Positions 1-64,000 of a DNA stretch of 64,000 bases are shown one piece after another. Position numbers and translations under genes: made by a program. A model generated the notes under the pieces. The model was not told the DNA's origin, did no database searches, and saw nothing but the letters and a program-made list of their open reading frames with translations. Each line of letters starts with the position of its first letter. Within the stretch, counting starts at the first letter, position 1. The DNA is taken from NCBI GenBank assembly GCA_016744015.1, contig JADGFD010000012.1, positions 23,782 through 87,781 of the forward strand, written 5' to 3'. Source of the DNA: Paracoccaceae bacterium (lineage in GTDB: Bacteria > Pseudomonadota > Alphaproteobacteria > Rhodobacterales > Rhodobacteraceae).

Positions 1-1
1 G

Positions 2-1129
2 CATGCGGTGCTGCTGGCCGAGGCCAAGCCAACCATGGGGCGCAAGCTGCTGATGGCCGGAAAATCCGGCCTGAACCTGACGAAGAATGAGGCATACGGG
101 CCGTTTATGGCGGTTTATGGCAAGGCGCGGAGTTGGATGGTACCGATGCTGGAAGAATTTAACCCGAGCGAGGTGCAGGACTGGGCCGAGGGGCTGGGGC
201 AAAAGGTGTTTACCGGCTCTAGCGGGCGGGTGTTTCCGGAAGCGATGAAAGCTTCGCCGCTGTTACGGGCGTGGCTGTTGCGGCTGGCGGGTAAAGGTGT
301 GCAGTTTAAAACTGGCTGGCGCTGGGTTGGCTTTGACGATGGCGCGGTATTTGAGACCCACGAGGGTCGGCAGGCGGTGCAGGCCAAAGCCACCGTGCTG
401 GCGCTTGGTGGCGCGAGCTGGGCGCGGCTTGGGGCTGATGGGGCTTGGGCGGGGATTTTGGCGGGGCATGGTGTGGAGCCGGCGCCGTTTAAGCCTGCGA
501 ATATGGGGTTTATCGTTGAGTGGTCCAAGCATATGGAGCCACATTTTGGGGCGCCGGTGAAGCCCGTGCGGCTGAAGTTTGGAAAGGCAGAAACCCGTGG
601 AGAATTTGTAATTTCACGCAAGGGCGTGGAGGGCGGCGCGGTTTATAACCTGTCTGCCGCTTTGCGAGACGGCATGTCCGAGGACGGCGTGGATATGCTG
701 GTGGACCTGTTGCCGGACCTGCCGATGCCCTTGGTGGCCGACAAAGTGCGGTCCACGCGCGGCAAGCAGAGCCTCGGGAATTTTCTGCGTAAAACCGTGG
801 GGATCACCGGTGCCAAGGCGGCGCTATTTTTTGAGAATGAACAGGCAAGACTGGTGGATAATCCGTTTGATCTGGCGGGGCTTCTAAAGGCGCTGCCGGT
901 GCATTTGAAAGCCCTGCGCCCGATAGATGAAGCGATTTCTACGGCGGGCGGGGTGCCTTATTCGGCAATGAACGAGGGCCTGATGCTAAATGCTCTGCCC
1001 GGCGTGTTTTGCGCTGGCGAGATGCTGGACTGGGAAGCGCCGACGGGCGGGTATTTGCTGAACGGATGCTTGGCGACGGGGCGCGCTGCGGGGATAGCGG
1101 CTGCCACATTTGCTGAGGGTGCTGGCTAG
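2..1129 (+). CDS. NAD(P)/FAD-dependent oxidoreductase, HI0933-like, 5' truncated
   Basis: Flavoprotein of the HI0933/YhiN superfamily, closest in my judgement to the TIGR03862 (PP_4765-type) subgroup; the substrate of this family is not known. The reading frame is open to the left edge, so the N-terminal Rossmann GxGxxG segment is missing. The visible start has the family signature GRKLLMAGKSGLNLTKNE just after where the FAD fold would begin, and the C-terminus has the FAD-contacting stretch FCAGEMLDWEAPTGGYLLNG followed by an Ala-rich helix. About 375 residues are present of roughly 400 expected, so only some 25-30 are lost. It is followed by about 190 bases without a gene, and nothing links it to the sulfur genes beyond proximity. 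Confidence 0.85.
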   Translation, partial: HAVLLAEAKPTMGRKLLMAGKSGLNLTKNEAYGPFMAVYGKARSWMVPMLEEFNPSEVQDWAEGLGQKVFTGSSGRVFPEAMKASPLLRAWLLRLAGKGVQFKTGWRWVGFDDGAVFETHEGRQAVQAKATVLALGGASWARLGADGAWAGILAGHGVEPAPFKPANMGFIVEWSKHMEPHFGAPVKPVRLKFGKAETRGEFVISRKGVEGGAVYNLSAALRDGMSEDGVDMLVDLLPDLPMPLVADKVRSTRGKQSLGNFLRKTVGITGAKAALFFENEQARLVDNPFDLAGLLKALPVHLKALRPIDEAISTAGGVPYSAMNEGLMLNALPGVFCAGEMLDWEAPTGGYLLNGCLATGRAAGIAAATFAEGAG

Positions 1130-1273
1130 GCACCACGGCCCGCGCCGAGGAGGTGTCCCGTAGGGCCGCCGAGGAGGGGCGTTTTGGGTCAAGTTCTGGG
1201 GCGCGGTTCCTCGGGGAGCCTACCCAAGCAATTTGTATGCAAAATTGTGTGCATAACGGGCCCCCTCGTCACC

Positions 1274-1318
1274 GCGTGCGGCGCTTTGCTTGCCGTGAGT
1301 ATTTGAAGAAGAGTGAAG
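1274..1318 (+). repeat. Dispersed intergenic motif, copy 1
   Basis: A block reading GCGTGCGGCG, then a short spacer, then GTGAGTATTTG and AAGAGTGAAG. A second copy with the same order of blocks lies on the opposite strand at 33319-33359, also between genes. Both sit at the edge of a gene end. It may be part of a larger family of Rhodobacterales intergenic motifs; function unknown. Confidence 0.55.
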
Positions 1319-2758
1319 CTAGAGGGAGCCTTGCGCTTGCAGGGACATTTTATGGCTGTCTTTGTCGCTGTCGGCGAACCATTTTAGCTCATCACGCAGG
1401 GAAACCACCGAGCCGATGATGATGAGGGCGGGGCCTTTGATGCCGGATTTGGCGACATTTTCTGCGATGTTGCTGAGGTCTCCAGTTACGATGCGCTGGG
1501 ATGTGCGGGTGCCGTTATCAACCACCGCCGCGGGGGTGGCTGGGTCTAACCCTCGTTTTATGAATTGCTCGGAGAGGATGCCCACCGAGCCTAGGCCCAT
1601 GTAAACGACCACGGTTTGGTCGGGGCGCACGAGGCGCTCCCAGTCTAGGTCTAAGATTCCATCACGGCCATGAGCGGTGATGAGGACGCAGGATTGGGCG
1701 TGGTCGCGGTGCGTAAGCGGGATGCCTGCATAGGAGGCGCAGCCGGAGGCGGCTGTAATGCCGGGGATGACTTGGAAGGGGATTTTGTGCTTGGCGAGCA
1801 GTTCCAGCTCTTCGCCGCCACGGCCAAAGATAAACGGGTCGCCGCCTTTTAGGCGTAGCACGCGTTTGCCTTGTTGGGCCAGCTCGACCATCAGTTCGGA
1901 TATCTCTTCTTGCACCATGGCGTGTTGTTGCGGGGCTTTGCCGACGTAGACGCGCTCGGCATCTCGGCGCACGAGGGTCATGATTTCGTCGGAGACGAGG
2001 CGGTCAAACAGCACCACATCGGCGCGTTGCATGATATGGAGCGCACGGAAGGTGAGGAGGTCTGGGTTTCCGGGGCCAGCACCGACGAGGAAGACTTCAC
2101 CGATTTGGGCGGCCTCTGTGCCGGTGGCGGCGGCCTCTAGGTCCTCCAGCAAGCGGGCGGAGGCTCGCTCTTCGTCGCCAGCGAGGAAGTGGTCGCCGAC
2201 TTGGCCCTCGATGGTATTTTCCCAAAAGTGACGGCGGGTTTCGGTAGAGGATAGCTTGGCCATTACGCGGTCACGGAAGGTGCCAACAAAGGCGGCAAGG
2301 CGGCCATAGGCGGCGGGGAGCATGACCTCTATGCGGGCGCGTAGGATGCGCGCGATGACGGGGGCGTTGCCGCCTGAAGAAATGGCGATAACGAGGGGGG
2401 AACGGTCGACAATGGACGGTGTGATGAAATCACAGTATTTGGTGACGTCGGCGACGTTTACGAGCACTTTGGCGGCTTTGGCCATCTCGTAAAGGCGCTT
2501 GTCTCGGGCTTCAATTTCACTTGCGCCGTAAGCCACCACGCAATTTGCAACATCCGCTGGCTCGGGGGCGCGGAGGTGGTGGGTCACGCGGGGATGGTCG
2601 CGCAGGGTGCGGAATTCATCAGACATATTGGGGCAAAAAACATGCACGTTTGCGCCCGCGCTTAGCGCCCGCTCAACGCGACGGGCGGCGGCGGTGTTGC
2701 CACCATCGACGAGGACTTTTTTGCCTTTAACGTCTAGGAATATGGGGAGATGGTCCAT
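1319..2758 (-). CDS. cysG: Siroheme synthase CysG
   Basis: Multifunctional siroheme synthase: SAM-dependent methylation of uroporphyrinogen III to precorrin-2, NAD-dependent oxidation to sirohydrochlorin and ferrochelation. Residues 1 to about 210 form the Met8p-like dehydrogenase/chelatase half (VLVDGGNTAAARRVERAL nucleotide-binding segment), and about 215-460 the uroporphyrinogen methyltransferase half (VFLVGAGPGNPDLLT, RLKGGDPFIFGRGGEE, VIPGITAASG). At 479 residues it is full length for the fused enzyme. It lies head-to-tail with two small genes and a dioxygenase gene, divergent from dsrAB. Since DsrAB needs siroheme and DsrN modifies it, the placement suggests that this copy feeds the sulfite reductase, although assimilatory reductases would need it too. 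Confidence 0.93.
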   Translation of the reverse strand: MDHLPIFLDVKGKKVLVDGGNTAAARRVERALSAGANVHVFCPNMSDEFRTLRDHPRVTHHLRAPEPADVANCVVAYGASEIEARDKRLYEMAKAAKVLVNVADVTKYCDFITPSIVDRSPLVIAISSGGNAPVIARILRARIEVMLPAAYGRLAAFVGTFRDRVMAKLSSTETRRHFWENTIEGQVGDHFLAGDEERASARLLEDLEAAATGTEAAQIGEVFLVGAGPGNPDLLTFRALHIMQRADVVLFDRLVSDEIMTLVRRDAERVYVGKAPQQHAMVQEEISELMVELAQQGKRVLRLKGGDPFIFGRGGEELELLAKHKIPFQVIPGITAASGCASYAGIPLTHRDHAQSCVLITAHGRDGILDLDWERLVRPDQTVVVYMGLGSVGILSEQFIKRGLDPATPAAVVDNGTRTSQRIVTGDLSNIAENVAKSGIKGPALIIIGSVVSLRDELKWFADSDKDSHKMSLQAQGSL

Positions 2759-2971
2759 TTAGGAGTCCTGTTTTTTTGCCCAAGCAAGCATCTCTTGCCC
2801 GATCGCTAGGGCCTGCTCTGGCCCAATATCTATTGCGGTAATACGGTGGCCTTCACGCAGGGTGAGGCGCAAAAGGTGCATGCCGCTTTCGTATTCATGA
2901 TCGTGCAAGCTGGCCTTACGGGTGTAAGGTAGCTCGTATTCCCCGATCAGGGTCATGTCCTCAATCCCCAT
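2759..2971 (-). CDS. Small conserved-looking protein of unknown function (70 aa)
   Basis: A 70-residue soluble protein, acidic to neutral, with no cysteine and no membrane segment. It reads as a small alpha/beta domain (strands LIGEYELPY, MHLLRLTLREG, RITAIDIG, then helix EQALAIGQEMLAWAKK). The stop abuts the start of cysG with no gap, and the start overlaps the end of the next upstream small gene by 11 bases, so translation is probably coupled in a tauD-like/small/small/cysG operon. I do not recognise the family. Codon use matches its neighbours, which supports a real gene. Confidence 0.65.
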   Translation of the reverse strand: MGIEDMTLIGEYELPYTRKASLHDHEYESGMHLLRLTLREGHRITAIDIGPEQALAIGQEMLAWAKKQDS

Positions 2972-3161
2972 AATGCACGCCCCGGGTAAAGGCTGCTTCC
3001 AGCCGCCATTCCCATTTTTTCGGGGTGTTTTTATAGTCTGGTTTTACATCAAACTCGATAAACATTTCGCCCGATTCGCCTGCGTGGGCGACGAGGCGTT
3101 CCAGCTCGTCAAAATTGTCCACTTCGCGGTGGGCAATGATAAGATCACTTAGCTTCGCCAT
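2961..3161 (-). CDS. Small conserved-looking protein of unknown function (66 aa)
   Basis: A 66-residue soluble protein starting MAKLSDLIIAHREVDNFDEL, with a predicted amphipathic helix (residues 5-28), a beta strand (MFIEFDVKPD) and a Trp/Glu-rich C-terminal part. No cysteines, no signal peptide. A good Shine-Dalgarno, GGGAGAAAACC, precedes the ATG. It sits 11 bases after the TauD-family gene and overlaps the following 70-aa gene. The compact order dioxygenase - 66 aa - 70 aa - cysG suggests a co-transcribed unit working with siroheme or sulfur metabolism; no specific function can be read from the sequence. Confidence 0.65.
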   Translation of the reverse strand: MAKLSDLIIAHREVDNFDELERLVAHAGESGEMFIEFDVKPDYKNTPKKWEWRLEAAFTRGVHYGD

Positions 3162-3172
3162 GGTTTTCTCCC

Positions 3173-4090
3173 TTATAATCTGTTGTTAAACCGCACGCGG
3201 TAGAGCATGCGCTGGCTGGTGCCGGTGTCGGCTGACGGGTCAAACGCGGTGCGGTTATGCAATGTGTTGTTGTTGAGTATACCCTGACCGGGGCGCAAAG
3301 TAAGAGTGTGCAGATAGTCGCGCTCACTTTCCAGCAGATTTTGCAGCAGCGCGGCGGCTTTTTGGGTGGCTTCCGACTTCCAGCTTATTGAGCGGGTGCG
3401 GGCGGTGTAGCGCATAATGAGCTTGCCATCTTCTATAAAGAAGACGGGGCCAATGCTGACGGGGCGCACGCTGCCGTCGGCCTCAGGGGATTCGGGGATG
3501 GTCATGGCGGAGGGGTCCATCAAGAGCGCCACGGCCTCGGGGCTGGCGTCTCGGAGGCGAATATAGGCGATCTCGTTATCAATAATCTGGCTTTGGCCGC
3601 CGATATCGGCTTGGCGCACGCAGTGCAGCACAAAGGCGCGGATGGTGTCGGATTCGCTGTTATAATAGCCATCTGTGTGCCAGTTCATGGCTTTGCGGGA
3701 ATAGGGGATAAAGCCGCGCTGGTGCTCGGCCATAGAGACCTTAAGCGCCACTACGCCGTTTGTGCCTGCCGAGCGGTGGGCCTCGGCAATACGTAGGCCA
3801 AAAGCATCGGTAAAGGCGCGGAGTTGGGCGCCGACCTCGACCTCGTTTTCGCTATAGCGCTCGGCCTGATAAATGGCGAAATTTGATTCGGCGACCTGTT
3901 GCAAAATTGCGGTTTTCTCCGATTCCGTAGGCTGCGACAGATCGACCACCTTTAGTGAAGGCGCCGCTCCAGCGCGGGGGGTGATCGTCAATTTACTGCG
4001 ACGCCACGCCGCATAGGCCGCGGTATTCTCTAAATCGAACGCGCCGCCAAATTGCGACAAATCGCCCCCGTTTTCTGTGTTCTCATTCAT
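3173..4090 (-). CDS. TauD/TfdA-family Fe(II)/2-oxoglutarate dioxygenase
   Basis: Member of the taurine/2,4-D dioxygenase superfamily, which uses Fe(II), O2 and 2-oxoglutarate, often to release sulfite or another leaving group from a hydroxylated substrate. The facial triad is visible: His138-x-Asp140 in NWHTDGYY and the distal His278 in LHNRTAF, with Arg294 placed to bind 2-oxoglutarate. An N-terminal extension of about 60 residues precedes the core, as in GBBH/TauD hybrids. I chose ATG at 4090; an in-frame TTG at 4099 is the alternative. It heads a minus-strand operon with two small genes and cysG, divergent from dsrA. Substrate unknown; release of sulfite from an organosulfonate is an attractive but unproven idea. 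Confidence 0.85.
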   Translation of the reverse strand: MNENTENGGDLSQFGGAFDLENTAAYAAWRRSKLTITPRAGAAPSLKVVDLSQPTESEKTAILQQVAESNFAIYQAERYSENEVEVGAQLRAFTDAFGLRIAEAHRSAGTNGVVALKVSMAEHQRGFIPYSRKAMNWHTDGYYNSESDTIRAFVLHCVRQADIGGQSQIIDNEIAYIRLRDASPEAVALLMDPSAMTIPESPEADGSVRPVSIGPVFFIEDGKLIMRYTARTRSISWKSEATQKAAALLQNLLESERDYLHTLTLRPGQGILNNNTLHNRTAFDPSADTGTSQRMLYRVRFNNRL

Positions 4091-4099
4091 TTTTTTCAA

Positions 4100-4348
4100 T
4101 TATACTTGGGTTTTTCCAAGTGTATCCTTTGGTTTATCTTTGTATGCCCTTTGGCGCCTGATCTTTTGCTTTACATTCCATTATCTAAATATATAGATTT
4201 AAGGTGGGATCATGCAAATGGTTTCCGACGGTCGCTATAGTTAACCTTATATCTAAGGGATGTGCTATAGATGGGACGGGTGAGCAGCCGGTCAAGAGCT
4301 GCGGAGGCCAGTGAAACAAAGATACGCTAGCGCAAGGGAGATATTGCA
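4100..4348. promoter_or_regulatory. Divergent promoter region between the tauD-like operon and dsrA
   Basis: About 250 AT-rich bases separating two divergent operons. Visible structure: an imperfect inverted repeat at 4102-4125 (ATACTTGG / CCAAGTGTAT) immediately upstream of the dioxygenase start, and an AT-rich repeat at 4183-4198 with arms ATCTA and TAGAT around a six-base spacer. The heptamer GCTATAG occurs twice (4234-4240 and 4264-4270) and could supply -10 elements for dsrA. The inverted repeats are candidate operator sites for the regulator of the sulfur genes, which is not encoded in this window. Confidence 0.45.
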
Positions 4349-5647
4349 ATGAAAGACGGCGACAACGTTAATGACGGTGACCAGAACGGTGTAAACCCTA
4401 CACCCCATTTGGACCAGCTTGAAGATGGCCCTTGGCCCAGCTTTGTGACCGGCCTCAAGCGGCTGCGCGATACACAAGGGGCACAGTATGCACCTATGAT
4501 GAACGACCTGTTGGGCCAGTTGAACCATTCTTATGAGAATCGTCGCGGCTATTGGAAGGGTGGCACGCTTTCTGTGCTTGGTTATGGCGGCGGTATTATC
4601 CCGCGCTTTTCCGAGGTTTCCGAGCAGTTTCCTGAGTCAAAAGAATTTCACACGCTGCGGGTTATGCCGCCTGCGGGTAACCACTACACAACCGATCTGC
4701 TGCGTCAGCTCTGTGATATTTGGGAGCGCCACGGTTCTGGCCTCATCGCATTCCACGGCCAGTCTGGCGATATAATGTTTCAGGGTTGCACATCTGAAAA
4801 CGCACAGATCGCGTTTGACGAGCTGAACGAAATCGGCTTTGATCTTGGCGGTGCTGGTCCGGCTTTGCGGACCGCGATGTCTTGCGTTGGCCATGCCCGT
4901 TGCGAACAGAGCTGCTTTGACGGGGTGAAAGCCCACCGTGGTATCATCAACCGCTTGCTTGACGAAATGCACCGGCCTTCGATGCCTTATAAGTTTAAGT
5001 TCAAGTTCTCTGGTTGCGGTAATGACTGTGTGAACGCCATCCACCGGGCCGACTTTGCGGTGATCGGCACATGGCGTGATGACATCAAGATTAACCAAGA
5101 GAAGGTTAAGGAGCATATCGCTGAAAAAGGACGGAAGTACACAATTGATACGGTTGTATCTATGTGCCCGACGCGTGCAATTTCATTGCATGACGATGAC
5201 ACTATGGAAATTGATAATAAATCATGCGTTCGTTGCATGCACTGTATCAACGTAATGACCAAGGCGCTGAGCCCCGGTGATGACCGTGGCGCTTCTATCA
5301 TGATCGGCGGCAAGCGCTCGCTGAAAGTGGGTGACCTGATGGGCACCATGATCAAGCCTTTCATCAAGCTTGAAACCGAAGAAGACTTCGAGGCGCTGGA
5401 AGACTTTGCGGAAGAAGTGATGGAGTTCTTTGCGGATAACGCGCTTGAGCATGAGCGCATTGGTGAGTGCATCGACCGTATTGGCGTTCCGGCTTTCTTG
5501 GAAGCCATGGACATTCCGGCGGACCCCAACATGGTGAACCACCCGCGGACCTCTAGTTATGTGCGCACAGATGACTTTGACGAGGAATCGGCGAAGTATT
5601 TCGAGCGTAAAGCTGAGGAAGCCGGCATGATGGTTGGTGACGACTAA
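4349..5647 (+). CDS. dsrA: Reverse dissimilatory sulfite reductase subunit alpha DsrA
   Basis: Cytoplasmic siroheme/[4Fe-4S] subunit of the DsrAB heterotetramer; in sulfur oxidisers it runs in the direction sulfide/sulfane sulfur to sulfite. Seen: the siroheme-cluster cysteines CVGHARC (about residue 178) and SGCGNDC (about 222), and an inserted ferredoxin domain with MCPTRAISL and SCVRCMHC (about 272-300). Length 432 is normal for DsrA. The ATG is preceded by AGGGAGA at proper spacing. First gene of dsrABEFHCMKLJOP. The accompanying dsrEFH and dsrL support the oxidative type. Confidence 0.96.
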   Translation: MKDGDNVNDGDQNGVNPTPHLDQLEDGPWPSFVTGLKRLRDTQGAQYAPMMNDLLGQLNHSYENRRGYWKGGTLSVLGYGGGIIPRFSEVSEQFPESKEFHTLRVMPPAGNHYTTDLLRQLCDIWERHGSGLIAFHGQSGDIMFQGCTSENAQIAFDELNEIGFDLGGAGPALRTAMSCVGHARCEQSCFDGVKAHRGIINRLLDEMHRPSMPYKFKFKFSGCGNDCVNAIHRADFAVIGTWRDDIKINQEKVKEHIAEKGRKYTIDTVVSMCPTRAISLHDDDTMEIDNKSCVRCMHCINVMTKALSPGDDRGASIMIGGKRSLKVGDLMGTMIKPFIKLETEEDFEALEDFAEEVMEFFADNALEHERIGECIDRIGVPAFLEAMDIPADPNMVNHPRTSSYVRTDDFDEESAKYFERKAEEAGMMVGDD

Positions 5648-5654
5648 AATTGGT

Positions 5655-5674
5655 GGTGGGTGCAAGCACCCACC
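5655..5674 (+). promoter_or_regulatory. Intercistronic hairpin dsrA-dsrB
   Basis: Perfect nine-base inverted repeat GGTGGGTGC - AA - GCACCCACC, eight bases after the dsrA stop and about 50 bases before the dsrB start. There is no U-tract, so it is more likely an mRNA-stability or processing element than a terminator. Confidence 0.5.
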
Positions 5675-5725
5675 CTACGGATTTTACCCGCGTGGATCCT
5701 ATCCCGCGGAAAAGGGAGAGATATT

Positions 5726-6808
5726 ATGAACGAGATGAAAGCTAAGCCACGGATGCCAGATGAAGTGGGTGTGCCTGACCCGGCGCCATTTATGCACCCG
5801 CTGAGCATTAAAAACTACGGCACATGGGATTATCACGACCGCTCGCGCCCTGGCGTTTTGCGCCACGTGTCAAAATCTGGCGACGAGCTGTTTACCGTGC
5901 GCGCTGGCACCCAGCGCCAGATGGACGTTTACACCATTCGCAAGCTTTGTGACATTGGCGACAACTACGCTGACGGTTATGTGCGCTTCACCACCCGCTC
6001 GAATATCGAATATATGGTGGCGGACGAAACCAAAGTTGAGCCGCTGATTGCTGAACTCAACGCCAATGGCTTCCCTGTGGGCGGCACCGGTGCTTCGGTA
6101 TCCATGATCAGCCACACCCAAGGCTGGCTGCACTGCGACATTCCCGGCACGGACGCTTCTGGCGTTGTGAAGGGCCTGATGGACATGCTGCACAGCGAGT
6201 TCATTAAGGAAGAAATGCCAAACCGCGTGCGGATCACCACCTCTTGCTGCCAGATCAACTGTGGTGGCCAAGGTGATATCGCGGTGAACGTCCAGTACAC
6301 CAAGCCACCAAAGATCAACCATGATCTGGTTGCCAACGTATGTGAGCGCCCGGCTGTTGTGGCCCGCTGCCCGGTTGCGGCTATTCGCCCAGCTATGGTT
6401 GATGGCAAGCCAAGCCTTGAGATCGACGAAAAGAAATGCGTATGCTGCGGTGCTTGTTATCCGCCTTGCCCCCCTATGCAGATCAATGGTGATGATAGCA
6501 CCAAGATCGCGATCTGGGTTGGCGGCAAGCACTCAAATGCCCGCTCCAAGCCCACCTTCCACAAGCTGGTTGTTGCCAATCTGCCGAACAACGCGCCGCA
6601 TTGGCCCGAGGTAAACGCGGTCGTTCTTAAGATCGTAAAAGCCTATAAGAAAGATGCGAAACATTGGGAGCGCATGGGGGAGTGGATCGAGCGGATCGGC
6701 TGGAACCGTTTCTTTGAAATGACTGAACTGGCCTTCACCAAGCACCACATTGATACGTGGACAGGTGCACGCAAGACCATGAACCAGTCTGCCCACGTTC
6801 ATTTCTAG
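5726..6808 (+). CDS. dsrB: Reverse dissimilatory sulfite reductase subunit beta DsrB
   Basis: Beta subunit of DsrAB, 360 residues; in characterised enzymes it carries the catalytically active siroheme and docks the C-terminal arm of DsrC. The DsrB signature HTQGWLHC is present, then ITTSCCQINCGGQGD giving the CxxxC cluster pair, and a ferredoxin insertion CVCCGACYPPCPPM. I use ATG 5726 because AAAGGGAGAG lies just upstream; an upstream in-frame start would run through the dsrA-dsrB hairpin. The shared ancestry with DsrA is visible in the ferredoxin domain layout. Nine bases separate it from dsrE. Confidence 0.96.
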   Translation: MNEMKAKPRMPDEVGVPDPAPFMHPLSIKNYGTWDYHDRSRPGVLRHVSKSGDELFTVRAGTQRQMDVYTIRKLCDIGDNYADGYVRFTTRSNIEYMVADETKVEPLIAELNANGFPVGGTGASVSMISHTQGWLHCDIPGTDASGVVKGLMDMLHSEFIKEEMPNRVRITTSCCQINCGGQGDIAVNVQYTKPPKINHDLVANVCERPAVVARCPVAAIRPAMVDGKPSLEIDEKKCVCCGACYPPCPPMQINGDDSTKIAIWVGGKHSNARSKPTFHKLVVANLPNNAPHWPEVNAVVLKIVKAYKKDAKHWERMGEWIERIGWNRFFEMTELAFTKHHIDTWTGARKTMNQSAHVHF

Positions 6809-6817
6809 GAGCGAATA

Positions 6818-7210
6818 ATGAAATTCGGAATCGTAGTAAGTGAAGGGCCATATACGCACCAAGCGTCTGACTCGGCCTATAACTTTGTGAAAGCCGCGCT
6901 GGCCACTGGCCACGAGGTTTCCCGTGTGTTCTTTTATCATGACGGGGTGAATGTAGGCACGCGCCTTTCCATTCCGCCGCAGGATGACCGCCAAATTCAG
7001 GAGCAGTGGACGGCTCTGGCGAAAGAACACGAGCTTGATTTGGTGATTTGCATCGCCGCGGCCCAGCGCCGTGGCTTGCTAGACCAAAATGAAGCGGACC
7101 GGCAGGGCAAAGACGCGAATAACATCGCAGAAGGCTTTCGGATTTCTGGCCTCGGTCAGTTGATCGAGATGGGCATTCAAGCTGATCGCACGATCACATT
7201 TGGCGACTAG
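6818..7210 (+). CDS. dsrE: Sulfurtransferase subunit DsrE
   Basis: Sulfur-carrier subunit of the cytoplasmic DsrE2F2H2 hexamer, which accepts persulfide sulfur (from TusA) and passes it to DsrC. Cys78 in LDLVICIAAAQRRG is at the same position as the active cysteine of Allochromatium vinosum DsrE. 130 residues is the usual length. The arrangement dsrE-dsrF-dsrH with nine-base gaps is diagnostic of the oxidative rDsr pathway and is absent from sulfate reducers, so it fixes the direction in which this Dsr system is expected to work. Equivalent of TusD in tRNA thiolation. Confidence 0.95.
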   Translation: MKFGIVVSEGPYTHQASDSAYNFVKAALATGHEVSRVFFYHDGVNVGTRLSIPPQDDRQIQEQWTALAKEHELDLVICIAAAQRRGLLDQNEADRQGKDANNIAEGFRISGLGQLIEMGIQADRTITFGD

Positions 7211-7219
7211 GAGGATATT

Positions 7220-7627
7220 ATGAGTGATGTAAAAAAATTCCTCTACGTGAATCGCAAGGCGCCTTATGGCACGATTTACGCACAGGAGGCGCTGGAAGTG
7301 GTGCTGATTGGCGCGGCGTTTGATCAGGATGTTGCAATGGCATTCTTGGATGACGGTGTGTTCCAGCTCACCAAAGGGCAAGACACAAAAGAAGCCGGCT
7401 TAAAGAACTTCTCGCCTACATTCCGAGCTTTGGGCGACTATGAAGTCACCAAGCTTTATGTGGAGCAGGAATCACTTGATGAGCGCGGGCTTACATTGGA
7501 TGACCTTCAGGATATCCAGTATGAGGACGAAGACGACGATTATGAAGAAAAACCTTCGATCATCGTGGTTTCACGCGCAGCAATGGCCGATGTGATGGCT
7601 GATCAAGACGTTGTCTTGAGCTTTTAG
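7220..7627 (+). CDS. dsrF: Sulfurtransferase complex subunit DsrF
   Basis: Second subunit of the DsrEFH complex, homologous to TusC. 135 residues with the DsrE-like alpha/beta fold (KKFLYVNRKAPYGTIYAQEALE, then AFDQDVAMAFLDDGVFQL). No cysteine is present in the whole sequence, which fits DsrF being a structural rather than sulfur-carrying subunit. An acidic stretch near residues 95-112 (YEDEDDDYEE) is more pronounced than I expect for the family. GGAGG precedes the ATG. Co-transcribed with dsrE and dsrH. Confidence 0.93.
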   Translation: MSDVKKFLYVNRKAPYGTIYAQEALEVVLIGAAFDQDVAMAFLDDGVFQLTKGQDTKEAGLKNFSPTFRALGDYEVTKLYVEQESLDERGLTLDDLQDIQYEDEDDDYEEKPSIIVVSRAAMADVMADQDVVLSF

Positions 7628-7636
7628 GGGAAAAAC

Positions 7637-7945
7637 ATGTCTACTTTACATACAGTTAACAAATCCCCGTTTCAGAACCAGACTCTGATTAGCTGCCTTG
7701 GGCACGCTAAGGCGGGCGACAGTGTTTTGATGATCGAGGACGGCGTTTATGGCGCAATGTCAGGCAATGCGATGTCAGAAGTTGTGGCAGGCCTAGGGGC
7801 AAATATTAAGCTCTTTGTGCTTGGTGCCGATGTGGCGGCGCGTGGCATTGATGCTGGGCGCGTGGCTGAGGGTGTTACCTCGGTTAATTATGAAGAATTT
7901 GTGGGCATGGCTGCAAGCTGTGACCGCGTACAGAACTGGCTTTAA
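7637..7945 (+). CDS. dsrH: Sulfurtransferase complex subunit DsrH
   Basis: Third subunit of DsrEFH, homologous to TusB, 102 residues. Cys20 in TLISCLGHAKAGDSVLM matches the conserved cysteine of A. vinosum DsrH. The C-terminal motif VNYEEFVGMAASCDRVQNWL carries a second cysteine. The ATG follows AGGGGAAAAAC. It ends the dsrABEFH block; the gap to dsrC is the largest inside the cluster (143 bases) and contains a long hairpin. Confidence 0.94.
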   Translation: MSTLHTVNKSPFQNQTLISCLGHAKAGDSVLMIEDGVYGAMSGNAMSEVVAGLGANIKLFVLGADVAARGIDAGRVAEGVTSVNYEEFVGMAASCDRVQNWL

Positions 7946-7951
7946 CTAAGG

Positions 7952-8050
7952 GGATTTGTGCTTGATGGCTTAATTTATTGTTTTGATCGCGAGGCAGTGA
8001 TTGCGCAGCAATCGCGTTCGTGAGCAAAACAATTCATTCGGCACAAATCC
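7952..8050 (+). promoter_or_regulatory. Long hairpin between dsrH and dsrC
   Basis: A 99-base imperfect inverted repeat. The outer arms GGATTTGTGC (7952-7961) and GCACAAATCC (8041-8050) pair perfectly over ten bases; a middle segment pairs ATTGTTTTG with CAAAACAAT; the tip is GATTGC-GCA-GCAATC. No T-tract follows, so it is not a simple intrinsic terminator. It could protect the 3' end of dsrABEFH, direct RNase processing, or attenuate transcription so that dsrC is expressed separately. Confidence 0.6.
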
Positions 8051-8088
8051 ACTAAACGCCCAATTGGGCAAATCTAAGGAATATAAAA

Positions 8089-8424
8089 ATGGCTGCATAT
8101 GACGTAAACGGCACTTCCGTTGAGCATGACGAAGAAGGCTACATCACCAACTTGTCCGAGTGGACAAAAGAGCTGGCGGACGTAATTGCCGTAGCAGAAG
8201 AAATTGAGATGGGCGAAGAGCACTGGGCTGTGGTGAACTTCCTGCGGGAATACTACGAGGAGTATCAAATTGCACCGGCTGTGCGGGTTTTGATCAAGTC
8301 GATCAAAAAATCCATGGGCCCAGAAGTTGGCAACAACAAATACATGTATGAGTTGTTTCCTTACGGCCCAGCCAAGCAGGCTTGTAAGATTGCGGGTCTG
8401 CCTAAGCCGACCGGTTGTGTGTAA
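8089..8424 (+). CDS. dsrC: Sulfur-carrier protein DsrC
   Basis: Small cytoplasmic sulfur carrier that binds sulfur as a persulfide or trisulfide on two C-terminal cysteines, presents it to DsrAB, and exchanges electrons with DsrMKJOP via DsrK. Both key residues are present: Cys99 in KQACKIAGL and the penultimate Cys110 in PTGCV, eleven residues apart as in true DsrC (TusE has only the last). 111 residues, standard length. It is isolated from its neighbours by hairpins upstream (7952-8050) and downstream (8453-8482), consistent with the separately controlled, high expression of dsrC known in other organisms. Confidence 0.97.
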   Translation: MAAYDVNGTSVEHDEEGYITNLSEWTKELADVIAVAEEIEMGEEHWAVVNFLREYYEEYQIAPAVRVLIKSIKKSMGPEVGNNKYMYELFPYGPAKQACKIAGLPKPTGCV

Positions 8425-8452
8425 CCCACACGCCTAACTCAGATACGATTTT

Positions 8453-8482
8453 GCCCTTGGCTTGGGAGAAAAGGCCAGGGGC
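8453..8482 (+). promoter_or_regulatory. Hairpin between dsrC and dsrM
   Basis: Stem GCCCTTGGC / GCCAGGGGC (nine pairs with one G-U) around a twelve-base loop, 28 bases past the dsrC stop and just before the dsrM Shine-Dalgarno GGGAGGGG. No U-run. Candidate 3'-stabiliser for a dsrC mRNA or partial attenuator reducing expression of the membrane complex genes. Confidence 0.5.
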
Positions 8483-8503
8483 ATACCAAAGGGAGGGGTT
8501 ATC

Positions 8504-9262
8504 GTGATTTCCACGGTATATGCAGTGCTGTTCTATCTAGCCACATTTTTGATGGTGGCTGGCGTCGGGATGAAGGTGTTTAAGTACGCCACTACGCCTG
8601 TGCCTCTTAATATTGTTGTATCACCTGCGCCGCGCACCAAGCGCGGGGTTGTCTTCCGGATGTTCCGCGAGGTCATCTTCTTTGAGAGCCTGTTTAAATC
8701 CAACAAGTGGATCTGGCTGTTTGGTTACCTGTTTCACTGGGGTATGCTGATTGTTCTGCTGCGCCACTTTCGTTATTTTACGCTGAATACGTGGTGGTGG
8801 GTTGAGATCATTTCCCCTATCGGCAAGCTGATGGCCTTTGCCATGCTCGCCGGGTTGCTGGGCCTTTGGGCGCGGCGGATATTCCAAGAACGCATTCGCT
8901 ATATCTCTAACCCGTCAGACCACCTCATGCTGGCCCTTTTGGTCGGCATTGCTGGCAGCGGCACGATGATGAGCTATGTAACGCATACCGACATTATCAA
9001 CGTAAAAGCCTATTTCCTTGGCCTTATGCGCTTTGACCTCAGCCACACGCTTCCGGCTGACCCGATTTTGATGGCGCATTTGGGTATGGTGGTGATCCTG
9101 ATGATCATCTTCCCGATCTCGAAGCTGCTGCACGTGCCGGGCGTGTTTTTTGCTCCGAGCCGCACCTTGGTTGACAACGCTCGCGAAAAGCGCCGCGTAT
9201 CCAAATGGGCCCGTAACCTACCGCCGTTGCCTGAGGGCATTCCGGCCAAAGAGGAGGGATAA
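8504..9262 (+). CDS. dsrM: Membrane cytochrome b subunit DsrM
   Basis: NarI-like membrane quinone-interacting diheme cytochrome b of the DsrMKJOP complex, about 252 residues. Five to six hydrophobic helices are visible, with candidate heme-ligand histidines in LFHWGMLIVLLRHFRYF and MAHLGMVVI and a further LLHVPG near the end. I chose GTG 8504 because GGGAGGGG lies eight bases upstream; the longer upstream frame would cross the intercistronic hairpin. It is shorter than the roughly 330-residue DsrM of sulfate reducers, as expected for the sulfur-oxidiser form. Three bases separate it from dsrK. Confidence 0.92.
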   Translation: MISTVYAVLFYLATFLMVAGVGMKVFKYATTPVPLNIVVSPAPRTKRGVVFRMFREVIFFESLFKSNKWIWLFGYLFHWGMLIVLLRHFRYFTLNTWWWVEIISPIGKLMAFAMLAGLLGLWARRIFQERIRYISNPSDHLMLALLVGIAGSGTMMSYVTHTDIINVKAYFLGLMRFDLSHTLPADPILMAHLGMVVILMIIFPISKLLHVPGVFFAPSRTLVDNAREKRRVSKWARNLPPLPEGIPAKEEG

Positions 9263-9265
9263 GAC

Positions 9266-10813
9266 ATGGCCCCTTTGGATGATGACAAAAAAGACGTGCC
9301 GATCTTTTCCGACTATCCGTCGCAAATGCCAAAAATCGAATGCGGCGCGAGCTTGGACACCAACACCTTTAAGGCCTATCCCGAGCATAACGAAGCCCTT
9401 GGCTTCCCCGGGGAGCTGATAGACAACTGGCAGGAAGTGGCCATTGCCAAAATCGGTGAGCTGGCCAAGAAAAACCGTGCGTTTCAGGTTTACTTGGATG
9501 CCTGCGTAAAGTGTGGCGCTTGCACCGACAAATGCCACTATTTCCTCGGCACAGGTGACCCCAAAAACATGCCTGTAGCGCGCCAAGATCTGCTGCGCTC
9601 GGTTTACCGCCGCTACTATACCTTTGCGGGCAAATACTTCCCGTGGTTGGTAGGCGCGCGTGATCTTACCAAAGAGGTGCTGGACGAGTGGTATACCTAT
9701 TATCACCAGTGCTCCCAGTGCCGCCGCTGCTCTGTGGCCTGCCCATATGGCATTGATACCGCCGAGATTTCGATGGCCGCGCGGGAGATTTTGGATACGG
9801 TTGGTGTCGGCCAGAAGTATTGCAACGAGATTATCGCCAAGCTGAAAAAGACTGGTAATAACCTTGGTCTGAACCCAAAGGCGCTGCGCGCTACGTTGGA
9901 AGACCTAGAGGAAGATCTGGAAGACGAAACCGGTATTGAGGTGAAAATCCCGCTGGATGTGAAGGGTGCCGATGTGCTGCTGATCACACCTTCAGCAGAC
10001 TTTTTTGCAGAGCCACATATTGATGGATTACTTGGTTATGCCAAGGTTTTCCACGCTTCGGGTGTAAGCTGGACGATCAGTTCTTATGCGTCTGAAGCGG
10101 CCAATTTTGGCATGTTTATCGGCTCTTATGAAAATATGCGCGAGGTGAGCTGGCGCATCCGGCAAGCCGCCAAGGACTTGGGCGTAAAGCGGATTATTTT
10201 TGGTGAGTGCGGCCATGCATGGCGGGTGGGCTATAGCTTCCTGAATACGCTGGCGGGGCCATTTGATTTCCTGGATCAAAACTATCCTATTCCGCAGCAC
10301 ATTCTTGAGTTTACGCTGGATGAGATCGAGGCCGGTAAGCTGAAGATTGATAAGTCGAAAAATGATGAACACATCATGACCTATCATGATAGCTGCAACG
10401 TGGCGCGTGGCTCGGCGATGGGCCCGAAAGAGGGTGGCCAGTTTGATGTGCCGCGCGCGGTGATCAAAGCCGTGTGCAACAATTTCCATGATATGGAACG
10501 CGATACAATCCGCGAAAACACCTTCTGCTGCGGCGGCGGGGGCGGGTTGCTGACCGATGACCTGATGGATTTGCGCATCAAAGGTGCCAAGCCACGCATG
10601 ACCGCGCTACAGCAAGTAACGGAAGATCACGGCGTGAACAAAATGGCGGCGATTTGCGCCATTTGCAAAACCCAGTTTTCCAAGGTGATGCCGAAATACG
10701 GCTACGACATGGACTCAGTTATGTCGGTTCACCAATTGGTAGCTAATGCCGTCATCCTTGACGGGCAAGAAACAGACGAGGCCGACCCGGCCGCAGCGGA
10801 GGAAACCCCATGA
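9266..10813 (+). CDS. dsrK: HdrD-like iron-sulfur subunit DsrK
   Basis: Cytoplasmic-facing subunit of DsrMKJOP, related to heterodisulfide reductase HdrD and thought to handle the DsrC thiol/disulfide couple. Two [4Fe-4S] ferredoxin motifs: Cys80, 83, 86, 90 (CVKCGACTDKC) and Cys149, 152, 155, 159 (CSQCRRCSVACP). The C-terminal half has the cysteine-rich CCG elements for a noncubane cluster: CGHAWRVG, HDSCNVARG, NTFCCGGGGG and ICAICKTQF. 515 residues. The stop overlaps the dsrL start (ATGA), implying coupled translation. Note the Ala-Asp-rich tail after residue 500. Confidence 0.95.
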   Translation: MAPLDDDKKDVPIFSDYPSQMPKIECGASLDTNTFKAYPEHNEALGFPGELIDNWQEVAIAKIGELAKKNRAFQVYLDACVKCGACTDKCHYFLGTGDPKNMPVARQDLLRSVYRRYYTFAGKYFPWLVGARDLTKEVLDEWYTYYHQCSQCRRCSVACPYGIDTAEISMAAREILDTVGVGQKYCNEIIAKLKKTGNNLGLNPKALRATLEDLEEDLEDETGIEVKIPLDVKGADVLLITPSADFFAEPHIDGLLGYAKVFHASGVSWTISSYASEAANFGMFIGSYENMREVSWRIRQAAKDLGVKRIIFGECGHAWRVGYSFLNTLAGPFDFLDQNYPIPQHILEFTLDEIEAGKLKIDKSKNDEHIMTYHDSCNVARGSAMGPKEGGQFDVPRAVIKAVCNNFHDMERDTIRENTFCCGGGGGLLTDDLMDLRIKGAKPRMTALQQVTEDHGVNKMAAICAICKTQFSKVMPKYGYDMDSVMSVHQLVANAVILDGQETDEADPAAAEETP

Positions 10814-12750
10814 ACGATAATAAGCACACATTCCGGCGCTATGAAGAAGGCGAAACACCGAATGACTGGGACTTGGAAGACAAGATTTTCCAGCAAGATA
10901 CGTCTTATAAGTGCCCAACTTACGTGCACAAAACCGCACCTTGCTCTGGCTCGTGCCCCTCGGGGCACGACATTCGTGGCTGGCTGGCGATTGCCCGCGG
11001 CATGGACAAGTCTCCGGTTGAGGGCCAAGCTTGGCAAGAGTATGCCTTCCACAAAATGACCGAGGCCAACCCGTTTCCGGCTTCTATGGGCCGCGTTTGC
11101 CCCGCACCTTGCGAGAGCGGCTGTAACCGTAATGAAGTTGATGACTATGTGGGCATTAACGCGGTTGAGCAATATGTGGGCGATTGGGCCAATGAAAATG
11201 GCGTGAAGCTGGCGGAAGCCGGCGCTGACACAGGCTTTAAAATCGCCGTTATCGGTGGTGGCCCTGCTGGCCTAGCAGCGGCGTATTTTATGCGCCAAGA
11301 CGGCCACGAGGTTACGGTTTTTGAAGCCAATGGCAAGCTCGGCGGCATGATGCGCTATGGCATTCCGGGCTACCGGACCCCGCGTGATATGCTGGATATA
11401 GAGATTGGCCGGATTACTGAGATGGGCGTTAACGTAAAGCTCAACACCAAAGTTGGCGTTGATGTTTCGGTTGCCGCCCTTGAGGACGAATACGACGCGA
11501 TCTTCTGGGCGCTTGGCGCCCAAAAAGGCCGCCCGCTGCCTATTCCGGGCTGGGAAGGCACTGAAAACTGCATCGACGGTGTTGAGTTTTTGGACGCCTT
11601 TAACAAAGGTTGGGTGGTTGGCACGGCGCAAAAGGTTGTGGTTGTTGGTGGGGGTGACACCTCGATTGACGTGGCCTCTGTGGCGCGGCGTTTGGGCCAT
11701 GTTACCAATGTTGCCAAAACCGACCACGCGGGCGGTGATGTGATTGATTTTACCGCGCAAGATGCGGCGGGCGTTTTGACCCGCGAAGGCATGCAGGCCA
11801 CGCTGACATCGCTTTTCCCGGTTGAGCAAATGACCGCAGCCGAGCATGAGCGTGAAGACGCGAAGCGCGAAGGCGTGGACATTAAGGGCTCGGTTATGCC
11901 GCTTGAGGTCATCAAAGATGACCAGGGTCGTGCAACAGGCCTGAAGATGTGCGAATGTGTCATGAAAGGTAATGCCCCTGAGGCGATTGAGGGCACCGAG
12001 TTTGTGATTGAGGCGGACATCATCATTGCGGCCATTGGCCAAGCTGGTGATTTTGAGGGCATCGACGGCCTTGGCAATGATCGTGGCTTCATTGATATTG
12101 AGGCTGGCTACAAAGTTAAGGGCAAAGACAAGCATTTTGCTGGTGGCGATATTTTGAAGCCACATCTGCTGACCACGGCCATTGGCCACGGTCGTGTTGC
12201 AGCTGAAACCATTGCTGATTATCTGGATGACGGCAACATTTCCAAGCGCCCAAAAATCGACATTGCCAGCTTTAACTTGCTCGAAGAGCTGAATGAGCGC
12301 GGCCATGCGCCTACCGAATTTGGCCATGAGGGCGAGCTTCGCGGCACGGATAGCGCCACCTATGCGGTGCACAATTACGAGGACCGTTCTGACGGCCAGA
12401 TCGTAAAGCACACCGAGCTTTATAAGGGGCATTTCCCTTATGTTGCGCGCGGCATTCGTGACGAAGTTCAGATTGAGGGCGAAAATGTTTTGGGCAATTT
12501 TGAGGAGCGCATTATTGCGTATTCCGAGGAGCAGGCACAAAAAGAGGGTGAGCGCTGCATGTCTTGTGGCATGTGCTTTGAGTGTGACAACTGCGTGATT
12601 TATTGCCCGCAGGATGCCGTCTCCCGCGTGAAAAAAAGCGATCGCACTTTGGGTCGTTACGTGGAAACCGATTACACCAAATGTATCGGCTGCCATATTT
12701 GCGCCGATGTTTGCCCAACCGGCTACATTCAGATGGGCCTCGGAGGGTAA
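10810..12750 (+). CDS. dsrL: NAD(P)H:acceptor oxidoreductase DsrL
   Basis: Iron-sulfur flavoprotein that takes electrons from DsrAB and passes them to NAD(P)+, required for sulfur-globule oxidation in A. vinosum. Layout: N-terminal Fer4_20 region with cysteines (SYKCPTYVHK, CSGSCPSG, CPAPCESGCNR, residues about 35-110), FAD site VIGGGPAGLAAAY (about 147-159), NAD(P) site VVVGGGDTSID (about 278), and a C-terminal two-cluster ferredoxin (CMSCGMCFECDNC near 583 and CIGCHICADVCP near 625). 646 residues, GltD-like. Presence of dsrL beside dsrEFH supports oxidative operation; presumably the DsrL-1 class. Confidence 0.95.
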   Translation: MNDNKHTFRRYEEGETPNDWDLEDKIFQQDTSYKCPTYVHKTAPCSGSCPSGHDIRGWLAIARGMDKSPVEGQAWQEYAFHKMTEANPFPASMGRVCPAPCESGCNRNEVDDYVGINAVEQYVGDWANENGVKLAEAGADTGFKIAVIGGGPAGLAAAYFMRQDGHEVTVFEANGKLGGMMRYGIPGYRTPRDMLDIEIGRITEMGVNVKLNTKVGVDVSVAALEDEYDAIFWALGAQKGRPLPIPGWEGTENCIDGVEFLDAFNKGWVVGTAQKVVVVGGGDTSIDVASVARRLGHVTNVAKTDHAGGDVIDFTAQDAAGVLTREGMQATLTSLFPVEQMTAAEHEREDAKREGVDIKGSVMPLEVIKDDQGRATGLKMCECVMKGNAPEAIEGTEFVIEADIIIAAIGQAGDFEGIDGLGNDRGFIDIEAGYKVKGKDKHFAGGDILKPHLLTTAIGHGRVAAETIADYLDDGNISKRPKIDIASFNLLEELNERGHAPTEFGHEGELRGTDSATYAVHNYEDRSDGQIVKHTELYKGHFPYVARGIRDEVQIEGENVLGNFEERIIAYSEEQAQKEGERCMSCGMCFECDNCVIYCPQDAVSRVKKSDRTLGRYVETDYTKCIGCHICADVCPTGYIQMGLGG

Positions 12751-12751
12751 T

Positions 12752-13189
12752 ATGAAGACGCTGCTGGTATCTGTGCTGATGATGGCAGCACTTATGGGCG
12801 CGCCTGTATTGGCGGAGGGGCTGTTACCAAACATCCCCGCCGCTTTGGGCGAGCCTCACCCCGAGGGCAACGAATTTTGGCGGGTAAACCACCCGGCAAT
12901 TTTGAGCCATGACCGTGACCTGACAGTTTTGGATGGAATTCGAGACATTGATGGCTCGATCAAAACTTGCGTGGCCTGCCATGCCGTTGAGGGGCCGGAT
13001 GCGGCCCCGCTTACGGTGGCTTCGCCCGAGCACGCTTGCCGGACCTGCCATGACTATACAGCCGTAAAAATTGATTGTTTCCAGTGCCACAATTCGCGGC
13101 CGGAAGCGGGAGATTGGCCTGCCGTTTTGCCCAGCCTTGGCGGCACACCAGAAAGCCTGCACGCATATTTAGAGAGGATTTCCCAGTGA
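12752..13189 (+). CDS. dsrJ: Periplasmic triheme cytochrome c DsrJ
   Basis: Periplasmic triheme cytochrome of DsrMKJOP. Three c-heme sites are seen: CVACH (73-77), CRTCH (96-100) and CFQCH (109-113). Residues 1-21 (MKTLLVSVLMMAALMGAPVL then AEG) form a Sec signal that may stay as a membrane anchor, as in other DsrJ. 145 residues. I start at ATG 12752, which follows GGAGGGTAAT; an in-frame upstream start would overlap the end of dsrL. The stop codon overlaps the GTG start of dsrO. Confidence 0.94.
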   Translation: MKTLLVSVLMMAALMGAPVLAEGLLPNIPAALGEPHPEGNEFWRVNHPAILSHDRDLTVLDGIRDIDGSIKTCVACHAVEGPDAAPLTVASPEHACRTCHDYTAVKIDCFQCHNSRPEAGDWPAVLPSLGGTPESLHAYLERISQ

Positions 13190-13935
13190 TAATCCCGACC
13201 AAAGAAAAAGGCGCGGATATTTCGCGCCGTGATTTGCTGAAATCTGGCGGGGCTATGGCCACGGTAACGCTGGCTTCGGGCGTAACGCTAATGTCATTTG
13301 GCGGAAAAGCGGCGGCTGACGGGCTAAAGCCCGGCGCGCGCTGGGGCTTGCTGATTGACGCGGGTAAGTGCCCTGAAGATTGCTCGGCCTGTGTTTCGGC
13401 CTGCTCAAAGGAGCACGGCTGGGAAGACAACGGCCTTGATACCGACCCGCAATGGATCCGCAAGGTGACCTTGCGTGAAAAGGAAACGGGCCGTGAGAAC
13501 TCACTGCCCGTAATGTGCCAGCATTGTGATGAGCCGCCTTGCGTGGATGTGTGCCCAACGGGCGCTTCTTTCAAGCGCGAAGACGGCATTGTGCTGGTCA
13601 ATCGCCACACCTGCATTGGCTGCCGCTATTGCATGATGGCCTGCCCCTTCAAGGCGCGATCATTTGTGCATGAGCCGGTCACTGACCAGCGCACAGATTC
13701 ACCGCGCGGCAATGGCACGGTTGAGGGTTGCAACATGTGTGTGCATAAAATTGACCGTGGCGACGGCACCACCGCCTGTGTGGAAGCCTGCCAAGCCACT
13801 GGCAATAACGCGATGATGTTTGGGGATCTCAATGACCCTGAAAGTGACATCGCCATCGCCGTTTCCACATATGCCAGCGTAGAGCTTCGCGCCGATCTCG
13901 GCTTGAACCTCGGCGTGCGCTACCAGAATATCTAG
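13186..13935 (+). CDS. dsrO: Periplasmic iron-sulfur protein DsrO
   Basis: Tat-exported ferredoxin-like subunit of DsrMKJOP that links DsrJ with DsrP. The twin-arginine signal SRRDLLKSGGA lies at residues 14-24, followed by a hydrophobic stretch ending KAAADG. Four cysteine groups for [4Fe-4S] clusters: CPEDCSACVSACSK, CQHCDEPPCVDVCP, CIGCRYCMMACP and CNMC...CVEACQATG. I start at GTG 13186, which overlaps the dsrJ stop and follows AGAGGAT, giving 249 residues. NrfC/HybA family. Co-transcribed with dsrP ten bases downstream. Confidence 0.94.
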   Translation: MIIPTKEKGADISRRDLLKSGGAMATVTLASGVTLMSFGGKAAADGLKPGARWGLLIDAGKCPEDCSACVSACSKEHGWEDNGLDTDPQWIRKVTLREKETGRENSLPVMCQHCDEPPCVDVCPTGASFKREDGIVLVNRHTCIGCRYCMMACPFKARSFVHEPVTDQRTDSPRGNGTVEGCNMCVHKIDRGDGTTACVEACQATGNNAMMFGDLNDPESDIAIAVSTYASVELRADLGLNLGVRYQNI

Positions 13936-13944
13936 GGGGATATC

Positions 13945-15156
13945 ATGGAACGTATTACCTATCGCGAGCTAAGATCCACCCCGAAAGTGTGGGGCGTTAT
14001 GGCGCTGTGCGCAGCCTTTGTGGGTGCGGCTGGCCTATCGGTGCTTTATATTGAGCACCACGGCCACATTGTAACCGGCATGAATAACCAAGTCGTTTGG
14101 GGCTTGCCGCATGTGTTTGCAATTTTCCTGATCGTCGCGGCCTCGGGGGCGCTGAATGTGTCGTCTATCGGCTCGGTTTTTGGCAAAATGGCCTATAAGC
14201 CTGTGGCGCGGTTGGCCAATGTTTTGGCTGTGGCGCTCTTGATGGGCGGTTTGGCGGTGCTGGTCTTGGACCTTGGGCGGCCTGATCGCCTCGTTATGGC
14301 GATGTATACCTATAACTTCACCTCTATTTTTGCATGGAATATCCTGCTTTATACCGGCTTTATGGGTGTTGTGGCGGTTTACCTCTACACCCTGATGGCC
14401 CGTGGGGTGGACCCGCGCGCGCTTAAAGCGGCCAGCCTTTTGGCCTTCGTGTGGCGCTTGGCGCTCACCACGGGCACCGGCTCGATTTTTGGCTGGCTGG
14501 TGGCGCGCACCGCTTACGATTCCGCCATCATGGCGCCTATGTTTATTGCAATGTCGTTTTCCTTTGGCATGGCGATGTTTATGCTGGTGATGATCCTGAC
14601 CACCAGCATCACGCGGCGGGTGTACTCACCCGAGCTACGCACCCGCCAAGCCCGCCTGCTGGGCGTGTTTGTGGCGGCTGTAATGTATTTTGTGATCGTG
14701 CATCACCTTAGTAATATCTATCTCGCAAAAAAGGGTGCGTATGAAAGCTGGATCCTGCTGAATGGCGGGGTTTACACTAAGCTATTCTGGATAGGGCAAG
14801 TGCTGCTCGGCGGCATCATCCCGATGTTCTTGCTGTTTCACCCGAAAATCGACACCCGCAAAAGCTATGTGCTTTTGGCTGCACTTCTGGTGGTGCTTGG
14901 TGGGCTGGCGCAGCTTTATGTGATCGTGGTTGGAGGGCAGGCGTTTCCGCTGGAAATCTTCCCTGGTTTTGAGGTTTCTTCAAGCTTTAGCGATGGTGTG
15001 GTAAATGCATATACCCCCACATTGCTGGAACTCTCCCTTGGCCTTGGCGGCATTGCTTTGGCGCTGATGATCGCGGGGCTGGCCATGAAATTTTTACGGA
15101 TTGTGCCGGAGAACCTTTCGGATGATAATGTAGACCCGTCTTTGCTGGCGGACTAG
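13945..15156 (+). CDS. dsrP: NrfD-like membrane subunit DsrP
   Basis: Integral membrane quinone-interacting subunit of DsrMKJOP, NrfD/PsrC family. About ten transmembrane helices can be traced across 403 residues, starting with WGVMALCAAFVGAAGLSVLY and ending LGGIALALMIAGLAMKF. It has no cofactor-binding cysteines, as usual. The ATG follows GGGGGATATC. It completes the DsrMKJOP complex encoded here; its partner DsrO lies immediately upstream. Confidence 0.94.
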   Translation: MERITYRELRSTPKVWGVMALCAAFVGAAGLSVLYIEHHGHIVTGMNNQVVWGLPHVFAIFLIVAASGALNVSSIGSVFGKMAYKPVARLANVLAVALLMGGLAVLVLDLGRPDRLVMAMYTYNFTSIFAWNILLYTGFMGVVAVYLYTLMARGVDPRALKAASLLAFVWRLALTTGTGSIFGWLVARTAYDSAIMAPMFIAMSFSFGMAMFMLVMILTTSITRRVYSPELRTRQARLLGVFVAAVMYFVIVHHLSNIYLAKKGAYESWILLNGGVYTKLFWIGQVLLGGIIPMFLLFHPKIDTRKSYVLLAALLVVLGGLAQLYVIVVGGQAFPLEIFPGFEVSSSFSDGVVNAYTPTLLELSLGLGGIALALMIAGLAMKFLRIVPENLSDDNVDPSLLAD

Positions 15157-15171
15157 CTTTCTGGAGGCTCT

Positions 15172-16176
15172 ATGAAGCTGCACCCGTTTTCCAAATTCGT
15201 GGCCATTCTTGGCCGTGGCAAAACCAAGCAACGCGCGCTTACTTTTGAGGAAGCGCGCGAAAGCATGTCTATGATCTTGCGCGGCGAGGCCGAGCCAGAG
15301 CAAATTGGCGCTTTCCTGATGCTGTTAAGGCTAAAGGAGGAAGCCCCGAGCGAGATTGCCGGCTTTGCCCAAGGCACGCGCGATGTGCTGGTGCTGCCAA
15401 GCGAGATGCCTGAGGTGGATATTGACTGGCCGTCTTACGCGGGCAAACGGCGGCAACTGCCATGGTTTTTGCTGGCGGCGTTTTTGCTGGCCAACAATGG
15501 CACACGCGTGATGATGCACGGGGCTTCCGAGCATACGCCGGGGCGGGTCTATACCGATGATGTTTTGGAATTTCTGGGCTTCCCGATCGCGGGGTCTTTG
15601 GCTGAGGCTGCCGGGCATATCAAGGCGCGGAATTTTGGCTATACCACGCTGAAGGTGCTTTCGCCCAAGCTGGATGCGCTAATGAATTTGAAGCCACTTT
15701 TGGGCCTGCGCTCTCCGGTGAATAGCTTTTCTCGGATGGTGAACCCGTTTAACGCGCCGGTGAGTGTGATCGGCATTTTTCATCGTGGATTTATGGATAT
15801 CCATACCGGCGCGGCGGCGATTCTCGGCGAGCCTGTGTGCAGCGTTTTTCGCGGCGAAGGTGGCGAAGTCGAGCGGCGACCCAATAAGCCAACGCAAGTG
15901 GGCACCACGATTGACGGCAGTGAAATGCAGCTGGAAACATGGCCGCAGCTTTTGTCAGAAGGTCACGCGCCGCCCGACGAGGAAATGGATGTCTCTGGCC
16001 TTGTGGCCCTTTGGCAGGGCGAGCTGGACAGCGAATATGCGGTGGCATCCGTAACTGGCACGCTGGCCATTGCGCTAAAATCGCTCGGGAAAGCTGACAG
16101 CATGGAAACCGCGCAAGCGCTGGCGGAAGAGATGTGGGCGGCGCGAGATCGCAGCTATTTGCCTCTAAAGGCCTAG
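15172..16176 (+). CDS. TrpD2/YbiB-like glycosyl transferase family protein
   Basis: 334-residue member of the nucleoside phosphorylase/anthranilate phosphoribosyltransferase fold family, most like TrpD2/YbiB. The helical N-terminal domain (TFEEARESMSMILRGEAEPE, then LLLRLKEEAPSEIAGF) and the phosphoribosyl-type loop near residue 85-110 (AGKRRQLPW, MMHGASEHTPGR) are visible. Differences from TrpD in the substrate loop argue against tryptophan synthesis; YbiB binds nucleic acid in E. coli. It sits 15 bases after dsrP and four before dsrN, so it is part of the dsr transcript. Its role in sulfur oxidation is unknown. Confidence 0.8.
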   Translation: MKLHPFSKFVAILGRGKTKQRALTFEEARESMSMILRGEAEPEQIGAFLMLLRLKEEAPSEIAGFAQGTRDVLVLPSEMPEVDIDWPSYAGKRRQLPWFLLAAFLLANNGTRVMMHGASEHTPGRVYTDDVLEFLGFPIAGSLAEAAGHIKARNFGYTTLKVLSPKLDALMNLKPLLGLRSPVNSFSRMVNPFNAPVSVIGIFHRGFMDIHTGAAAILGEPVCSVFRGEGGEVERRPNKPTQVGTTIDGSEMQLETWPQLLSEGHAPPDEEMDVSGLVALWQGELDSEYAVASVTGTLAIALKSLGKADSMETAQALAEEMWAARDRSYLPLKA

Positions 16177-16180
16177 TGCT

Positions 16181-17524
16181 GTGAGCCGCTTTTTTATATC
16201 CGCTGCGCATAAATCCTCTGGAAAAACCGTGGTGTCCACGGGCTTGGCCGCGGCTCTTAGCCAAAGCCAGGACGTGCGGACCTTCAAAAAAGGGCCGGAC
16301 TATATTGACCCGATGTGGCTGAGCGCGGCGAGCCGTCACCCGTGTTATAACCTTGATTTCAACACCATGCCCGAGGCCGAGCTACTTCGGCTTTTTTCCA
16401 GCCGCGCGCAGGGTGATATCTCACTGATCGAGGCCAATAAAGGGCTTTATGACGGCGTGGCACTGGATGGCTCTGACAGCAACGCTGCCCTTGCCAAGCT
16501 GCTCAAAGCCCCTGTGGTGCTGGTGATTGATACCGTGGGCACAACGCGCGGCATTGCGCCGCTCCTCATGGGCTACCAAGCCTTTGACCCGGAGGTCAAC
16601 ATTGCCGGTGTGGTCCTGAACAAGGTTGGCGGGCCACGGCATGAGGCAAAATTGCGCGCGGCGGTGGAGGCCTATACGGATATTCCGGTGATCGGGGCGA
16701 TTGGGAAGCACGTGGAGCTGGAAATTGGCGAGCGACATTTGGGGCTGACAACGCCGGAGGAAATGGGTGCTTTTAGAGCGCAGATTGCGCGGATAGGTGA
16801 GATTGTTGGCGGGTCTGTTGATCTGAGCCAGTTGCGGGATATCGCGGCCTCTGCGCCCGAGCTAGCGCCAGCACTTGCGCCGAAAGCCTCGCCTCGACCC
16901 GACCTAAAAATCGGCATCGCACGGGATACCGCTTTTGGGTTTTATTACGCGGATGACCTTGAGGCGCTTGAAGGCGCAGGGGCGGAGCTGGTGTTTTTTA
17001 ACACGCTGAAAGATCAGCACCTGCCAGAGATTGACGGGTTGTTTATTGGCGGCGGCTTTCCCGAAACCCAGATGGCCAAGCTTGAGGCCAATGCCAGCCT
17101 GCGCGCAGATATCAAAGCCAAAATCGAGGCCGGATTGCCGACCTATGCTGAGTGCGGCGGTTTGATGTATTTATGCGAAAGCTTGAGCTGGCATGGCAAA
17201 ACCCACCAGATGGTGGGCGTGGTCAAAGGCGACGCGGTGATGAATGCACGGCCACAGGGGCGGGGCTATACGCGGATGAAATCACTTGATGGCATCTGGG
17301 AAAAAGGCTCCGAAGTGCTAGCGCATGAATTTCATTATGCGCGGGTTGATAACCTGCCGACAGACACAAAATATGCATATGAAGTGCTGCGTGGCCACGG
17401 GATAGACGGCAAAAATGACGGGGTTTTGGCGCATAATATGCTGGCAGGATTTTGCCATTTGCGAAATTCTGAAGCCACGCCTTGGGCACCTCATTTTGTA
17501 GAGTTTGTGCGCAGCAAAGCATAA
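16181..17524 (+). CDS. dsrN: Siroheme amidase / cobyrinate a,c-diamide synthase-like DsrN
   Basis: CobB/CbiA-family glutamine amidotransferase. In rDsr organisms DsrN is proposed to amidate siroheme to the siroamide found in DsrAB, rather than make cobyrinate diamide. N-terminal ATP-binding domain starts FFISAAHKSSGKTVVSTGLA; the C-terminal triad-type glutaminase domain has the nucleophile segment LPTYAECGGLMYL and a distal HEFHYARVD histidine. 447 residues. Start is GTG 16181, four bases after the preceding stop. The window also encodes CobN, CobW and CobO, so a role in B12 cannot be excluded, but position at the end of the dsr operon favours DsrN. Confidence 0.88.
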   Translation: MSRFFISAAHKSSGKTVVSTGLAAALSQSQDVRTFKKGPDYIDPMWLSAASRHPCYNLDFNTMPEAELLRLFSSRAQGDISLIEANKGLYDGVALDGSDSNAALAKLLKAPVVLVIDTVGTTRGIAPLLMGYQAFDPEVNIAGVVLNKVGGPRHEAKLRAAVEAYTDIPVIGAIGKHVELEIGERHLGLTTPEEMGAFRAQIARIGEIVGGSVDLSQLRDIAASAPELAPALAPKASPRPDLKIGIARDTAFGFYYADDLEALEGAGAELVFFNTLKDQHLPEIDGLFIGGGFPETQMAKLEANASLRADIKAKIEAGLPTYAECGGLMYLCESLSWHGKTHQMVGVVKGDAVMNARPQGRGYTRMKSLDGIWEKGSEVLAHEFHYARVDNLPTDTKYAYEVLRGHGIDGKNDGVLAHNMLAGFCHLRNSEATPWAPHFVEFVRSKA

Positions 17525-17554
17525 AAAAGCCCCGCCAAAGGGGCGAGGCTTTTA
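17522..17554. terminator. Bidirectional terminator between dsrN and tusA
   Basis: A-rich start, GCCCC / GGGGC stem extended by AAGCC / AGGCTT, then a TTTT run. It lies between the convergent dsrN and tusA genes and has A and T tracts on opposite sides, so it can act on both transcripts. Confidence 0.75.
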
Positions 17555-17572
17555 AGTGATATCTAAATTGGA

Positions 17573-17797
17573 TTAGCTCTTCTTGATCTCGAACAGGTAG
17601 ATGTTACCTTCGGTGTTTGAGCTTAGAAGCTCATTGCCTGTTTGCGTGCAAAATGCAGCAAAGTCAGCAATTGAGCCAGGGTCTGTTGAGCGCACTTCGA
17701 GCACTTTGCCAGCTTCCATGCCTTTGAGGGCTTTTTTAGCTTTGATGATGGGCAGCGGGCAGTTTAGGCCTTCTGCGTTAAGAGTTTGGTCAGCCAT
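17573..17797 (-). CDS. tusA: Sulfur-carrier protein TusA
   Basis: Small cytoplasmic persulfide carrier, 74 residues, with the SirA/TusA signature LNCPLPIIKAKKAL; Cys13 is the sulfur-binding residue. In sulfur oxidisers TusA takes sulfur from a rhodanese or DsrE2 and gives it to DsrEFH. It is encoded after dsrE2 on the minus strand, facing dsrN. The more common rhd-tusA-dsrE2 order is modified: no rhodanese gene is seen here, and dsrE2 precedes tusA. CTTTC/GAAAGG-type ribosome binding site (AAGAAAGG) precedes the ATG. Confidence 0.93.
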   Translation of the reverse strand: MADQTLNAEGLNCPLPIIKAKKALKGMEAGKVLEVRSTDPGSIADFAAFCTQTGNELLSSNTEGNIYLFEIKKS

Positions 17798-17821
17798 TTT
17801 GGTGAGCCTTTCTTTTGTAGG

Positions 17822-18322
17822 TTAAATAAACAGGTTAATGTCGGATTTGGTGGCAACGTCGATATAGGTGGCCGCGCCACCCAGTTCGATGCCGTCAATC
17901 ATGTCTTTACGGTCCATTTCAAAGAGGTCCAGCGTCATCTGGCAAGCGATCATCCGCACTTCGGATTCAACAGCGGCCTCACGGAGGTCTTCAATGGAAG
18001 CCACGCCTTTTTTCTTAAACAGGTTTTTCATCATTGTAGTGGCACCGCGGTCAACCCCCGGTAGGGCGGACACGATATTGGGCATCGCCATATGCATGCC
18101 AGCCATGGGCATTTTCATGGCGGGGTTGCCCAGCGTTGTCATCTTCAGATCAAGCTTTTTATTAAGCAGCGGCAACCCGTAGAATGTAAAAAACATGGTA
18201 ACTTCCAGATCCATCGCCGCGGCCGTTGTGCCGAGAATAAAAGGTGGATACGCCCAGTCAAGCGAGCCTTTTGTTACAATGATCGACATGCTTTTTGCGT
18301 TGCCAAAATCTCCGTCAGCCAT
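17822..18322 (-). CDS. dsrE2: DsrE2-type sulfurtransferase
   Basis: DsrE/DsrF/DrsH-like family protein of the DsrE2 branch, 166 residues, linked to TusA in sulfur oxidisers and thought to act at or near the membrane in sulfur trafficking. Conserved features: IIVTKGSLDWAYPPFILG, the Met/Gly-rich MKMPMAGMHMAMPNIV, and Cys127 in RMIACQMTLDLFEM, the only cysteine. Hydrophobic segments around residues 22-55 could associate with membrane. 24 bases separate it from tusA, forming a two-gene operon divergent from the YeeE-like transporter gene. Confidence 0.88.
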   Translation of the reverse strand: MADGDFGNAKSMSIIVTKGSLDWAYPPFILGTTAAAMDLEVTMFFTFYGLPLLNKKLDLKMTTLGNPAMKMPMAGMHMAMPNIVSALPGVDRGATTMMKNLFKKKGVASIEDLREAAVESEVRMIACQMTLDLFEMDRKDMIDGIELGGAATYIDVATKSDINLFI

Positions 18323-18560
18323 GATTTTTACTCCCGTTTATAATCGCCAGCCTTACAAATTAGAATTATTGAATACTAAAAAGCAGCAGACGTCAAGAAT
18401 TGTGGTGCCGCAGGCACGGGAATTTGAGATAATCGCGGCAATTCGCGCGATTTATAATTTAGGCTACATAGAAAATATCATATATGATAATGTTTATCAG
18501 CGAATAGCGAAAGAATAGGCGCAGGTAACCGGCGCGAGAATCACGAAACGGGAGTGAAAA
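18323..18560. promoter_or_regulatory. Divergent promoter region dsrE2-tusA / YeeE-like, with two palindromes
   Basis: About 240 AT-rich bases. At 18476-18489 is a perfect 14-base palindrome TATCATATATGATA. At 18431-18452 a seven-base inverted repeat AATCGCG / CGCGATT surrounds an eight-base spacer. Both are good candidates for dimeric repressor sites. An ArsR-type sulfane-sulfur sensor (SqrR/BigR-like) would be a natural candidate but none is encoded here. Confidence 0.5.
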
Positions 18561-19655
18561 ATGCTAGATGGACTTAGAGACTCTATATTGGATAATCCGA
18601 ACGCCTACATGATGTATGGCGGCCTGCTGATCGGCACCTTGCTGGGGGCGGTCGTTTACTTAACGAATTTTTGCGCCATGGGGTCGGTGTCTGATTTTGT
18701 GAATTTCGGCGACTGGCGACGGTTTAGGAGCTGGGTGCTGGCAGGGGCCACGGCGGTGGTCGGGGTTTTTGTGATTCAAAAAATGGGGGTGATGAACCCG
18801 CAGGATAGTATTTTCCTGACGCCAAACTTTACGTGGATCGGGTTTGTTTCCGGCGGGTTTATTTTTGGCATTGGTATGGTGCTATCGGCGGGCTGCGTAA
18901 GCCGCAACCTCGTGCGGGCTGGTTCGGGTGACTTGCGCTCCCTGCTTGTTTTGGTTGTGGTTGGCATTTTTGCCTTTATGACCATCGGCGGGCTCATCGG
19001 CCCGTGGCGGGTGCTTTTCGTTGAGCTTGGTACGGTTAACCTTTCGGATTACGGCATGGCAGGGCAGGGTTTTGGAGACCTGCTGGGTAAGCTCACGGGC
19101 ATGGAGGCTGCGAGTGCGGAGCTTTATGCCTTTATTGGCGTGGCGGCTTTGATGCTCGGTTATGTGTTTTTGAATAAGAAATTCATATCTTCACCGACGC
19201 ATATTGTTGCGGGGGTCAGCATCGGGTTGCTCGCTGTGGCTGGCTGGGTGCTCACAGGCCTCGCGCAGGATGATTTTGCCGACGTGCCGGTGGCACTTAC
19301 TTCGCTCACTTTTGTGCAACCCTCAGGCTCTACACTAGATTACCTGATGCGCTTCACGGCGTTTGAAACTATGGCCTTCCCCGTGGCGGTGCTTATTGGC
19401 ACGTTGCTGGGAGGTTTCATCGGATCGGTTGTTAAGCGGGATACACGGTTGCGCACTTTTAATGGTGAGGCCGATACCGCGCGCAATATTATTGGCGCGG
19501 CCCTGATGGGTATTGGCGGCGTGTTGGCGCTGGGTTGCACCTTGGGGCAGGGCGTGACGGGGGTTTCGACGCTTGCGATGGGCTCGTTCATTACCTTTGC
19601 CTTCCTCGTGATCGGCGGGATTGTTGGCATGAAGATCATGGAATGGACAGCCTAA
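18561..19655 (+). CDS. YeeE/YedE (TsuA-like) sulfur-compound transporter
   Basis: Multi-pass inner-membrane protein of the sulf_transport (YeeE/YedE) family; TsuA members import thiosulfate. 364 residues with roughly ten helices. The family's cysteine-bearing pore loops are visible: NFCAMGSVSDF (about 33-43), SAGCVSRNLVRAG (about 112-124) and ALGCTLGQGVTG (about 322-333), three cysteines as in TsuA. It follows GGGAGTGAAAA. Next to tusA and dsrE2, it likely brings in thiosulfate or another sulfane-sulfur compound for the Dsr pathway, as yeeE-yeeD(tusA-like) pairs do elsewhere. A strong terminator follows. Confidence 0.88.
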   Translation: MLDGLRDSILDNPNAYMMYGGLLIGTLLGAVVYLTNFCAMGSVSDFVNFGDWRRFRSWVLAGATAVVGVFVIQKMGVMNPQDSIFLTPNFTWIGFVSGGFIFGIGMVLSAGCVSRNLVRAGSGDLRSLLVLVVVGIFAFMTIGGLIGPWRVLFVELGTVNLSDYGMAGQGFGDLLGKLTGMEAASAELYAFIGVAALMLGYVFLNKKFISSPTHIVAGVSIGLLAVAGWVLTGLAQDDFADVPVALTSLTFVQPSGSTLDYLMRFTAFETMAFPVAVLIGTLLGGFIGSVVKRDTRLRTFNGEADTARNIIGAALMGIGGVLALGCTLGQGVTGVSTLAMGSFITFAFLVIGGIVGMKIMEWTA

Positions 19656-19677
19656 GAAGTTTGACTACATGAAACAC

Positions 19678-19709
19678 AAAAAAGGCGGCATGAGGGTGCC
19701 GCCTTTTTT
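19678..19709 (+). terminator. Rho-independent terminator after the YeeE-like gene
   Basis: Perfect stem GGCGGCA / TGCCGCC with loop TGAGGG, preceded by AAAAAA and followed by TTTTTT. One of the strongest intrinsic terminators in the window and potentially bidirectional. Confidence 0.9.
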
Positions 19710-19726
19710 ATGGTTGATGGCTTGGG

Positions 19727-19815
19727 CCACCGAGGCGAAGCCGAGGCCACGGCCAGCGGCAGGCGTTTTTCAGCTTGCTGAAAAATGTGCTTTTGTCGAG
19801 TGGGGGTTTACCCCC
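19727..19815 (+). repeat. GC-rich dispersed hairpin element, copy A
   Basis: Order of blocks: CCACCGAGGCGAAGCCGAGG, CCACGGCCAGCGGCAGGC, a hairpin TTTTTCAGC-TTGC-TGAAAAA-like stem, TGTGC, then CGAGTGGGGG-TTTA-CCCCC. The same order occurs on the minus strand at 33073-33160 (copy D), and shorter relatives at 28310-28373 and 59380-59440. Probably a REP/BIME-like intergenic family. Confidence 0.6.
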
Positions 19816-19921
19816 GCAGAGACAAAAGCAAGCGCGGAGCTGCCGGACAGCTCTGGCGTCGCGCTTCCTCGGGGAGCTAAAGCCCCCCTCGTCGGCGCGG
19901 GTTGCGCAGGCGCAACCGTCT

Positions 19922-22768
19922 TTAATCCTCGACGTAATCGCTCAGCGGCGGGCAGGTGCAGATCAGGTGACGGTCACCATAGGCGTTATCTACGCGATTA
20001 ACCGGCGGCCAGTATTTGTCTACGCGGAAAGCGCCGGGGGGGTAGCAGGCTTGCTCGCGGGTGTAGGCCCGCTCCCAATCACCCACGAGGTCTTCGACTG
20101 TGTGGGGGGCGTGGTGCAGGGGGCTGTCGTCGTAGGCAATTTTTCCGTCCTCTATCTCCTGCGCCTCGGCGCGGATGGCCAGCATGGCGTCGACAAAGCG
20201 GTCCAGTTCGGCTTTTGGCTCGCTCTCCGTTGGCTCCACCATCAGGGTGCCAGCTACGGGCCAGCTCATTGTGGGGGCGTGAAAGCCGCTATCCATTAGG
20301 CGCTTGGCGATGTCATCTACGCTGACGTCGCAGCATTCATTGAGCGGGCGGGTGTCTAGGATACACTCGTGCGCTACCCGGCCAATGTCGGATTTGAACA
20401 GCACATCGTAAGCGCCCTCTAAGCGTTTGGCGATGTAGTTGGCGTTGAGAATCGCGACTTTGGTGGCTTGGGTCAGGCCTTCGCTGCCCATTAGCAGCAG
20501 GTAAGCCCAGCTGATAACCAAGATAGACCCACTGCCCATAGGGGCCGCCGAAACGGGGCCAACGCCACCGCCGCGGGGGTCGCCGGGCAAGAAGGGCTCT
20601 AGGTGAGCGCCCACGCCGATTGGCCCCATGCCTGGGCCACCGCCGCCATGGGGAATGGCGAAGGTTTTGTGCAGGTTGAGGTGGCTGACATCGCCGCCAA
20701 TTTTGCCCGGCTGAACAAGGCCAACCATGGCGTTCATGTTGGCGCCGTCTATATAGACCTGCCCGCCATGGGCGTGGGTAATATCACAGACCTCGCGCAC
20801 GGTTTCCTCAAATACGCCGTGGGTGGAGGGGTAGGTGATCATACAGGCGGCGAGCTTATCGCCCGCAGCTTCGGCTTTGCTGCGGAAATCTTCAAGGTCA
20901 ATATCGCCGTTATCAGCTGATTTCACCACCACCACATCCCAGCCAGCCATATGGGCCGAGGCGGGGTTGGTGCCGTGGGCTGAAACAGGAATTAGGCAAA
21001 TATTGCGATCTCCCTCGCCACGCGAGGCGTGGTAATTGCGGATGGTCAGCAGGCCGGCATATTCGCCTTGCGCGCCCGAATTGGGCTGGAGTGACATGGC
21101 ATCATAGCCGGTGATTTTGCAGAGCTGGTCCATGAGCTGATCTGAAAGGGCTGTATACCCTTTGGCTTGGTCCAGCGGCACAAAGGGGTGCAGGTTGGCA
21201 ATGCCGGGCCATGTGAGCGGGATCATCTCGGCGGTGGCATTCAGCTTCATGGTGCAAGAGCCGAGCGGGATCATCGAGCGGTCCAGCGCGAGGTCTCGGT
21301 CAGCCAAGCGGCGCATGTAGCGGGTCATTTCCGCCTCAGAGCGGTTCATATGAAAAATCGGATGGGTGAGGTATTCGTCAGTGCGCAGCATGTTTTTGGG
21401 CAGGCGATATTCGCGGTGCTTGGCGCTGTCGTCTTTGATGTTGCCGCCAAAAGCCCGCCAAACGGCCTCAATGGTTTCGGGGTAGGTTTGCTCGTCCAGC
21501 GAAATGCCGATGCGGTTTTTGCCGATTTTGCGCAGGTTAATGCCGTCATTCACCGCCGCTTTCAAAATCACGCCCTGTAGCGCGCCGACCTTCACGGTGA
21601 TGGTGTCAAAAAACACTTCAGGCTCAATTTTAAAGCCGAGGCTTTCGAGCCCTTTGGCAAGGCGCGAGGTTTTGCGGTGCACCGATTGCGCAATTGCCTT
21701 CAGGCCTTTGGGGCCGTAAAACACCGCATACATCGAGGCCATAACCGCCAGCAACGCTTGCGCGGTGCAGACGTTTGAATTGGCCTTTTCACGCCGGATA
21801 TGCTGCTCGCGGGTTTGTAGCGAAAGCCGATAGGCTTTGTTGCCGCGGGCATCAACCGAAACGCCGATAATCCGGCCCGGCATGGAGCGTTTGAGCTTGT
21901 CGGTGGTGGCCATATAGGCGGCGTGCGGGCCGCCATAGCCCATGGGCACGCCAAAGCGCTGGGTGGTGCCGATGGCAATATCGGCCCCCATTTCACCGGG
22001 GGATTTTAGCAGGCAAAGCGCGAGGATATCGCAGGCCATAATGGCGATGGCTTTGTTGGCGTGCAACTCTGCAATGCAGGCGCTAAAATCACGCACGCGG
22101 CCATAGGTGCCGGGGTATTGGAAGATGGCGCCAAACACTGTGGCGCCGTCCATCTCTGTTTCGGGGCTAGCGACAATCACTTCAATCCCCAGCGGCTCGG
22201 CGCGGGTTTTGATAACCTCAATCGTTTGTGGATGGCAGTTTTCATCTACAAAAAAGGCATTGGCTTTGGACCGGCTGCCGCGCTTGGCCATGGTCATGGC
22301 TTCGGCGGCTGCTGTGGCTTCATCGAGCAATGAAGCATTGGCGATGGGCAGGCCGGTAAGATCACTCACCATGGTCTGGAAGTTCAGCAGGGCCTCTAGG
22401 CGGCCTTGCGAAATTTCGGGCTGATAGGGGGTATAGGCGGTATACCATGCCGGATTTTCAAGAATATTCCGCTGGATCACCGGCGGGGTCATGGTGCCGT
22501 GGTAGCCTTGGCCAATCAGCGATGTGAGCACTTTATTTTGGCCGATCACGGCTTCCATGTGGTGCAACACATCGCGCTCTGTCATGCCTTCCCCGATGCT
22601 CAGCGGGCTTTCCTGCCGGATGCTGGCCGGAACGGTCTCATCAATCAGCGCATCGAGGCTTTCCACCCCAACCACCTTAAGCATATCCGCCATCTCGATG
22701 GGCGAGGGGCCGATATGGCGGCGGTTGGCAAAATCATAAGGCTGGTATTTAGTGATCTCGAAGGACAT
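19922..22768 (-). CDS. gcvP: Glycine dehydrogenase (aminomethyl-transferring), P protein
   Basis: PLP-dependent P protein of the glycine cleavage system: decarboxylates glycine and passes the aminomethyl group to the lipoyl arm of GcvH. 948 residues, the long fused (alpha2-type) form. The PLP lysine is about residue 701 in [19 protein letters not shown]. The N-terminal half begins [19 protein letters not shown], typical of the family. Last gene of gcvT-gcvH-gcvP on the minus strand; 21 bases from gcvH. It supplies one-carbon units and NADH from glycine. Confidence 0.97.
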
Positions 22769-22789
22769 GGGCAGGCTCCGGCAGTGTGG

Positions 22790-23155
22790 TTAGTCGATCA
22801 GGGCTTTGTAGGCGTTTATGTCGAGCAGGTTGGAGAGCTCGGAGGTATCGCTGATTTTGATCTTGTAAAACCATGCATTGCCCTCGGCGTCTTCATTGAC
22901 CATGCTGGGGTTGTCTTCCAGCGCGCCGTTGGCCTCAAGAACTTCCATTGCCAGTGGGGCATAAAGCTCGGACGCGGCTTTAACGCTTTCAACAACGCCG
23001 ATTTCGTCGTCTTTATCAAAGGTTTCGCCCGCTTCTTGCAGCTCAACAAATACGACTTCGCCAAGGGCTTCGGCGGCGTGTTTGGTAATGCCCAGTGTGG
23101 CGGTGTCGCCTTCAACTTCAAGCCATTCGTGCTCTTCTGTGTAATAGGTGGTCAT
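22790..23155 (-). CDS. gcvH: Glycine cleavage system H protein
   Basis: Lipoyl-carrier protein of the glycine cleavage system, 121 residues. The lipoylated lysine is Lys59 in GVVESVKAASELYAP. N-terminus YYTEEHEWLEVEGD and C-terminus acidic as in the family. Note that some sulfur oxidisers have LbpA, a GcvH-like lipoate protein serving sHdr; this one lies between gcvT and gcvP and has no sHdr genes nearby, so the conventional role is far more likely. Confidence 0.96.
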   Translation of the reverse strand: MTTYYTEEHEWLEVEGDTATLGITKHAAEALGEVVFVELQEAGETFDKDDEIGVVESVKAASELYAPLAMEVLEANGALEDNPSMVNEDAEGNAWFYKIKISDTSELSNLLDINAYKALID

Positions 23156-23169
23156 GGGGGAAACCCTTT

Positions 23170-24255
23170 CTAGCGTTTGTAATTTTGTGCCACGAAGGGC
23201 AGCTTGATGATGGTGGCAGGGCGAGGTTTGCCCCGAATGATGAGGTTAACCGATGTGCCCTCAGCGGCATGGGCTGTGCTGACATAACCCATGGAAACGG
23301 GGCCGTCATAAGTGGGGCCAAAGCCGCCAGAGGTGATGCTGCCGATGATGTTGCCTGCCTCATCAGCCACCTCAACGCCACGGCGCGCAGGGGCGCGGCC
23401 TTCGGGCTTGATGCCAACAAGCTTACGGGAAGGGCCTTCGGCCAGCTCGCGCTGAATGCGCTCGGCGCCGGGAAAGCCGCCTTCTTCACGGCGCTTTTTC
23501 TGCATGGCCCAGTTTAGATTGGCTTCAACGGGGGAGGTGTCGTTGTCAATATCATTGCCATAAAGGCAGAGACCGGCTTCAAGGCGCAGGCTATCGCGCG
23601 CACCTAGGCCCGCTGGCTCTAGGTCTGGATGGGTGAGCAAGAGCCTGCAAATTTCGACCACGTTTTCTTCCGGTATCGAAATCTCGTATCCGTCTTCACC
23701 TGTGTAGCCAAGCCGCGAAATGCGGACCTCAACACCGGCGATCTCGGCGATGGCGGTTTGCATAAACGTGAGCTCGGCCGCGATGGGGGCATGGGCGGCG
23801 ACAATGGCTTCGGCAGCGGGGCCTTGCACCGCAATGAGTGCGCGCGCCAGCTCTGTGACCTCAATATCGAGGGTGCGCATATGGGCGATATCCTGATCCC
23901 GCATTGAGGCATTGACCACCACAAAATGATGGTCGCCTGCATTGGCAACGATCAGATCATCCATAATGCCGCCCTGCGGATTTGTGAAAAACGTGTAGCG
24001 GGCCTTGCCTGCGGGCAGGGGTTGAAAGCTGGATGGACAAAGGGTTTCGAGCTTTTGGGCTACGTTTTCGCCCCGCAGTTCAACCTGCCCCATATGGGAT
24101 ACATCAAACAGCGCCGCTTTCTCGCGGCACTGCTTATGCTCGGCGGCCACGCCAGCGGTGTAGTTTACCGGCATCATCCAGCCAGCAAAATCAACCATTT
24201 TGCCGCCCAGTTCGACGTGCAGATCATATAGCGGGGTTTTACGGGGTTCGCTCAT
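23170..24255 (-). CDS. gcvT: Glycine cleavage system T protein (aminomethyltransferase)
   Basis: Tetrahydrofolate-dependent aminomethyltransferase, 361 residues: releases ammonia from the aminomethyl-lipoyl intermediate and forms 5,10-methylene-THF. Signatures: TPLYDLHVELGGKMVDFAGW at the N-terminus, LFDVSHMGQVEL, and LGARDSLRLEAGLCLYGNDI. I set the start at 24255 because AAAGGAGG sits directly upstream (then CATT before ATG); a longer frame reaches 24333 but would run through a perfect inverted repeat. First gene of the gcv operon. Confidence 0.96.
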   Translation of the reverse strand: MSEPRKTPLYDLHVELGGKMVDFAGWMMPVNYTAGVAAEHKQCREKAALFDVSHMGQVELRGENVAQKLETLCPSSFQPLPAGKARYTFFTNPQGGIMDDLIVANAGDHHFVVVNASMRDQDIAHMRTLDIEVTELARALIAVQGPAAEAIVAAHAPIAAELTFMQTAIAEIAGVEVRISRLGYTGEDGYEISIPEENVVEICRLLLTHPDLEPAGLGARDSLRLEAGLCLYGNDIDNDTSPVEANLNWAMQKKRREEGGFPGAERIQRELAEGPSRKLVGIKPEGRAPARRGVEVADEAGNIIGSITSGGFGPTYDGPVSMGYVSTAHAAEGTSVNLIIRGKPRPATIIKLPFVAQNYKR

Positions 24256-24294
24256 AATGCCTCCTTTATGTGAATCAGTATACGTTGGTCTACC

Positions 24295-24314
24295 ATGTTT
24301 CCTATCGGAAACAT
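24295..24314 (-). promoter_or_regulatory. Perfect inverted repeat upstream of gcvT
   Basis: Arms ATGTTTCC and GGAAACAT around TATC, about 40 bases before the gcvT start. Candidate operator, or a short 5'-UTR hairpin. I found no glycine riboswitch core in this leader. Confidence 0.5.
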
Positions 24315-24438
24315 ACGCGGGCTTTTCCTGCATTTCCAGTAAAATCTAGCCATTGATCGAAAAGAATTTCTACCCCATGATGGAAGGGTCTAAAAGGCCA
24401 ATTGCAATAACCGCGTGCACGCGCAAAGGGAGAAGAGT

Positions 24439-25473
24439 ATGAAAAAACGTTCATTTTTGAAGGCGGGCCTGATGGCGGCGCTTATGGCCAGCGGCATGCC
24501 TGCCGTGGCGCAAGAAGTGACCCTGAGGATGCACCAGTTTTTGCCACCTCAAGCGACTGTGCCAGCGCAAATCCTGATCCCATGGGCGGAGCAAATTGGC
24601 GAGGCTTCTGGCGGCCGCATTAAGGTTGAAGTATATTCCGCAATGGCGTTGGGTGGCACGCCGCCACAGCTGATGGACCAAGTGGTTGATGGCGTTGTGG
24701 ATATCGCCTGGACCTTGCCAGGCTATACGCCGGGCCGCTTCCCGCGCACCGAGGTTTTTGAACTGCCATTTATGATGACCACGCCGAGCGCAACTTCACG
24801 CGCGCTCTGGTCACTTTATGAGAGCGATATGGCCGACACTGAATATGCCGGTGTGCACATTCTGGGCGCTTGGGTGCATGGGCCGGGGGTTATCCACGTG
24901 AATGGAGACCCGATTGAAACGGTTGACGATATGGACGGGCTAAAGCTGCGCGGCCCAACCCGTGTGATCAATGATATGCTTGGCGAGCTTGGGGCGACGC
25001 CCATCGGCTTGCCTGTGCCAGCGATTCCTGAAAACCTCGCAAAAGGCGTGATTGATGGCACGGTTATTCCGTGGGAAGTGACCAAAGCGTTGAAGGTCGC
25101 TGAACTCACAGACGCCCACACGGAATTTGCCGGTGAGCATGCGCTTTATACTGCGGCTTTTGTTTTGGTTATGAATAAGGCTGTTTATGAAGCGCTGCCC
25201 GCAGATCTTCAGGCCATAATGGACGAAAACTCGGGCGCGGATTTCTCGGCCAACGCGGGTGATGTAATGCTGGCGGGCGATGGGCCCGCACGGCAAATTG
25301 CGGTTGATCGCGGGAATACCGTTATTACCGTTGAGGGCGATGCACTGAGCCCATGGCAAGCTGCGGCGCAGCCAGTGATTGACCGTTGGGTCGCAGAAAT
25401 GGCTGAAAAAGGCATTGATGGCGCTGATCTACTGGCACGTGCCCGCGCAGCGATTGCCGCGAGCGGCATGTAA
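24439..25473 (+). CDS. TRAP transporter periplasmic solute-binding protein, DctP family
   Basis: Periplasmic receptor of a tripartite ATP-independent transporter, 344 residues. Signal peptide MKKRSFLKAGLMAALMASG then AVAQEV. DctP features: LRMHQFLPPQATVPAQI, GGTPPQLMDQVVDGVVDI, and the ligand-binding Arg segment LKLRGPTRVINDMLGELGA. Start ATG 24439 follows GGGAGAAGAGT. The membrane partners DctQ and DctM are not adjacent, so this is an orphan receptor that must pair with subunits elsewhere. Ligand not predictable; carboxylate or amino-acid-like compounds are typical. Confidence 0.9.
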   Translation: MKKRSFLKAGLMAALMASGMPAVAQEVTLRMHQFLPPQATVPAQILIPWAEQIGEASGGRIKVEVYSAMALGGTPPQLMDQVVDGVVDIAWTLPGYTPGRFPRTEVFELPFMMTTPSATSRALWSLYESDMADTEYAGVHILGAWVHGPGVIHVNGDPIETVDDMDGLKLRGPTRVINDMLGELGATPIGLPVPAIPENLAKGVIDGTVIPWEVTKALKVAELTDAHTEFAGEHALYTAAFVLVMNKAVYEALPADLQAIMDENSGADFSANAGDVMLAGDGPARQIAVDRGNTVITVEGDALSPWQAAAQPVIDRWVAEMAEKGIDGADLLARARAAIAASGM

Positions 25474-25479
25474 AGCATA

Positions 25480-25506
25480 GCCCTGCCTGTATCGCGCGGG
25501 CAGGGC
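25480..25506 (+). terminator. Hairpin after the TRAP receptor gene
   Basis: Perfect stem GCCCTGCC / GGCAGGGC around an eleven-base loop, six bases past the stop codon. The following sequence AACTTGTTG is a poor U-tract, so termination may be partial or Rho-assisted. Confidence 0.6.
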
Positions 25507-25597
25507 AACTTGTTGATTCGCAATGGACTTTACGCTATGGTAAAGGTGTTGCGGTTGCTCGGGGCCGCATCGACAAACCATTTGCGGAGAACTTACC

Positions 25598-25804
25598 ATG
25601 AAATTTAATGCAAATATCGGCTCTGTTGATCGAGCTGCGCGCATCCTTGTGGGCCTTGTGCTTTTTGCCCTGAGCTATGCACAATATTTTGGCAGCTTTA
25701 GCTGGGTTGGCGTGCTGGTCGGTGGTATTCTTATGATCACCGCCGTGTTTAGCTTTTGCCCAATTTACGGCATTCTAAAGATGAGCACCGCCAAGAAGGA
25801 CTAA
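25598..25804 (+). CDS. DUF2892 (YgaP transmembrane-type) small membrane protein
   Basis: 68 residues with the DUF2892 signature NIGSVDRAARILVGLVLF at the N-terminus and two membrane spans (about 15-33 and 36-56), ending FCPIYGILKMS. In YgaP this domain is fused to a rhodanese; stand-alone forms are common and have no established function. A clear AGAACTTACC leader precedes the ATG, although the Shine-Dalgarno (GGAGAAC) is modest. It stands alone between the TRAP receptor gene and a horizontally acquired-looking region. A link with sulfur metabolism is only suggested by the rhodanese fusions seen in other species. Confidence 0.83.
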   Translation: MKFNANIGSVDRAARILVGLVLFALSYAQYFGSFSWVGVLVGGILMITAVFSFCPIYGILKMSTAKKD

Positions 25805-25877
25805 ACCGCCCAATATGGCGGCGCAGTTGTCCCGTGCGGGATAGACTGTCCTTTTATGTAGCATAATGTGTCCTTTT

Positions 25878-25930
25878 TTCGGGCAAACCCCGAAAGTGGT
25901 CATCCGACTAATATTGTCAGATGACCACTT
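25878..25930. terminator. Two adjacent hairpins between convergent genes
   Basis: First hairpin TTCGGG-CAAAC-CCCGAA (25878-25894), with a T-run before it that would serve minus-strand transcripts. Second, 15-base arms AAGTGGTCATCCGAC / GTCAGATGACCACTT (25894-25930) with a single G-U pair and a seven-base loop. They separate the DUF2892 gene from the convergent phosphotransferase gene. The second could instead be an inverted repeat left by an insertion. Confidence 0.5.
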
Positions 25931-25974
25931 CGAGCCTATGCTGCCGTTCGCACCTTAGTCAGCTTTTTGGTTTC

Positions 25975-26886
25975 CTAAGTGTCGAGCGGTGGAATCCCGT
26001 TTGCTATCCATGCGCGGACACGCGCCGCTGCCTTATCGCCAATGCGATTTCCCTGTGGCTTTGCGGCAAGGGCGCTAAGAGAAAACATGTCCAGAATTCG
26101 TGCTTGAAGCCGCCACTGATCAGTAAGTTGCGGTGTAAACTCTTTGAAGCTCTCAACGAAACCTGCAAGAAAGCCAGCCGGGTAATCGGAGTTAAACCTG
26201 CAGAAGTTACCTACATCTGCAAATGGGCATCCTGAGTAGGCAAATTCCCAGTCGATGATTGCGGCAACCCGCCAACTACCCGTGGCGCGGTCCACAATGA
26301 TGTTCTTGGGGTTCATGTCCGAGTGCACTAACCGGCTAAATGAGTCTATGGCCTCCAGAGACGCTGCGCTCTGGAGGGTCAAATTCAGCCAGTCATCTAT
26401 CTCGGATGGCGAGAGCCGGTCCGATGCAGCCAGTTGAACTGCGCAGAAATCCGTAAGCTGTTGAGACCACGGCTCTTCGCTTGTTAGTAGAAGATTTTCA
26501 TTTTCGAAAAACCCTGCTTGCGCAAACTCGATTTTGCCAACCGAGGCAACAATCCTCCCGAGCTCAGCAGCTAAGTCGTTGAAATCTTCATGGTCGCCAC
26601 TATTACGTAACGCTTCCTCCAAGTTCTGACCTTCAATGTACTCCAGAACTGAATACCCATCCCCGGACGCTAAGACCGTCGGCACTGGCACGACGGTCTT
26701 AGCTAGTGTTAAAACCGCAGCTTCGACCGCCGAACTAGCTTCGCCAAAACGCACGACAACGCGTTGACCGTCTGAGCATTGCACTAACCATGACTCATGA
26801 GAAAAGCCACCTGTTAGTTTTTCTGCCGAGACAACGTTTGTGCCAATCTCGGCGATAATAGGAGAGATTAGGGCGTACTTGGTCAT
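25975..26886 (-). CDS. Aminoglycoside phosphotransferase-like (APH/choline kinase fold) protein
   Basis: 303-residue kinase-fold protein of the APH superfamily. The catalytic Brenner motif is LVHSDMNPKNIIVD with His188, Asp190 and Asn195; the Mg-binding Asp212 is in IDWEFAYSG. The N-lobe is SAEKLTGGFSHESWLVQ and RVVVRFGEA. His-Ser-Asp rather than His-Gly-Asp is a mild variation. Start chosen at ATG 26886 (MTKYALISP); a longer frame reaches 26967 but is AT-rich and noncoding-like. The coding sequence is visibly more AT-rich than its neighbours, with hairpins on one side, suggesting horizontal acquisition. Substrate unknown; an antibiotic, sugar or amine is possible. Confidence 0.82.
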   Translation of the reverse strand: MTKYALISPIIAEIGTNVVSAEKLTGGFSHESWLVQCSDGQRVVVRFGEASSAVEAAVLTLAKTVVPVPTVLASGDGYSVLEYIEGQNLEEALRNSGDHEDFNDLAAELGRIVASVGKIEFAQAGFFENENLLLTSEEPWSQQLTDFCAVQLAASDRLSPSEIDDWLNLTLQSAASLEAIDSFSRLVHSDMNPKNIIVDRATGSWRVAAIIDWEFAYSGCPFADVGNFCRFNSDYPAGFLAGFVESFKEFTPQLTDQWRLQARILDMFSLSALAAKPQGNRIGDKAAARVRAWIANGIPPLDT

Positions 26887-26989
26887 TTTTACCGATTCAT
26901 AAATGTGATTGAACGCATTGTAGAGCAAAAATATCCTGCGCAAAGGACAAACTATAGTGCACACCACAGCGTTAACCTTTGCAAGTGTG

Positions 26990-28201
26990 CTATCGGCTGA
27001 ATTTTGCGGCCAGTTCTACATGGCCAGACCAGCGGAATTGGTCAACCGGCTGTACCCAATCAAGCGTGAAGCCAGCATCGGTGAGGATTTTGGCATCACG
27101 GGCAAAGCTGACAGGATTGCAGGAAACGGCACCGATAAGGCTAAGGCTTGAGGCCGCGATCTCTTCCATTTGGGCCTTCGCCCCGGCGCGGGGCGGGTCG
27201 ATGACCACCGCGTCATATCGTTTAAGCTCAAGCGGCACCAAGGGGCGTCGAAACAGGTCTCGCGTTTCGGTGGTGACGGTTTTCAGGCCTTGGGCAAAGC
27301 GCCAGCCGGTGTCGAGCGCCTTGAGCATTTCAGCTTCGCCTTCAATGGCATGCACTTCGGCATGCTCGGAAAGGGGCAAGGAAAACGTGCCGCATCCGGC
27401 AAAAAGATCAGCAATGCGTTTGGCCCCGCTGACCGCCTCTTGCATGGCGGCAATCAGCGTTGCTTCGCCCTCAAGCGTGGCTTGAAGGAACGCGCCTGAT
27501 GGCGGCAGGACATTGGCTTTGCCCATGGGCTGCACCGGGCGGGCGCGGTCTGCGATTTGCTCATCATTCCAGCTAAGACGGGCGAGCGCGAGTTCATTGG
27601 CCAAAGTGGCGAGGCGGGCGCGAAGCGGACCATCTAGCGGTTTGGCTTCAAGCACGCTTATATCGGGGCCAGTAGCACTATACGTGACCGAGAGTTTGAT
27701 CTCGCCTTTGCGAGAAGCCCCGAGGCCCGCGAGCGCATGGCAGGCGGGCAAGGCGGCCATGATTTCTGGCTTTAGCAGGTGGCATTGCTCAAGGGGGAAG
27801 ATATCAGCCGAGCCGCGCTTGTGAAAGCCAATTTGGGTGGTTTTTTTGGTGCGGCGCGCTGAAAAGGTGGCACGGCGGCGGCTTTGCTGTGGCGAGGTGG
27901 CAATGGAGCGGAAAGGGGCGGAAAGACCTTGCGCTTGTAGCGCGCGGCTTATGGCCTCTACCTTCCAACCCGCAAGAAATTCATCAGCGGCATGCTGGAG
28001 CGCACAGCCCCCACAGGTGCCAAAATGCGGGCAGGGTGGGGTGACTCGGGCGGGTGAGTCCGTGATGCGCCTGCCTTTAAAAACGCCGCCTTCGAAATGC
28101 CCTTCAAACACCTCACCCGGGAGGGCGAAGGGGATAAAGCGATCATCTTCCGTAATACCATCCCCTTTGAGGCCTAGGCGAGTGACGGTGTATTCTGGCA
28201 T
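26990..28201 (-). CDS. Class I SAM-dependent RNA (uracil-5-)methyltransferase, RlmD/TrmA family
   Basis: 403-residue TrmA/RlmCD-type methyltransferase, making 5-methyluridine in rRNA or tRNA. N-terminal TRAM-like segment (TVTRLGLKGDGITEDDRFIP), [4Fe-4S] cysteines in CPHFGTCGGCALQHA, SAM-binding IADLFAGCGTFSLPL, IDPPRAGA and the catalytic cysteine in GAVSCNPVSFARD. I start at 28201, where AAAAGGAGCG precedes the ATG; the longer frame extends into a GC-rich repeat. The target base cannot be assigned between RlmC, RlmD and TrmA types without alignment. Confidence 0.9.
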   Translation of the reverse strand: MPEYTVTRLGLKGDGITEDDRFIPFALPGEVFEGHFEGGVFKGRRITDSPARVTPPCPHFGTCGGCALQHAADEFLAGWKVEAISRALQAQGLSAPFRSIATSPQQSRRRATFSARRTKKTTQIGFHKRGSADIFPLEQCHLLKPEIMAALPACHALAGLGASRKGEIKLSVTYSATGPDISVLEAKPLDGPLRARLATLANELALARLSWNDEQIADRARPVQPMGKANVLPPSGAFLQATLEGEATLIAAMQEAVSGAKRIADLFAGCGTFSLPLSEHAEVHAIEGEAEMLKALDTGWRFAQGLKTVTTETRDLFRRPLVPLELKRYDAVVIDPPRAGAKAQMEEIAASSLSLIGAVSCNPVSFARDAKILTDAGFTLDWVQPVDQFRWSGHVELAAKFSR

Positions 28202-28463
28202 GAGACGCTCCTTTTGGGCCTGCATAAAGCGGGGGGGCGCAAACTGCAAGTTGGGCTATGCGCCCCTCAGGGGCGAGCGCGCGTGCGCGAGGGGGCGTGT
28301 CGCCCCCGCCGAGGCGCAGCCGAGGCCACGCCCAACTGCCGAAGGCAGGCGGGAGAACTAGCTTGCGGCTTGGCACAAGTGTTGCTCAAGGGCTGGACGG
28401 GAGGTATAGGAGCGGATAAACTGCCACAAACGGGCGATGAGACCCAAAGGTAATGAGGCCAAT
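28202..28463. repeat. GC-rich repeat-filled divergent spacer including element copy B
   Basis: 262 bases between divergent genes. It contains GCGCCCCT-CAGGGGCG- and GGGGGCG-TGT-CGCCCCC-type hairpins, then the dispersed element copy B at 28310-28373: CGAGGCGCAGCCGAGG, CCACGCCCAACTGCCG, GGCAGGCGGG, an AGCTTGC-containing segment and TGGCAC. No coding gene. A promoter for the downstream aminotransferase is presumably in the last 70 bases. Confidence 0.55.
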
Positions 28464-29669
28464 ATGCAGTATCCTACGCGGTTTTCGGCCTTGCCCGAAT
28501 ACGCTTTCCCACGTTTGCACGCTTTGCTTGCGCCGGTGCCTGCCGGTGGTGATGTGCTACACATGACCATTGGGGAGCCCAAGCACAGCTATCCCGCCTT
28601 CGCGATGAAAGCTGTGGCAGCCCATGCGGAAGGCTTTAACAAATACCCGCCCAATGAAGGCGCACCAGAGCTGCGTGCGGCCATTGCCGGCTGGGTTGAG
28701 CGACGCTACGGCGTTGCGTTGGATGTTGAAAGCCAAATTCTCCCGCTGAACGGCACCCGTGAAGGGCTGTTTAATGCTTGCCTAGCTCTTTGCCCTGAAG
28801 AAAAAAAAGGTGCAAAGCCCTTGGTGCTTTTGCCCAACCCGTTTTACCAGTGCTACATGGTTGCCGCCCGCGCAGCGGGGGCCGAGGCGGTGTTTGTGAA
28901 TGCCGAATCGGACCACAGTTTTTTGCCGGATTTCGAGACGCTGGGGCCTGAGATATTGGACCGCACGGCCATTATTTATATGTGCTCACCTTCCAACCCG
29001 CAGGGCGCTGTGGCGAGCGCCGCCTACTGGCGTACTTTGCTTGCACTGGCCGAAAAGCATGATTTTATGGTTTTTGCCGATGAGTGCTATAGCGAGATTT
29101 ACCGTGATGAAGCCCCTGTGGGGGTTTTGCAAATAGCGCAGGAAGTAGGGGCTGATCCGTCTAGGGTGCTGGCGTTTCACTCGCTTTCGAAGCGCTCCAA
29201 CTTGCCGGGTTTTCGCTCTGGCTTTGTGGCCACGTCGGCTGAAAATATCCGCGAGCTTCGGCAGTTGCGCAATTATACTGGCGCACCGATTCCACTCCCT
29301 ATCCAGATGGCTTCTGCCGAAGTTTGGGCCGATGAGGCCCATGTAGAGGAGAATCGTAACCTCTATCGGGCTAAGTTTGACTTGGCGGACGAGATATTGG
29401 GCAAGATGCCGGGCTACGCCTCGCCCGAAGCCGGCTTCTTTTTGTGGCTCAAGGTTGCTGACGGGGAAAAAGCGGCCTTGGATATTTGGCAAAAAAGCGG
29501 TATTCGAGTGCTGCCGGGGGCGTATCTTTCGCAAGATACACCACATGGCAATCCGGGGAGCGAGTATATCCGCGTCGCTTTGGTGGCGGATTATAGCGAG
29601 GTTGGGCGTGGTTTGCGGGCGATCAGAGATGTTTTAAGCGCCGCAGGAGGCTTTGAATGGCACTATTAG
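28464..29669 (+). CDS. Aminotransferase class I/II, DapC-like (N-succinyldiaminopimelate type)
   Basis: 401-residue fold-type I PLP aminotransferase. PLP-binding features: [25 protein letters not shown] (Asn contact), [10 protein letters not shown] (Asp to the pyridine nitrogen) and the Schiff-base lysine in [17 protein letters not shown]. The SKRSN context matches the succinyl-DAP aminotransferase DapC of Bordetella/Rhodobacteraceae rather than AspB. Likely role: lysine/peptidoglycan precursor synthesis. ATG 28464 preferred; 28437 is possible. It overlaps ftsK by 13 bases, so the two are co-expressed. Confidence 0.85.
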
Positions 29670-32377
29670 CCAAAGGCAAAAAACGCGGAAAAACCCGCCG
29701 TCGCAAGCGCAAGGCCAGCAAGGTTGAATCCCTTTTGCGGGCGCGCGGCTCCGAGGCTTTGGGCTTTGGATTGCTGCTTTTGGCGCTGGCGCTGGCAGCG
29801 GCCTTTGCCACCTATTCCATTGATGACCCTTCGTTTTTCAACCAGACCAGCGCCGCGCCGGGGAACCTTTTGGGGCTAGCGGGCGCTTATACGGCAGGTT
29901 TGGCACACCAAATACTGGGGGCGGGTTTTTGGGTGTTGCCGGTCATTTTTCTAGCCTATGGCCTGCGGCTTATGCTGCATTACGGGGCTAACCGTGTGGC
30001 AAAGCGGGCCATTTTTGCCCCGATTGCACTGGCGATGACCGCGATGTTTTTTTCGGCCCATGTGCCGCCATCCAATTGGGGCCATGATTATGGTTTTGGT
30101 GGCATGCTGGGGGATGCCGGGCTGAAAGGTGTGCTGGAGCTTATCCCGCTTGATGCGGCAACGGGCTTGATGCTGGTAACCTTGATTTTGGCGGCGGTGG
30201 TGCTTGTGCTTGGGTTATATGCGCTGGGCGTTAGCCGTGCGGAGTTCCAGCTGGCATGGACGTATTTTCTAGCGGGGCTTGTTGTCATTTACTTGGGGCT
30301 GCGTGGGCTGGTGGCCAAAGTTGCGCCTTCACTCGCAGTGGGGGTGCGCAAAAGTGCGGGCACTTTGGGCGCTGGTTTGAGTGTGGCTGGGCAAAAAGGG
30401 CTGAGCGCGGCACAAGTGGCTGCGGCAGCCGCCAAAGCCAAGCGCGAAGAACAAAAACAGCATCAGGCTGCCGAGAAAGAAGCCAAGCTTAGCAAATTTG
30501 GCAGCCGGTTGGATGCCATGCGAGAAGATCGTGGCGAGAGCGGTGCGGCCCCTGCTGAGCGGCCAGATACGGCCTCGCTTTTGGCGCGAATATCAGCCGA
30601 CGCGCCGGCCGAGGTGTTGGATGGTGATGCCGTAATCGACGGCGAGATTGATGCCCCGCTTTCCGATATGCCCCGCCTTGGTGGTGTGCGCCGCGCTACA
30701 GGGCCCGTGCCTGACCCGCAAGCGGCAGTGTCTGAGCCCGCGCGCGTGGTGCCCAAGCCCGAGCCGCGGGTGAAGCACCCAACGGGCAAGCCGATTCCGA
30801 AAAGCAAAAAGGCCAAGGCGGAGGAGCAGCCGAGCTTGGGGCTGGAGCCGCGGGATGACGAGGGTTATCTTTACCCGCCGCTATCACTGCTGGAAGACCA
30901 CGTGGACGTGGTGCGCCAAACCCTGAGTGATGACGCGCTGAACGCCAATGCGCGCCTGCTGGAAACCGTGCTGGATGATTACGGTGTGAAGGGCGAAATA
31001 GTGCGGGTGCGGCCCGGCCCTGTGGTTACGATGTATGAACTGGAGCCAGCGGCGGGGCTTAAGGCCAGCCGCGTGATCGGTTTGGCCGATGATATAGCGC
31101 GCTCCATGTCTGCGCTGGCGGCGCGGGTATCTACCGTGCCGGGGCGGTCCATTATTGGTATTGAACTGCCGAATGAGCAGCGTGAAATGGTGCTGTTGCG
31201 CGAGATATTTGCCTCTAAGGCTTTTGGCGACAGCAAGCACAAGCTGCCGATGGCGCTGGGCAAGGATATTGGCGGCGAGCCGGTGGTGGTGAACCTTGCC
31301 AAAATGCCTCACCTGTTGATTGCGGGCACAACGGGCTCGGGCAAATCGGTGGGGATCAACACCATGATCCTTTCCCTGCTTTATGCGCTTTCGCCTGAGG
31401 AATGCCGGCTGATTATGATCGACCCGAAAATGCTGGAGCTGTCGGTGTATGACGGCATCCCGCACTTGCTTTCGCCCGTGGTGACTGACCCCAAAAAAGC
31501 CGTGGTGGCGCTGAAATGGGCCGTGGCCGAGATGGAAGAACGCTACCGGAAGATGTCCAAACTGAATGTGCGGGGGATTGAGGCGTTTAATGGCCGGATT
31601 GAGGATGCGCTGCGCAAAGGCGAGGCGTTTACGCGCACAGTGCAGACGGGCTTTGATGATGACACCGGCGAACCAGTGTTTGAAACCGAGGAATACTCGC
31701 TGGAAAAAATGCCGTATATCGTGATTGTGGTCGACGAAATGGCCGACCTGATGATGGTGGCGGGCAAAGAGATTGAGGCTTGCATCCAACGGCTGGCGCA
31801 GATGGCGCGGGCGGCGGGGATCCATTTGATTATGGCCACACAGCGGCCGTCGGTCGATGTGATTACCGGCACGATCAAGGCCAACTTCCCGACGCGCATC
31901 AGCTTTCAGGTGACCAGTAAAATTGACAGCCGCACTGTGCTGGGCGAGATGGGGGCCGAGCAGCTTCTGGGCAAAGGCGACATGCTATTTATGGCTGGCG
32001 GCGGGCGGATTACCCGTGTGCACGGGCCGTTTGTATCTGACCAAGAGGTTGAGGAAGTGGTGAACTGCCTGAAGGCGCAGGGCACACCTGACTATGTGTC
32101 AAGTGTGGTGGAAGGCCCAAAGGGCGGGGAGGGCGCTGATATTGACGCGGTGCTGGGCCTTGGCACCGACGAGGCTGATCGAAATGCCCTGCTTGACCAA
32201 GCCATTGCCATTGTGGCAAGAGACCGGAAATGTTCGATCTCTTATATCCAGAGAAAGCTCTCTATCGGGTATAATAAGGCAGCCAAGCTGGTGGAAGAAA
32301 TGGAAGATATGGGCGTAGTTTCGCCTGCTAACCACGTGGGCAAGCGCGAGGTGCTTGTGCCGGAAAGCTCGGTTTAG
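29657..32377 (+). CDS. ftsK: DNA translocase FtsK
   Basis: Septum-located dsDNA pump that resolves and segregates chromosome ends at division. 906 residues. Four N-terminal membrane spans (about 35-190), an Ala/Pro/Lys-rich linker, then the RecA-like motor with Walker [13 protein letters not shown] (about 557-568), Walker [14 protein letters not shown], and [10 protein letters not shown]. The C-terminal winged-helix gamma domain ([21 protein letters not shown]) reads KOPS. ATG preceded by AGGAGG. Single FtsK-type with short N-terminus, as in alphaproteobacteria. Confidence 0.97.
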
Positions 32378-32448
32378 TATCCAAGAAAGAACAGAATTTT
32401 AATATGTATCCCGTAAATTGGGGTGCCTTATATGAAAGTGGCTTTTTA

Positions 32449-33057
32449 ATGGATAGACGTTTGTTTATGGCAGGTTGCGCGGCAGTGTTGGCATCGCCTG
32501 CATTGGCGCAGAACGAGTCGATTAACCGGCTAAACACCTACCTGACGAATTTGCGTAGCGCTGTGGCAACCTTTAGGCAAGAAAACCCGGACGGCACCTC
32601 GGCCACGGGCACATTTTATATGAAAAAGCCCGGCAAAATGCGCTTTGAATATGATGCCCCTAGTGATTCTCTGATGGTGGCGGATGGCCGAACGCTTGCG
32701 ATATTTGATGCCAAATCAAATGTAAGCCCCCAGCGCTACCCCCAGCGCCGCACGCCGCTTTCTATGCTTTCGGCTGATGATATTGATATTACCAGCTCGA
32801 TCTTTGTGCGCCGTGTCGAAGAACGGGGTGGCCGCGCTTACGTGACCATGTATGACCCTGAAAAGCCGCGCAATGGCCAGATGGTGATGATATTTGACAT
32901 CAGCCCGATGCAGCTTGTTGAATGGATCCTGACCGATAAATCCGGCCTTGAAACCCATGTGTTTTTGAACGAGTTGCAAACCGGCATGGACTTGCGCAAC
33001 CGCCTGTTTAGCATCGGCTGGAACATAAACGACTTCGAGAGCCGCCACGGCGATTAG
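32449..33057 (+). CDS. LolA-like outer-membrane lipoprotein carrier
   Basis: Periplasmic LolA-family protein, 202 residues from ATG 32449. Signal peptide MDRRLFMAGCAAVLASPALA with cleavage before QNES. Family features: YLTNLRSAVATFRQENPDG, GTFYMKKPGKMRFEYDAP and the beta-barrel repeats after it. The gene follows ftsK by about 70 bases, the usual alphaproteobacterial order. It would carry lipoproteins from LolCDE to the outer membrane, although LolB is usually absent in this class. An in-frame upstream ATG at 32404 is less likely because it would hide the signal peptide. Confidence 0.88.
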   Translation: MDRRLFMAGCAAVLASPALAQNESINRLNTYLTNLRSAVATFRQENPDGTSATGTFYMKKPGKMRFEYDAPSDSLMVADGRTLAIFDAKSNVSPQRYPQRRTPLSMLSADDIDITSSIFVRRVEERGGRAYVTMYDPEKPRNGQMVMIFDISPMQLVEWILTDKSGLETHVFLNELQTGMDLRNRLFSIGWNINDFESRHGD

Positions 33058-33511
33058 TTTGCCTCTCGCTCGGAGGGGGCAAGCCCCCACTCGGGATAGG
33101 CACTTTATCAGCAAACTGAACAGTGTTTGCCGACGGCGCTGGCCTCGCTACGCTCGGTGGGTGGTCTGTTTGATCAGCGCACCAAGTAGCTAGGCTGTTG
33201 GGCGTTTTGTATTCTAGCCTCACCCATATAAGATGAAGGCAACCAGTCGCTCGAGATAGGTACTATTTTATGAATCAACCATTCTCGGATTGCAAATTGT
33301 TTGATTGGTTCAGATACTCTTCACTCTTTCACAAATACTCACCTACCCTCGCCGCACGCACCACCGTTGCAGCGCGGCGCGAGACAGATGTTGCCACGGG
33401 CGCAAGGGTTGACGCGCCGCTAGGGCCGAGCGAAGCGAGGCGTCAGGGCTATGCAGGAAAAAAGCCGCTCCCTAGAGGGCGCGGCTTTTTCAATTCAAAA
33501 CAGATTGTGCT
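33058..33511. repeat. 454-base spacer with element copy D and dispersed motif copy 2
   Basis: No credible gene. On the minus strand 33073-33160 is copy D of the dispersed hairpin element, aligning in order with copy A (CCACCGAG..., TTCAGTTTGCTGA, TGC, CGAGTGGGGGC-TTG-CCCCC). At 33319-33359, minus strand, is the second copy of the motif found at 1274-1318. The stretch 33180-33320 is AT-rich with no visible signal. Ends in the terminator at 33458-33490. Confidence 0.6.
33458..33490. terminator. Terminator downstream of the DsrC-like paralogue
   Basis: AAAAAAGCCGC / GCGGCTTTTT stem with inner pairing CCCT/AGGG. Symmetric A and T tracts allow termination from both directions; it lies 22 bases past the stop of the minus-strand DsrC/TusE-like gene. 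Confidence 0.85.
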
Positions 33512-33850
33512 TTAATACCCACCCTTACGGCGGCTTTCTGGCAGGCCAGCAATTTTGCCGCCTTGCTTGGAAGGGTCGCCCGGGAAAAGCTCATAAACAT
33601 CGCGCTGGCTCAGCTTTTCGCCCCATGCGGCGCTCATCGCTTTCACGATTTTGCGCGTATTTGGGTGCACACCGCCGCCCTGAAAATACTCTTCCCGTAG
33701 GAAGTTAATTAGATCCCAGTGCTTTTCGGTCAGCTCGATATTGTCGGCTGCGGCCATCGCATTTGCCATTTCCTCCGACCAGTCCTCGTGGTTTTCAAGG
33801 TGGCCGTTATCGTTGGTTGCGTATTCAGTTCCGTTAAATTCAAATGCCAT
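33512..33850 (-). CDS. Cysteine-less DsrC/TusE/RspA-superfamily protein
   Basis: 112-residue paralogue of DsrC/TusE. Shared with dsrC at 8089: MAFEFNGTEYATNDNGHLEN (N-terminal hairpin), HWDLINFLREEYFQGGGVHP, and KIAGLPES near the end. Both functional cysteines are missing: the position of Cys99 is Gly (KQGGKIAGL) and the tail ends RRKGGY without the penultimate Cys. It therefore cannot carry sulfur like DsrC or TusE. Cysteine-free members (RspA group) are believed to be regulatory. ATG 33850 follows GGGGAGATGACA. It is not linked to the dsr cluster, stands alone, and has its own terminator. Confidence 0.85.
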   Translation of the reverse strand: MAFEFNGTEYATNDNGHLENHEDWSEEMANAMAAADNIELTEKHWDLINFLREEYFQGGGVHPNTRKIVKAMSAAWGEKLSQRDVYELFPGDPSKQGGKIAGLPESRRKGGY

Positions 33851-33922
33851 TGTCATCTCCCCGATTAGCATGTGAGAATTGCAAGTATTCAAATAACACA
33901 ATTTGAAGCGCTTGCAACTGTG

Positions 33923-34966
33923 TCACATCGGCATAGGGGTGCGGCGATAGATCGCTTGGATGCCTTCCAGAACCTCATCGGACAACTTTAACTCTGCCCC
34001 CTTAAGCAGATGCGCAAGCTGGCTCGAGGTTGTGGCCCCAACAATTGACGCGGCCATAAACGGGCGGGAGGTGCAGAAGGCGAGCGCCATATGCACAGGG
34101 TCCAGCCCATGCGCGGTGGCCAGCGCTACGTACTCATCCGCCACGCTCAGGCTCTGCGGGCTAAGCCGCCCGCCAAGCTCAGCGTTATGGCTACGGCGCG
34201 AGCCTTGCGGGATGGTATCACCGCTGTATTTGCCCGTAAGCAAGCCGGTAGCGAGCGGGGAAAAGGCGAGCAGGCCAACTTCTTCGTGGTGGCTTAGCTC
34301 GGCGAGGTCTAGGTCATAATGACGGCAGAGCAGCGAATATTCGTTTTGGATGGTGGCGACGCGGGGCAGGCCTTGGGCCTCTGCAATACGCAGAAATTGC
34401 GCGGTGCCCCATGCGCTTTCATTAGAAAGGCCGATATGGCGAATTTTTCCGGCATCCACCAGCCTGCCAAGGGTTTCGAGCACGTCAGAAATATGCGCCA
34501 AGGAATCGGCCGTGTCCTGCCCTGCCGCGCTAAAGGTCCAGTTTTGGCGGAAGTGGTAGGAGCCACGATTGGGCCAGTGGAGCTGATAAAGGTCGATAGT
34601 ATCGGTTTTGAGGCGCTTGAGGCTGGCTTCCACGGCGGTGATAATGGTTTCAGGCGAAATGGGGGCGCCATTGCGGATGGCCTTGGCCCCGCTGCCAGCC
34701 ACCTTGGTGGCGATCAGCACATCATTCCGCCGCCCTGATTTCTCTAGCCAGTTGCCGACAATTGCCTCGCTATTGCCGCAGGTTTCGGCGGCAATCGGGT
34801 TAACGGGGTAAAGCTCGGCGGTATCAATCAGGTTAATGCCCGCCTCGACGGCTATATCAAGCTGGCGGTGGGCATCGGCCTCGGGTGTTTGGGTGCCAAA
34901 CGTCATGGTGCCGAGGGAAAACGGGTGGGTTTTTAGGCCAGTGCGGCCAATGGGGCGGGTTTGCAT
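33923..34966 (-). CDS. Aldo/keto reductase, Tas-like
   Basis: NADPH-dependent oxidoreductase with the (beta/alpha)8 AKR fold, 347 residues. The catalytic tetrad is readable: Asp48 and Tyr53 (NLIDTAELYP), Lys88 (VLIATKVAG), His130 (DLYQLHWPNR). The insertion NRGSYHFRQNWTF after the His is typical of the Tas subgroup of E. coli. C-terminal cofactor loop SIVGATTSSQLAHLL. Broad carbonyl substrate range; physiological substrate unknown. Separate transcription unit. Confidence 0.9.
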   Translation of the reverse strand: MQTRPIGRTGLKTHPFSLGTMTFGTQTPEADAHRQLDIAVEAGINLIDTAELYPVNPIAAETCGNSEAIVGNWLEKSGRRNDVLIATKVAGSGAKAIRNGAPISPETIITAVEASLKRLKTDTIDLYQLHWPNRGSYHFRQNWTFSAAGQDTADSLAHISDVLETLGRLVDAGKIRHIGLSNESAWGTAQFLRIAEAQGLPRVATIQNEYSLLCRHYDLDLAELSHHEEVGLLAFSPLATGLLTGKYSGDTIPQGSRRSHNAELGGRLSPQSLSVADEYVALATAHGLDPVHMALAFCTSRPFMAASIVGATTSSQLAHLLKGAELKLSDEVLEGIQAIYRRTPMPM

Positions 34967-35065
34967 GAGCGGTTCCTTTTGCTTTTGGCCAGCCTAGCTG
35001 AGCTTGCCGCAAAGGAAAAGCATTGAAGGGTTGTTCTGGCGCGGGCTTGCCCTTACATATTCCCC

Positions 35066-35845
35066 ATGAAAAACCCTATGAAAATGTTTAAATCCTCCCC
35101 GAAAGTTGCTGTGATCCGTCTGAATGGCGCGATTGGCACCGGGCGAAATTCGCTGACCGATGCCGCTTTGGCCCCGCTGATTGAAAAGGCCTTTGCCAAG
35201 GGGAAATTGAAAGCCGTGGTGCTGCAAATCAACTCCCCCGGCGGCTCGCCCACGCAATCAGCGCTGATAGCGGCGCGCATTCGCAGGCTGGCGGCCGAAA
35301 AAGAGCTGCCGGTTTTTGCCTTTGTTGAGGATGTGGCGGCCTCGGGCGGCTATTGGCTAGCCACGGCGGCAGACGAGATTTTTGCCGATGACAACTCGGT
35401 GCTCGGCTCTATTGGCGTGATCTCTGGCGGCTTTGGCTTTCATGAGTTGATTAAAGCACACGGGATCGAGCGGCGGGTGCATACGGCGGGCGAAAGCAAG
35501 TCGATGATGGACCCGTTTAGGCCCGAAAAGCCCGAAGACATTGAGCGACTAGAACGGGTGCTGGAGCAGATTCATCAGAACTTTATTGCGCAGGTGAAAG
35601 GCCGGCGCGGGGAGAGGCTGAGAGGTGACGACCTGTTTACGGGCGAGATTTGGATCGGGCAAGCGGCGGTGGATAACGGGTTGATAGATGGCCTTGGCCA
35701 TATGGTGCCGGTGATGAAAGCGCGCTTTGGCGATGAGGTTGACTTTAAGATTTACGGCCAGAAAAAGGGCTTGCTCAGTCGCTTTGGGGCTACAATTTTG
35801 GCCCAGATTGAGGAGCGCAGCCTATGGGCGCGCTTCGGGCTGTAG
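35066..35845 (+). CDS. S49-family (SppA/SohB-like) serine peptidase
   Basis: 259-residue peptidase of the ClpP/crotonase fold, S49 family. Catalytic Ser93 lies in EDVAASGGYWLA and the general base Lys145 in AGESKSMMDPF, as in SppA. QINSPGGSPTQS builds the oxyanion region. It is a short single-domain form without signal peptide or clear membrane anchor, unlike E. coli SppA. It may trim signal peptides or membrane proteins at the inner face. Followed by a small zinc-ribbon gene and an antiporter gene in the same direction with near-zero spacing. Confidence 0.9.
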   Translation: MKNPMKMFKSSPKVAVIRLNGAIGTGRNSLTDAALAPLIEKAFAKGKLKAVVLQINSPGGSPTQSALIAARIRRLAAEKELPVFAFVEDVAASGGYWLATAADEIFADDNSVLGSIGVISGGFGFHELIKAHGIERRVHTAGESKSMMDPFRPEKPEDIERLERVLEQIHQNFIAQVKGRRGERLRGDDLFTGEIWIGQAAVDNGLIDGLGHMVPVMKARFGDEVDFKIYGQKKGLLSRFGATILAQIEERSLWARFGL

Positions 35846-35849
35846 CGCC

Positions 35850-36023
35850 ATGTTTTTGAAAATTGTTGTCATATTTTTGCTGGTGATGATGCTGGTCGGC
35901 ATGGCCGGAAAGCTTTTTAACCCTGATGCAAAACCCAAAAACCTGGCCGGAAAATGCCCGCAATGCGGCGGTTTTCTGATTGGCAAAGGGCCGTGCCAGG
36001 CCTGTGCAAAGAAGGGTAAATAA
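35850..36023 (+). CDS. Small membrane-anchored zinc-ribbon protein
   Basis: 57 residues. N-terminal membrane span FLKIVVIFLLVMMLVGMAG (about 2-20) followed by a cytoplasmic zinc ribbon with two CxxC pairs, CPQC and CQAC, separated by twelve residues. The start lies four bases after the S49 peptidase stop, and the stop overlaps the antiporter ATG by one base, strongly suggesting a real, co-translated gene. Function unknown; similar tiny proteins are found in this position in related genomes as I recall them. Confidence 0.75.
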   Translation: MFLKIVVIFLLVMMLVGMAGKLFNPDAKPKNLAGKCPQCGGFLIGKGPCQACAKKGK

Positions 36024-36979
36024 TGGCGTTTTTGATGGTAGGCAGCGGGCTGATACTCTTGGTTTTGGCGGGAGACTTTCTGGTTAAAGGGGCGGTGGGG
36101 TTAAGCCTGAAGCTTGGTGTGCCTACGCTTGTGGTCAGCGTGACCATCGTGGGCTTTGGCACTTCGGCTCCCGAAATGCTGATCGCCGTGCAATCGGCTT
36201 TAGATGGCGCGCCGGGCATTGCGCTTGGCAATGTTGTGGGCTCTAACACCGCCAATGTGCTTTTGGTGCTCGGCTTTCCGGCCCTGCTTTATACGCTTGA
36301 TACCTCCACCTCTGATACCCGCCGGATTTACCTGATGATGATGGGCGTTTCGGTGATTTTTATCGCGCTCGGCTTTATGGGGCCGCTGCATTTCTGGCAT
36401 GGCGCGGTGTTGCTCGGGCTGCTTGGCGTTATGCTGTGGGATAACCTGCATTCGGCGATGTGCTCGCGGGCTGAGGCCAAGGCGGATAGCACCGCCGATT
36501 TGGCAGCGCTTCAGGGCATTCGCCGTGATATGGCGGGCTGGCGCATGGGGTTTTACTTGATTTTGGGCATGGTGGGCCTGCCTTTGGGGGCCCAACTCAT
36601 GATCGAAGGCTCGCTGATGGTGGCTGAGCGCTTTGGCCTCGGAGAAGAGGTGATTGGCCTGACACTGGTGGCGATCGGCACCTCTTTGCCTGAGTTGGCA
36701 ACGACGACGGTGGCGGCGTTACGGCGCGAGGCTGATGTGGCTTTGGGCAATGTCATTGGCTCGAATATGTTTAACTTGCTGGCGATCATGGGGGTGACCA
36801 GCTTTTTTGGCCCGCTGCCCGTGGCGCAGGAATTCCTGACCCTCGATTTTTGGATCATGCTCGGGGCGTCGGCCCTGCTCGGGGTGTTTGTGTTTACAAA
36901 GATCAAAATGGGGCGGGGTTGGGGCGTTGCGTTTTTGGGGTTGTATGTGGTTTATATGGTCTACCTTTTGGGGAGATAG
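36023..36979 (+). CDS. Calcium/sodium antiporter, CaCA family (YrbG-like)
   Basis: 318-residue inner-membrane cation exchanger with ten or so spans. Both alpha repeats are clear: GFGTSAPEMLIAVQSALDG...ALGNVVGSNTANV and AIGTSLPELATTTVAALRR...ALGNVIGSNMFNL, including the ion-coordinating acidic residue after GTS-x-P. YrbG-type proteins exchange Na+ for Ca2+. Overlaps the zinc-ribbon gene by one base and is followed after three bases by an SDR gene. Confidence 0.92.
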   Translation: MAFLMVGSGLILLVLAGDFLVKGAVGLSLKLGVPTLVVSVTIVGFGTSAPEMLIAVQSALDGAPGIALGNVVGSNTANVLLVLGFPALLYTLDTSTSDTRRIYLMMMGVSVIFIALGFMGPLHFWHGAVLLGLLGVMLWDNLHSAMCSRAEAKADSTADLAALQGIRRDMAGWRMGFYLILGMVGLPLGAQLMIEGSLMVAERFGLGEEVIGLTLVAIGTSLPELATTTVAALRREADVALGNVIGSNMFNLLAIMGVTSFFGPLPVAQEFLTLDFWIMLGASALLGVFVFTKIKMGRGWGVAFLGLYVVYMVYLLGR

Positions 36980-36982
36980 ACG

Positions 36983-37756
36983 ATGGCAGCAGCACTTATA
37001 ACCGGCGGCGCGGTGCGCTTGGGCAGGGCGATGGCCTTACATTTGGCAGGGCGCGGGGCCGATGTGGTGGTGCATTATGCCAGCTCTGAAGGGCCGGCGG
37101 CGGCGGTGGTGGCCGAGGCGCGGGCGCTGGGGGTAAATGCGGTGGCCTTGCAGGCAGATTTGCTGGATGCGGGTGCGGTGGCAGAGCTGGTGCCACGGGC
37201 GGCAGCGGCTTTGGGCAAGCCGCTGGATGTTTTGGTCAATAACGCCTCTATTTTTGAATATGACAATCTGGAAAGTGCGACACCGGAAAGCTGGGCGCGG
37301 CATGTGGATTCCAACCTGCGCGCGCCGGTTTTCCTTACGCAAGCCTTTGCGGGGCAGGCGCCGGCGCTGGGCTTTGATGGCGAGCCGCTGGCAATGGCGA
37401 ATGTGATCAATATGATTGATCAGCGGGTGCGCAAACCAACGCCGGAATTCATGACGTATAGCCTTGCTAAGGCGGGGCTTTGGGCGTTTACTAAGACGGC
37501 GGCGCAGGCATTGGCGCCGCGCATTCGGGTAAATGGCATTGGCCCGGGGCCAACGCTGCGCGGCACGCGGCAGACTGAAGAACACTTCGCAAACCAGCGA
37601 AAAGCCACGATTTTAGAGCGTGGGTCTGACCCAACCGAGATTTGCCGCGCGATGGATTTTATACTGGATTCACCCGGATTTACCGGCCAGCTTTTGTGTA
37701 TGGACGGCGGCCAGCACCTTGCTTGGCAGACGCCAGATATTCTCGGGCCGGAGTGA
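36983..37756 (+). CDS. SDR-family oxidoreductase, FolM/pteridine-reductase-like
   Basis: 257-residue short-chain dehydrogenase. Cofactor motif ITGGAVRLGRAMAL with Arg after the Gly-rich loop, as in pteridine reductases and FolM (TGxxxRxG). Catalytic Tyr-x-x-x-Lys in MTYSLAKAGLWAFTK, VLVNNASIFE, and a C-terminal LCMDGGQHLAW. It probably reduces dihydropterins (dihydrofolate/dihydromonapterin). It is transcribed with the antiporter gene and lies upstream of uvrC. Confidence 0.82.
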   Translation: MAAALITGGAVRLGRAMALHLAGRGADVVVHYASSEGPAAAVVAEARALGVNAVALQADLLDAGAVAELVPRAAAALGKPLDVLVNNASIFEYDNLESATPESWARHVDSNLRAPVFLTQAFAGQAPALGFDGEPLAMANVINMIDQRVRKPTPEFMTYSLAKAGLWAFTKTAAQALAPRIRVNGIGPGPTLRGTRQTEEHFANQRKATILERGSDPTEICRAMDFILDSPGFTGQLLCMDGGQHLAWQTPDILGPE

Positions 37757-38031
37757 GTTGTCCACTTTTTAGGGTGCCGTTCACAAAGCAGTAAGATTTC
37801 CGTAATGGAATCAAGGATTTACCACATCGCAAAATAATTACCGTTATTTATCAGTGGGTTGAAAAACTGCCTAAAATTTATGCAATGTGACCAAGCATGC
37901 TAAAAATAAGGAAAAATCGGCAACGGACTGCCGTTGCCCACAGAGTTATCCACAGGAACGGTGGATGCCTTTTCTCTTGATTTCGAGCGATCAAGGGTGC
38001 ACCCGCACAGAGAATCATCTATGTTCATGTT
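37757..38031 (+). promoter_or_regulatory. AT-rich region upstream of uvrC with a consensus DnaA box
   Basis: 275 AT-rich bases. Features: a consensus DnaA box TTATCCACA at 37946-37954, a perfect eight-base inverted repeat GGCAACGG-ACTG-CCGTTGCC at 37919-37938 just before it, and a weak near-match TTGTCCACT soon after the SDR stop (about 37758). No box cluster, so I read this as a possible DnaA-responsive promoter for uvrC, not as an origin. Confidence 0.45.
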
Positions 38032-39930
38032 ATGAGCCATAATCAGCCAAAAACCGAGTTTATTGAGGAGGGCGTGCCGAAAAGCGCACTGCGCGGGCAT
38101 GAGGTGATTAAAGGCTACCTTAAGCAGCTTGATACCTCGCCGGGGGTCTACCGTATGCTGGATGCATCGGGCGGCGTGCTTTACGTGGGTAAAGCGCGGC
38201 AATTGCGCAACAGGGTTTCAAGCTATGCACGGCCTACGGGGCATTCAGCGCGGATTGGCCGGATGATTTCGGCCACGGCCAGCATGATGTTTTTAACCAC
38301 GCGCACGGAGACCGAAGCGCTGCTTTTGGAGCAAAACCTGATCAAGCAGCTGAAGCCGCGCTATAATGTGCTGCTGCGCGACGATAAATCCTTCCCGAGT
38401 ATTTTGGTGACGACGGAACACAGTTTTCCGCAGATCAAAAAACACCGGGGGGCGCGGCGGGAAAAGGGCAAATACTTTGGCCCGTTTGCCTCTAATGGCG
38501 CGGTAAACCGGACGTTGGCACAGCTCGAACGGGTGTTTTTGCTGCGCAATTGCTCGGACGCTGATTTTGAGGGGCGCACGCGGGCCTGTTTGCAATACCA
38601 GATCAAACGCTGCTCGGGGCCGTGCGTGGGGCATATTTCGGCTGATGAATATGGGGCGCTGGTAAATGAGGGGCTGGATTTTCTGGGCGGAAAATCAAGT
38701 GATATTCAGCAGCGGTTAGCGCTGGAGATGCGCGGCGCTTCGGAAAATATGGAATATGAAAAGGCGGGCGCTATTCGCGACCGGCTGGCAGCGATGGCGC
38801 AAGTGCAGGTTTCTCAGGGGGTGAACCCTGCGGGGGTTTCGCAGGCTGATGTGATAGCGCTGCACCAAGAGGGCGGGCAGGCCTGTGTGCAGGTGTTTTT
38901 CATTCGGGCCAATCAGAATTGGGGTAATAGGGCTTATTACCCGCGCACCGGTGGCTCTGCCGATGCGGCTGAAATCCTTGAGGCCTTTATGGTGCAGTTT
39001 TATGATAACAAGCCGCCGCCGCCGCTGATTTTGCTCAGTGAGGCCGTGGAACGGCCCGACATGCTGGAGGAGGCGTTTAGCGCCAAGGCCAGCCGGAAGG
39101 TCGCGCTTTTAATGCCACAACGGGGCGAGAAAAAGGAGCTGGTGGATAATGCGCTGCGCAATGCGCGGGAGGCCTTGGGACGGAAGCTGGCCGAGAGCGC
39201 TTCGCAGGCGCGGCTGCTGGAGGGGTTGGCCAAGGCTTTTGGCTTGCCGGCCGCGCCGCAGCGGATCGAGATTTATGATAACTCGCATATTCAGGGCGCG
39301 CATGCGGTGGGCGCGATGGTGGTGGCGGGGCCGGAGGGCTGGATGAAGTCGTCATACCGGAAGTTTAACATTAAGGGTGATGACATAACGCCGGGCGATG
39401 ATTTTGGCATGATGAAAGAGGTGTTGACACGGCGCTTCCATAGGCTGGTGAAGGAAGACCCTGACCGTGAGAAGGGCCTGTGGCCAGACCTTTTGCTGAT
39501 CGACGGTGGCGCAGGGCAGGTGAGTGCCGTGCGCGAAGTGATGACGAAAATGGGCGTTGAGGGCATTGCTATGGTGGGCGTGGCCAAGGGGGTGGACCGT
39601 GATGCGGGCAAAGAAGAGTTTCATGTATCTGGACGGCGCCCCTTTGCGCTGCCCTACCGCGACCCCGTACTTTATTTTGTGCAGCGCTTGCGCGATGAGG
39701 CCCACCGTTTCGCTATTGGCACGCACCGCGCCAAGCGGAGCAAAGCCATTGGGGCCACGCCGCTCGACGGCGTGCCGGGCGTGGGAGCAACGCGCAAACG
39801 GGCTTTGCTGGCGCATTTTGGCTCAGCCAAGGCGGCCTCGCGAGCTGATTTGGCAGATTTAAAGGCTGTGGACGGGATTTCTGCTAAAATGGCTGAAACC
39901 ATCTATTCATATTTCCATGAAAATGGTTAA
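38032..39930 (+). CDS. uvrC: Excinuclease ABC subunit C
   Basis: Dual-incision endonuclease of nucleotide-excision repair, 632 residues. Domains in order: GIY-YIG nuclease ([20 protein letters not shown], about 42-120), cysteine patch, UVR motif ([18 protein letters not shown], about 240), RNase H-like C-terminal nuclease ([19 protein letters not shown], about 415) and helix-hairpin-helix tail ([19 protein letters not shown]). Start ATG 38032 lies downstream of the DnaA-box region. Followed by pgsA, the common order in bacteria. Confidence 0.97.
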
Positions 39931-39957
39931 GGTTATGCAAAACCTAGAGGGCGCTTC

Positions 39958-40617
39958 GTGAATATTCCAAACCTACTGACAATGTTTCGGCTCATCGCCG
40001 CCCCCGCTGTGGGGCTGGTTTTTGTATTTTTGCCCACGCCCTATGCGGATTGGATTGCACTTGGGCTGTTTATTGCGGCGGCCTCAACTGATTATCTGGA
40101 TGGCTATTTGGCCCGCAAATGGAACCAGATTACCAATTTGGGCCGGATGCTGGACCCGATTGCCGATAAGGCGATGGTGCTTATTGCGCTCTTGGTGATC
40201 GCGGTGCGCAGCCCCTATGCGGGGCTGGATTTGCTCACCCCGATCATTCTCATCACTTTTCGCGAGGTGTTTGTTTCGGGGCTGCGGGAGTTTTTGGGCG
40301 ATAAGGCTGGCACGCTGAAGGTGACGGGGTTGGCCAAGTGGAAAACCGCCAGCCAGATGGTGGCGATTGTGGTCATTTTGGCCTCGTTCCTGTTTGGGCA
40401 TTACTATTGGGCGCTGTCTTCAGGGATGAGCGACGAGATAGTGATTGGCATCATGGAAGGCGAAATTGAGGATGTTTACGGTTTGCAGTGGATCATTATG
40501 GGCGCGGATTGGAGCAGCACTGTTGGGGCGTGGCTCTTGTGGATAGCCGCAGGGCTGACGGTGATAACAGGGCTGGACTATTTCCGTAAAGCATTGCCGA
40601 TATTAAAGGAAATATGA
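39958..40617 (+). CDS. pgsA: CDP-diacylglycerol-glycerol-3-phosphate 3-phosphatidyltransferase
   Basis: Inner-membrane enzyme making phosphatidylglycerol phosphate. 219 residues; CDP-alcohol phosphotransferase motif TDYLDGYLARKWNQITNLG then RMLDPIADK supplies the four aspartates. N-terminus NIPNLLTMFRLIAAP is typical, and GTG is the start. About six spans; an inserted segment near 150-185 (SSGMSDEIVIGIMEGEIED) lengthens the protein relative to E. coli PgsA. The stop overlaps moaD. Confidence 0.95.
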   Translation: MNIPNLLTMFRLIAAPAVGLVFVFLPTPYADWIALGLFIAAASTDYLDGYLARKWNQITNLGRMLDPIADKAMVLIALLVIAVRSPYAGLDLLTPIILITFREVFVSGLREFLGDKAGTLKVTGLAKWKTASQMVAIVVILASFLFGHYYWALSSGMSDEIVIGIMEGEIEDVYGLQWIIMGADWSSTVGAWLLWIAAGLTVITGLDYFRKALPILKEI

Positions 40618-40862
40618 TGCAGGTGCTTTATTTTGCATGGATGCGGGAGCGCATCGGGGTGCCAAAAGAAGAGGTGGAAACCTCGGCTGAAACCGTGGCT
40701 GAATTGGTGGAGGAGCTGAAGGCGCGGGAGGCGCGCTATGCAGCGGCTTTTGCGGATATGGCTTCGGTGCGGGTGGCGGTTGATCAGGAGCTGACGGAGC
40801 TGAGCGCCTCTCTGGCAGGCGCGCGCGAAGTGGCATTTTTTCCGCCGATGACGGGGGGCTGA
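40617..40862 (+). CDS. moaD: Molybdopterin synthase small subunit
   Basis: Ubiquitin-like sulfur carrier of molybdopterin synthase, 81 residues, with the C-terminal PPMTGG that becomes a thiocarboxylate. Two ATGs lie in tandem at 40614 and 40617; I prefer 40617 because of the spacing to AAAGGA. Overlaps the pgsA stop. Works with MoaE, encoded immediately after, to convert cPMP into molybdopterin. Confidence 0.93.
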   Translation: MQVLYFAWMRERIGVPKEEVETSAETVAELVEELKAREARYAAAFADMASVRVAVDQELTELSASLAGAREVAFFPPMTGG

Positions 40863-41294
40863 ATGGCTGTTTTAGTGCAGGCTGAGGATTTTGACGTGGG
40901 CGCGGAGATGGCTTTAATAACCACGGGGCGGGCTGATATTGGCGCGCTGGTGAGCTTTACTGGGCTGGTGCGCGAAATGGCGGGTGGCTCGGAAATGGTG
41001 CTGGAGCATTATCCAGGGATGACGGAAAAGGCGCTTGAGAAGATTGAAGCGGACGCGCGCGGGCGCTGGGCGCTGCAAGATTGCCGGATTATCCACCGCT
41101 ATGGGCCGCTGGCCGCTGGCGCGCAGATAGTGCTGGTGATCACGGCCTCACCGCACCGCGCGGCGGCTTTTGAAGCGGCAGAATTTATTATGGATTTCCT
41201 GAAATCCCGCGCACCGTTTTGGAAAAAAGAAGCCGGTGACGGCTGGGTGGATGCGCGTGAAGCCGACGAGGCCGCGCTGGGCCGCTGGACTTAG
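40863..41294 (+). CDS. moaE: Molybdopterin synthase large subunit
   Basis: Catalytic subunit of molybdopterin synthase, 143 residues. Family motifs: GALVSFTGLVREMAGG, MVLEHYPGMTEKALEKI, HRYGPLAAGAQIVLV and the active lysines in LKSRAPFWKKEAGDGW. The ATG directly follows the moaD stop. A CCCCCT-AAAAG-AGGGGG hairpin after its stop could act on the transcript, but has no T-tract. Confidence 0.95.
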   Translation: MAVLVQAEDFDVGAEMALITTGRADIGALVSFTGLVREMAGGSEMVLEHYPGMTEKALEKIEADARGRWALQDCRIIHRYGPLAAGAQIVLVITASPHRAAAFEAAEFIMDFLKSRAPFWKKEAGDGWVDAREADEAALGRWT

Positions 41295-41355
41295 CGCTGT
41301 TATTGCGAACCGTAACATGGCCCCCTAAAAGAGGGGGAGCAACCAGAGGCAAGAG

Positions 41356-42318
41356 ATGGAAACGCCCCAGAATAATGATGACCAAGTGGCTGATGCCGTG
41401 CCGCAAAACTGGGTGGACGTGTATGCCCCCGCCTTTGCCCGCCCGTATTTACGCTTAAGTCGCGCGGATAGGCCGATTGGCACATGGCTTTTGCTGCTTC
41501 CGTGTTATTGGGGGCTTGGGTTGGCCGTGGCGGCAGACCCTGCGGGCGGCTCGCTTTTTGATCTTTGGATTGCACTAGGCTGTGCGCTTGGGGCGTTTTT
41601 GATGCGCGGCGCAGGCTGCACATGGAATGACATTACCGACCGGCATATTGATGCAAAAGTAGCCCGAACGCGCTCGCGCCCGCTGCCCTCGGGGCAAGCA
41701 ACCGTGAAAAAAGCGCTGGTATGGCTGGTGCTGCAAGTGGCGGTTTCGGCGCTGATATTGCTGAGCTTTAACTGGTTTGCCATTGGGCTGGGCATTGCAG
41801 CTTTGCTGCCTGTGGCGGTTTACCCCTTTGCCAAGCGCTTCACATGGTGGCCGCAGGTTTTTCTGGGCATTGCCTTTAACTGGGGTGCGCTGCTGGCTTG
41901 GGTCGCACATACGGGCAGCCTCTCGCTGGCGCCGGTTTTGCTTTACCTTGCGGGCATAGCTTGGACGCTGTTTTATGACACGATTTACGCCCATCAGGAC
42001 CGAGATGACGACGCGCTAATCGGTGTGAAATCTACCGCACGCCTATTTGGGGACGCCACCAAAAAATGGCTTTTTGGCTTTCAGGTATTGGCGGTTATGC
42101 TGATGGCATTGGCGGCGATCATTGCGCTTACCCCGCAGCAAAGCCCTGTGCCGCTGCTGGTGGCGCTGCTGGCCGCTTGGGGGTTTGGTATGCATATGAT
42201 GTGGCAGCTTAAGCGGCTGGATATCAACGATGGCGACACTTGCCTGCACCTGTTTCGCTCTAACCGTGATGCGGGGCTGATTGCATCGGCATTGCTTGGC
42301 CTATCTGCGCTTTTGTGA
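41356..42318 (+). CDS. ubiA: 4-hydroxybenzoate polyprenyltransferase
   Basis: Membrane prenyltransferase of ubiquinone biosynthesis, 320 residues. First aspartate motif NDITDRHID (from Asn91) and second DTIYAHQDRDDD bind the polyprenyl diphosphate via Mg2+. About eight to nine spans. N-terminal extension of roughly 35 residues (QNNDDQVADAVPQNWVDVYA) is soluble. The ubiquinone pool is the likely partner of DsrM and DsrP. Confidence 0.94.
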   Translation: METPQNNDDQVADAVPQNWVDVYAPAFARPYLRLSRADRPIGTWLLLLPCYWGLGLAVAADPAGGSLFDLWIALGCALGAFLMRGAGCTWNDITDRHIDAKVARTRSRPLPSGQATVKKALVWLVLQVAVSALILLSFNWFAIGLGIAALLPVAVYPFAKRFTWWPQVFLGIAFNWGALLAWVAHTGSLSLAPVLLYLAGIAWTLFYDTIYAHQDRDDDALIGVKSTARLFGDATKKWLFGFQVLAVMLMALAAIIALTPQQSPVPLLVALLAAWGFGMHMMWQLKRLDINDGDTCLHLFRSNRDAGLIASALLGLSALL

Positions 42319-42340
42319 GCTTGAACCGGCGGTTTTTATC

Positions 42341-42360
42341 GCTTATCAGGCTAGATAAGC
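42341..42360 (+). promoter_or_regulatory. Inverted repeat upstream of the OmpA-like gene
   Basis: Perfect seven-base arms GCTTATC / GATAAGC around AGGCTA, ending 18 bases before the ATG. Either an operator or a hairpin in the leader. Confidence 0.35.
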
Positions 42361-42378
42361 TTAGGAAATTCGAGACAG

Positions 42379-44292
42379 ATGCGCCCCATTGCCCTTATAT
42401 TTGCCACAGCCTTTTTTACCGTCGGCGCCGTGCTGGCATGGTTGATTGCCAGCAGCACTATTTCATGGGTTGAGACCAGCCAGAAAGCTGAGTTGGAGCA
42501 AGCATTTTATGCTGGTGGCATTAGCTGGGCCGAGGCTGAGGCCGATGGCTTTGTGGTGACACTTAAGGGGGAGGCGGATAGTGATGCTGACCAAGAACGA
42601 GCAACAAAAATTGCGCGTTTAATCTTTGGGGAAAATCTTGTGGATGAGACCACAGTGAACAAGGTTTCTATTCTTGAAGATCAACCCCAGCCGCCCTTTG
42701 TAGAAATTCTGAAAAACGGCGATGATTTTTCCTTTTTGGGACGCATGCCCATGGGGGAAACCACACAGGTTTTTGCTCGCTATGTTGAAACCCTAGGCGA
42801 AGAGGCAACGGTCTCAAACGTAACCGAAGCCATTGAAACCGCGCCGGAAAACTGGCTTCCTGCTTTTGAGTTTGCCTTGCGGCTTGCCCCGCTTACCGAA
42901 CAATCTATTGTTAATATTTACCCCGGTGCGGTGGAACTGGAGGCGGTGGCGACGTCTGCCGATTGGCAGCAAGGATTTGAGGAAATGGCCGAGAATCTGC
43001 GGCCCGAAGGGGTGAGCCTGACGGTCAATATTTCAGCGCCGCGACCTGTGATTTCTCCTTATATGTTTATTCTTGATGTGTCCGCGCCAGAGGCTGCCCG
43101 ATGCGCGGCACAAGACGAACTAGAGGCCAAGAAAATCGCCACCAAAGTAGAACGGCTGATTGGCATTGGCATTGAGTGTGATGTGGGTTTGGGCGCGCCT
43201 TCAACCCATTGGCGCGCGGCGGTTGAAAGTGGCCTGAACGCACTGGCCGGGCTTGGGGGTGGCCGCTTGGAAATGGTGGATGCCGACGTGACTTTGAGCG
43301 CGCCGGAAGGTGTTTCACAACAGGATTATGAGATCATTTCACAAATATTAAGGCTTGGCCTGCCGAATGGCTTTGCGCTGGTAACCGTGGCGATAGAAAC
43401 CCCGCCGCGCCGTGCGGAAGTGGAACTCCAGCCAGCTGAATTTACCGCCACGCTGGGCAGCGAAGGCAATGCAGTGATTGAAGGCGCGGTGAAAGATACG
43501 CTGACCCGAGAAGTGGTGATGCGCTATTCCGAGGCCAAGTTTGGCTACGGCCGTGTGGAAGACAGAATGTGGCTGGACACGCACCTGCCCGACGGCTGGC
43601 AGGTACGTGTTTTTAAGCTGATCGAAGCGCTGGCGCTTTTAAATGAAGGCTCGGCAACGATGACCCCAGAGGGGCTTGATATTGCCGGCGATGCGGGGTT
43701 TGAAAACCCCGAGGAGGAGCTGGGCAAGCTGCTGGCGGGCGGGTATAGCGCTGACGAGACAACGCTGACCATAAGTTATACCGAACCTATGGGCGGGGAA
43801 GGCGGGCGTGGGCTGGACCCACGGCTTTGCGTGAGCCGGATTACCAAAATACTGTCAGAGAGCAGCATTGTATTTGCGCCATCAAGTGCTGTAATTTCAG
43901 ACCCGAGCATGCCGACGATTGAGGCTATTGCCGCGTTGCTAACCACGTGCCGTGAGGCGCGCATTGAAATTGGTGGCCATACAGACAGCCAAGGCCGTGA
44001 GGAAATGAACCGCGCTTTGAGTCAAGGGCGGGCCGATGCGGTGCTGGATGCCTTGCTGGCGCAAAACCTGCTTTTGGGCACCCTTACAGCCAAGGGGTAT
44101 GGCGAGGCCGAACCGATTTCAGATAATGGCTCAGAAGCAGGCCGTGCTGCCAACCGCCGCATCGAATTCAAGCTGCTGCGAGAGGCGCTGGAAGAGGCAC
44201 CCGAGGTGTCCGTTGGCGGGGGGCAAGTGGCCCCAGATGATTTTAAGCGCCCCTTCATGCGCCTACCCGTGAGCGAGGGAGAAACCCAATGA
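42379..44292 (+). CDS. OmpA-family envelope protein with BON-like N-terminal region
   Basis: 637-residue protein with an N-terminal membrane anchor (PIALIFATAFFTVGAVLAWL), a long periplasmic part with several repeats resembling BON domains (for example FVVTLKGEADSDADQERATK and FTATLGSEGNAVIEGAVKD), and a C-terminal OmpA peptidoglycan-binding domain: IVFAPSSAVI, then GGHTDSQGREEMNRALSQGR at about 532 and RAANRRIEFKL. It probably links inner membrane and cell wall. Overlaps the following small gene by ATGA. Confidence 0.87.
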   Translation: MRPIALIFATAFFTVGAVLAWLIASSTISWVETSQKAELEQAFYAGGISWAEAEADGFVVTLKGEADSDADQERATKIARLIFGENLVDETTVNKVSILEDQPQPPFVEILKNGDDFSFLGRMPMGETTQVFARYVETLGEEATVSNVTEAIETAPENWLPAFEFALRLAPLTEQSIVNIYPGAVELEAVATSADWQQGFEEMAENLRPEGVSLTVNISAPRPVISPYMFILDVSAPEAARCAAQDELEAKKIATKVERLIGIGIECDVGLGAPSTHWRAAVESGLNALAGLGGGRLEMVDADVTLSAPEGVSQQDYEIISQILRLGLPNGFALVTVAIETPPRRAEVELQPAEFTATLGSEGNAVIEGAVKDTLTREVVMRYSEAKFGYGRVEDRMWLDTHLPDGWQVRVFKLIEALALLNEGSATMTPEGLDIAGDAGFENPEEELGKLLAGGYSADETTLTISYTEPMGGEGGRGLDPRLCVSRITKILSESSIVFAPSSAVISDPSMPTIEAIAALLTTCREARIEIGGHTDSQGREEMNRALSQGRADAVLDALLAQNLLLGTLTAKGYGEAEPISDNGSEAGRAANRRIEFKLLREALEEAPEVSVGGGQVAPDDFKRPFMRLPVSEGETQ

Positions 44293-44624
44293 ACCAAACA
44301 GACCTGACCTTGATAATTGTATCCGCGATTGTGATTGCGCTGGTGCTTGGCTGGTCAGCCCGCTGGCTGTTTGACCGCCTGAACCGCGTGCCTCATGGCG
44401 CAGATGAAAACGGGCTGGACCCGCTGGAAGCCGCCGAGGACGCGCAAGAAAAAGCTGAGGCCGAGTTAAAGCGGATTCAACTGGAATATGCTTCGGAATA
44501 TAACCAGCTGAAAGCAGAGCTTGAGGCGACAATGGATGGCCTACATTCCGCGCGGCAGCGCGCTGACGAGGCCGAAGCTGCGCTGGAAGCCCTACAGAGC
44601 GAAGAGCCGCCTGCCAAAGACTAG
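44289..44624 (+). CDS. Small membrane-anchored coiled-coil protein, unknown function
   Basis: 111 residues: one N-terminal span (LTLIIVSAIVIALVLGWSARW, about 6-26) then a long charged helix predicted to coil (about 45-105, rich in Ala/Glu/Gln with QLKAELEATMDG). It overlaps the OmpA-like gene (ATGA), so the two are likely made together and may interact in the envelope. I recognise it as the small partner commonly found after this OmpA-type gene in Rhodobacteraceae but cannot name a function. Confidence 0.7.
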   Translation: MNQTDLTLIIVSAIVIALVLGWSARWLFDRLNRVPHGADENGLDPLEAAEDAQEKAEAELKRIQLEYASEYNQLKAELEATMDGLHSARQRADEAEAALEALQSEEPPAKD

Positions 44625-44676
44625 CGCACTGGAAATTATGCTGCCAATGGCCCATATATGGAGCCGGAGGTGCGTT

Positions 44677-46116
44677 ATGACCAGATTTTTTAGTATAATG
44701 GCTTTGATGATTGCGGCGGCTGGCCCTGCTTTGGCGGAATGGCCCACCGAGAGCGTGGCCATTGGTGAGCGGGACCACCCGAAAATAATGGTGCGCTTTG
44801 GTGGTGAGGTGCAAAACCCCGCTCTTGCAGCCTATGTGGCAAATGTTGGCGCGCGCGTGGTGGCTGGCTCTGACCATGCAGGGGAAGATTGGCACTTTAC
44901 GGTGCTCGATAGCCATGAGGTGAATGCCTTTGCCCTGCCCGGCGGCTATGTTTATGTTACCCGCGGCCTGCTAACGCTGGCCAATAATGAATCCGAACTG
45001 GCGGCCGTGCTGGCACATGAAGTGTCCCACGTGGTTGAGGAACATGTGGAAGCGCGGCTTGAAGCACAGAGTGATGCGCTGGTGGATGGTGCCGTCAGCG
45101 CCTTGGTGACCGGCATTTTTGGCGGCGGAGAAAACCGCATGGAAAATGCGGTGCGCAGTGGCGTAGAAACGGCAATGGGCCAGATCGGGGCCTATTCCAA
45201 AGAGCAAGAATTTGCGGCTGATGCCGGTGGGATCGCGCTTTTGCAAGCGGCGGGATATCGGCCCGCGGCGCAGGCTGATTTTTTGGCGTCTATGGCTGCA
45301 AACGCGGCCCTAAAAGCCGCGATGGAGGGGCGGGCGTATGACGAGACAACCGCGCCGATCTTTGCCAACCATCCAGCCCCGGCAGAGCGCCAGTTGCGGG
45401 CTTTGGCTTTGGCGGGTGATGCGAATGGGGAGCTGGGCGAGGCAGCTTATCTTGCGGCCATAAATGGCATGGTTTTTGGCCAAAACCAGCGCGCGGGGTT
45501 TGTGAAGGGGCAGAGCTTTATTCACCCTACACTCGGGTTTTTCTTTCAGGCGGCAGAGGGGCTGCGCATTCAAAACGGCACGCGGCAGATCAATATTCTG
45601 GGCCCCAATCGCTCAACACTGGTGATGTCTGGTGGGCAAGGTGCCCAAGACCTTGGGGCGGTTTTGCAGGCATGGGCCGGGCAAATTCCGCGCCGTGACC
45701 GACAGGGCCGGGATATCAATAATGTGCGGGGGCTGGAGATTAACGGTATGGAGGCGATCACCGGCACGGTGAACCTACGCAAGCGCGGGCAGCGTAGCAC
45801 GCTGCGCATGACGGTCATTCGCTTCAATGACGGCGTCATTCGCTTTGCTGGCAAAGTGCGGCGCGGAGATGAGGCCACAGCGGATTTGCTTTGGCAAACC
45901 GTGCAGAGCTTTAGCCAACTGACTGAGGAAGGCGCGGCGGAATATGCGCAGACCTATATTGAGCTGCGGGAAGTGGCGGCGGGTGAAACCGTGGCGGATT
46001 TAACCAGCCAAATTATGGTGCGGGGCTTTACGGAAGCCCAGTTTCGGGTGCTCAACGGGCTGGCGACCGATGAAGAACCCTTGGCAGGGCAGCTCGTCAA
46101 AATGGTTTCATTCTAG
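44677..46116 (+). CDS. Secreted M48-family metallopeptidase (BepA/LoiP-like)
   Basis: 479 residues from ATG 44677, preceded by CCGGAGG. Signal peptide MTRFFSIMALMIAAAGPALA. Zinc site HEVSH (His114, Glu115, His118) with the third ligand in the segment EQEFAADAGGIALL. The N-terminal flank GGYVYVTRGLLTL matches the family. The C-terminal part (from about 270) has LysM-like features, GLEINGMEAITGTVNL... but no clear TPR. Probable role: periplasmic proteolysis of misfolded outer-membrane proteins. An upstream in-frame start would overlap the previous gene. Confidence 0.87.
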   Translation: MTRFFSIMALMIAAAGPALAEWPTESVAIGERDHPKIMVRFGGEVQNPALAAYVANVGARVVAGSDHAGEDWHFTVLDSHEVNAFALPGGYVYVTRGLLTLANNESELAAVLAHEVSHVVEEHVEARLEAQSDALVDGAVSALVTGIFGGGENRMENAVRSGVETAMGQIGAYSKEQEFAADAGGIALLQAAGYRPAAQADFLASMAANAALKAAMEGRAYDETTAPIFANHPAPAERQLRALALAGDANGELGEAAYLAAINGMVFGQNQRAGFVKGQSFIHPTLGFFFQAAEGLRIQNGTRQINILGPNRSTLVMSGGQGAQDLGAVLQAWAGQIPRRDRQGRDINNVRGLEINGMEAITGTVNLRKRGQRSTLRMTVIRFNDGVIRFAGKVRRGDEATADLLWQTVQSFSQLTEEGAAEYAQTYIELREVAAGETVADLTSQIMVRGFTEAQFRVLNGLATDEEPLAGQLVKMVSF

Positions 46117-46176
46117 CCCTCTGCGCCCGCGTGGATATTTATCGTTAGGCGGGCGTTGTAAAAGAGCTTACCACCG

Positions 46177-46202
46177 CATAAGTTAGGTATTGCTAACTTA
46201 TG
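46177..46202. promoter_or_regulatory. Perfect 10-bp inverted repeat upstream of the RND operon
   Basis: CATAAGTTAG-GTATTG-CTAACTTATG, ending 28 bases before the ATG of the adaptor gene. Length, symmetry and position are typical of a TetR- or MarR-type operator controlling an efflux pump. No regulator gene lies next to it. Confidence 0.7.
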
Positions 46203-46230
46203 CTTGGTGCGCTTTTAAAGGGGAACCGCC

Positions 46231-47574
46231 ATGAAACCGATTGTAAAGCTTATTGTCATTACGGTGCCCGTAGTGGTGGCTGCTGCACTGGTGTTGGGCA
46301 ATATAATAGCCAATAAAACCCCGCCCGCGCGGGTAGAGCTGCGTGAGCGGGTAACCGTGGTGCGGGTGATTGAAGCGCAAAAAATGGCGGTGCGGCCTCG
46401 CCTTTCCGGCTTTGGCTTGGTGGCCCCCAGCCGCACTTATGAAGCGATTTCACAGGTGGGTGGCACGGCGGACTATGTTAATCCGGCCTTGCGAAAGGGA
46501 GAGATAATACCCGAAGGCGCGCTTTTGCTCCGGCTCTCGCCCGAAGATTTTAACCTTGCGATTGCCCAGGCGCGGGCGAATATCGGCGCGGCGGAGGCCA
46601 AGCTGGCTGAGCTTGCGGTTTCAGAGCTAAACCAGCAAGCGGCTTTGACGATAGAGGAAGACGCGCTAGCGCTGAAAGCCACTGATCTTGCGCGCTCGGA
46701 ATCGCTATTTACCAGTCAGACGATCTCACAATCGGTGCTGGATAATGCGCGTGCGGCCCATTTGGCACAAAGCCAAAAGGTGCAGGGCATTCGCAGTGGT
46801 TTGGCCTTGCTGCCCACGCAACGCGCCGCGCAAAACGAGCAAATTGCTGTATATCGCGCGAGCCTGGCCAGCGCCGAGCTTAACCTTGCCCGCAGTGAGC
46901 TGCGGCTGCCCTTTACGGCGCGTGTTTCGCTGGCAACGGTGGAGGAGGGGCAATTTGTGAAGGCCGGACAAACGATTGCCAGCTTTGACGGGATTGAAGC
47001 CGCGGATGTGGAAGCGCAGGTTACGGTGGCAGATTTGAGCCGCCTTTTGGGCGAGGCACGGGCGCAGTCGGGGCTGCTGGCCTTTGACCCTGAATCCATG
47101 TCGAACGTGCTGCAAAGCTTGGGGATAGAGGCCATCGTGCGCTTGCAGCTCGGCAGTGACGTGGCGGAATGGCCCGCCACGCTAGACCGGATCAGCAATG
47201 TGATTGACCCAAAATCAGGCACGTTGGGTGTGATTGTGCGGGTGGAAAGCGCATATGGCACTGCGGGCCAGCCCCCGCTGACCAAAGGCATGTTTGTTGA
47301 AGTTGAGCTTATCGCGCCAGCAACAGCGGGCGTGGTGATACCACGTGCCGCGCTTGACGAAGGGCGGGTTTTGCTGGCTGATAGTGCGGGGCGGCTGGTG
47401 GTGCAACCGGTGGCGCCAACGCTGGTGCAGGGCGAGATTGTGCTGATGAAAGAGGGGCTGGCGGCAGGAAGCCTTGTGGTGGTGAGCACCCCACGGCCGG
47501 TTATTCCGGGCATGTTGCTCAGCCTCACCCGTGATGAAGCGCTGATGCAGCAGCTTTTGGGAGCGGCGCAATGA
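46231..47574 (+). CDS. RND efflux periplasmic adaptor (HlyD/MFP family)
   Basis: 447-residue membrane fusion protein. One N-terminal span (LIVITVPVVVAAALVLG) anchors it. Barrel-sandwich and hairpin parts: ISQVGGTADYVNPALRKGE, IAQARANIGAAEAKLAELAV with a coiled region to about 215, LRLPFTARVSLATVEEGQFV. Preceded by a perfect inverted repeat. Overlaps the permease gene by four bases (ATGA). It would bridge the permease to a TolC-like channel encoded elsewhere. Confidence 0.92.
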   Translation: MKPIVKLIVITVPVVVAAALVLGNIIANKTPPARVELRERVTVVRVIEAQKMAVRPRLSGFGLVAPSRTYEAISQVGGTADYVNPALRKGEIIPEGALLLRLSPEDFNLAIAQARANIGAAEAKLAELAVSELNQQAALTIEEDALALKATDLARSESLFTSQTISQSVLDNARAAHLAQSQKVQGIRSGLALLPTQRAAQNEQIAVYRASLASAELNLARSELRLPFTARVSLATVEEGQFVKAGQTIASFDGIEAADVEAQVTVADLSRLLGEARAQSGLLAFDPESMSNVLQSLGIEAIVRLQLGSDVAEWPATLDRISNVIDPKSGTLGVIVRVESAYGTAGQPPLTKGMFVEVELIAPATAGVVIPRAALDEGRVLLADSAGRLVVQPVAPTLVQGEIVLMKEGLAAGSLVVVSTPRPVIPGMLLSLTRDEALMQQLLGAAQ

Positions 47575-50500
47575 TCCGCTATTTTGCTGGTCATCCGACC
47601 ATTGCCAATTTGCTGATGCTGCTATTTCTCGGGGCGGGGCTTTTTGTGGCCCCTTCGCTTTTGCGGGAAACCTTTCCGCGCAAGCCGGCCTATCAGGTGG
47701 AGGTCAATGTGCCCTATCCGGGGGCGCGGCCCGAGGATGTGGAAAACGCGATTTGCGAGCGGATCGAAAATGCGCTGGATGCCGTAACGGGGATTGCGCG
47801 GCAATCTTGTGAGGCGCGCGAAGGCTCGGCACGGGCGCTGGTAGATATGAGTGAGGGCGGCGATTTTCAGGCGTTTAATGCGGATGTGAAAGCGGAAATC
47901 GAAGCGATTAATGACTTCCCCGAGCGGGCCGAAACCGCCAAGGTGCGGGCGCTGGGGCAAACCGATTTTGTGGCCTCGGTGGCCATAACTGGCCCCGAAA
48001 GCCTGACAGACCTAAAGGATTACGCCGAGCACCTCCGCACCCGCATGCTGCGCTGGGGCGGGATTCCGATTGTGACCATAAAGGGTTTTTCGACTCGCGA
48101 AATGCATATCGGGCTGGACCCGGAGGCTCTGCAACGCTTTGGTATTTCGGTTTCGGACGTAGCCAAGGCCGTGCAGGCGAGCAGCTTGGATTCACCCGCA
48201 GGGAATATTGAGACCAGCACCGAAACACTGTTGATCCGCGTGGCCGAGGAGCGGCGCAGCATTGCCAGCCTTGGGGCGCTTGTGGTGCGCTCATCGGCCA
48301 CCGGCGGGCAGGTGAGCCTGCGCCAAATTGCTGATATTTCAGAGCAATTTTCATCTGATGAAAATGCTATTCTGTTTAACGGTGCGCCCGCTGCGGTGCT
48401 GGATATCACCAAAACCCCCTCAGAGGATTCTCTGGATATCATCGCTGATCTCACGGCCTTTTTGGACGCCGAGCGCGCGCAGGCCCCGCCTTCGGTGGTG
48501 ATGGAAATTACGACCGACGGGGCTTCGGTGGTGCGTGAGCGGCTCACGCTGGTGGTGGTGAATGGGCTGCAAGGGCTGGCGCTCGTGTTTCTAGTGCTCT
48601 GGCTTTTCTTTGGCTTTCGCTTTGCGTTTTGGGTGGCTTTGGGGCTGCCTGTTTCCTTCATGGGGGGAGTGGCCCTGATGGGCTTTGTAGGCTATTCGTT
48701 GAACCTGATGACAACGCTTGGCTTGCTGATTGTGATCGGCCTTTTGATGGATGATGCGATTGTAATTTCTGAAAATATCGCATCGCGGCGGGAAAAGGGG
48801 GATAGCCCGCTGGAGGCGGTGATAAATGGCGCAGGGCAGGTCTTCCTGAATGTGCTGGCCTCCTTTGCCACCACAGCCATGGTGTTTGGCTCTTTGGGCT
48901 TTTTGGGGGGTAATCTGGGGGCGGTGCTAAAGGTGGTGCCGGTGGTGATGCTGTTTGTGCTCGTGGTTTCGCTGGTTGAGGCGTTTTTGATCCTGCCCCA
49001 CCACTTGGTGCACACGCTGGATGCGCCGGTTAAGCCGGGGGGCATGCGCCACAGGGTTGACCGGATGATGAAATATACCACCGAGTATATCATTGGCCCT
49101 GTCGTTGATCTGGCGATCCGATTTCGGTATTTTACAGCAGGACTGAGCATTGCGGTGCTGCTGCTAGCCGTGGCCATGCTGGCGGGCGGGTTTATTAAAT
49201 TTACGGCCTTTCCCGAGCTGGATGGAGATACAATTGTAGCGCGGGTTTTGCTGCCTCAAGGCACGCCGATTGAACGCACTGAAGGGGTGGTAGCAAAGCT
49301 TGAAACCGGGCTGGGGGTGATCAATGATCAGCTTATGCAGCCCGAAGGGCAAGACCTTATACGCAACGTAACCGTGCAATACGGCGTGAACCGGGATGCG
49401 TTTGAAAGCGGGGCCAATGTGGCTACGGTAAGTGTGGACCTGCTGCCCTCGGATATGCGCAACATCCGGCCTGATGGCATTTTGGAGGCTTGGCGAGCGG
49501 CGGTCGGGCCGGTGCCTGACGTGATTTCGCTAAAATATGCCGAGGCTACTATTGGGCCGGCGGGCATTGCGATTGACCTGCGTTTGCACGGGGATGATCT
49601 GGAAGTGATGAAGGCGGCATCATTGGAGCTGCAAGACTGGCTATGGCAATATGAGGGCGTGACCTCGGTGCTGGATGATTTGCGCCCGGGCAAGCGGGAA
49701 TTACAAATAACGCTGACAGAGGCGGCGGGGCCAATGGGGGTGACGGCAGCCACGATTGCGGACCAGATACGCTCGGCTTATTTGGGCACAACGGTGAGCG
49801 AAATGCTGGTGAAGGGGCAGCTTTTGCAAGTCAGCGCGCAGCTGGCCGACCTTGGCGAAGGTAGCTTTGCGCAGTTTGATGATTTTATCATTACCCGCGC
49901 TGATGGCAGCTTTGTGCCGCTCTCGCTGGTCGCGGATGTGGAATATGGCCAAGGCTATAACCGGATTAACCGCGAAAACGGCGTGCGCACGCTTACGGTG
50001 CAGGGCACGATCAATACCAGCATCGCCAATGCGAGTGCGATTGTCGGGGATACGCTGGCGAATTTTGTGCCAGATCTGGAGGCACGTTACCCGGGGCTGA
50101 GCATCGGGATTGAGGGCCAAAGGGCCGAAGCGAGCATTACGCAACAGTCGATGGTCAAGGGGTTTGGCATTGGGCTGATGGGTGTGTTTTTGCTACTGAG
50201 TTTTTTGTTTAGGTCCTATATCGAGCCGTTGGTGGTGATGCTGATCATCCCGTTTTCATTGATTGGCTCGATATTTGGGCACATGGCGATGGGGATGGAT
50301 TTTTCGATGCCTTCGATGCTTGGTTTTGTGGCGCTGGCAGGGGTTGTGGTGAATAACTCGATATTGCTGGTGGCTTTTGTGAAGCATGAACACGGCAGCA
50401 GCAAAACCGTGGCAGAGGCGGCGGCGAAAGCGGCGCGGGCGCGGTTTAGGGCGATATTTATCACGTCCTTAACAACGGTTGTTGGCTTGCTGCCTATTTT

Positions 50501-50675
50501 GACAGAAACCAGCTTACAAGCGCAAATTCTGATCCCGATGGTGGCGAGCATTGTGTTTGGCCTGTCGGCTTCGAGCCTAATGACCCTGTTTGTGCTGCCG
50601 TCGTTTTATGCGATTCTGGATGACTTCGGGCTTAGCACTTTGGCGCAAGAGCGGCGAGCGGCGCGTCTGGCATAG
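47571..50675 (+). CDS. RND-family efflux permease
   Basis: 1034-residue inner-membrane proton antiporter of the AcrB/MexB superfamily with two repeats of six spans and two large periplasmic loops. N-terminus FAGHPTIANLLMLLFLGAGL and the proton-relay region TLGLLIVIGLLMDDAIVISENI with the Asp pair in TM4. Second-half signature GFVALAGVVVNNSILLVAF. Drug-type (HAE) or lipid/other hydrophobic export is expected; substrate not deducible. Forms an operon with the adaptor. Confidence 0.95.
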   Translation: MIRYFAGHPTIANLLMLLFLGAGLFVAPSLLRETFPRKPAYQVEVNVPYPGARPEDVENAICERIENALDAVTGIARQSCEAREGSARALVDMSEGGDFQAFNADVKAEIEAINDFPERAETAKVRALGQTDFVASVAITGPESLTDLKDYAEHLRTRMLRWGGIPIVTIKGFSTREMHIGLDPEALQRFGISVSDVAKAVQASSLDSPAGNIETSTETLLIRVAEERRSIASLGALVVRSSATGGQVSLRQIADISEQFSSDENAILFNGAPAAVLDITKTPSEDSLDIIADLTAFLDAERAQAPPSVVMEITTDGASVVRERLTLVVVNGLQGLALVFLVLWLFFGFRFAFWVALGLPVSFMGGVALMGFVGYSLNLMTTLGLLIVIGLLMDDAIVISENIASRREKGDSPLEAVINGAGQVFLNVLASFATTAMVFGSLGFLGGNLGAVLKVVPVVMLFVLVVSLVEAFLILPHHLVHTLDAPVKPGGMRHRVDRMMKYTTEYIIGPVVDLAIRFRYFTAGLSIAVLLLAVAMLAGGFIKFTAFPELDGDTIVARVLLPQGTPIERTEGVVAKLETGLGVINDQLMQPEGQDLIRNVTVQYGVNRDAFESGANVATVSVDLLPSDMRNIRPDGILEAWRAAVGPVPDVISLKYAEATIGPAGIAIDLRLHGDDLEVMKAASLELQDWLWQYEGVTSVLDDLRPGKRELQITLTEAAGPMGVTAATIADQIRSAYLGTTVSEMLVKGQLLQVSAQLADLGEGSFAQFDDFIITRADGSFVPLSLVADVEYGQGYNRINRENGVRTLTVQGTINTSIANASAIVGDTLANFVPDLEARYPGLSIGIEGQRAEASITQQSMVKGFGIGLMGVFLLLSFLFRSYIEPLVVMLIIPFSLIGSIFGHMAMGMDFSMPSMLGFVALAGVVVNNSILLVAFVKHEHGSSKTVAEAAAKAARARFRAIFITSLTTVVGLLPILTETSLQAQILIPMVASIVFGLSASSLMTLFVLPSFYAILDDFGLSTLAQERRAARLA

Positions 50676-50692
50676 TGCGGCTTTGCGAGGGT

Positions 50693-50732
50693 GCACCCGC
50701 GCCGCGCTGTAACCGGGTCGCTTGTGGCAAGC
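50693..50732 (+). repeat. Dispersed repeat E, copy 1
   Basis: Exact 17-base block GCACCCGCGCCGCGCTG (50693-50709) followed by a related segment ending GTGGCAAGC. The same block with a related continuation (TGTGGCAGC) occurs at 59272-59311. Both lie directly downstream of a gene. Confidence 0.6.
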
Positions 50733-50871
50733 GTAAGTGATGCAGGGCGGCGCGAGCGGGATATCAAAGCAAGCACAAGGTTTGCCGCGCCGCCACCGGA
50801 GGGGGCGTTTTTGGGCTGGACAGTGGGGCTATATACAGGCTTAAAAGAAGCTTGGCAATTAGGAGACTCCC

Positions 50872-51924
50872 ATGGCTACCAAAATTCCTGCTACCGTTAT
50901 CACCGGCTTTCTGGGCGTGGGCAAAACCACGCTGGTGCAGCATTTGCTCGCCAATGCCAATGGTAAGCGCTTGGCTCTGATTATCAATGAATTTGGCGAC
51001 CTTGGTGTGGACGGTGACATCGTGAAGGGCTGTGGCATTGAGGGCTGCGCAGACGACGACGTGTTGGAGCTTTCCAACGGCTGCATTTGCTGCACGGTTG
51101 CCGAGGATTTCATTCCGGCAATGGAAAAGCTGCTGAACCGCGCCGAACCGCCCGACCATATTGTGATCGAAACCTCGGGGTTGGCTTTGCCGCAGCCCTT
51201 GGTGCGGGCGTTTAACTGGCCCGAAATTCGTAACCGTGTAACCGTCGACGGGGTAGTGACCGTGGTGGATAGCGCCGCGGTGCAGGCGGGGCGCTTTGCC
51301 CATGATGAAGCGGCGATAGATGCCCAGCGGCAGGGCGATGATATGCTTGATCATGAAACCCCGCTGTCAGAACTGTTTGAAGACCAGCTCGCTTGCGCGG
51401 ATATGATTATCCTGAACAAAACCGACTTGCTGAGCGCAGATGAAGCCTCGGCCTTGGAGGCCACGCTTAAGGGCGAAGCGCGCGCAGGGGTGCAATTTGT
51501 GAAGGCGCAAATGGGGGCCGTTAGCCCGGCCACTTTGCTTGGCCTTGGGGTGGGAGCTGAAAGCGATATGGCCAAGCGCCACGCCCATCATCATCACCAT
51601 GATGATGACGATGGTGAGCATCACCATGATCACGACCATGATGATTTCGAGACCTTTCAGGTGGAACTGGGCGCGGTTGGCGATGTGGACAGCTTTATGA
51701 CCCGCATAAAGCAGGTGATTATTGACCACGATATTTTGCGGCTCAAGGGGTTTGCGCAGGTTGGAAACAAGCCAATGCGGCTTGTGATTCAAGCTGTTGG
51801 GCCACGGGTTGATCACTATTTCGATCGGCCGTTGGCTGACGTGGAAAAAGGTAAAACCATGTTGGTGGTGATCGGGCAAGCGGGGCTGGACCACGCGGCC
51901 ATTACCCAGGCGTTGCGGGGGTAA
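50872..51924 (+). CDS. cobW: Cobalamin biosynthesis GTPase CobW
   Basis: G3E-family metallochaperone GTPase, 350 residues, thought to deliver cobalt to the CobNST chelatase. P-loop TGFLGVGKTT (11-20), the metal-binding CICC in LSNGCICCTV (71-74), NKTD base-recognition at 182-185, and a His/Asp-rich segment at 237-258 (HAHHHHHDDDD...HHHDHDHDD) as extra metal sites. Immediately upstream of cobN (ATG two bases after the stop). No B12 riboswitch was seen in its leader. Confidence 0.94.
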   Translation: MATKIPATVITGFLGVGKTTLVQHLLANANGKRLALIINEFGDLGVDGDIVKGCGIEGCADDDVLELSNGCICCTVAEDFIPAMEKLLNRAEPPDHIVIETSGLALPQPLVRAFNWPEIRNRVTVDGVVTVVDSAAVQAGRFAHDEAAIDAQRQGDDMLDHETPLSELFEDQLACADMIILNKTDLLSADEASALEATLKGEARAGVQFVKAQMGAVSPATLLGLGVGAESDMAKRHAHHHHHDDDDGEHHHDHDHDDFETFQVELGAVGDVDSFMTRIKQVIIDHDILRLKGFAQVGNKPMRLVIQAVGPRVDHYFDRPLADVEKGKTMLVVIGQAGLDHAAITQALRG

Positions 51925-51925
51925 T

Positions 51926-54900
51926 ATGCACCTTTTGCAGGCGCAGGCGGGTGAAATTACCGACGGTTCGGAGCCGGTGGACCTTGGGCAAACCCCTGCC
52001 GAGGTGATTGTGATTTCAGCGGCAGATACCGAAATTGCGGGGCTGTCAGAGGCCTATGGCAGCCTTAAGGATGGGCCAAAAAGCGTTCGGTTGGCGAATC
52101 TAACCCATCTTTCCCACCCGTTTACGGTGGACAAATACCTTGATGATACGGCGACCAAAGCGCGGCTGGTGATTATCCGCGCGCTGGGCGGCGCGGCTTA
52201 TTGGCCTTATGGGATGGAACAGTTCTCCATCCGGCTTCGGGCGGCTGGCGTGGCGCTCGCAGTGCTGCCGGGGGATGATAAACCCGATGCGGAGTTGCGA
52301 AACCTCTCAACAGTGAATGATGCTGACTATGATGCGCTTTGGGCCTACCTCGTGGAAGGCGGGCCTGAGAATTGTGGGAATTTTTTGCGGTTCGCGCGGC
52401 ATATGCTGGGGCAAGGCGAGATGCCGCCTGCGGCCAAAACCCTGTTGCGCGCGGGCATCTATGCGCCGGGGATGGCCACGGCTTCGATACAGGATTTGGC
52501 GGCAAACTTGTGGCAAGAGGGCCAGCCCGTTGTGGCGCTGGTATTTTATCGCGCGCTGGTGCAAGGGGCGGGGCTGCACCCCGTAAACCGGATGATACGG
52601 GCGCTCAGCCGCAAGGGGCTAAACCCGCTGCCAGTGTTTGTGGCCTCACTGAAAGACCCGCTCTCGGTGGCCACGCTTTCGGAGATATTCAAGCAGGCAC
52701 CGCCGAATATTGTGCTAAACGGGACCAGTTTTGCGGTGTCTACGCCGCAGCAAGGTGGTGCGGAAAATCCGCCTACCCCGCTGGATGCCACCGGCGCGCC
52801 GGTGCTCCAGATTGTATTTGCCGCGGGCACAGAGGCCGCGTGGGAAGATAGCGCAGCGGGGCTTTCGGCACGGGATATTGCGATGAATGTAAGCCTGCCG
52901 GAGCTGGACGGGCGGGTGCTGACGCGGGCCGTGAGCTTTAAGGGTGAGGCTTATTTTGACGAAGCTACGGAATGCCTGATTTCGGCATATCGCGCCCATG
53001 GGGAGCGGATTGGCTTTGTCGCAGAGTTGGTGGCAAATTGGGCCAAGCTTGGTTCCACGCCCGAGGGCGAGCGCAAGGTGGCGCTGGTGTTGGCGAATTA
53101 TCCGAATAAAGACGGGCGGCTGGCCAACGGGGTGGGGCTGGATACGCCTGCGGCCACGGTGGGGGTGCTGAAGGCGCTGGAAGGCGCGGGGTATCACACC
53201 CATAATCTCCCGAAGGATAGCGCCGAGTTGATGACGCGGATTCTCAAGGGGCCTACAAATTGGCTGACGGATCGCGCACGCCGCGAGGGGGGGGAGCGCC
53301 TGAGCATGGCCGATTATCAAATCGACTATGGCCAGTTGCCGATTGAGGTGCGCATCAAGGTGGAGGACCGCTGGGGGCCGCCGGAGACTGACCCGTTCTT
53401 TACGGCGGGTGAGGTGGATTGCGGGCATTTCAGCCTCTCTATTCTGAGCTTCGGTAATGTCGTGGTGGGCGTGCAGCCAGCGCGGGGCTATAACATTGAC
53501 CCGACCGAGAGTTACCATTCGCCCGACCTCGTACCGCCCCATAATTACTTTGCGTTTTACTTTTGGTTGCGGCATCAGCTTCGCGCCAACGCGATTGTGC
53601 ATATGGGCAAACATGGCAATATGGAGTGGCTGCCGGGCAAGGCGCTAGCGCTTTCCAATGAATGTTTTCCTGAGGCCGTGCTGGGGCCAACTCCGCACTT
53701 TTACCCGTTTATCGTGAATGACCCCGGCGAAGGATCGCAAGCCAAGCGGCGGTCTCAGGCGGTGATAATTGATCACCTCACGCCGCCACTGACGCGGGCG
53801 GAAAGCTATGGCCCGATGCGCGACCTTGAGGCGCTGGTGGACGAATATTACGAGGCGGCGGGGGTGGACCCTCGACGCACGGCGGTGCTGCGGGAGGAGA
53901 TTTTGAACCTGAGCCGCACCACGCGGCTGGATGAGGAGGCGGGGGTTGATTGGCTGGCGGGGGATGACAGCGCACTGGGCGCGATTGATAATTACCTGTG
54001 CGAACTGAAAGAAAGCCAAATTCGCGATGGGTTGCATATTTTTGGGGAAGCCCCGCAGGGGCGCTTGGCCGAAGACCTGATTGTGGCGCTGGCCCGAGTG
54101 CCGCGCGGGGCAGGCAAGGGCGGAGATGCATCGCTGATCCGTGCGCTGGCGGATGATTTGCGGCTGAGCTTTGACCCGCTTGATTGTGAGATGGGCGCGC
54201 GCTGGGAAGGCCCGAGGCCAGACGTGCTGGTGGGCGAGGGCGCGTGGCGTATTGCAGGCGATACGGTTGAGCGGCTGGAGGCGCTGGCGTCAAAACTTGT
54301 TGCCGGGGCGGGTTGCCCGCCGGAATGGCTGGCAACGGTTGCCGTTTTGGAGGAGATCGAGGCGCGGGTGCGGCCTGCGGTTGAGGCCTGCGGCGCGGCT
54401 GAGATAGGCGCGCTTTTGCGTGGGCTTTCAGGCCGGTTTGTGCCGCCGGGGCCATCGGGCGCGCCCACGCGCGGGCGGCTAGATGTGCTGCCCACGGGGC
54501 GCAATTTTTATAGCCTTGATAGCCGCAGCCTGCCTACACGCACAGCTTGGAAGCTTGGCTGGAAATCGGCCAGCTTGCTGATTGAGCGGCACTTGCAGGA
54601 GGCCGGAGATTGGCCGCGCGCGCTGGTGCTTACCGCATGGGGCACGGCCAATATGCGCACCGGCGGCGATGATATCGCGCAGGCGATGGCGCTGATCGGG
54701 GTGAGGCCGGTTTGGGATGATAACAGTGCACGGGTGACGGGCTATGAAATTTTGCCCATGAGCGTGCTCGGGCGGCCTCGGGTGGATGTAACCCTGCGGA
54801 TTTCTGGGTTCTTCCGTGATGCTTTTCCGGCGCAAATTGATTTGCTGGATAGCGCCATTCGCGCGGTTATGAAGCTGGATGAGACAGAGGCGGAGAACCT

Positions 54901-55657
54901 GTTGGCAGCGCGCTATAAGGCCGAGAAAGCTGTGCTGGGCGAGGCCGCCGGGGCGCGGATATTCGGGGCGATGCCGGGGGCATATGGCGCGGGGCTTCAG
55001 GCGCTTATTGATGAGCGGCTCTGGCAAGATAAGGCCGATTTTGCAGAGGCGTATTTGGCGTGGGGCAGCTTTGCCTATGGCGGCGGGGCCGAGGGCGCGG
55101 GCGCGCGCGGGGCCTTGGAGGCGCGGCTGAAGCGCGCTGATATTGTGGTGCAAAACCAAGATAACCGCGAGCATGATATTCTCGATAGCGACGACTATTA
55201 CCAATTTGAGGGCGGCGCGGCGGCGGCGATTGAGGCCTTGAGCGGGCAGGCCCCCACCAGCTATCACCCCGACCATTCCCGCCCCGAACGGCCCATTATT
55301 CGCACCTTGCAAGAGGAGATGAACCGCGTGGTGCGTAGCCGCGCGGTGAACCCGAAATGGATAGAAGGCGTAAAACGGCACGGCTATAAAGGTGCCTTTG
55401 AAATGGCCGCGACGCTCGACTATATGTTTGCCTTTGCCGCCACCACCAACGCCGTTTCCAACCACCACTTTGATATGGTTTACGCGGCTTATATTGAGGA
55501 GGACGACACGCGGAGCTTTATCGAGGAGGCCAACCCAGCGGCCCTAGCCGAAATGGCCGCGCGCTTTGAGGAAGCCATTGAGCGGGGCATGTGGCAGCCG
55601 CGCAGCAATTCGGCGAAGGCCATTTTGAAGGGGATTTTAGGGCATGATGAAGATTGA
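51926..55657 (+). CDS. cobN: Cobaltochelatase subunit CobN
   Basis: Large subunit of the aerobic ATP-dependent cobaltochelatase that inserts Co2+ into hydrogenobyrinate a,c-diamide with CobST. 1243 residues; CobN/magnesium chelatase H-type fold with YFAFYFWLRHQLRANAIVHM then GKHGNMEWLPGKALALS, and near the end EHDILDSDDYYQFEGG and VVRSRAVNPKWIEGV. Shows the organism makes B12 by the late-cobalt route. The C-terminus overlaps the following GNAT gene by 14 bases. Confidence 0.97.
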   Translation: MHLLQAQAGEITDGSEPVDLGQTPAEVIVISAADTEIAGLSEAYGSLKDGPKSVRLANLTHLSHPFTVDKYLDDTATKARLVIIRALGGAAYWPYGMEQFSIRLRAAGVALAVLPGDDKPDAELRNLSTVNDADYDALWAYLVEGGPENCGNFLRFARHMLGQGEMPPAAKTLLRAGIYAPGMATASIQDLAANLWQEGQPVVALVFYRALVQGAGLHPVNRMIRALSRKGLNPLPVFVASLKDPLSVATLSEIFKQAPPNIVLNGTSFAVSTPQQGGAENPPTPLDATGAPVLQIVFAAGTEAAWEDSAAGLSARDIAMNVSLPELDGRVLTRAVSFKGEAYFDEATECLISAYRAHGERIGFVAELVANWAKLGSTPEGERKVALVLANYPNKDGRLANGVGLDTPAATVGVLKALEGAGYHTHNLPKDSAELMTRILKGPTNWLTDRARREGGERLSMADYQIDYGQLPIEVRIKVEDRWGPPETDPFFTAGEVDCGHFSLSILSFGNVVVGVQPARGYNIDPTESYHSPDLVPPHNYFAFYFWLRHQLRANAIVHMGKHGNMEWLPGKALALSNECFPEAVLGPTPHFYPFIVNDPGEGSQAKRRSQAVIIDHLTPPLTRAESYGPMRDLEALVDEYYEAAGVDPRRTAVLREEILNLSRTTRLDEEAGVDWLAGDDSALGAIDNYLCELKESQIRDGLHIFGEAPQGRLAEDLIVALARVPRGAGKGGDASLIRALADDLRLSFDPLDCEMGARWEGPRPDVLVGEGAWRIAGDTVERLEALASKLVAGAGCPPEWLATVAVLEEIEARVRPAVEACGAAEIGALLRGLSGRFVPPGPSGAPTRGRLDVLPTGRNFYSLDSRSLPTRTAWKLGWKSASLLIERHLQEAGDWPRALVLTAWGTANMRTGGDDIAQAMALIGVRPVWDDNSARVTGYEILPMSVLGRPRVDVTLRISGFFRDAFPAQIDLLDSAIRAVMKLDETEAENLLAARYKAEKAVLGEAAGARIFGAMPGAYGAGLQALIDERLWQDKADFAEAYLAWGSFAYGGGAEGAGARGALEARLKRADIVVQNQDNREHDILDSDDYYQFEGGAAAAIEALSGQAPTSYHPDHSRPERPIIRTLQEEMNRVVRSRAVNPKWIEGVKRHGYKGAFEMAATLDYMFAFAATTNAVSNHHFDMVYAAYIEEDDTRSFIEEANPAALAEMAARFEEAIERGMWQPRSNSAKAILKGILGHDED

Positions 55658-56113
55658 GCTTGAAGCAAGCGCAGAGGCAAAGGCCAAGATATGTTCTGAC
55701 ATACTGGCAGCGCTGCCTGCGTGGTTTGGAGATCAGGAAACCAACCTCGAATATATCGAGGATGTGCGAACACGCATGATGTTTGTGGCTCGAGGCCCAG
55801 AGGGGATAGTTGGCTTTTTGTCTCTTACAAAAATGACTGATAGCGCTTTTGATATCCACGTTTTGGCCGTTTTGCCCACGCAGCATCGGCAGGGCACAGG
55901 CTGTGCGTTGATTGATGCCGCCAAAAAACATGCCCATAGGCAAGGAGCCGCCTTTCTTACGGTCAAAACCCTTGGACCTTCGATGGAAAATGCGGACTAT
56001 GCCGCCACGCGTAAATTTTACCGTGCTGTTGGGTTTTCCCTTTGGAGGAAAACATGGAGATTTGGGGGGAAGGCGTGCCCTGCCTGATTATGTGCCAGTC
56101 AATATGCCCATGA
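55644..56113 (+). pseudogene. GNAT N-acetyltransferase gene with a frameshift near its 3' end
   Basis: GNAT fold (acetyl-CoA dependent): FDIHVLAVLPTQHRQGTGCA carries the pyrophosphate-binding (Q/R)xxGxG/A motif. As read in one frame it stops at 56087 after FYRAVGFSLWRKTWRF, which is unlike the family. In the +1 frame from about 56039 the expected tail appears, PLEENMEIWGEGVPCLIM, stopping at 56113. One missing T in the TTTT run at 56034-56037 explains the break. The restored stop gives a classic ATGA overlap with the next gene. Either a recent mutation or an assembly error. Confidence 0.75.
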
Positions 56114-56427
56114 CCAACACCCTCTTCATCTGTGGGAAAGCCCGAATGCGCAGCCCGACGGCGGCGGATATTGTATTGGGCTGGGGCGGCAAGGCCGACT
56201 TTGCGGGGCTGAGCCATGATGCGGACGAGAGGGTGTCTTCTGAGCATATTGAGTGGGCTGATGTGATTTACGTGATGGAAGCGCGGCAGAAGAAGCGGCT
56301 GAGCGGGCTGTTTGGGCCGCTGTTGAAGGATATGCGCGTGGTGAGCCTTGGGGTGCCGGATAAGTATGCATATATGCAGCCCGAGTTGGTGGAGTTATTA
56401 TCCAAAAAGCTGGCGCACCTGCGATGA
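56110..56427 (+). CDS. Small low-molecular-weight protein-tyrosine phosphatase-like protein
   Basis: 105 residues with an N-terminal CX5R loop, LFICGKARMRSPTA: Cys8 is the nucleophile and Arg14 the phosphate binder, followed by SPT as in the LMW-PTP branch (usual form CxxNxxRSPxA). The general acid Asp is in VPDKYAYM (about 84). Start at ATG 56110 gives an ATGA overlap with the restored end of the acetyltransferase frame. The next gene also overlaps by four bases. Substrate unknown. Confidence 0.82.
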   Translation: MTNTLFICGKARMRSPTAADIVLGWGGKADFAGLSHDADERVSSEHIEWADVIYVMEARQKKRLSGLFGPLLKDMRVVSLGVPDKYAYMQPELVELLSKKLAHLR

Positions 56428-57023
56428 ACCCTCACCGCTTTTCCCATCTTTCCGAGGCCGAACTCAAATCTATTTTTCTGGATATGGTCCAGCAAACGGG
56501 TTTCTTGCGGGACGTTCTTGGCCGCGCGGCAGAGCTGAACCTCCCGCACTGGCGGGTTGTTTCGGGCGCGCTTTATAATACGGTGTGGAACCAGCTCACG
56601 GGGCGGCCTGAAGGCTACGGGATAAAGGATGTGGATATCTTTTACTATGACCCGGATACCAGCTGGGAAGCCGAGGACGGGGCGATAAAAAGCGCCACTG
56701 GGTTTCCGGCGCACCCGCCGGTGGAGGTGCGCAACCAAGCGCGGGTGCATTTGTGGTTCGCCAAGCATTTTGGCTATGAAATTCAGCCGATTACCAGCGT
56801 TGAAGACGGCATAGACCGCTTTGCCAGCACCACCCACTGCGTGGGGCTACGGGTGGAAAGTGGCCACTATGATCTTTATGCGCCCCATGGGCTGCGCTCG
56901 ATTTTTGAGATGAAAGTGCAGCCCAACCCGATACAGGATAACAAGGCCACCCATGACGCCAAGGGGGCGCGGCAAAAGGCGATGTGGCCCGAGCTGGAGA
57001 TTATGCCGTGGCCAGAAAAATGA
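56424..57023 (+). CDS. Nucleotidyltransferase-fold protein (DUF925 family)
   Basis: 199 residues of the DUF925-type nucleotidyltransferase family. The NT-fold signature is VVSGALYNTVWNQLTGRP followed by YGIKDVDIFYYD, giving the DxD metal pair, and later HVGLR-like strand CVGLRVESGHYDLYAPHGL. Substrate unknown. Translationally coupled to the phosphatase gene (four-base overlap). The three-gene set GNAT-phosphatase-NTase interrupts the cob genes. Confidence 0.8.
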   Translation: MNPHRFSHLSEAELKSIFLDMVQQTGFLRDVLGRAAELNLPHWRVVSGALYNTVWNQLTGRPEGYGIKDVDIFYYDPDTSWEAEDGAIKSATGFPAHPPVEVRNQARVHLWFAKHFGYEIQPITSVEDGIDRFASTTHCVGLRVESGHYDLYAPHGLRSIFEMKVQPNPIQDNKATHDAKGARQKAMWPELEIMPWPEK

Positions 57024-57060
57024 ATTCAACATCTTGAATATGTAAAATCTTTCCCCCATA

Positions 57061-57091
57061 TAGTCCCTAACTGAAATTTTCTAAGGGACTA
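57061..57091 (+). promoter_or_regulatory. Hairpin that could mask the ribosome binding site of the next gene
   Basis: Perfect eight-base arms TAGTCCCT / AGGGACTA with a 15-base loop, ending five bases before the ATG at 57097. The right arm holds the only Shine-Dalgarno-like bases (AAGGGA), so folding would hide it. Confidence 0.5.
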
Positions 57092-57096
57092 GAATC

Positions 57097-58308
57097 ATGC
57101 TGAACATGCCAAAAAATATGAAAGAGCGCTATTCGCCGCTCTACTTCCTCGCCTCTGTGGGCGCTGGAGGCCTTGTTGTGACCTTCTTTATGTATCTGCT
57201 TTACTGGGTGCCGCACCCCGGCAAGCCCGTGCCGGTGTTTGAAGATATCATGGCGCATCTTGCCACGGCTTCAATTGCGGCACAGGCGCTCACCGTCATT
57301 GCCATGGCGGCCATTGCGCTTTTCTCCTACCTCAATATTCGATTGCTGGTTTGGAACCTGTCGGAATTTGCGCTGTTTAAGAAAACAGACGCCTATATTA
57401 ACCACCAAAAAACCAATGCGCAAACGCAGGTAAAAGCCCAAGCGCTGGCGTTGGCTATGACGATTAACGTGCTGTTTATGATTGGCTTGGTGTTTGTGCC
57501 GGGCCTGTGGAGCGTGGTTGAATACCTGTTCCCACTGGCAATTCTGGCCTTTTTGGCTGTTGGTGTGCTGGCGTTTCGTAACCTCGGGCAATTCCTGTCC
57601 CGTGTGCTGGTTGAGGGTGGTTTTGACCGTGCCAACAATAACAGCTTTGCCCAGCTTCTGCCGGCCTTTGCCTTCTCGATGATCGGTGTTGGCCTTGCCG
57701 CCCCTGCGGCTATGAGCACCATTAAGCTCACGGCTGGCATCAGCTTGATTGCTTCAACCTTCTTTCTGGTCACCTCGGTTATTCTAATGACCATTGCGCT
57801 CATCCTCGGCGTTGCCGCCATGATGAAGCACGGTGCGGCCAAAGAAACCTCACCAACACTGTTGATCGTTATCCCTATTATGACCGTGCTCGGCATTCTG
57901 GTTGTGCGGCAAGATCACGGGCTGCACACTTTGTTTGATGGCCATACGTCAAGCAGCGATACGCTGATGTTCCTCACCACGCTGATCTCGATCCAGTTCG
58001 TATTTGCCTTGCTCGGAATCATGGTGCTTAAAGCGCAGAAATACTTCTCGCATTATATCACTGGAGCAGACAAATCTGCGGGCTCATACGCGCTGGTTTG
58101 CCCAGGGATTGGCTTTTCGGTATTGTTCCATTTCTTCATCAATAAAGGCCTGGTGGCCAATGGCATGCTGGACAAATTCTCGGTGGCATACATGGTGCTA
58201 AGTGGCGTGGCGATTGCCTCCCAGTTCGCCATGATTTGGCTCTTGTTTAAGCTTAACAGCAAGCACTTTGGTGCTGAAGCGCGGCAAGCGGCTGTGCCTG
58301 CTGAATAA
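57097..58308 (+). CDS. Multi-pass membrane protein, possibly TDT/SLAC1-like
   Basis: 403 residues with about ten hydrophobic spans, beginning YFLASVGAGGLVVTFFMYLLYW. The GAGG at the first helix and the length recall tellurite-resistance/dicarboxylate (TDT, SLAC1) channels, which include sulfite exporters such as SSU1; I cannot confirm this by motif alone. The C-terminal half contains HTLFDGHTSSSDTLMFLTTL and a conserved-looking FHFFINKGLVA. Leader contains a hairpin next to the start codon; an excellent terminator follows. In a sulfite-producing organism a sulfite or other anion channel is an appealing hypothesis. Confidence 0.55.
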   Translation: MLNMPKNMKERYSPLYFLASVGAGGLVVTFFMYLLYWVPHPGKPVPVFEDIMAHLATASIAAQALTVIAMAAIALFSYLNIRLLVWNLSEFALFKKTDAYINHQKTNAQTQVKAQALALAMTINVLFMIGLVFVPGLWSVVEYLFPLAILAFLAVGVLAFRNLGQFLSRVLVEGGFDRANNNSFAQLLPAFAFSMIGVGLAAPAAMSTIKLTAGISLIASTFFLVTSVILMTIALILGVAAMMKHGAAKETSPTLLIVIPIMTVLGILVVRQDHGLHTLFDGHTSSSDTLMFLTTLISIQFVFALLGIMVLKAQKYFSHYITGADKSAGSYALVCPGIGFSVLFHFFINKGLVANGMLDKFSVAYMVLSGVAIASQFAMIWLLFKLNSKHFGAEARQAAVPAE

Positions 58309-58326
58309 GCCAAGTGTAACCGTGAA

Positions 58327-58358
58327 AACTGGCAGGGCCACGCTCTGCCGGTTTTTTT
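58327..58358. terminator. Terminator between the membrane protein and PhnA-like genes
   Basis: Stem AACTGGCAG / CTGCCGGTT with loop GGCCACGCT region, followed by TTTTTTT. Lies between convergent genes, and its T-tract overlaps the stop of the minus-strand gene. Confidence 0.85.
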
Positions 58359-58566
58359 ATGCTTTTTTGAGGAATTGGGTTTTCAGCACTATGGTGGCCT
58401 TGCCCACGCGGCACTCCACCTGCTCGGGGTTACCCGTGGTGCGGATGCTCTTAATAACGCTACCCCGCTTCAGGGTTTTGCTCATCCCCTTCACCTTCAG
58501 GTCTTTATTCACCATAACACTGTCGCCATCGGCCAGCTCATTGCCGTTGCAATCCATTGCGTCCAT
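58357..58566 (-). CDS. PhnA/YjdM-like small protein (C-terminal domain only)
   Basis: 69 residues matching the C-terminal SH3-like domain of PhnA/YjdM: DCNGNELADGDSVMVNKDLK, then LKRGSVIKSIR and VLKTQFLKKA. The N-terminal zinc ribbon of full PhnA is absent, as in many alphaproteobacterial stand-alone forms. Despite the name (alkylphosphonate uptake operon) its role is unknown. Divergent from cobO with about 50 bases between. Confidence 0.87.
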   Translation of the reverse strand: MDAMDCNGNELADGDSVMVNKDLKVKGMSKTLKRGSVIKSIRTTGNPEQVECRVGKATIVLKTQFLKKA

Positions 58567-58618
58567 CGGGGTGTTCCTTATATGATGTGTTACATTCTCC
58601 TAACCAAAGGCGCGCGAA

Positions 58619-59233
58619 ATGGCAAATACCGAAGATTTTGACCGGCACAACAAGAAAATGGCTAAAAAGAAAGCCGCGCGCGATAAGATAATGGCGACCA
58701 AAACCGCCGATAAAGGCCTTGTGATCGTGCACACCGGCAAAGGCAAAGGCAAATCTTCGGCAGCTTTTGGCATGATCTTTCGGCATATCGCATGGGGGCG
58801 CCCCTGTGCTGTGGTGCAATTTATTAAAGGCGGTATGGAGAGCGGCGAGAAGAAACTGATCACCGAGCGGTTTTCTGATCTCTGCCCGTTCTATGCCATG
58901 GGGGAAGGGTTTACGTGGGAAACACAGGATAAATCCCGCGATATTGAAATGGCGCAAGCGGCGTGGGAAAAGGCTAAAGAGCTGATTCTGGACGAGAAAA
59001 ACCAGATGGTTCTGCTCGACGAAATCAACATAGCCCTGCGCTATGACTACCTCGATATTGCCGAGGTGGTCCGGTTTCTAACCGAGGAAAAACCTGAGAT
59101 GACCCATGTGGTGCTGACGGGGCGCAATGCCAAGCCCGAGCTATTGGAAATTGCTGATCTCGGCACAGAAATGGAGCTTCTGAAGCACCCCTTCCGGTCG
59201 GGGGTTAAAGCACAAGAAGGCGTCGAATTTTAA
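58619..59233 (+). CDS. cobO: Cob(I)yrinic acid a,c-diamide adenosyltransferase
   Basis: CobO/BtuR-family ATP:corrinoid adenosyltransferase, 204 residues; transfers the 5'-deoxyadenosyl group of ATP to reduced cobalt. Modified P-loop HTGKGKGKSSAAFG (38-51), RPCAVVQFIKGGMESGE, LLDEINIALRYDYLD and TGRNAKPELLEIADLGTEM. Lys-rich N-terminal tail. It belongs functionally with cobN and cobW located about 3-8 kb upstream, from which it is separated by unrelated genes. Confidence 0.96.
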   Translation: MANTEDFDRHNKKMAKKKAARDKIMATKTADKGLVIVHTGKGKGKSSAAFGMIFRHIAWGRPCAVVQFIKGGMESGEKKLITERFSDLCPFYAMGEGFTWETQDKSRDIEMAQAAWEKAKELILDEKNQMVLLDEINIALRYDYLDIAEVVRFLTEEKPEMTHVVLTGRNAKPELLEIADLGTEMELLKHPFRSGVKAQEGVEF

Positions 59234-59578
59234 CCAAGCGGCGCGCCACTCTTTGCCTGCTTGGCGGTGCCGCACCCGCGCCGCGCTGAGGCTTGGTTGC
59301 ATGTGGCAGCATAAAGCAGCTTTCCAAATTGGCCAAAAATCCTGGGTGAATTGGCGAAGCCAAGAGGGCAAAGCCCTGCCGAGCCGTAGGCGAGGCCACG
59401 CCCAACGGGCGGGTTCGATTTGCTTGCAAATCGTGGCACGGCCGGCGGGAGTGCTACAGATTTGCGCTCCGAATCCTCCACGCACGGAGCGCCCGTGGCC
59501 CTTTATTGATGGTGTTGGGCTGCCAGTTTGACCAATGTTTTCTGCTCTATGATTTCTCTAGGTGTCAGATCTTGCTCG
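59234..59578. repeat. 345-base repeat-rich spacer: repeat E copy 2 and hairpin element copy C
   Basis: No gene. Repeat E copy 2 at 59272-59311 (GCACCCGCGCCGCGCTG exact with copy 1). Element copy C at 59380-59440: GAGCCGTAGGCGAGG, CCACGCCCAACGGGCGGG, a perfect hairpin GATTTGC-TT-GCAAATC and GTGGCAC. Remaining bases show no open frame with coding character. Confidence 0.6.
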
Positions 59579-60061
59579 TTTAGTCCCGCAGAAACCTGAT
59601 CTCCCTATTTGCTTCTTCAATATAGCGCCCTTTTGGCTGGCTGGTTAGGCACGGGTGTATAGGCAGAGCAATAGCAGCGGGATTACGGGATCTGCCTGCT
59701 GAGCTCCCCCCCGAAAATGGGGCGCTGACCGGCAGGTGTGACTTCTCAACGGTGCGGATGGTTTTAAGCTTTTCAGATGCACCCCGCTCGGTGATTGCTA
59801 CGCAATAACCTGCCGGCAATGGGCGGCACTATTCAGTAATACTCTTTTCGCTACGAAGTCCCGTCAAAATGATGCGGATTTTCTCCTCTGCGGAATAGGT
59901 CTGTCTGGTTTTGGGGCAGAGGTTCTTCACAAACTTATCGACAGCTGCCTTGCCGCTTCCGGATTCCTTGTTCATATTCCCCCCCTTGGTTGCTACCGTA
60001 AGCCAGAAATCATCCGCCAACTAAAACTCAAATCTGCCCCACGAGGGCTGACGTCTGACAC
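59579..60061 (-). mobile_element. IS3-like transposase remnant
   Basis: Minus-strand fragments of an insertion sequence. 59829-59975 encodes 48 residues beginning MNKESGSGKAAVDKFVKN, then TRQTYSAEEKIRIILTGLRS, the N-terminus of an IS3-group OrfA, but stopping early after KSITE. Downstream, 59580-59819 has RGASEKLKTIRTVEKSHLPV, resembling the N-terminus of an IS3-type OrfB, followed by unrelated residues. The outer end TGTCAGACGTCAGCCCTCG at about 60043-60061 looks like the terminal repeat. Clearly inactive: both orfs are truncated and most of the transposase is lost. Confidence 0.6.
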
Positions 60062-60070
60062 AGTTTAGTG

Positions 60071-60094
60071 ATTGATCCGGTGTTTTTGATCAAT
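60071..60094. terminator. Hairpin downstream of the PLD-like gene
   Basis: Arms ATTGATC / GATCAAT with a ten-base loop; on the minus strand the loop is A-rich. Twelve bases beyond the stop of the nuclease gene. Weak terminator candidate without a U-run. Confidence 0.4.
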
Positions 60095-60105
60095 GCGTCT
60101 CAGAT

Positions 60106-60675
60106 TTAGGGGGGGGTCTGGGAAGATTTTGGCCCTTCTGCACTGCGCAACTCTAGATTTCGGCGGAAGCGCTCGATTTCTTTCACCATGCTTGCCCCGC
60201 TATAGACGAGCGAGGTTTCGTGGCGAGCGTATTTTCCGACGCGGTCGGCGCTCAGCCAATTGAACGAGCCAATGCAGAACACATTTTCATCGGCGCTGAC
60301 CATTTTACTGTGGAGCTGGTGGACGGGGTGAAGTGTGGCTCCGATGCCAGAAAGGGCCGCGGTGGCTTCGTCGAATTGACTGATGCCAGCGTTGTTCATT
60401 TTGGCGTTCAAAATCGGATCAGCATATATATCAATTACCACGCCGCGCGCTACGGCCTCTTGCATTAACTCCAAAAAGCCGTTCTTTTCCATGGTCGATT
60501 TTATGATCCACGGGCTAACAATTTCCACGTTATTACAGGCTGATGCCAATGTATCACGCAGGAAGATATCATGCGCGTCAGCGTCGCGAAGCATTTCAAT
60601 CTCTGTGGCGCTTTGCTTGAGGTCTTCGCGTGGCTGAACGTCAAATTCGAGAGCATTTTTCGGCTCGGCATGCAA
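60106..60675 (-). CDS. Phospholipase D-like nuclease-family protein
   Basis: 189 residues with one PLD active-site motif, HSKMVSAD-(x6)-GSFNW, matching HxKx4Dx6GSxN; one such domain would dimerise to form a two-His active site, as in Nuc/BfiI-type nucleases. Core strands NVEIVSPWII and VVIDIYADPILNAKMN. The start lies inside the last 35 bases of the helicase gene and has its own GGGAG Shine-Dalgarno, so the two are translationally linked. No signal peptide, so it acts in the cytoplasm. Pairing with an SF1 helicase suggests nucleic-acid cleavage in defence. Confidence 0.82.
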   Translation of the reverse strand: MHAEPKNALEFDVQPREDLKQSATEIEMLRDADAHDIFLRDTLASACNNVEIVSPWIIKSTMEKNGFLELMQEAVARGVVIDIYADPILNAKMNNAGISQFDEATAALSGIGATLHPVHQLHSKMVSADENVFCIGSFNWLSADRVGKYARHETSLVYSGASMVKEIERFRRNLELRSAEGPKSSQTPP

Positions 60676-63577
60676 TAATCTCCCGAGCAGCCCGCGCGGG
60701 GTATCTGGGGGGGGCGATCGAGAATAGATCCATATCGCCGAAGACGATAAAGCTGTCTTTTGCTCGCGATGTCGCCACGTTTAGCATTGAGGGTGATAGG
60801 TCAATAAACCCGCCATCTGCGCCCTTTGTATACACTGGAGAAAACAAAACGATAGGGCGTTCTGCGCCCTGAAGTGCGTGCACTGTGCCTATGGTTATGG
60901 CCGCAAACCCCTCGGTTTGAATGCCCACCGCCGCGCAGGCTTGGCGGAGTTCGCGGGCTTGGCGGCCAAAGGGGGTTACGATGGCAAGGATGGCTTCGAG
61001 CTTATCATTGTAACGCGCCTCTAAAGATGCGCGTTGTGCGGCAAGCCAGGCCGCGATCGTGCGGGCTTCGGTCGGGTTAAACCGGCTGCCGCCCGCCGAA
61101 AACGTCGCGCCATCAATATGGAGATATCCTAATGGCGGCAGGCCTGCGTTTGTTGCCAGCCCTCGCATAGGCTCAAGGTGGCCTTGATAGCAAAGCGCGT
61201 TGGAAAACGCGATGATCTCGTCAAAGCAGCGACGGTGCTCAAAGAGATAAAGGCCGCGATCAAGATCCGGGTAAGGCTGATACTGGCAGGCATTCTGCGC
61301 ACAGGCCATAACGCTCCCGGTATGGGAAAGAAAGCCAGATGATAGCACGCTAGCGAGCGTGGCTTCGTCCATTTCTGCGGGGACCACGCCAAATTTGACC
61401 AGATTCCCAAGGTCTGTCATCTTTTGAATGTTTGAAATCGGTTCAATCTGTTGGCTGTCCCCCACAACCAAAGCCTGCTTGGCTAATGCCAAAGACGGCG
61501 CGGCCACCTCCGGCAACACCTGCCCGGCTTCGTCGATGATCAGCAGGTCAATAAATTCATAAAGGTAGTCATCTACAAATGCATTTCCGCGCTTAACGCT
61601 ACAGGTCATTTTGCTAGGGAGGGTCGCAAAAGTAGCCACTGCGCAAGGGGTGAGCATCATGCGCCTATGCCAGCGTGGAATAACGCTCTTTCTGCCCGTG
61701 CGCCTTTTTTCGGCGTCAGCGTTGGGCAGGACCTTGTCCATTTCCATAAGCCACCGGCCTTCCCAATAATGGGTGGCCAGCAGGAATAACGGAAAGCGTA
61801 TCTCGCAATCCATGAAGCTGTCAATTTTCGAGATGTCAGCCCCCGCGTGTTGAGGAAATATCTGCGAAACGACAGCCTTGAGCCGCTCACTGGCAGCCTT
61901 TTCATTCGCAACGGCCGCATGGCCACGCTTTAGCGCTTGCAAGGCAAGCTCTTGCTCGGATTTCGCATCATAGCGCAAATTTTGTATTTCGGGTCGGCAT
62001 TTGGAGATGTGGCTTAGCTTTTCCGCGAGGTCATCAAAACCAGCATCCCGAAACACGCCGCGCGCGCCGGCCAGCCGTTTGCGCGCGACCGGTGGCAAAA
62101 ACGAAAACATCGCCACCAGTGTGGATTCAGCAACCACATGGCGATCCCAACCCGAGGCCAGCGCTTGAACTTTTGCGGTTTTCTGTTGGGCATCCTGCAA
62201 CTGTGTTTCGCGTGTTTGCAACGCCGTCGGAATGTCCGCGCCCAATTCGAAAACAAGTTCCTTTTGCGCGCGCTTTGCATCCGAAAAGGCGCGATCAGCC
62301 CGTTCCATCTGGCTAATCTGTGCAGCTATTTTCGCATGTAAGCGCACCACCACCCGCTCAACGTCATCAAACGGCTCATCAAAGGCATGGCGCGCTTTTT
62401 CAAGGTAGACCTCCCGAGCTTTCAAAACATAAGCCGGCGTTTCCAGCCTTTTGGTAAAGGACTCCGTCTGATAGCGCTTGGAGGCTTCCTCTTCGCGCGC
62501 CGCAGACGACAAAAACAGGCCATAACTTTTGATGTTTGGCAGCCACCTGCCGGAAAAGGGGCCGGTGCCTTTTGCATAATCTTTGCCGAAAGCATCAATG
62601 ATGTTGGTCACCGCCTGATTATTGGCTGAGGCGGCAATAATGACCGGCGGGTCACCCTCTTCAGCGGCGGCTTTCACCCATGCGCTGGCAATGGCCGAAA
62701 GCAGCAAGGTTGTTTTCCCGGTGCCGGGCGGGCCATTTACAGCCAAAACGTCGCCATGCGTGGCTCTCGCCAAATGCGCCAACACATCGCGCTGATTCTG
62801 CGCCACAGGGAATTGGTCATTTGAATGGCCCAGCCGCTCGCTCAAGGCATATGGCATTGCAATATTATCTGCCAGCGGGCGGGGGATAATGCGCGCATAG
62901 TTTTGCAATAGCGGCCGGATATCCTCGCGTTTTATCAAATTATCACAAAGCGCAAGAATCCCTTTGGTCATCGCTGAGGCCACGTCTGATGCCTCGAAAA
63001 ACCCAGGGCCATGTTCTGTATAAAGGCTATTCTCTTTTTGCCAGTCAGCCGCAACGGCGCTCAACAGCTGGTCACAATATTCAAGATATTTCGCCCAATT
63101 CTCCGCATTGTCCTGCGTATGCCCCGCAGGCGCAAAGCCATTGAGCGAAAGAAAACTATCTTGTGCTTCCACCGTGCCAATCGAAAACGCGCCCGAGGTC
63201 AGCGGCTCCAACAGATCCCGCGGGACAAGGGTGCGGCCTGGGCGGATTGTCCCGTCTCGGGTCACAATCGCTTCGGATACAATGGGCGCGATGGCATCCG
63301 GCAAGCCGTCTTGCCGCAGTGTGCCATGCGCAGCTCTGCGGGCATAGATATGTGGCCATATCCGAATGGGCACGGTTTCCTCGTGCCGGTCCTGAAATAA
63401 CCTTTGCGCTTGGCGTGGCGGAATTCGGCCATCCGCTAGTGCATGCGCACTCAGAGCTTCTCGCCCCTTAATCTCCCGCCGTTGAAAACGCCCCTTACCA
63501 AACATGCTGTCAGAAATGCTCGCTCGCCAATAGTTCAGCAACTTGAGCGGCTCATTTTGTTTTGGGTTTTCAGGCAT
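60641..63577 (-). CDS. Large SF1 (Upf1/DNA2-like) helicase, candidate defence protein
   Basis: 978-residue superfamily 1 helicase of the AAA_11/AAA_12 type. About 250 N-terminal residues show no domain I recognise. Q-like motif FPVAQNQRDVL (256-266), Walker A GPPGTGKTTLLL (282-293), a charged helical insert likely to coil (about 385-560), Walker B LLIIDEAGQ (678-686), motif III VVGDSQQIEP (704-713), EHRRC, and C-terminal TIGTVHALQGAE and VATSRAKD motifs V/VI. It overlaps a PLD-family gene by 35 bases. Helicase plus PLD is the composition of Mokosh defence systems, but the kinase domain of type I is not visible here. Confidence 0.85.
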   Translation of the reverse strand: MPENPKQNEPLKLLNYWRASISDSMFGKGRFQRREIKGREALSAHALADGRIPPRQAQRLFQDRHEETVPIRIWPHIYARRAAHGTLRQDGLPDAIAPIVSEAIVTRDGTIRPGRTLVPRDLLEPLTSGAFSIGTVEAQDSFLSLNGFAPAGHTQDNAENWAKYLEYCDQLLSAVAADWQKENSLYTEHGPGFFEASDVASAMTKGILALCDNLIKREDIRPLLQNYARIIPRPLADNIAMPYALSERLGHSNDQFPVAQNQRDVLAHLARATHGDVLAVNGPPGTGKTTLLLSAIASAWVKAAAEEGDPPVIIAASANNQAVTNIIDAFGKDYAKGTGPFSGRWLPNIKSYGLFLSSAAREEEASKRYQTESFTKRLETPAYVLKAREVYLEKARHAFDEPFDDVERVVVRLHAKIAAQISQMERADRAFSDAKRAQKELVFELGADIPTALQTRETQLQDAQQKTAKVQALASGWDRHVVAESTLVAMFSFLPPVARKRLAGARGVFRDAGFDDLAEKLSHISKCRPEIQNLRYDAKSEQELALQALKRGHAAVANEKAASERLKAVVSQIFPQHAGADISKIDSFMDCEIRFPLFLLATHYWEGRWLMEMDKVLPNADAEKRRTGRKSVIPRWHRRMMLTPCAVATFATLPSKMTCSVKRGNAFVDDYLYEFIDLLIIDEAGQVLPEVAAPSLALAKQALVVGDSQQIEPISNIQKMTDLGNLVKFGVVPAEMDEATLASVLSSGFLSHTGSVMACAQNACQYQPYPDLDRGLYLFEHRRCFDEIIAFSNALCYQGHLEPMRGLATNAGLPPLGYLHIDGATFSAGGSRFNPTEARTIAAWLAAQRASLEARYNDKLEAILAIVTPFGRQARELRQACAAVGIQTEGFAAITIGTVHALQGAERPIVLFSPVYTKGADGGFIDLSPSMLNVATSRAKDSFIVFGDMDLFSIAPPRYPARAAREIIACRAEKCSRI

Positions 63578-63687
63578 GGTGAGAAATAGAAACCAGATGA
63601 CTACTCCGGTAGTTGTATAGCAACCGTTCTGGAATTACTAGAAAACTTCGGGGCTTAATCTGCACGATTTCACGCTAAATAGTAAAT
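63578..63687. other. Short spacer between helicase gene and tRNA fragment
   Basis: Contains the promoter region of the helicase gene. No inverted repeat or recognisable element was seen. Confidence 0.4.
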
Positions 63688-63735
63688 GGTGACCCCGACA
63701 GGATTCGAACCTGTAGCCTGCTGATTAGACGTAAT
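63688..63735 (-). tRNA. 3' half of a tRNA-Arg(TCT) gene (partial), likely att site
   Basis: On the minus strand: anticodon TCT followed by AA, the stem half TCAGC, five-base variable loop AGGCT, T arm ACAGG-TTCGAAT-CCTGT, acceptor strand CGGGGTC, A73 and encoded CCA. The 5' half (acceptor GACCCCG, D arm, anticodon 5' stem) is absent; the upstream bases do not pair. This is a tRNA 3' fragment, the usual footprint of tyrosine-recombinase integration. By geometry the inserted element lies at higher coordinates. Confidence 0.7.
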
Positions 63736-64000
63736 AGGATACTGGATAACAGGCGATAAATGCAGAGCGTAGGTGGTTGTAAAATATCTATAATATTCAA
63801 CACTGCCTATGCCGAGTATCTTCTATTTCCCCGTGTTTCCTCAGCTTGTCACACCAAATATAAATCTAGGGGGCTTCGCATGATGTGATTTCTTCGATAC
63901 AGGCAGCTTCGAATGCTGTTACCGCCTGACCTGCGCCCCAAGTTTCCTCCAGCTAGCGGAGAGTCCTTGGGGTTAGATTGATGGCTTTAGGCTGCCAGTT
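63736..64000. other. Right-edge sequence, presumed start of an integrated element
   Basis: About 265 AT-richer bases with no open frame of coding quality. The last 60 or so bases, read on the minus strand, resemble the C-terminal tail and end region of an IS3-type orfB, but this is memory-based and weak. Nothing else identified. Confidence 0.3.

Follow-up and report, generated by a model that had tools for sequence, protein, structure and literature searches.

The locus under study raises the question of whether two overlapping ORFs, one for a helicase and one for a PLD nuclease, constitute a new two-gene antiphage system or a single known gene with a broken reading frame. The window, that is, the whole 64,000-nt stretch of DNA that was analysed (G000:C3:23782-87781), belongs to an assembly of 3.14 Mb in 52 contigs; on the right it runs up to the end of its contig, so the view stops on the side of the tRNA scar described below. 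ORF 1 (60641-63577, minus strand) was found in the ORF list with an ATG start and 978 aa, and it gave Pfam matches to AAA_11 (51.5 bits) and AAA_12 (60.8 bits). ORF 2 (60106-60675, minus strand), with TTG as its first start, encodes 189 aa and matched PLDc_2 (33.8 bits) with one HKD motif. The two ORFs overlap by 35 bases (60641-60675, minus strand). The catalytic motifs were intact in both: Walker A (residues 282-290) and DEAGQ (682-686) in the helicase, and H122, K124 and D129 in the PLD. No protein-kinase domain was found in either ORF among the Pfam matches at E<=1. The ORF coordinates and Pfam matches thus confirmed the original prediction in its description of a 978-aa helicase and a single-domain PLD protein with a 35-base overlap and no visible kinase, which had been taken as a possible new subtype of the Mokosh antiphage system.

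According to PMC11672841, the helicase and PLD genes are separate in Mokosh type I, and a serine-threonine kinase domain is present; in type II, one gene combines the helicase with the PLD (PMC11672841, PMC10013915). When the PADLOC profile for MkoC (PDLC03924, 1136 positions) was used, its positions 5-957 aligned with residues 10-962 of ORF 1 at 1062.9 bits, and its positions 965-1134 aligned with ORF 2 at 157.3 bits. The best MkoA and MkoB scores were 109.2 and 63.6 bits, respectively, so that neither came near MkoC for either ORF. Of the full-length relatives found, P0002 is the closest; it is a single protein of 1150 aa with an unbroken match to MkoC positions 5-1134 (1282.2 bits); ORF 1 shares 76.7% identity with its residues 6-964, and ORF 2 shares 81.5% identity with its PLD part. 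Judged from these alignments, ORF 1 and ORF 2 are consecutive pieces of one gene, mkoC of Mokosh type II, and a mkoC lying in two frames is almost certainly the core identity of the locus, the readings of the frame change as mutation, error or switch being taken together. The suspected link to Mokosh was therefore borne out by the best profile. A new helicase-PLD subtype was rejected, given that a single profile covers both ORFs and that the relatives whose DNA was seen carry a fused gene; a match to a known system had been named beforehand as a result that would speak against novelty, and the search with the MkoA, MkoB, MkoC and drmC profiles returned one. The supposedly long and unknown N-terminus of the helicase turned out to be an ordinary MkoC N-terminus, aligned from residue 10 and common to the aligned full-length relatives. 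A kinase hidden in it was ruled out, since no Pfam kinase was found and the N-terminus is that of ordinary MkoC.

The point at which the frame changes was located by a homopolymer scan and a three-frame print. It lies where the coding strand has eight consecutive C (G8 on the plus strand), at 60707..60714, minus strand. Residues 6-964 of P0002 were found in window frame -1 and residues 962-1150 in frame -2; the family sequence exits the frame of ORF 1 inside the C8 run and resumes in the frame of ORF 2, 5' of the first start of ORF 2. Residues 1-957 of ORF 1 are therefore in the MkoC frame according to the three-frame print, residues 958-978 form an out-of-frame tail, and ORF 1 stops after 21 such residues. 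A second run of eight C (60109..60116, minus strand) adjoins the stop codon of ORF 2, which ends about 10 aa past the end of the closest full-length relative. ORF 1 is thus the SF1 (UPF1-like) helicase part of mkoC, and ORF 2 is its PLD nuclease part, shifted by one frame position, as assigned from the MkoC profile and the identity to P0002. The PLD does occupy an ORF of its own as assembled, and to this extent it had correctly been called separate; the cause of the separation is a frame change of one position within a gene whose relatives are fusions. A frame-changed mkoC mimics separate helicase and PLD genes, and hence a new two-gene system; with the frame change recognised, a false new antiphage subtype is removed.

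The junction was then compared with other loci that carry both domains over it. All 18 distinct fetched loci (L002-L017 and L019, which are 17 genome rows of which 15 are distinct, together with the viral L087-L089) were in a single frame across it; the duplicates are L010, which equals L003, and L019, which equals L005. Outside this count were L020, L021 and L022, which fall short of the junction, L033, which is truncated by a contig end, L090 and L091 with no PLD match, and the distant relative L092. One further locus (L093), from a class-wide search of 385 genomes, has a whole MkoC match (positions 3-1132) in a single open frame with no stop. The longest G/C run in the relatives' genes was 5 or 6 (18 of 18 examined) and none reached 7, whereas the window gene has two of 8. 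Since no run of at least 7 was found in these 18 genes and none of the 18 loci shifts frame at the junction, the site is not conserved in the manner of a programmed frameshift or a phase-variable gene, and a conserved programmed frameshift was rejected. In the 64-kb window itself, three G/C runs of 8 were seen against about 4.4 expected for independent bases; such runs are not rare in this DNA, and the C8 run needs no special explanation.

On this evidence, the reading that we find reasonably probable is that of a single mkoC gene whose frame was broken in the C8 run, likely by a recent slippage mutation, so that a predicted antiphage helicase is left without its nuclease. The intact motifs and the similar conservation of both halves indicate that the break is either young or a sequencing error. 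According to the latter explanation, which is rather unlikely on our assessment, the mkoC of the strain is unbroken and the frame change arose in base calling or assembly of the C8 run. It would fit both the place of the break, the C8 run being among the three longest G/C runs in the window, and the state of the two halves, and Antonov et al. (PMC3711429) expect that a lone frameshift with BLASTp support is a sequencing error and not an indel. Against it, all 28 ORFs compared from two same-genus genomes (overlapping sets) were in one frame over 38.5-59.2 kb of the window, and the G8 run within cobN (53287-53294) is also read in frame. A looser, unfiltered frame scan placed 4 of 144 queries in two frames; these fell at two sites that overlap opposite-strand genes, and none was left once the comparison was limited to the longest ORFs. 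The in-frame neighbours and the cobN run argue against a generally poor assembly and are still compatible with one wrong base call in the C8 run. The window copy is known from one assembly; ORF 1 is present once in the protein collection (P0001, a single member), on a contig of 87,796 bases that exceeds C3 (87,781 bases) by 15 and is probably from the same assembly. Because the neighbouring genes are without frame breaks, our judgement leans towards a real mutation, which we would call about twice as likely as an error.

A functional switch at the C8 run was considered improbable. Cells would then make either the helicase alone or the helicase-PLD fusion, depending on replication slippage (phase variation) or on recoding by the ribosome or polymerase. 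Such an explanation would be in keeping with the break at the domain boundary, where two complete domains remain, with the existence of a natural helicase-only MkoC relative (L090), and with the role of long G/C runs as phase-variation elements described for Campylobacter in PMC8355987; it is opposed by the absence of G/C runs of at least 7 from all 18 relatives' genes examined and by the ordinary frequency of runs of 8 in the window, and the comparison rests on one isolate. A more specific form, slightly less probable again, is a switchable Mokosh in which the C8 run flips the gene between the fusion and a nuclease-free helicase, such that the population would hold a dangerous nuclease mostly off and slippage would re-arm it. 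No account of a broken or phase-variable Mokosh was found among the open-licence papers listed.

The protein relatives were inspected near the boundary of the two domains. Among the best 120 of 1685 helicase relatives (P0002 included), 112 extend to P0002 residue 1100; the other eight, namely the window protein, P0007, P0010, P0021, P0023, P0077, P0079 and P0080, end between residues 851 and 1089. Ends close to the domain boundary were those of P0007 (981), P0077 (986) and the window protein (964), in P0002 numbering. The alignment starts of the 34 PLD-search matches (window included) were spread over P0002 residues 830-1082, and 15 of the 34, short PLD matches with ORF 2 among them, start at residues 927-1000. 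Several PLD-only matches are on contigs of about 1-2 kb and were possibly cut by contig ends; P0133, P0134, P0135 and P0143 are PLD-only proteins on long contigs, of which P0133 and P0134 start within the helicase. No consistent split point was seen across the listed truncated helicases and the 34 PLD matches, and standalone MkoC-type PLD genes were not supported as a natural class, in view of the scattered starts and the many contigs of about 1-2 kb. These proteins may include a small number of additional copies that are interrupted or split. The least probable reading, a two-gene Mokosh variant with separate helicase and PLD genes coupled in translation over the 35-base overlap, can draw on the GGGAG that stands 5' of the TTG start of ORF 2, on the intact motifs of both ORFs, and on the proteins that end (P0007, P0077) or start (the four PLD-only proteins on long contigs) near the boundary, but it is very hard to sustain when each of the 18 distinct loci that span the junction with both domains is a fusion, with no second split locus in the DNA examined, when, among the matches listed (394 family and 385 class genomes), the window genome was the only one in which a strong MkoC helicase match had a separate MkoC PLD match directly behind it, when the PLD starts are scattered and two of them fall within the helicase, and when the GGGAG is itself part of what was coding in the ancestral fused frame.

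Interruptions of various kinds were found in other copies of mkoC, in line with the gain and loss to which defence genes are subject. Matches of at least 700 bits to MkoC occurred at 11 places among 394 family genomes: seven (L010-L016) were whole and in one frame, L018 is the window, L017 carries a frame change and a TGA, and L019 and L020 are cut near contig ends. At lower score, MkoC matches of L021 (G386) lay in two separated pieces. Among the named genomes, L008 has a frame change near residue 495, and L004 lacks the first 407 residues (its 5' part) despite 6 kb of upstream DNA; these are replaced by a masked stretch and by sequence that, from its translation, looks like transposase-helper coding. 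Within the genus, MkoC was found in one of 13 genomes, that of the window. A weaker match in G397 was ruled out as a same-genus mkoC, its open frame of 1171 aa (positions 244-963) being that of another helicase. The closest named genome relatives were Loktanella, Sedimentitalea and Poseidonocella, with 65-68% identity in the best segments, and relatives of the helicase were found at E<=1e-60 in some 43 plasmid records.

The position proposed for the gene, between an IS remnant and a tRNA scar, was confirmed. An IS3-type insertion sequence remnant lies at 59822..60065 (minus strand), with about 69-71% identity to plasmid DNA in 6 records (blastn), of which one carries the annotation 'IS3 family transposase' there; a 48-aa open piece of this remnant had no Pfam match. 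On the other side, at 63687..63728 (minus strand), is the 3' half of a tRNA-Arg(TCT), a probable old attachment site, whose 42 bases have one mismatch to the intact tRNA on contig C4 (C4:63918-63994); no complete tRNA was found in the window by ARAGORN. A second scar of the tRNA is present on C4, 17 kb past the intact copy, and between the two lie an integrase, an Avs4-like NTPase (72.7 bits) and a PDC-M60C-like protein (162.7 bits). Given this integrase and these defence-like genes, defence genes in this genome likely use tRNA-Arg(TCT) as a landing site, and mkoC probably arrived by this route. In four relatives' loci, 8 of the 10 neighbour ORFs picked had PADLOC matches: Drt5 (680.8 bits) and, weakly, an HNH-HIT protein (35.2 bits) in L002, an AriA/OLD-like ATPase (105.8 bits) in L003, HsdM, HsdS and SoFic in L006, and HsdM and HsdS in L007. 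The two L002 neighbours without a PADLOC match are an efflux pair. In L006 and L007, mkoC and hsdS overlap by 4 bases. The context of the relatives examined is thus one of defence rather than housekeeping, as a defence island would lead one to expect.

Structure models were consulted for the possible working of the two parts. The helicase model (mean pLDDT 78.2) had senataxin (8ftm), Aquarius, IGHMBP2 and UPF1 as its nearest folds, the fit being loose (TM at most 0.45, large rmsd), and UPF1 was also the nearest solved structure by sequence. The AlphaFold2 model of the PLD (mean pLDDT 86.2) was nearest to the solved folds of Nuc (1byr) and NucT (6ehi), which are single-HKD nucleases; by sequence, the PLD ORF had no match in the PDB at E<=0.001. 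Mokosh is stated to degrade viral transcripts in PMC11291487, and its mechanism is listed as unknown in PMC12926258. In an unbroken MkoC, the UPF1/senataxin-like helicase would, from what is known of the family, recognise and move on phage nucleic acid, probably RNA, and the Nuc-like PLD, as a dimer, would cut it. In the window copy, translation would stop 21 residues past the frame change and give a helicase that lacks the PLD; for a PLD protein to be made, ribosomes would have to re-initiate at the TTG, for which the upstream GGGAG is a modest signal, or undergo rare slippage. Since the PLD would be made only in these ways, the predicted antiphage role of this copy is likely off or weak. The likely effect of the break is that a predicted helicase-nuclease loses its nuclease.

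Among known proteins, the UPF1/senataxin-type SF1 helicases and Nuc/NucT are the nearest folds to the two parts, yet the identities in the fold table were 9-22%, and none of these helicases or nucleases is, to our knowledge, a helicase-PLD fusion. DISARM DrmC is likewise a PLD-like protein from defence systems; it was ruled out as the identity of ORF 2, with 17.5 bits for the best PADLOC DrmC profile and 16.1 bits for NCBIfam DrmC against a cut-off of 133. Mokosh type I (MkoA and MkoB) resembles the locus in that the window helicase and PLD occupy separate ORFs, but the window has no kinase domain in Pfam at E<=1, and the separation of its ORFs is a frame change rather than two genes. Of the features of Mokosh type II, the N-terminal SF1 (COG1112-type) RNA helicase was recognised through AAA_11, AAA_12 and MkoC positions 5-957, RNA being the predicted substrate, and the C-terminal PLD through MkoC positions 965-1134, the HKD residues and the Nuc-like fold, which make it a predicted nuclease. 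The presence of both domains in one gene, as type II is defined in PMC11672841, does not apply to the locus as assembled, where frame -1 is followed by frame -2; the window is therefore filed as a frame-interrupted mkoC copy and not as a working type II system. The reading in two frames, by which ordinary translation encodes no fused protein, is the point at which the window gene is unlike MkoC, whereas it is alike in the order of an N-terminal helicase and a C-terminal PLD, in having no kinase, in the joint coverage of the full-length profile by both ORFs, and in having relatives that adjoin other defence genes.

A second run of eight C (window positions 60109-60116) was found adjoining the stop codon of the PLD ORF, and at this run the PLD protein extended about 10 residues past the end of its closest full-length relative.

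The helicase search returned two helicase-only relatives (P0007 and P0077) that ended close to the helicase/PLD domain boundary, and the PLD search returned two PLD-only relatives (P0133 and P0134) that started close to it. These four genes may be interrupted, cut or truly split. As shown by the MkoC profile search, the viral contig IMGVR_UViG_3300029995_000342 (locus L090) encoded an MkoC-like helicase of 1006 amino acid residues (2254-5274), which matched profile positions 5-967 with 931.6 bits, the protein ending at the domain boundary. No PLD match was observed downstream of this helicase, nor downstream of that of a second locus, L091, and the ORF following the L090 helicase looks like an alpha/beta hydrolase. 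L090 is a natural helicase-only relative of MkoC, as is L091.

On another contig of the same genome (C4), a 17-kb element was located between tRNA-Arg(TCT) and its scar (63918-81283, within locus L054). It carried an integrase, an Avs4-like NTPase of 1731 amino acid residues, a PDC-M60C-like PNP_UDP protein and a 962-residue protein with no Pfam or PADLOC match at E ≤ 0.001.

Short dispersed repeats were also observed in the window. Parts of one (59321-59457) matched 24 other sites in the same genome with 73-96% identity, and the adjoining stretch (59234-59309) gave 8 further matches there. Another (50655-50798) took 33 of the 46 matches obtained when window positions 40001-59300 were compared with two same-genus genomes.

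In two Halomonas loci (L006, 3078-9489; L007, 2895-9531), the type I genes hsdM and hsdS were followed directly by mkoC, with hsdS and mkoC overlapping by 4 bases, as in a single operon.
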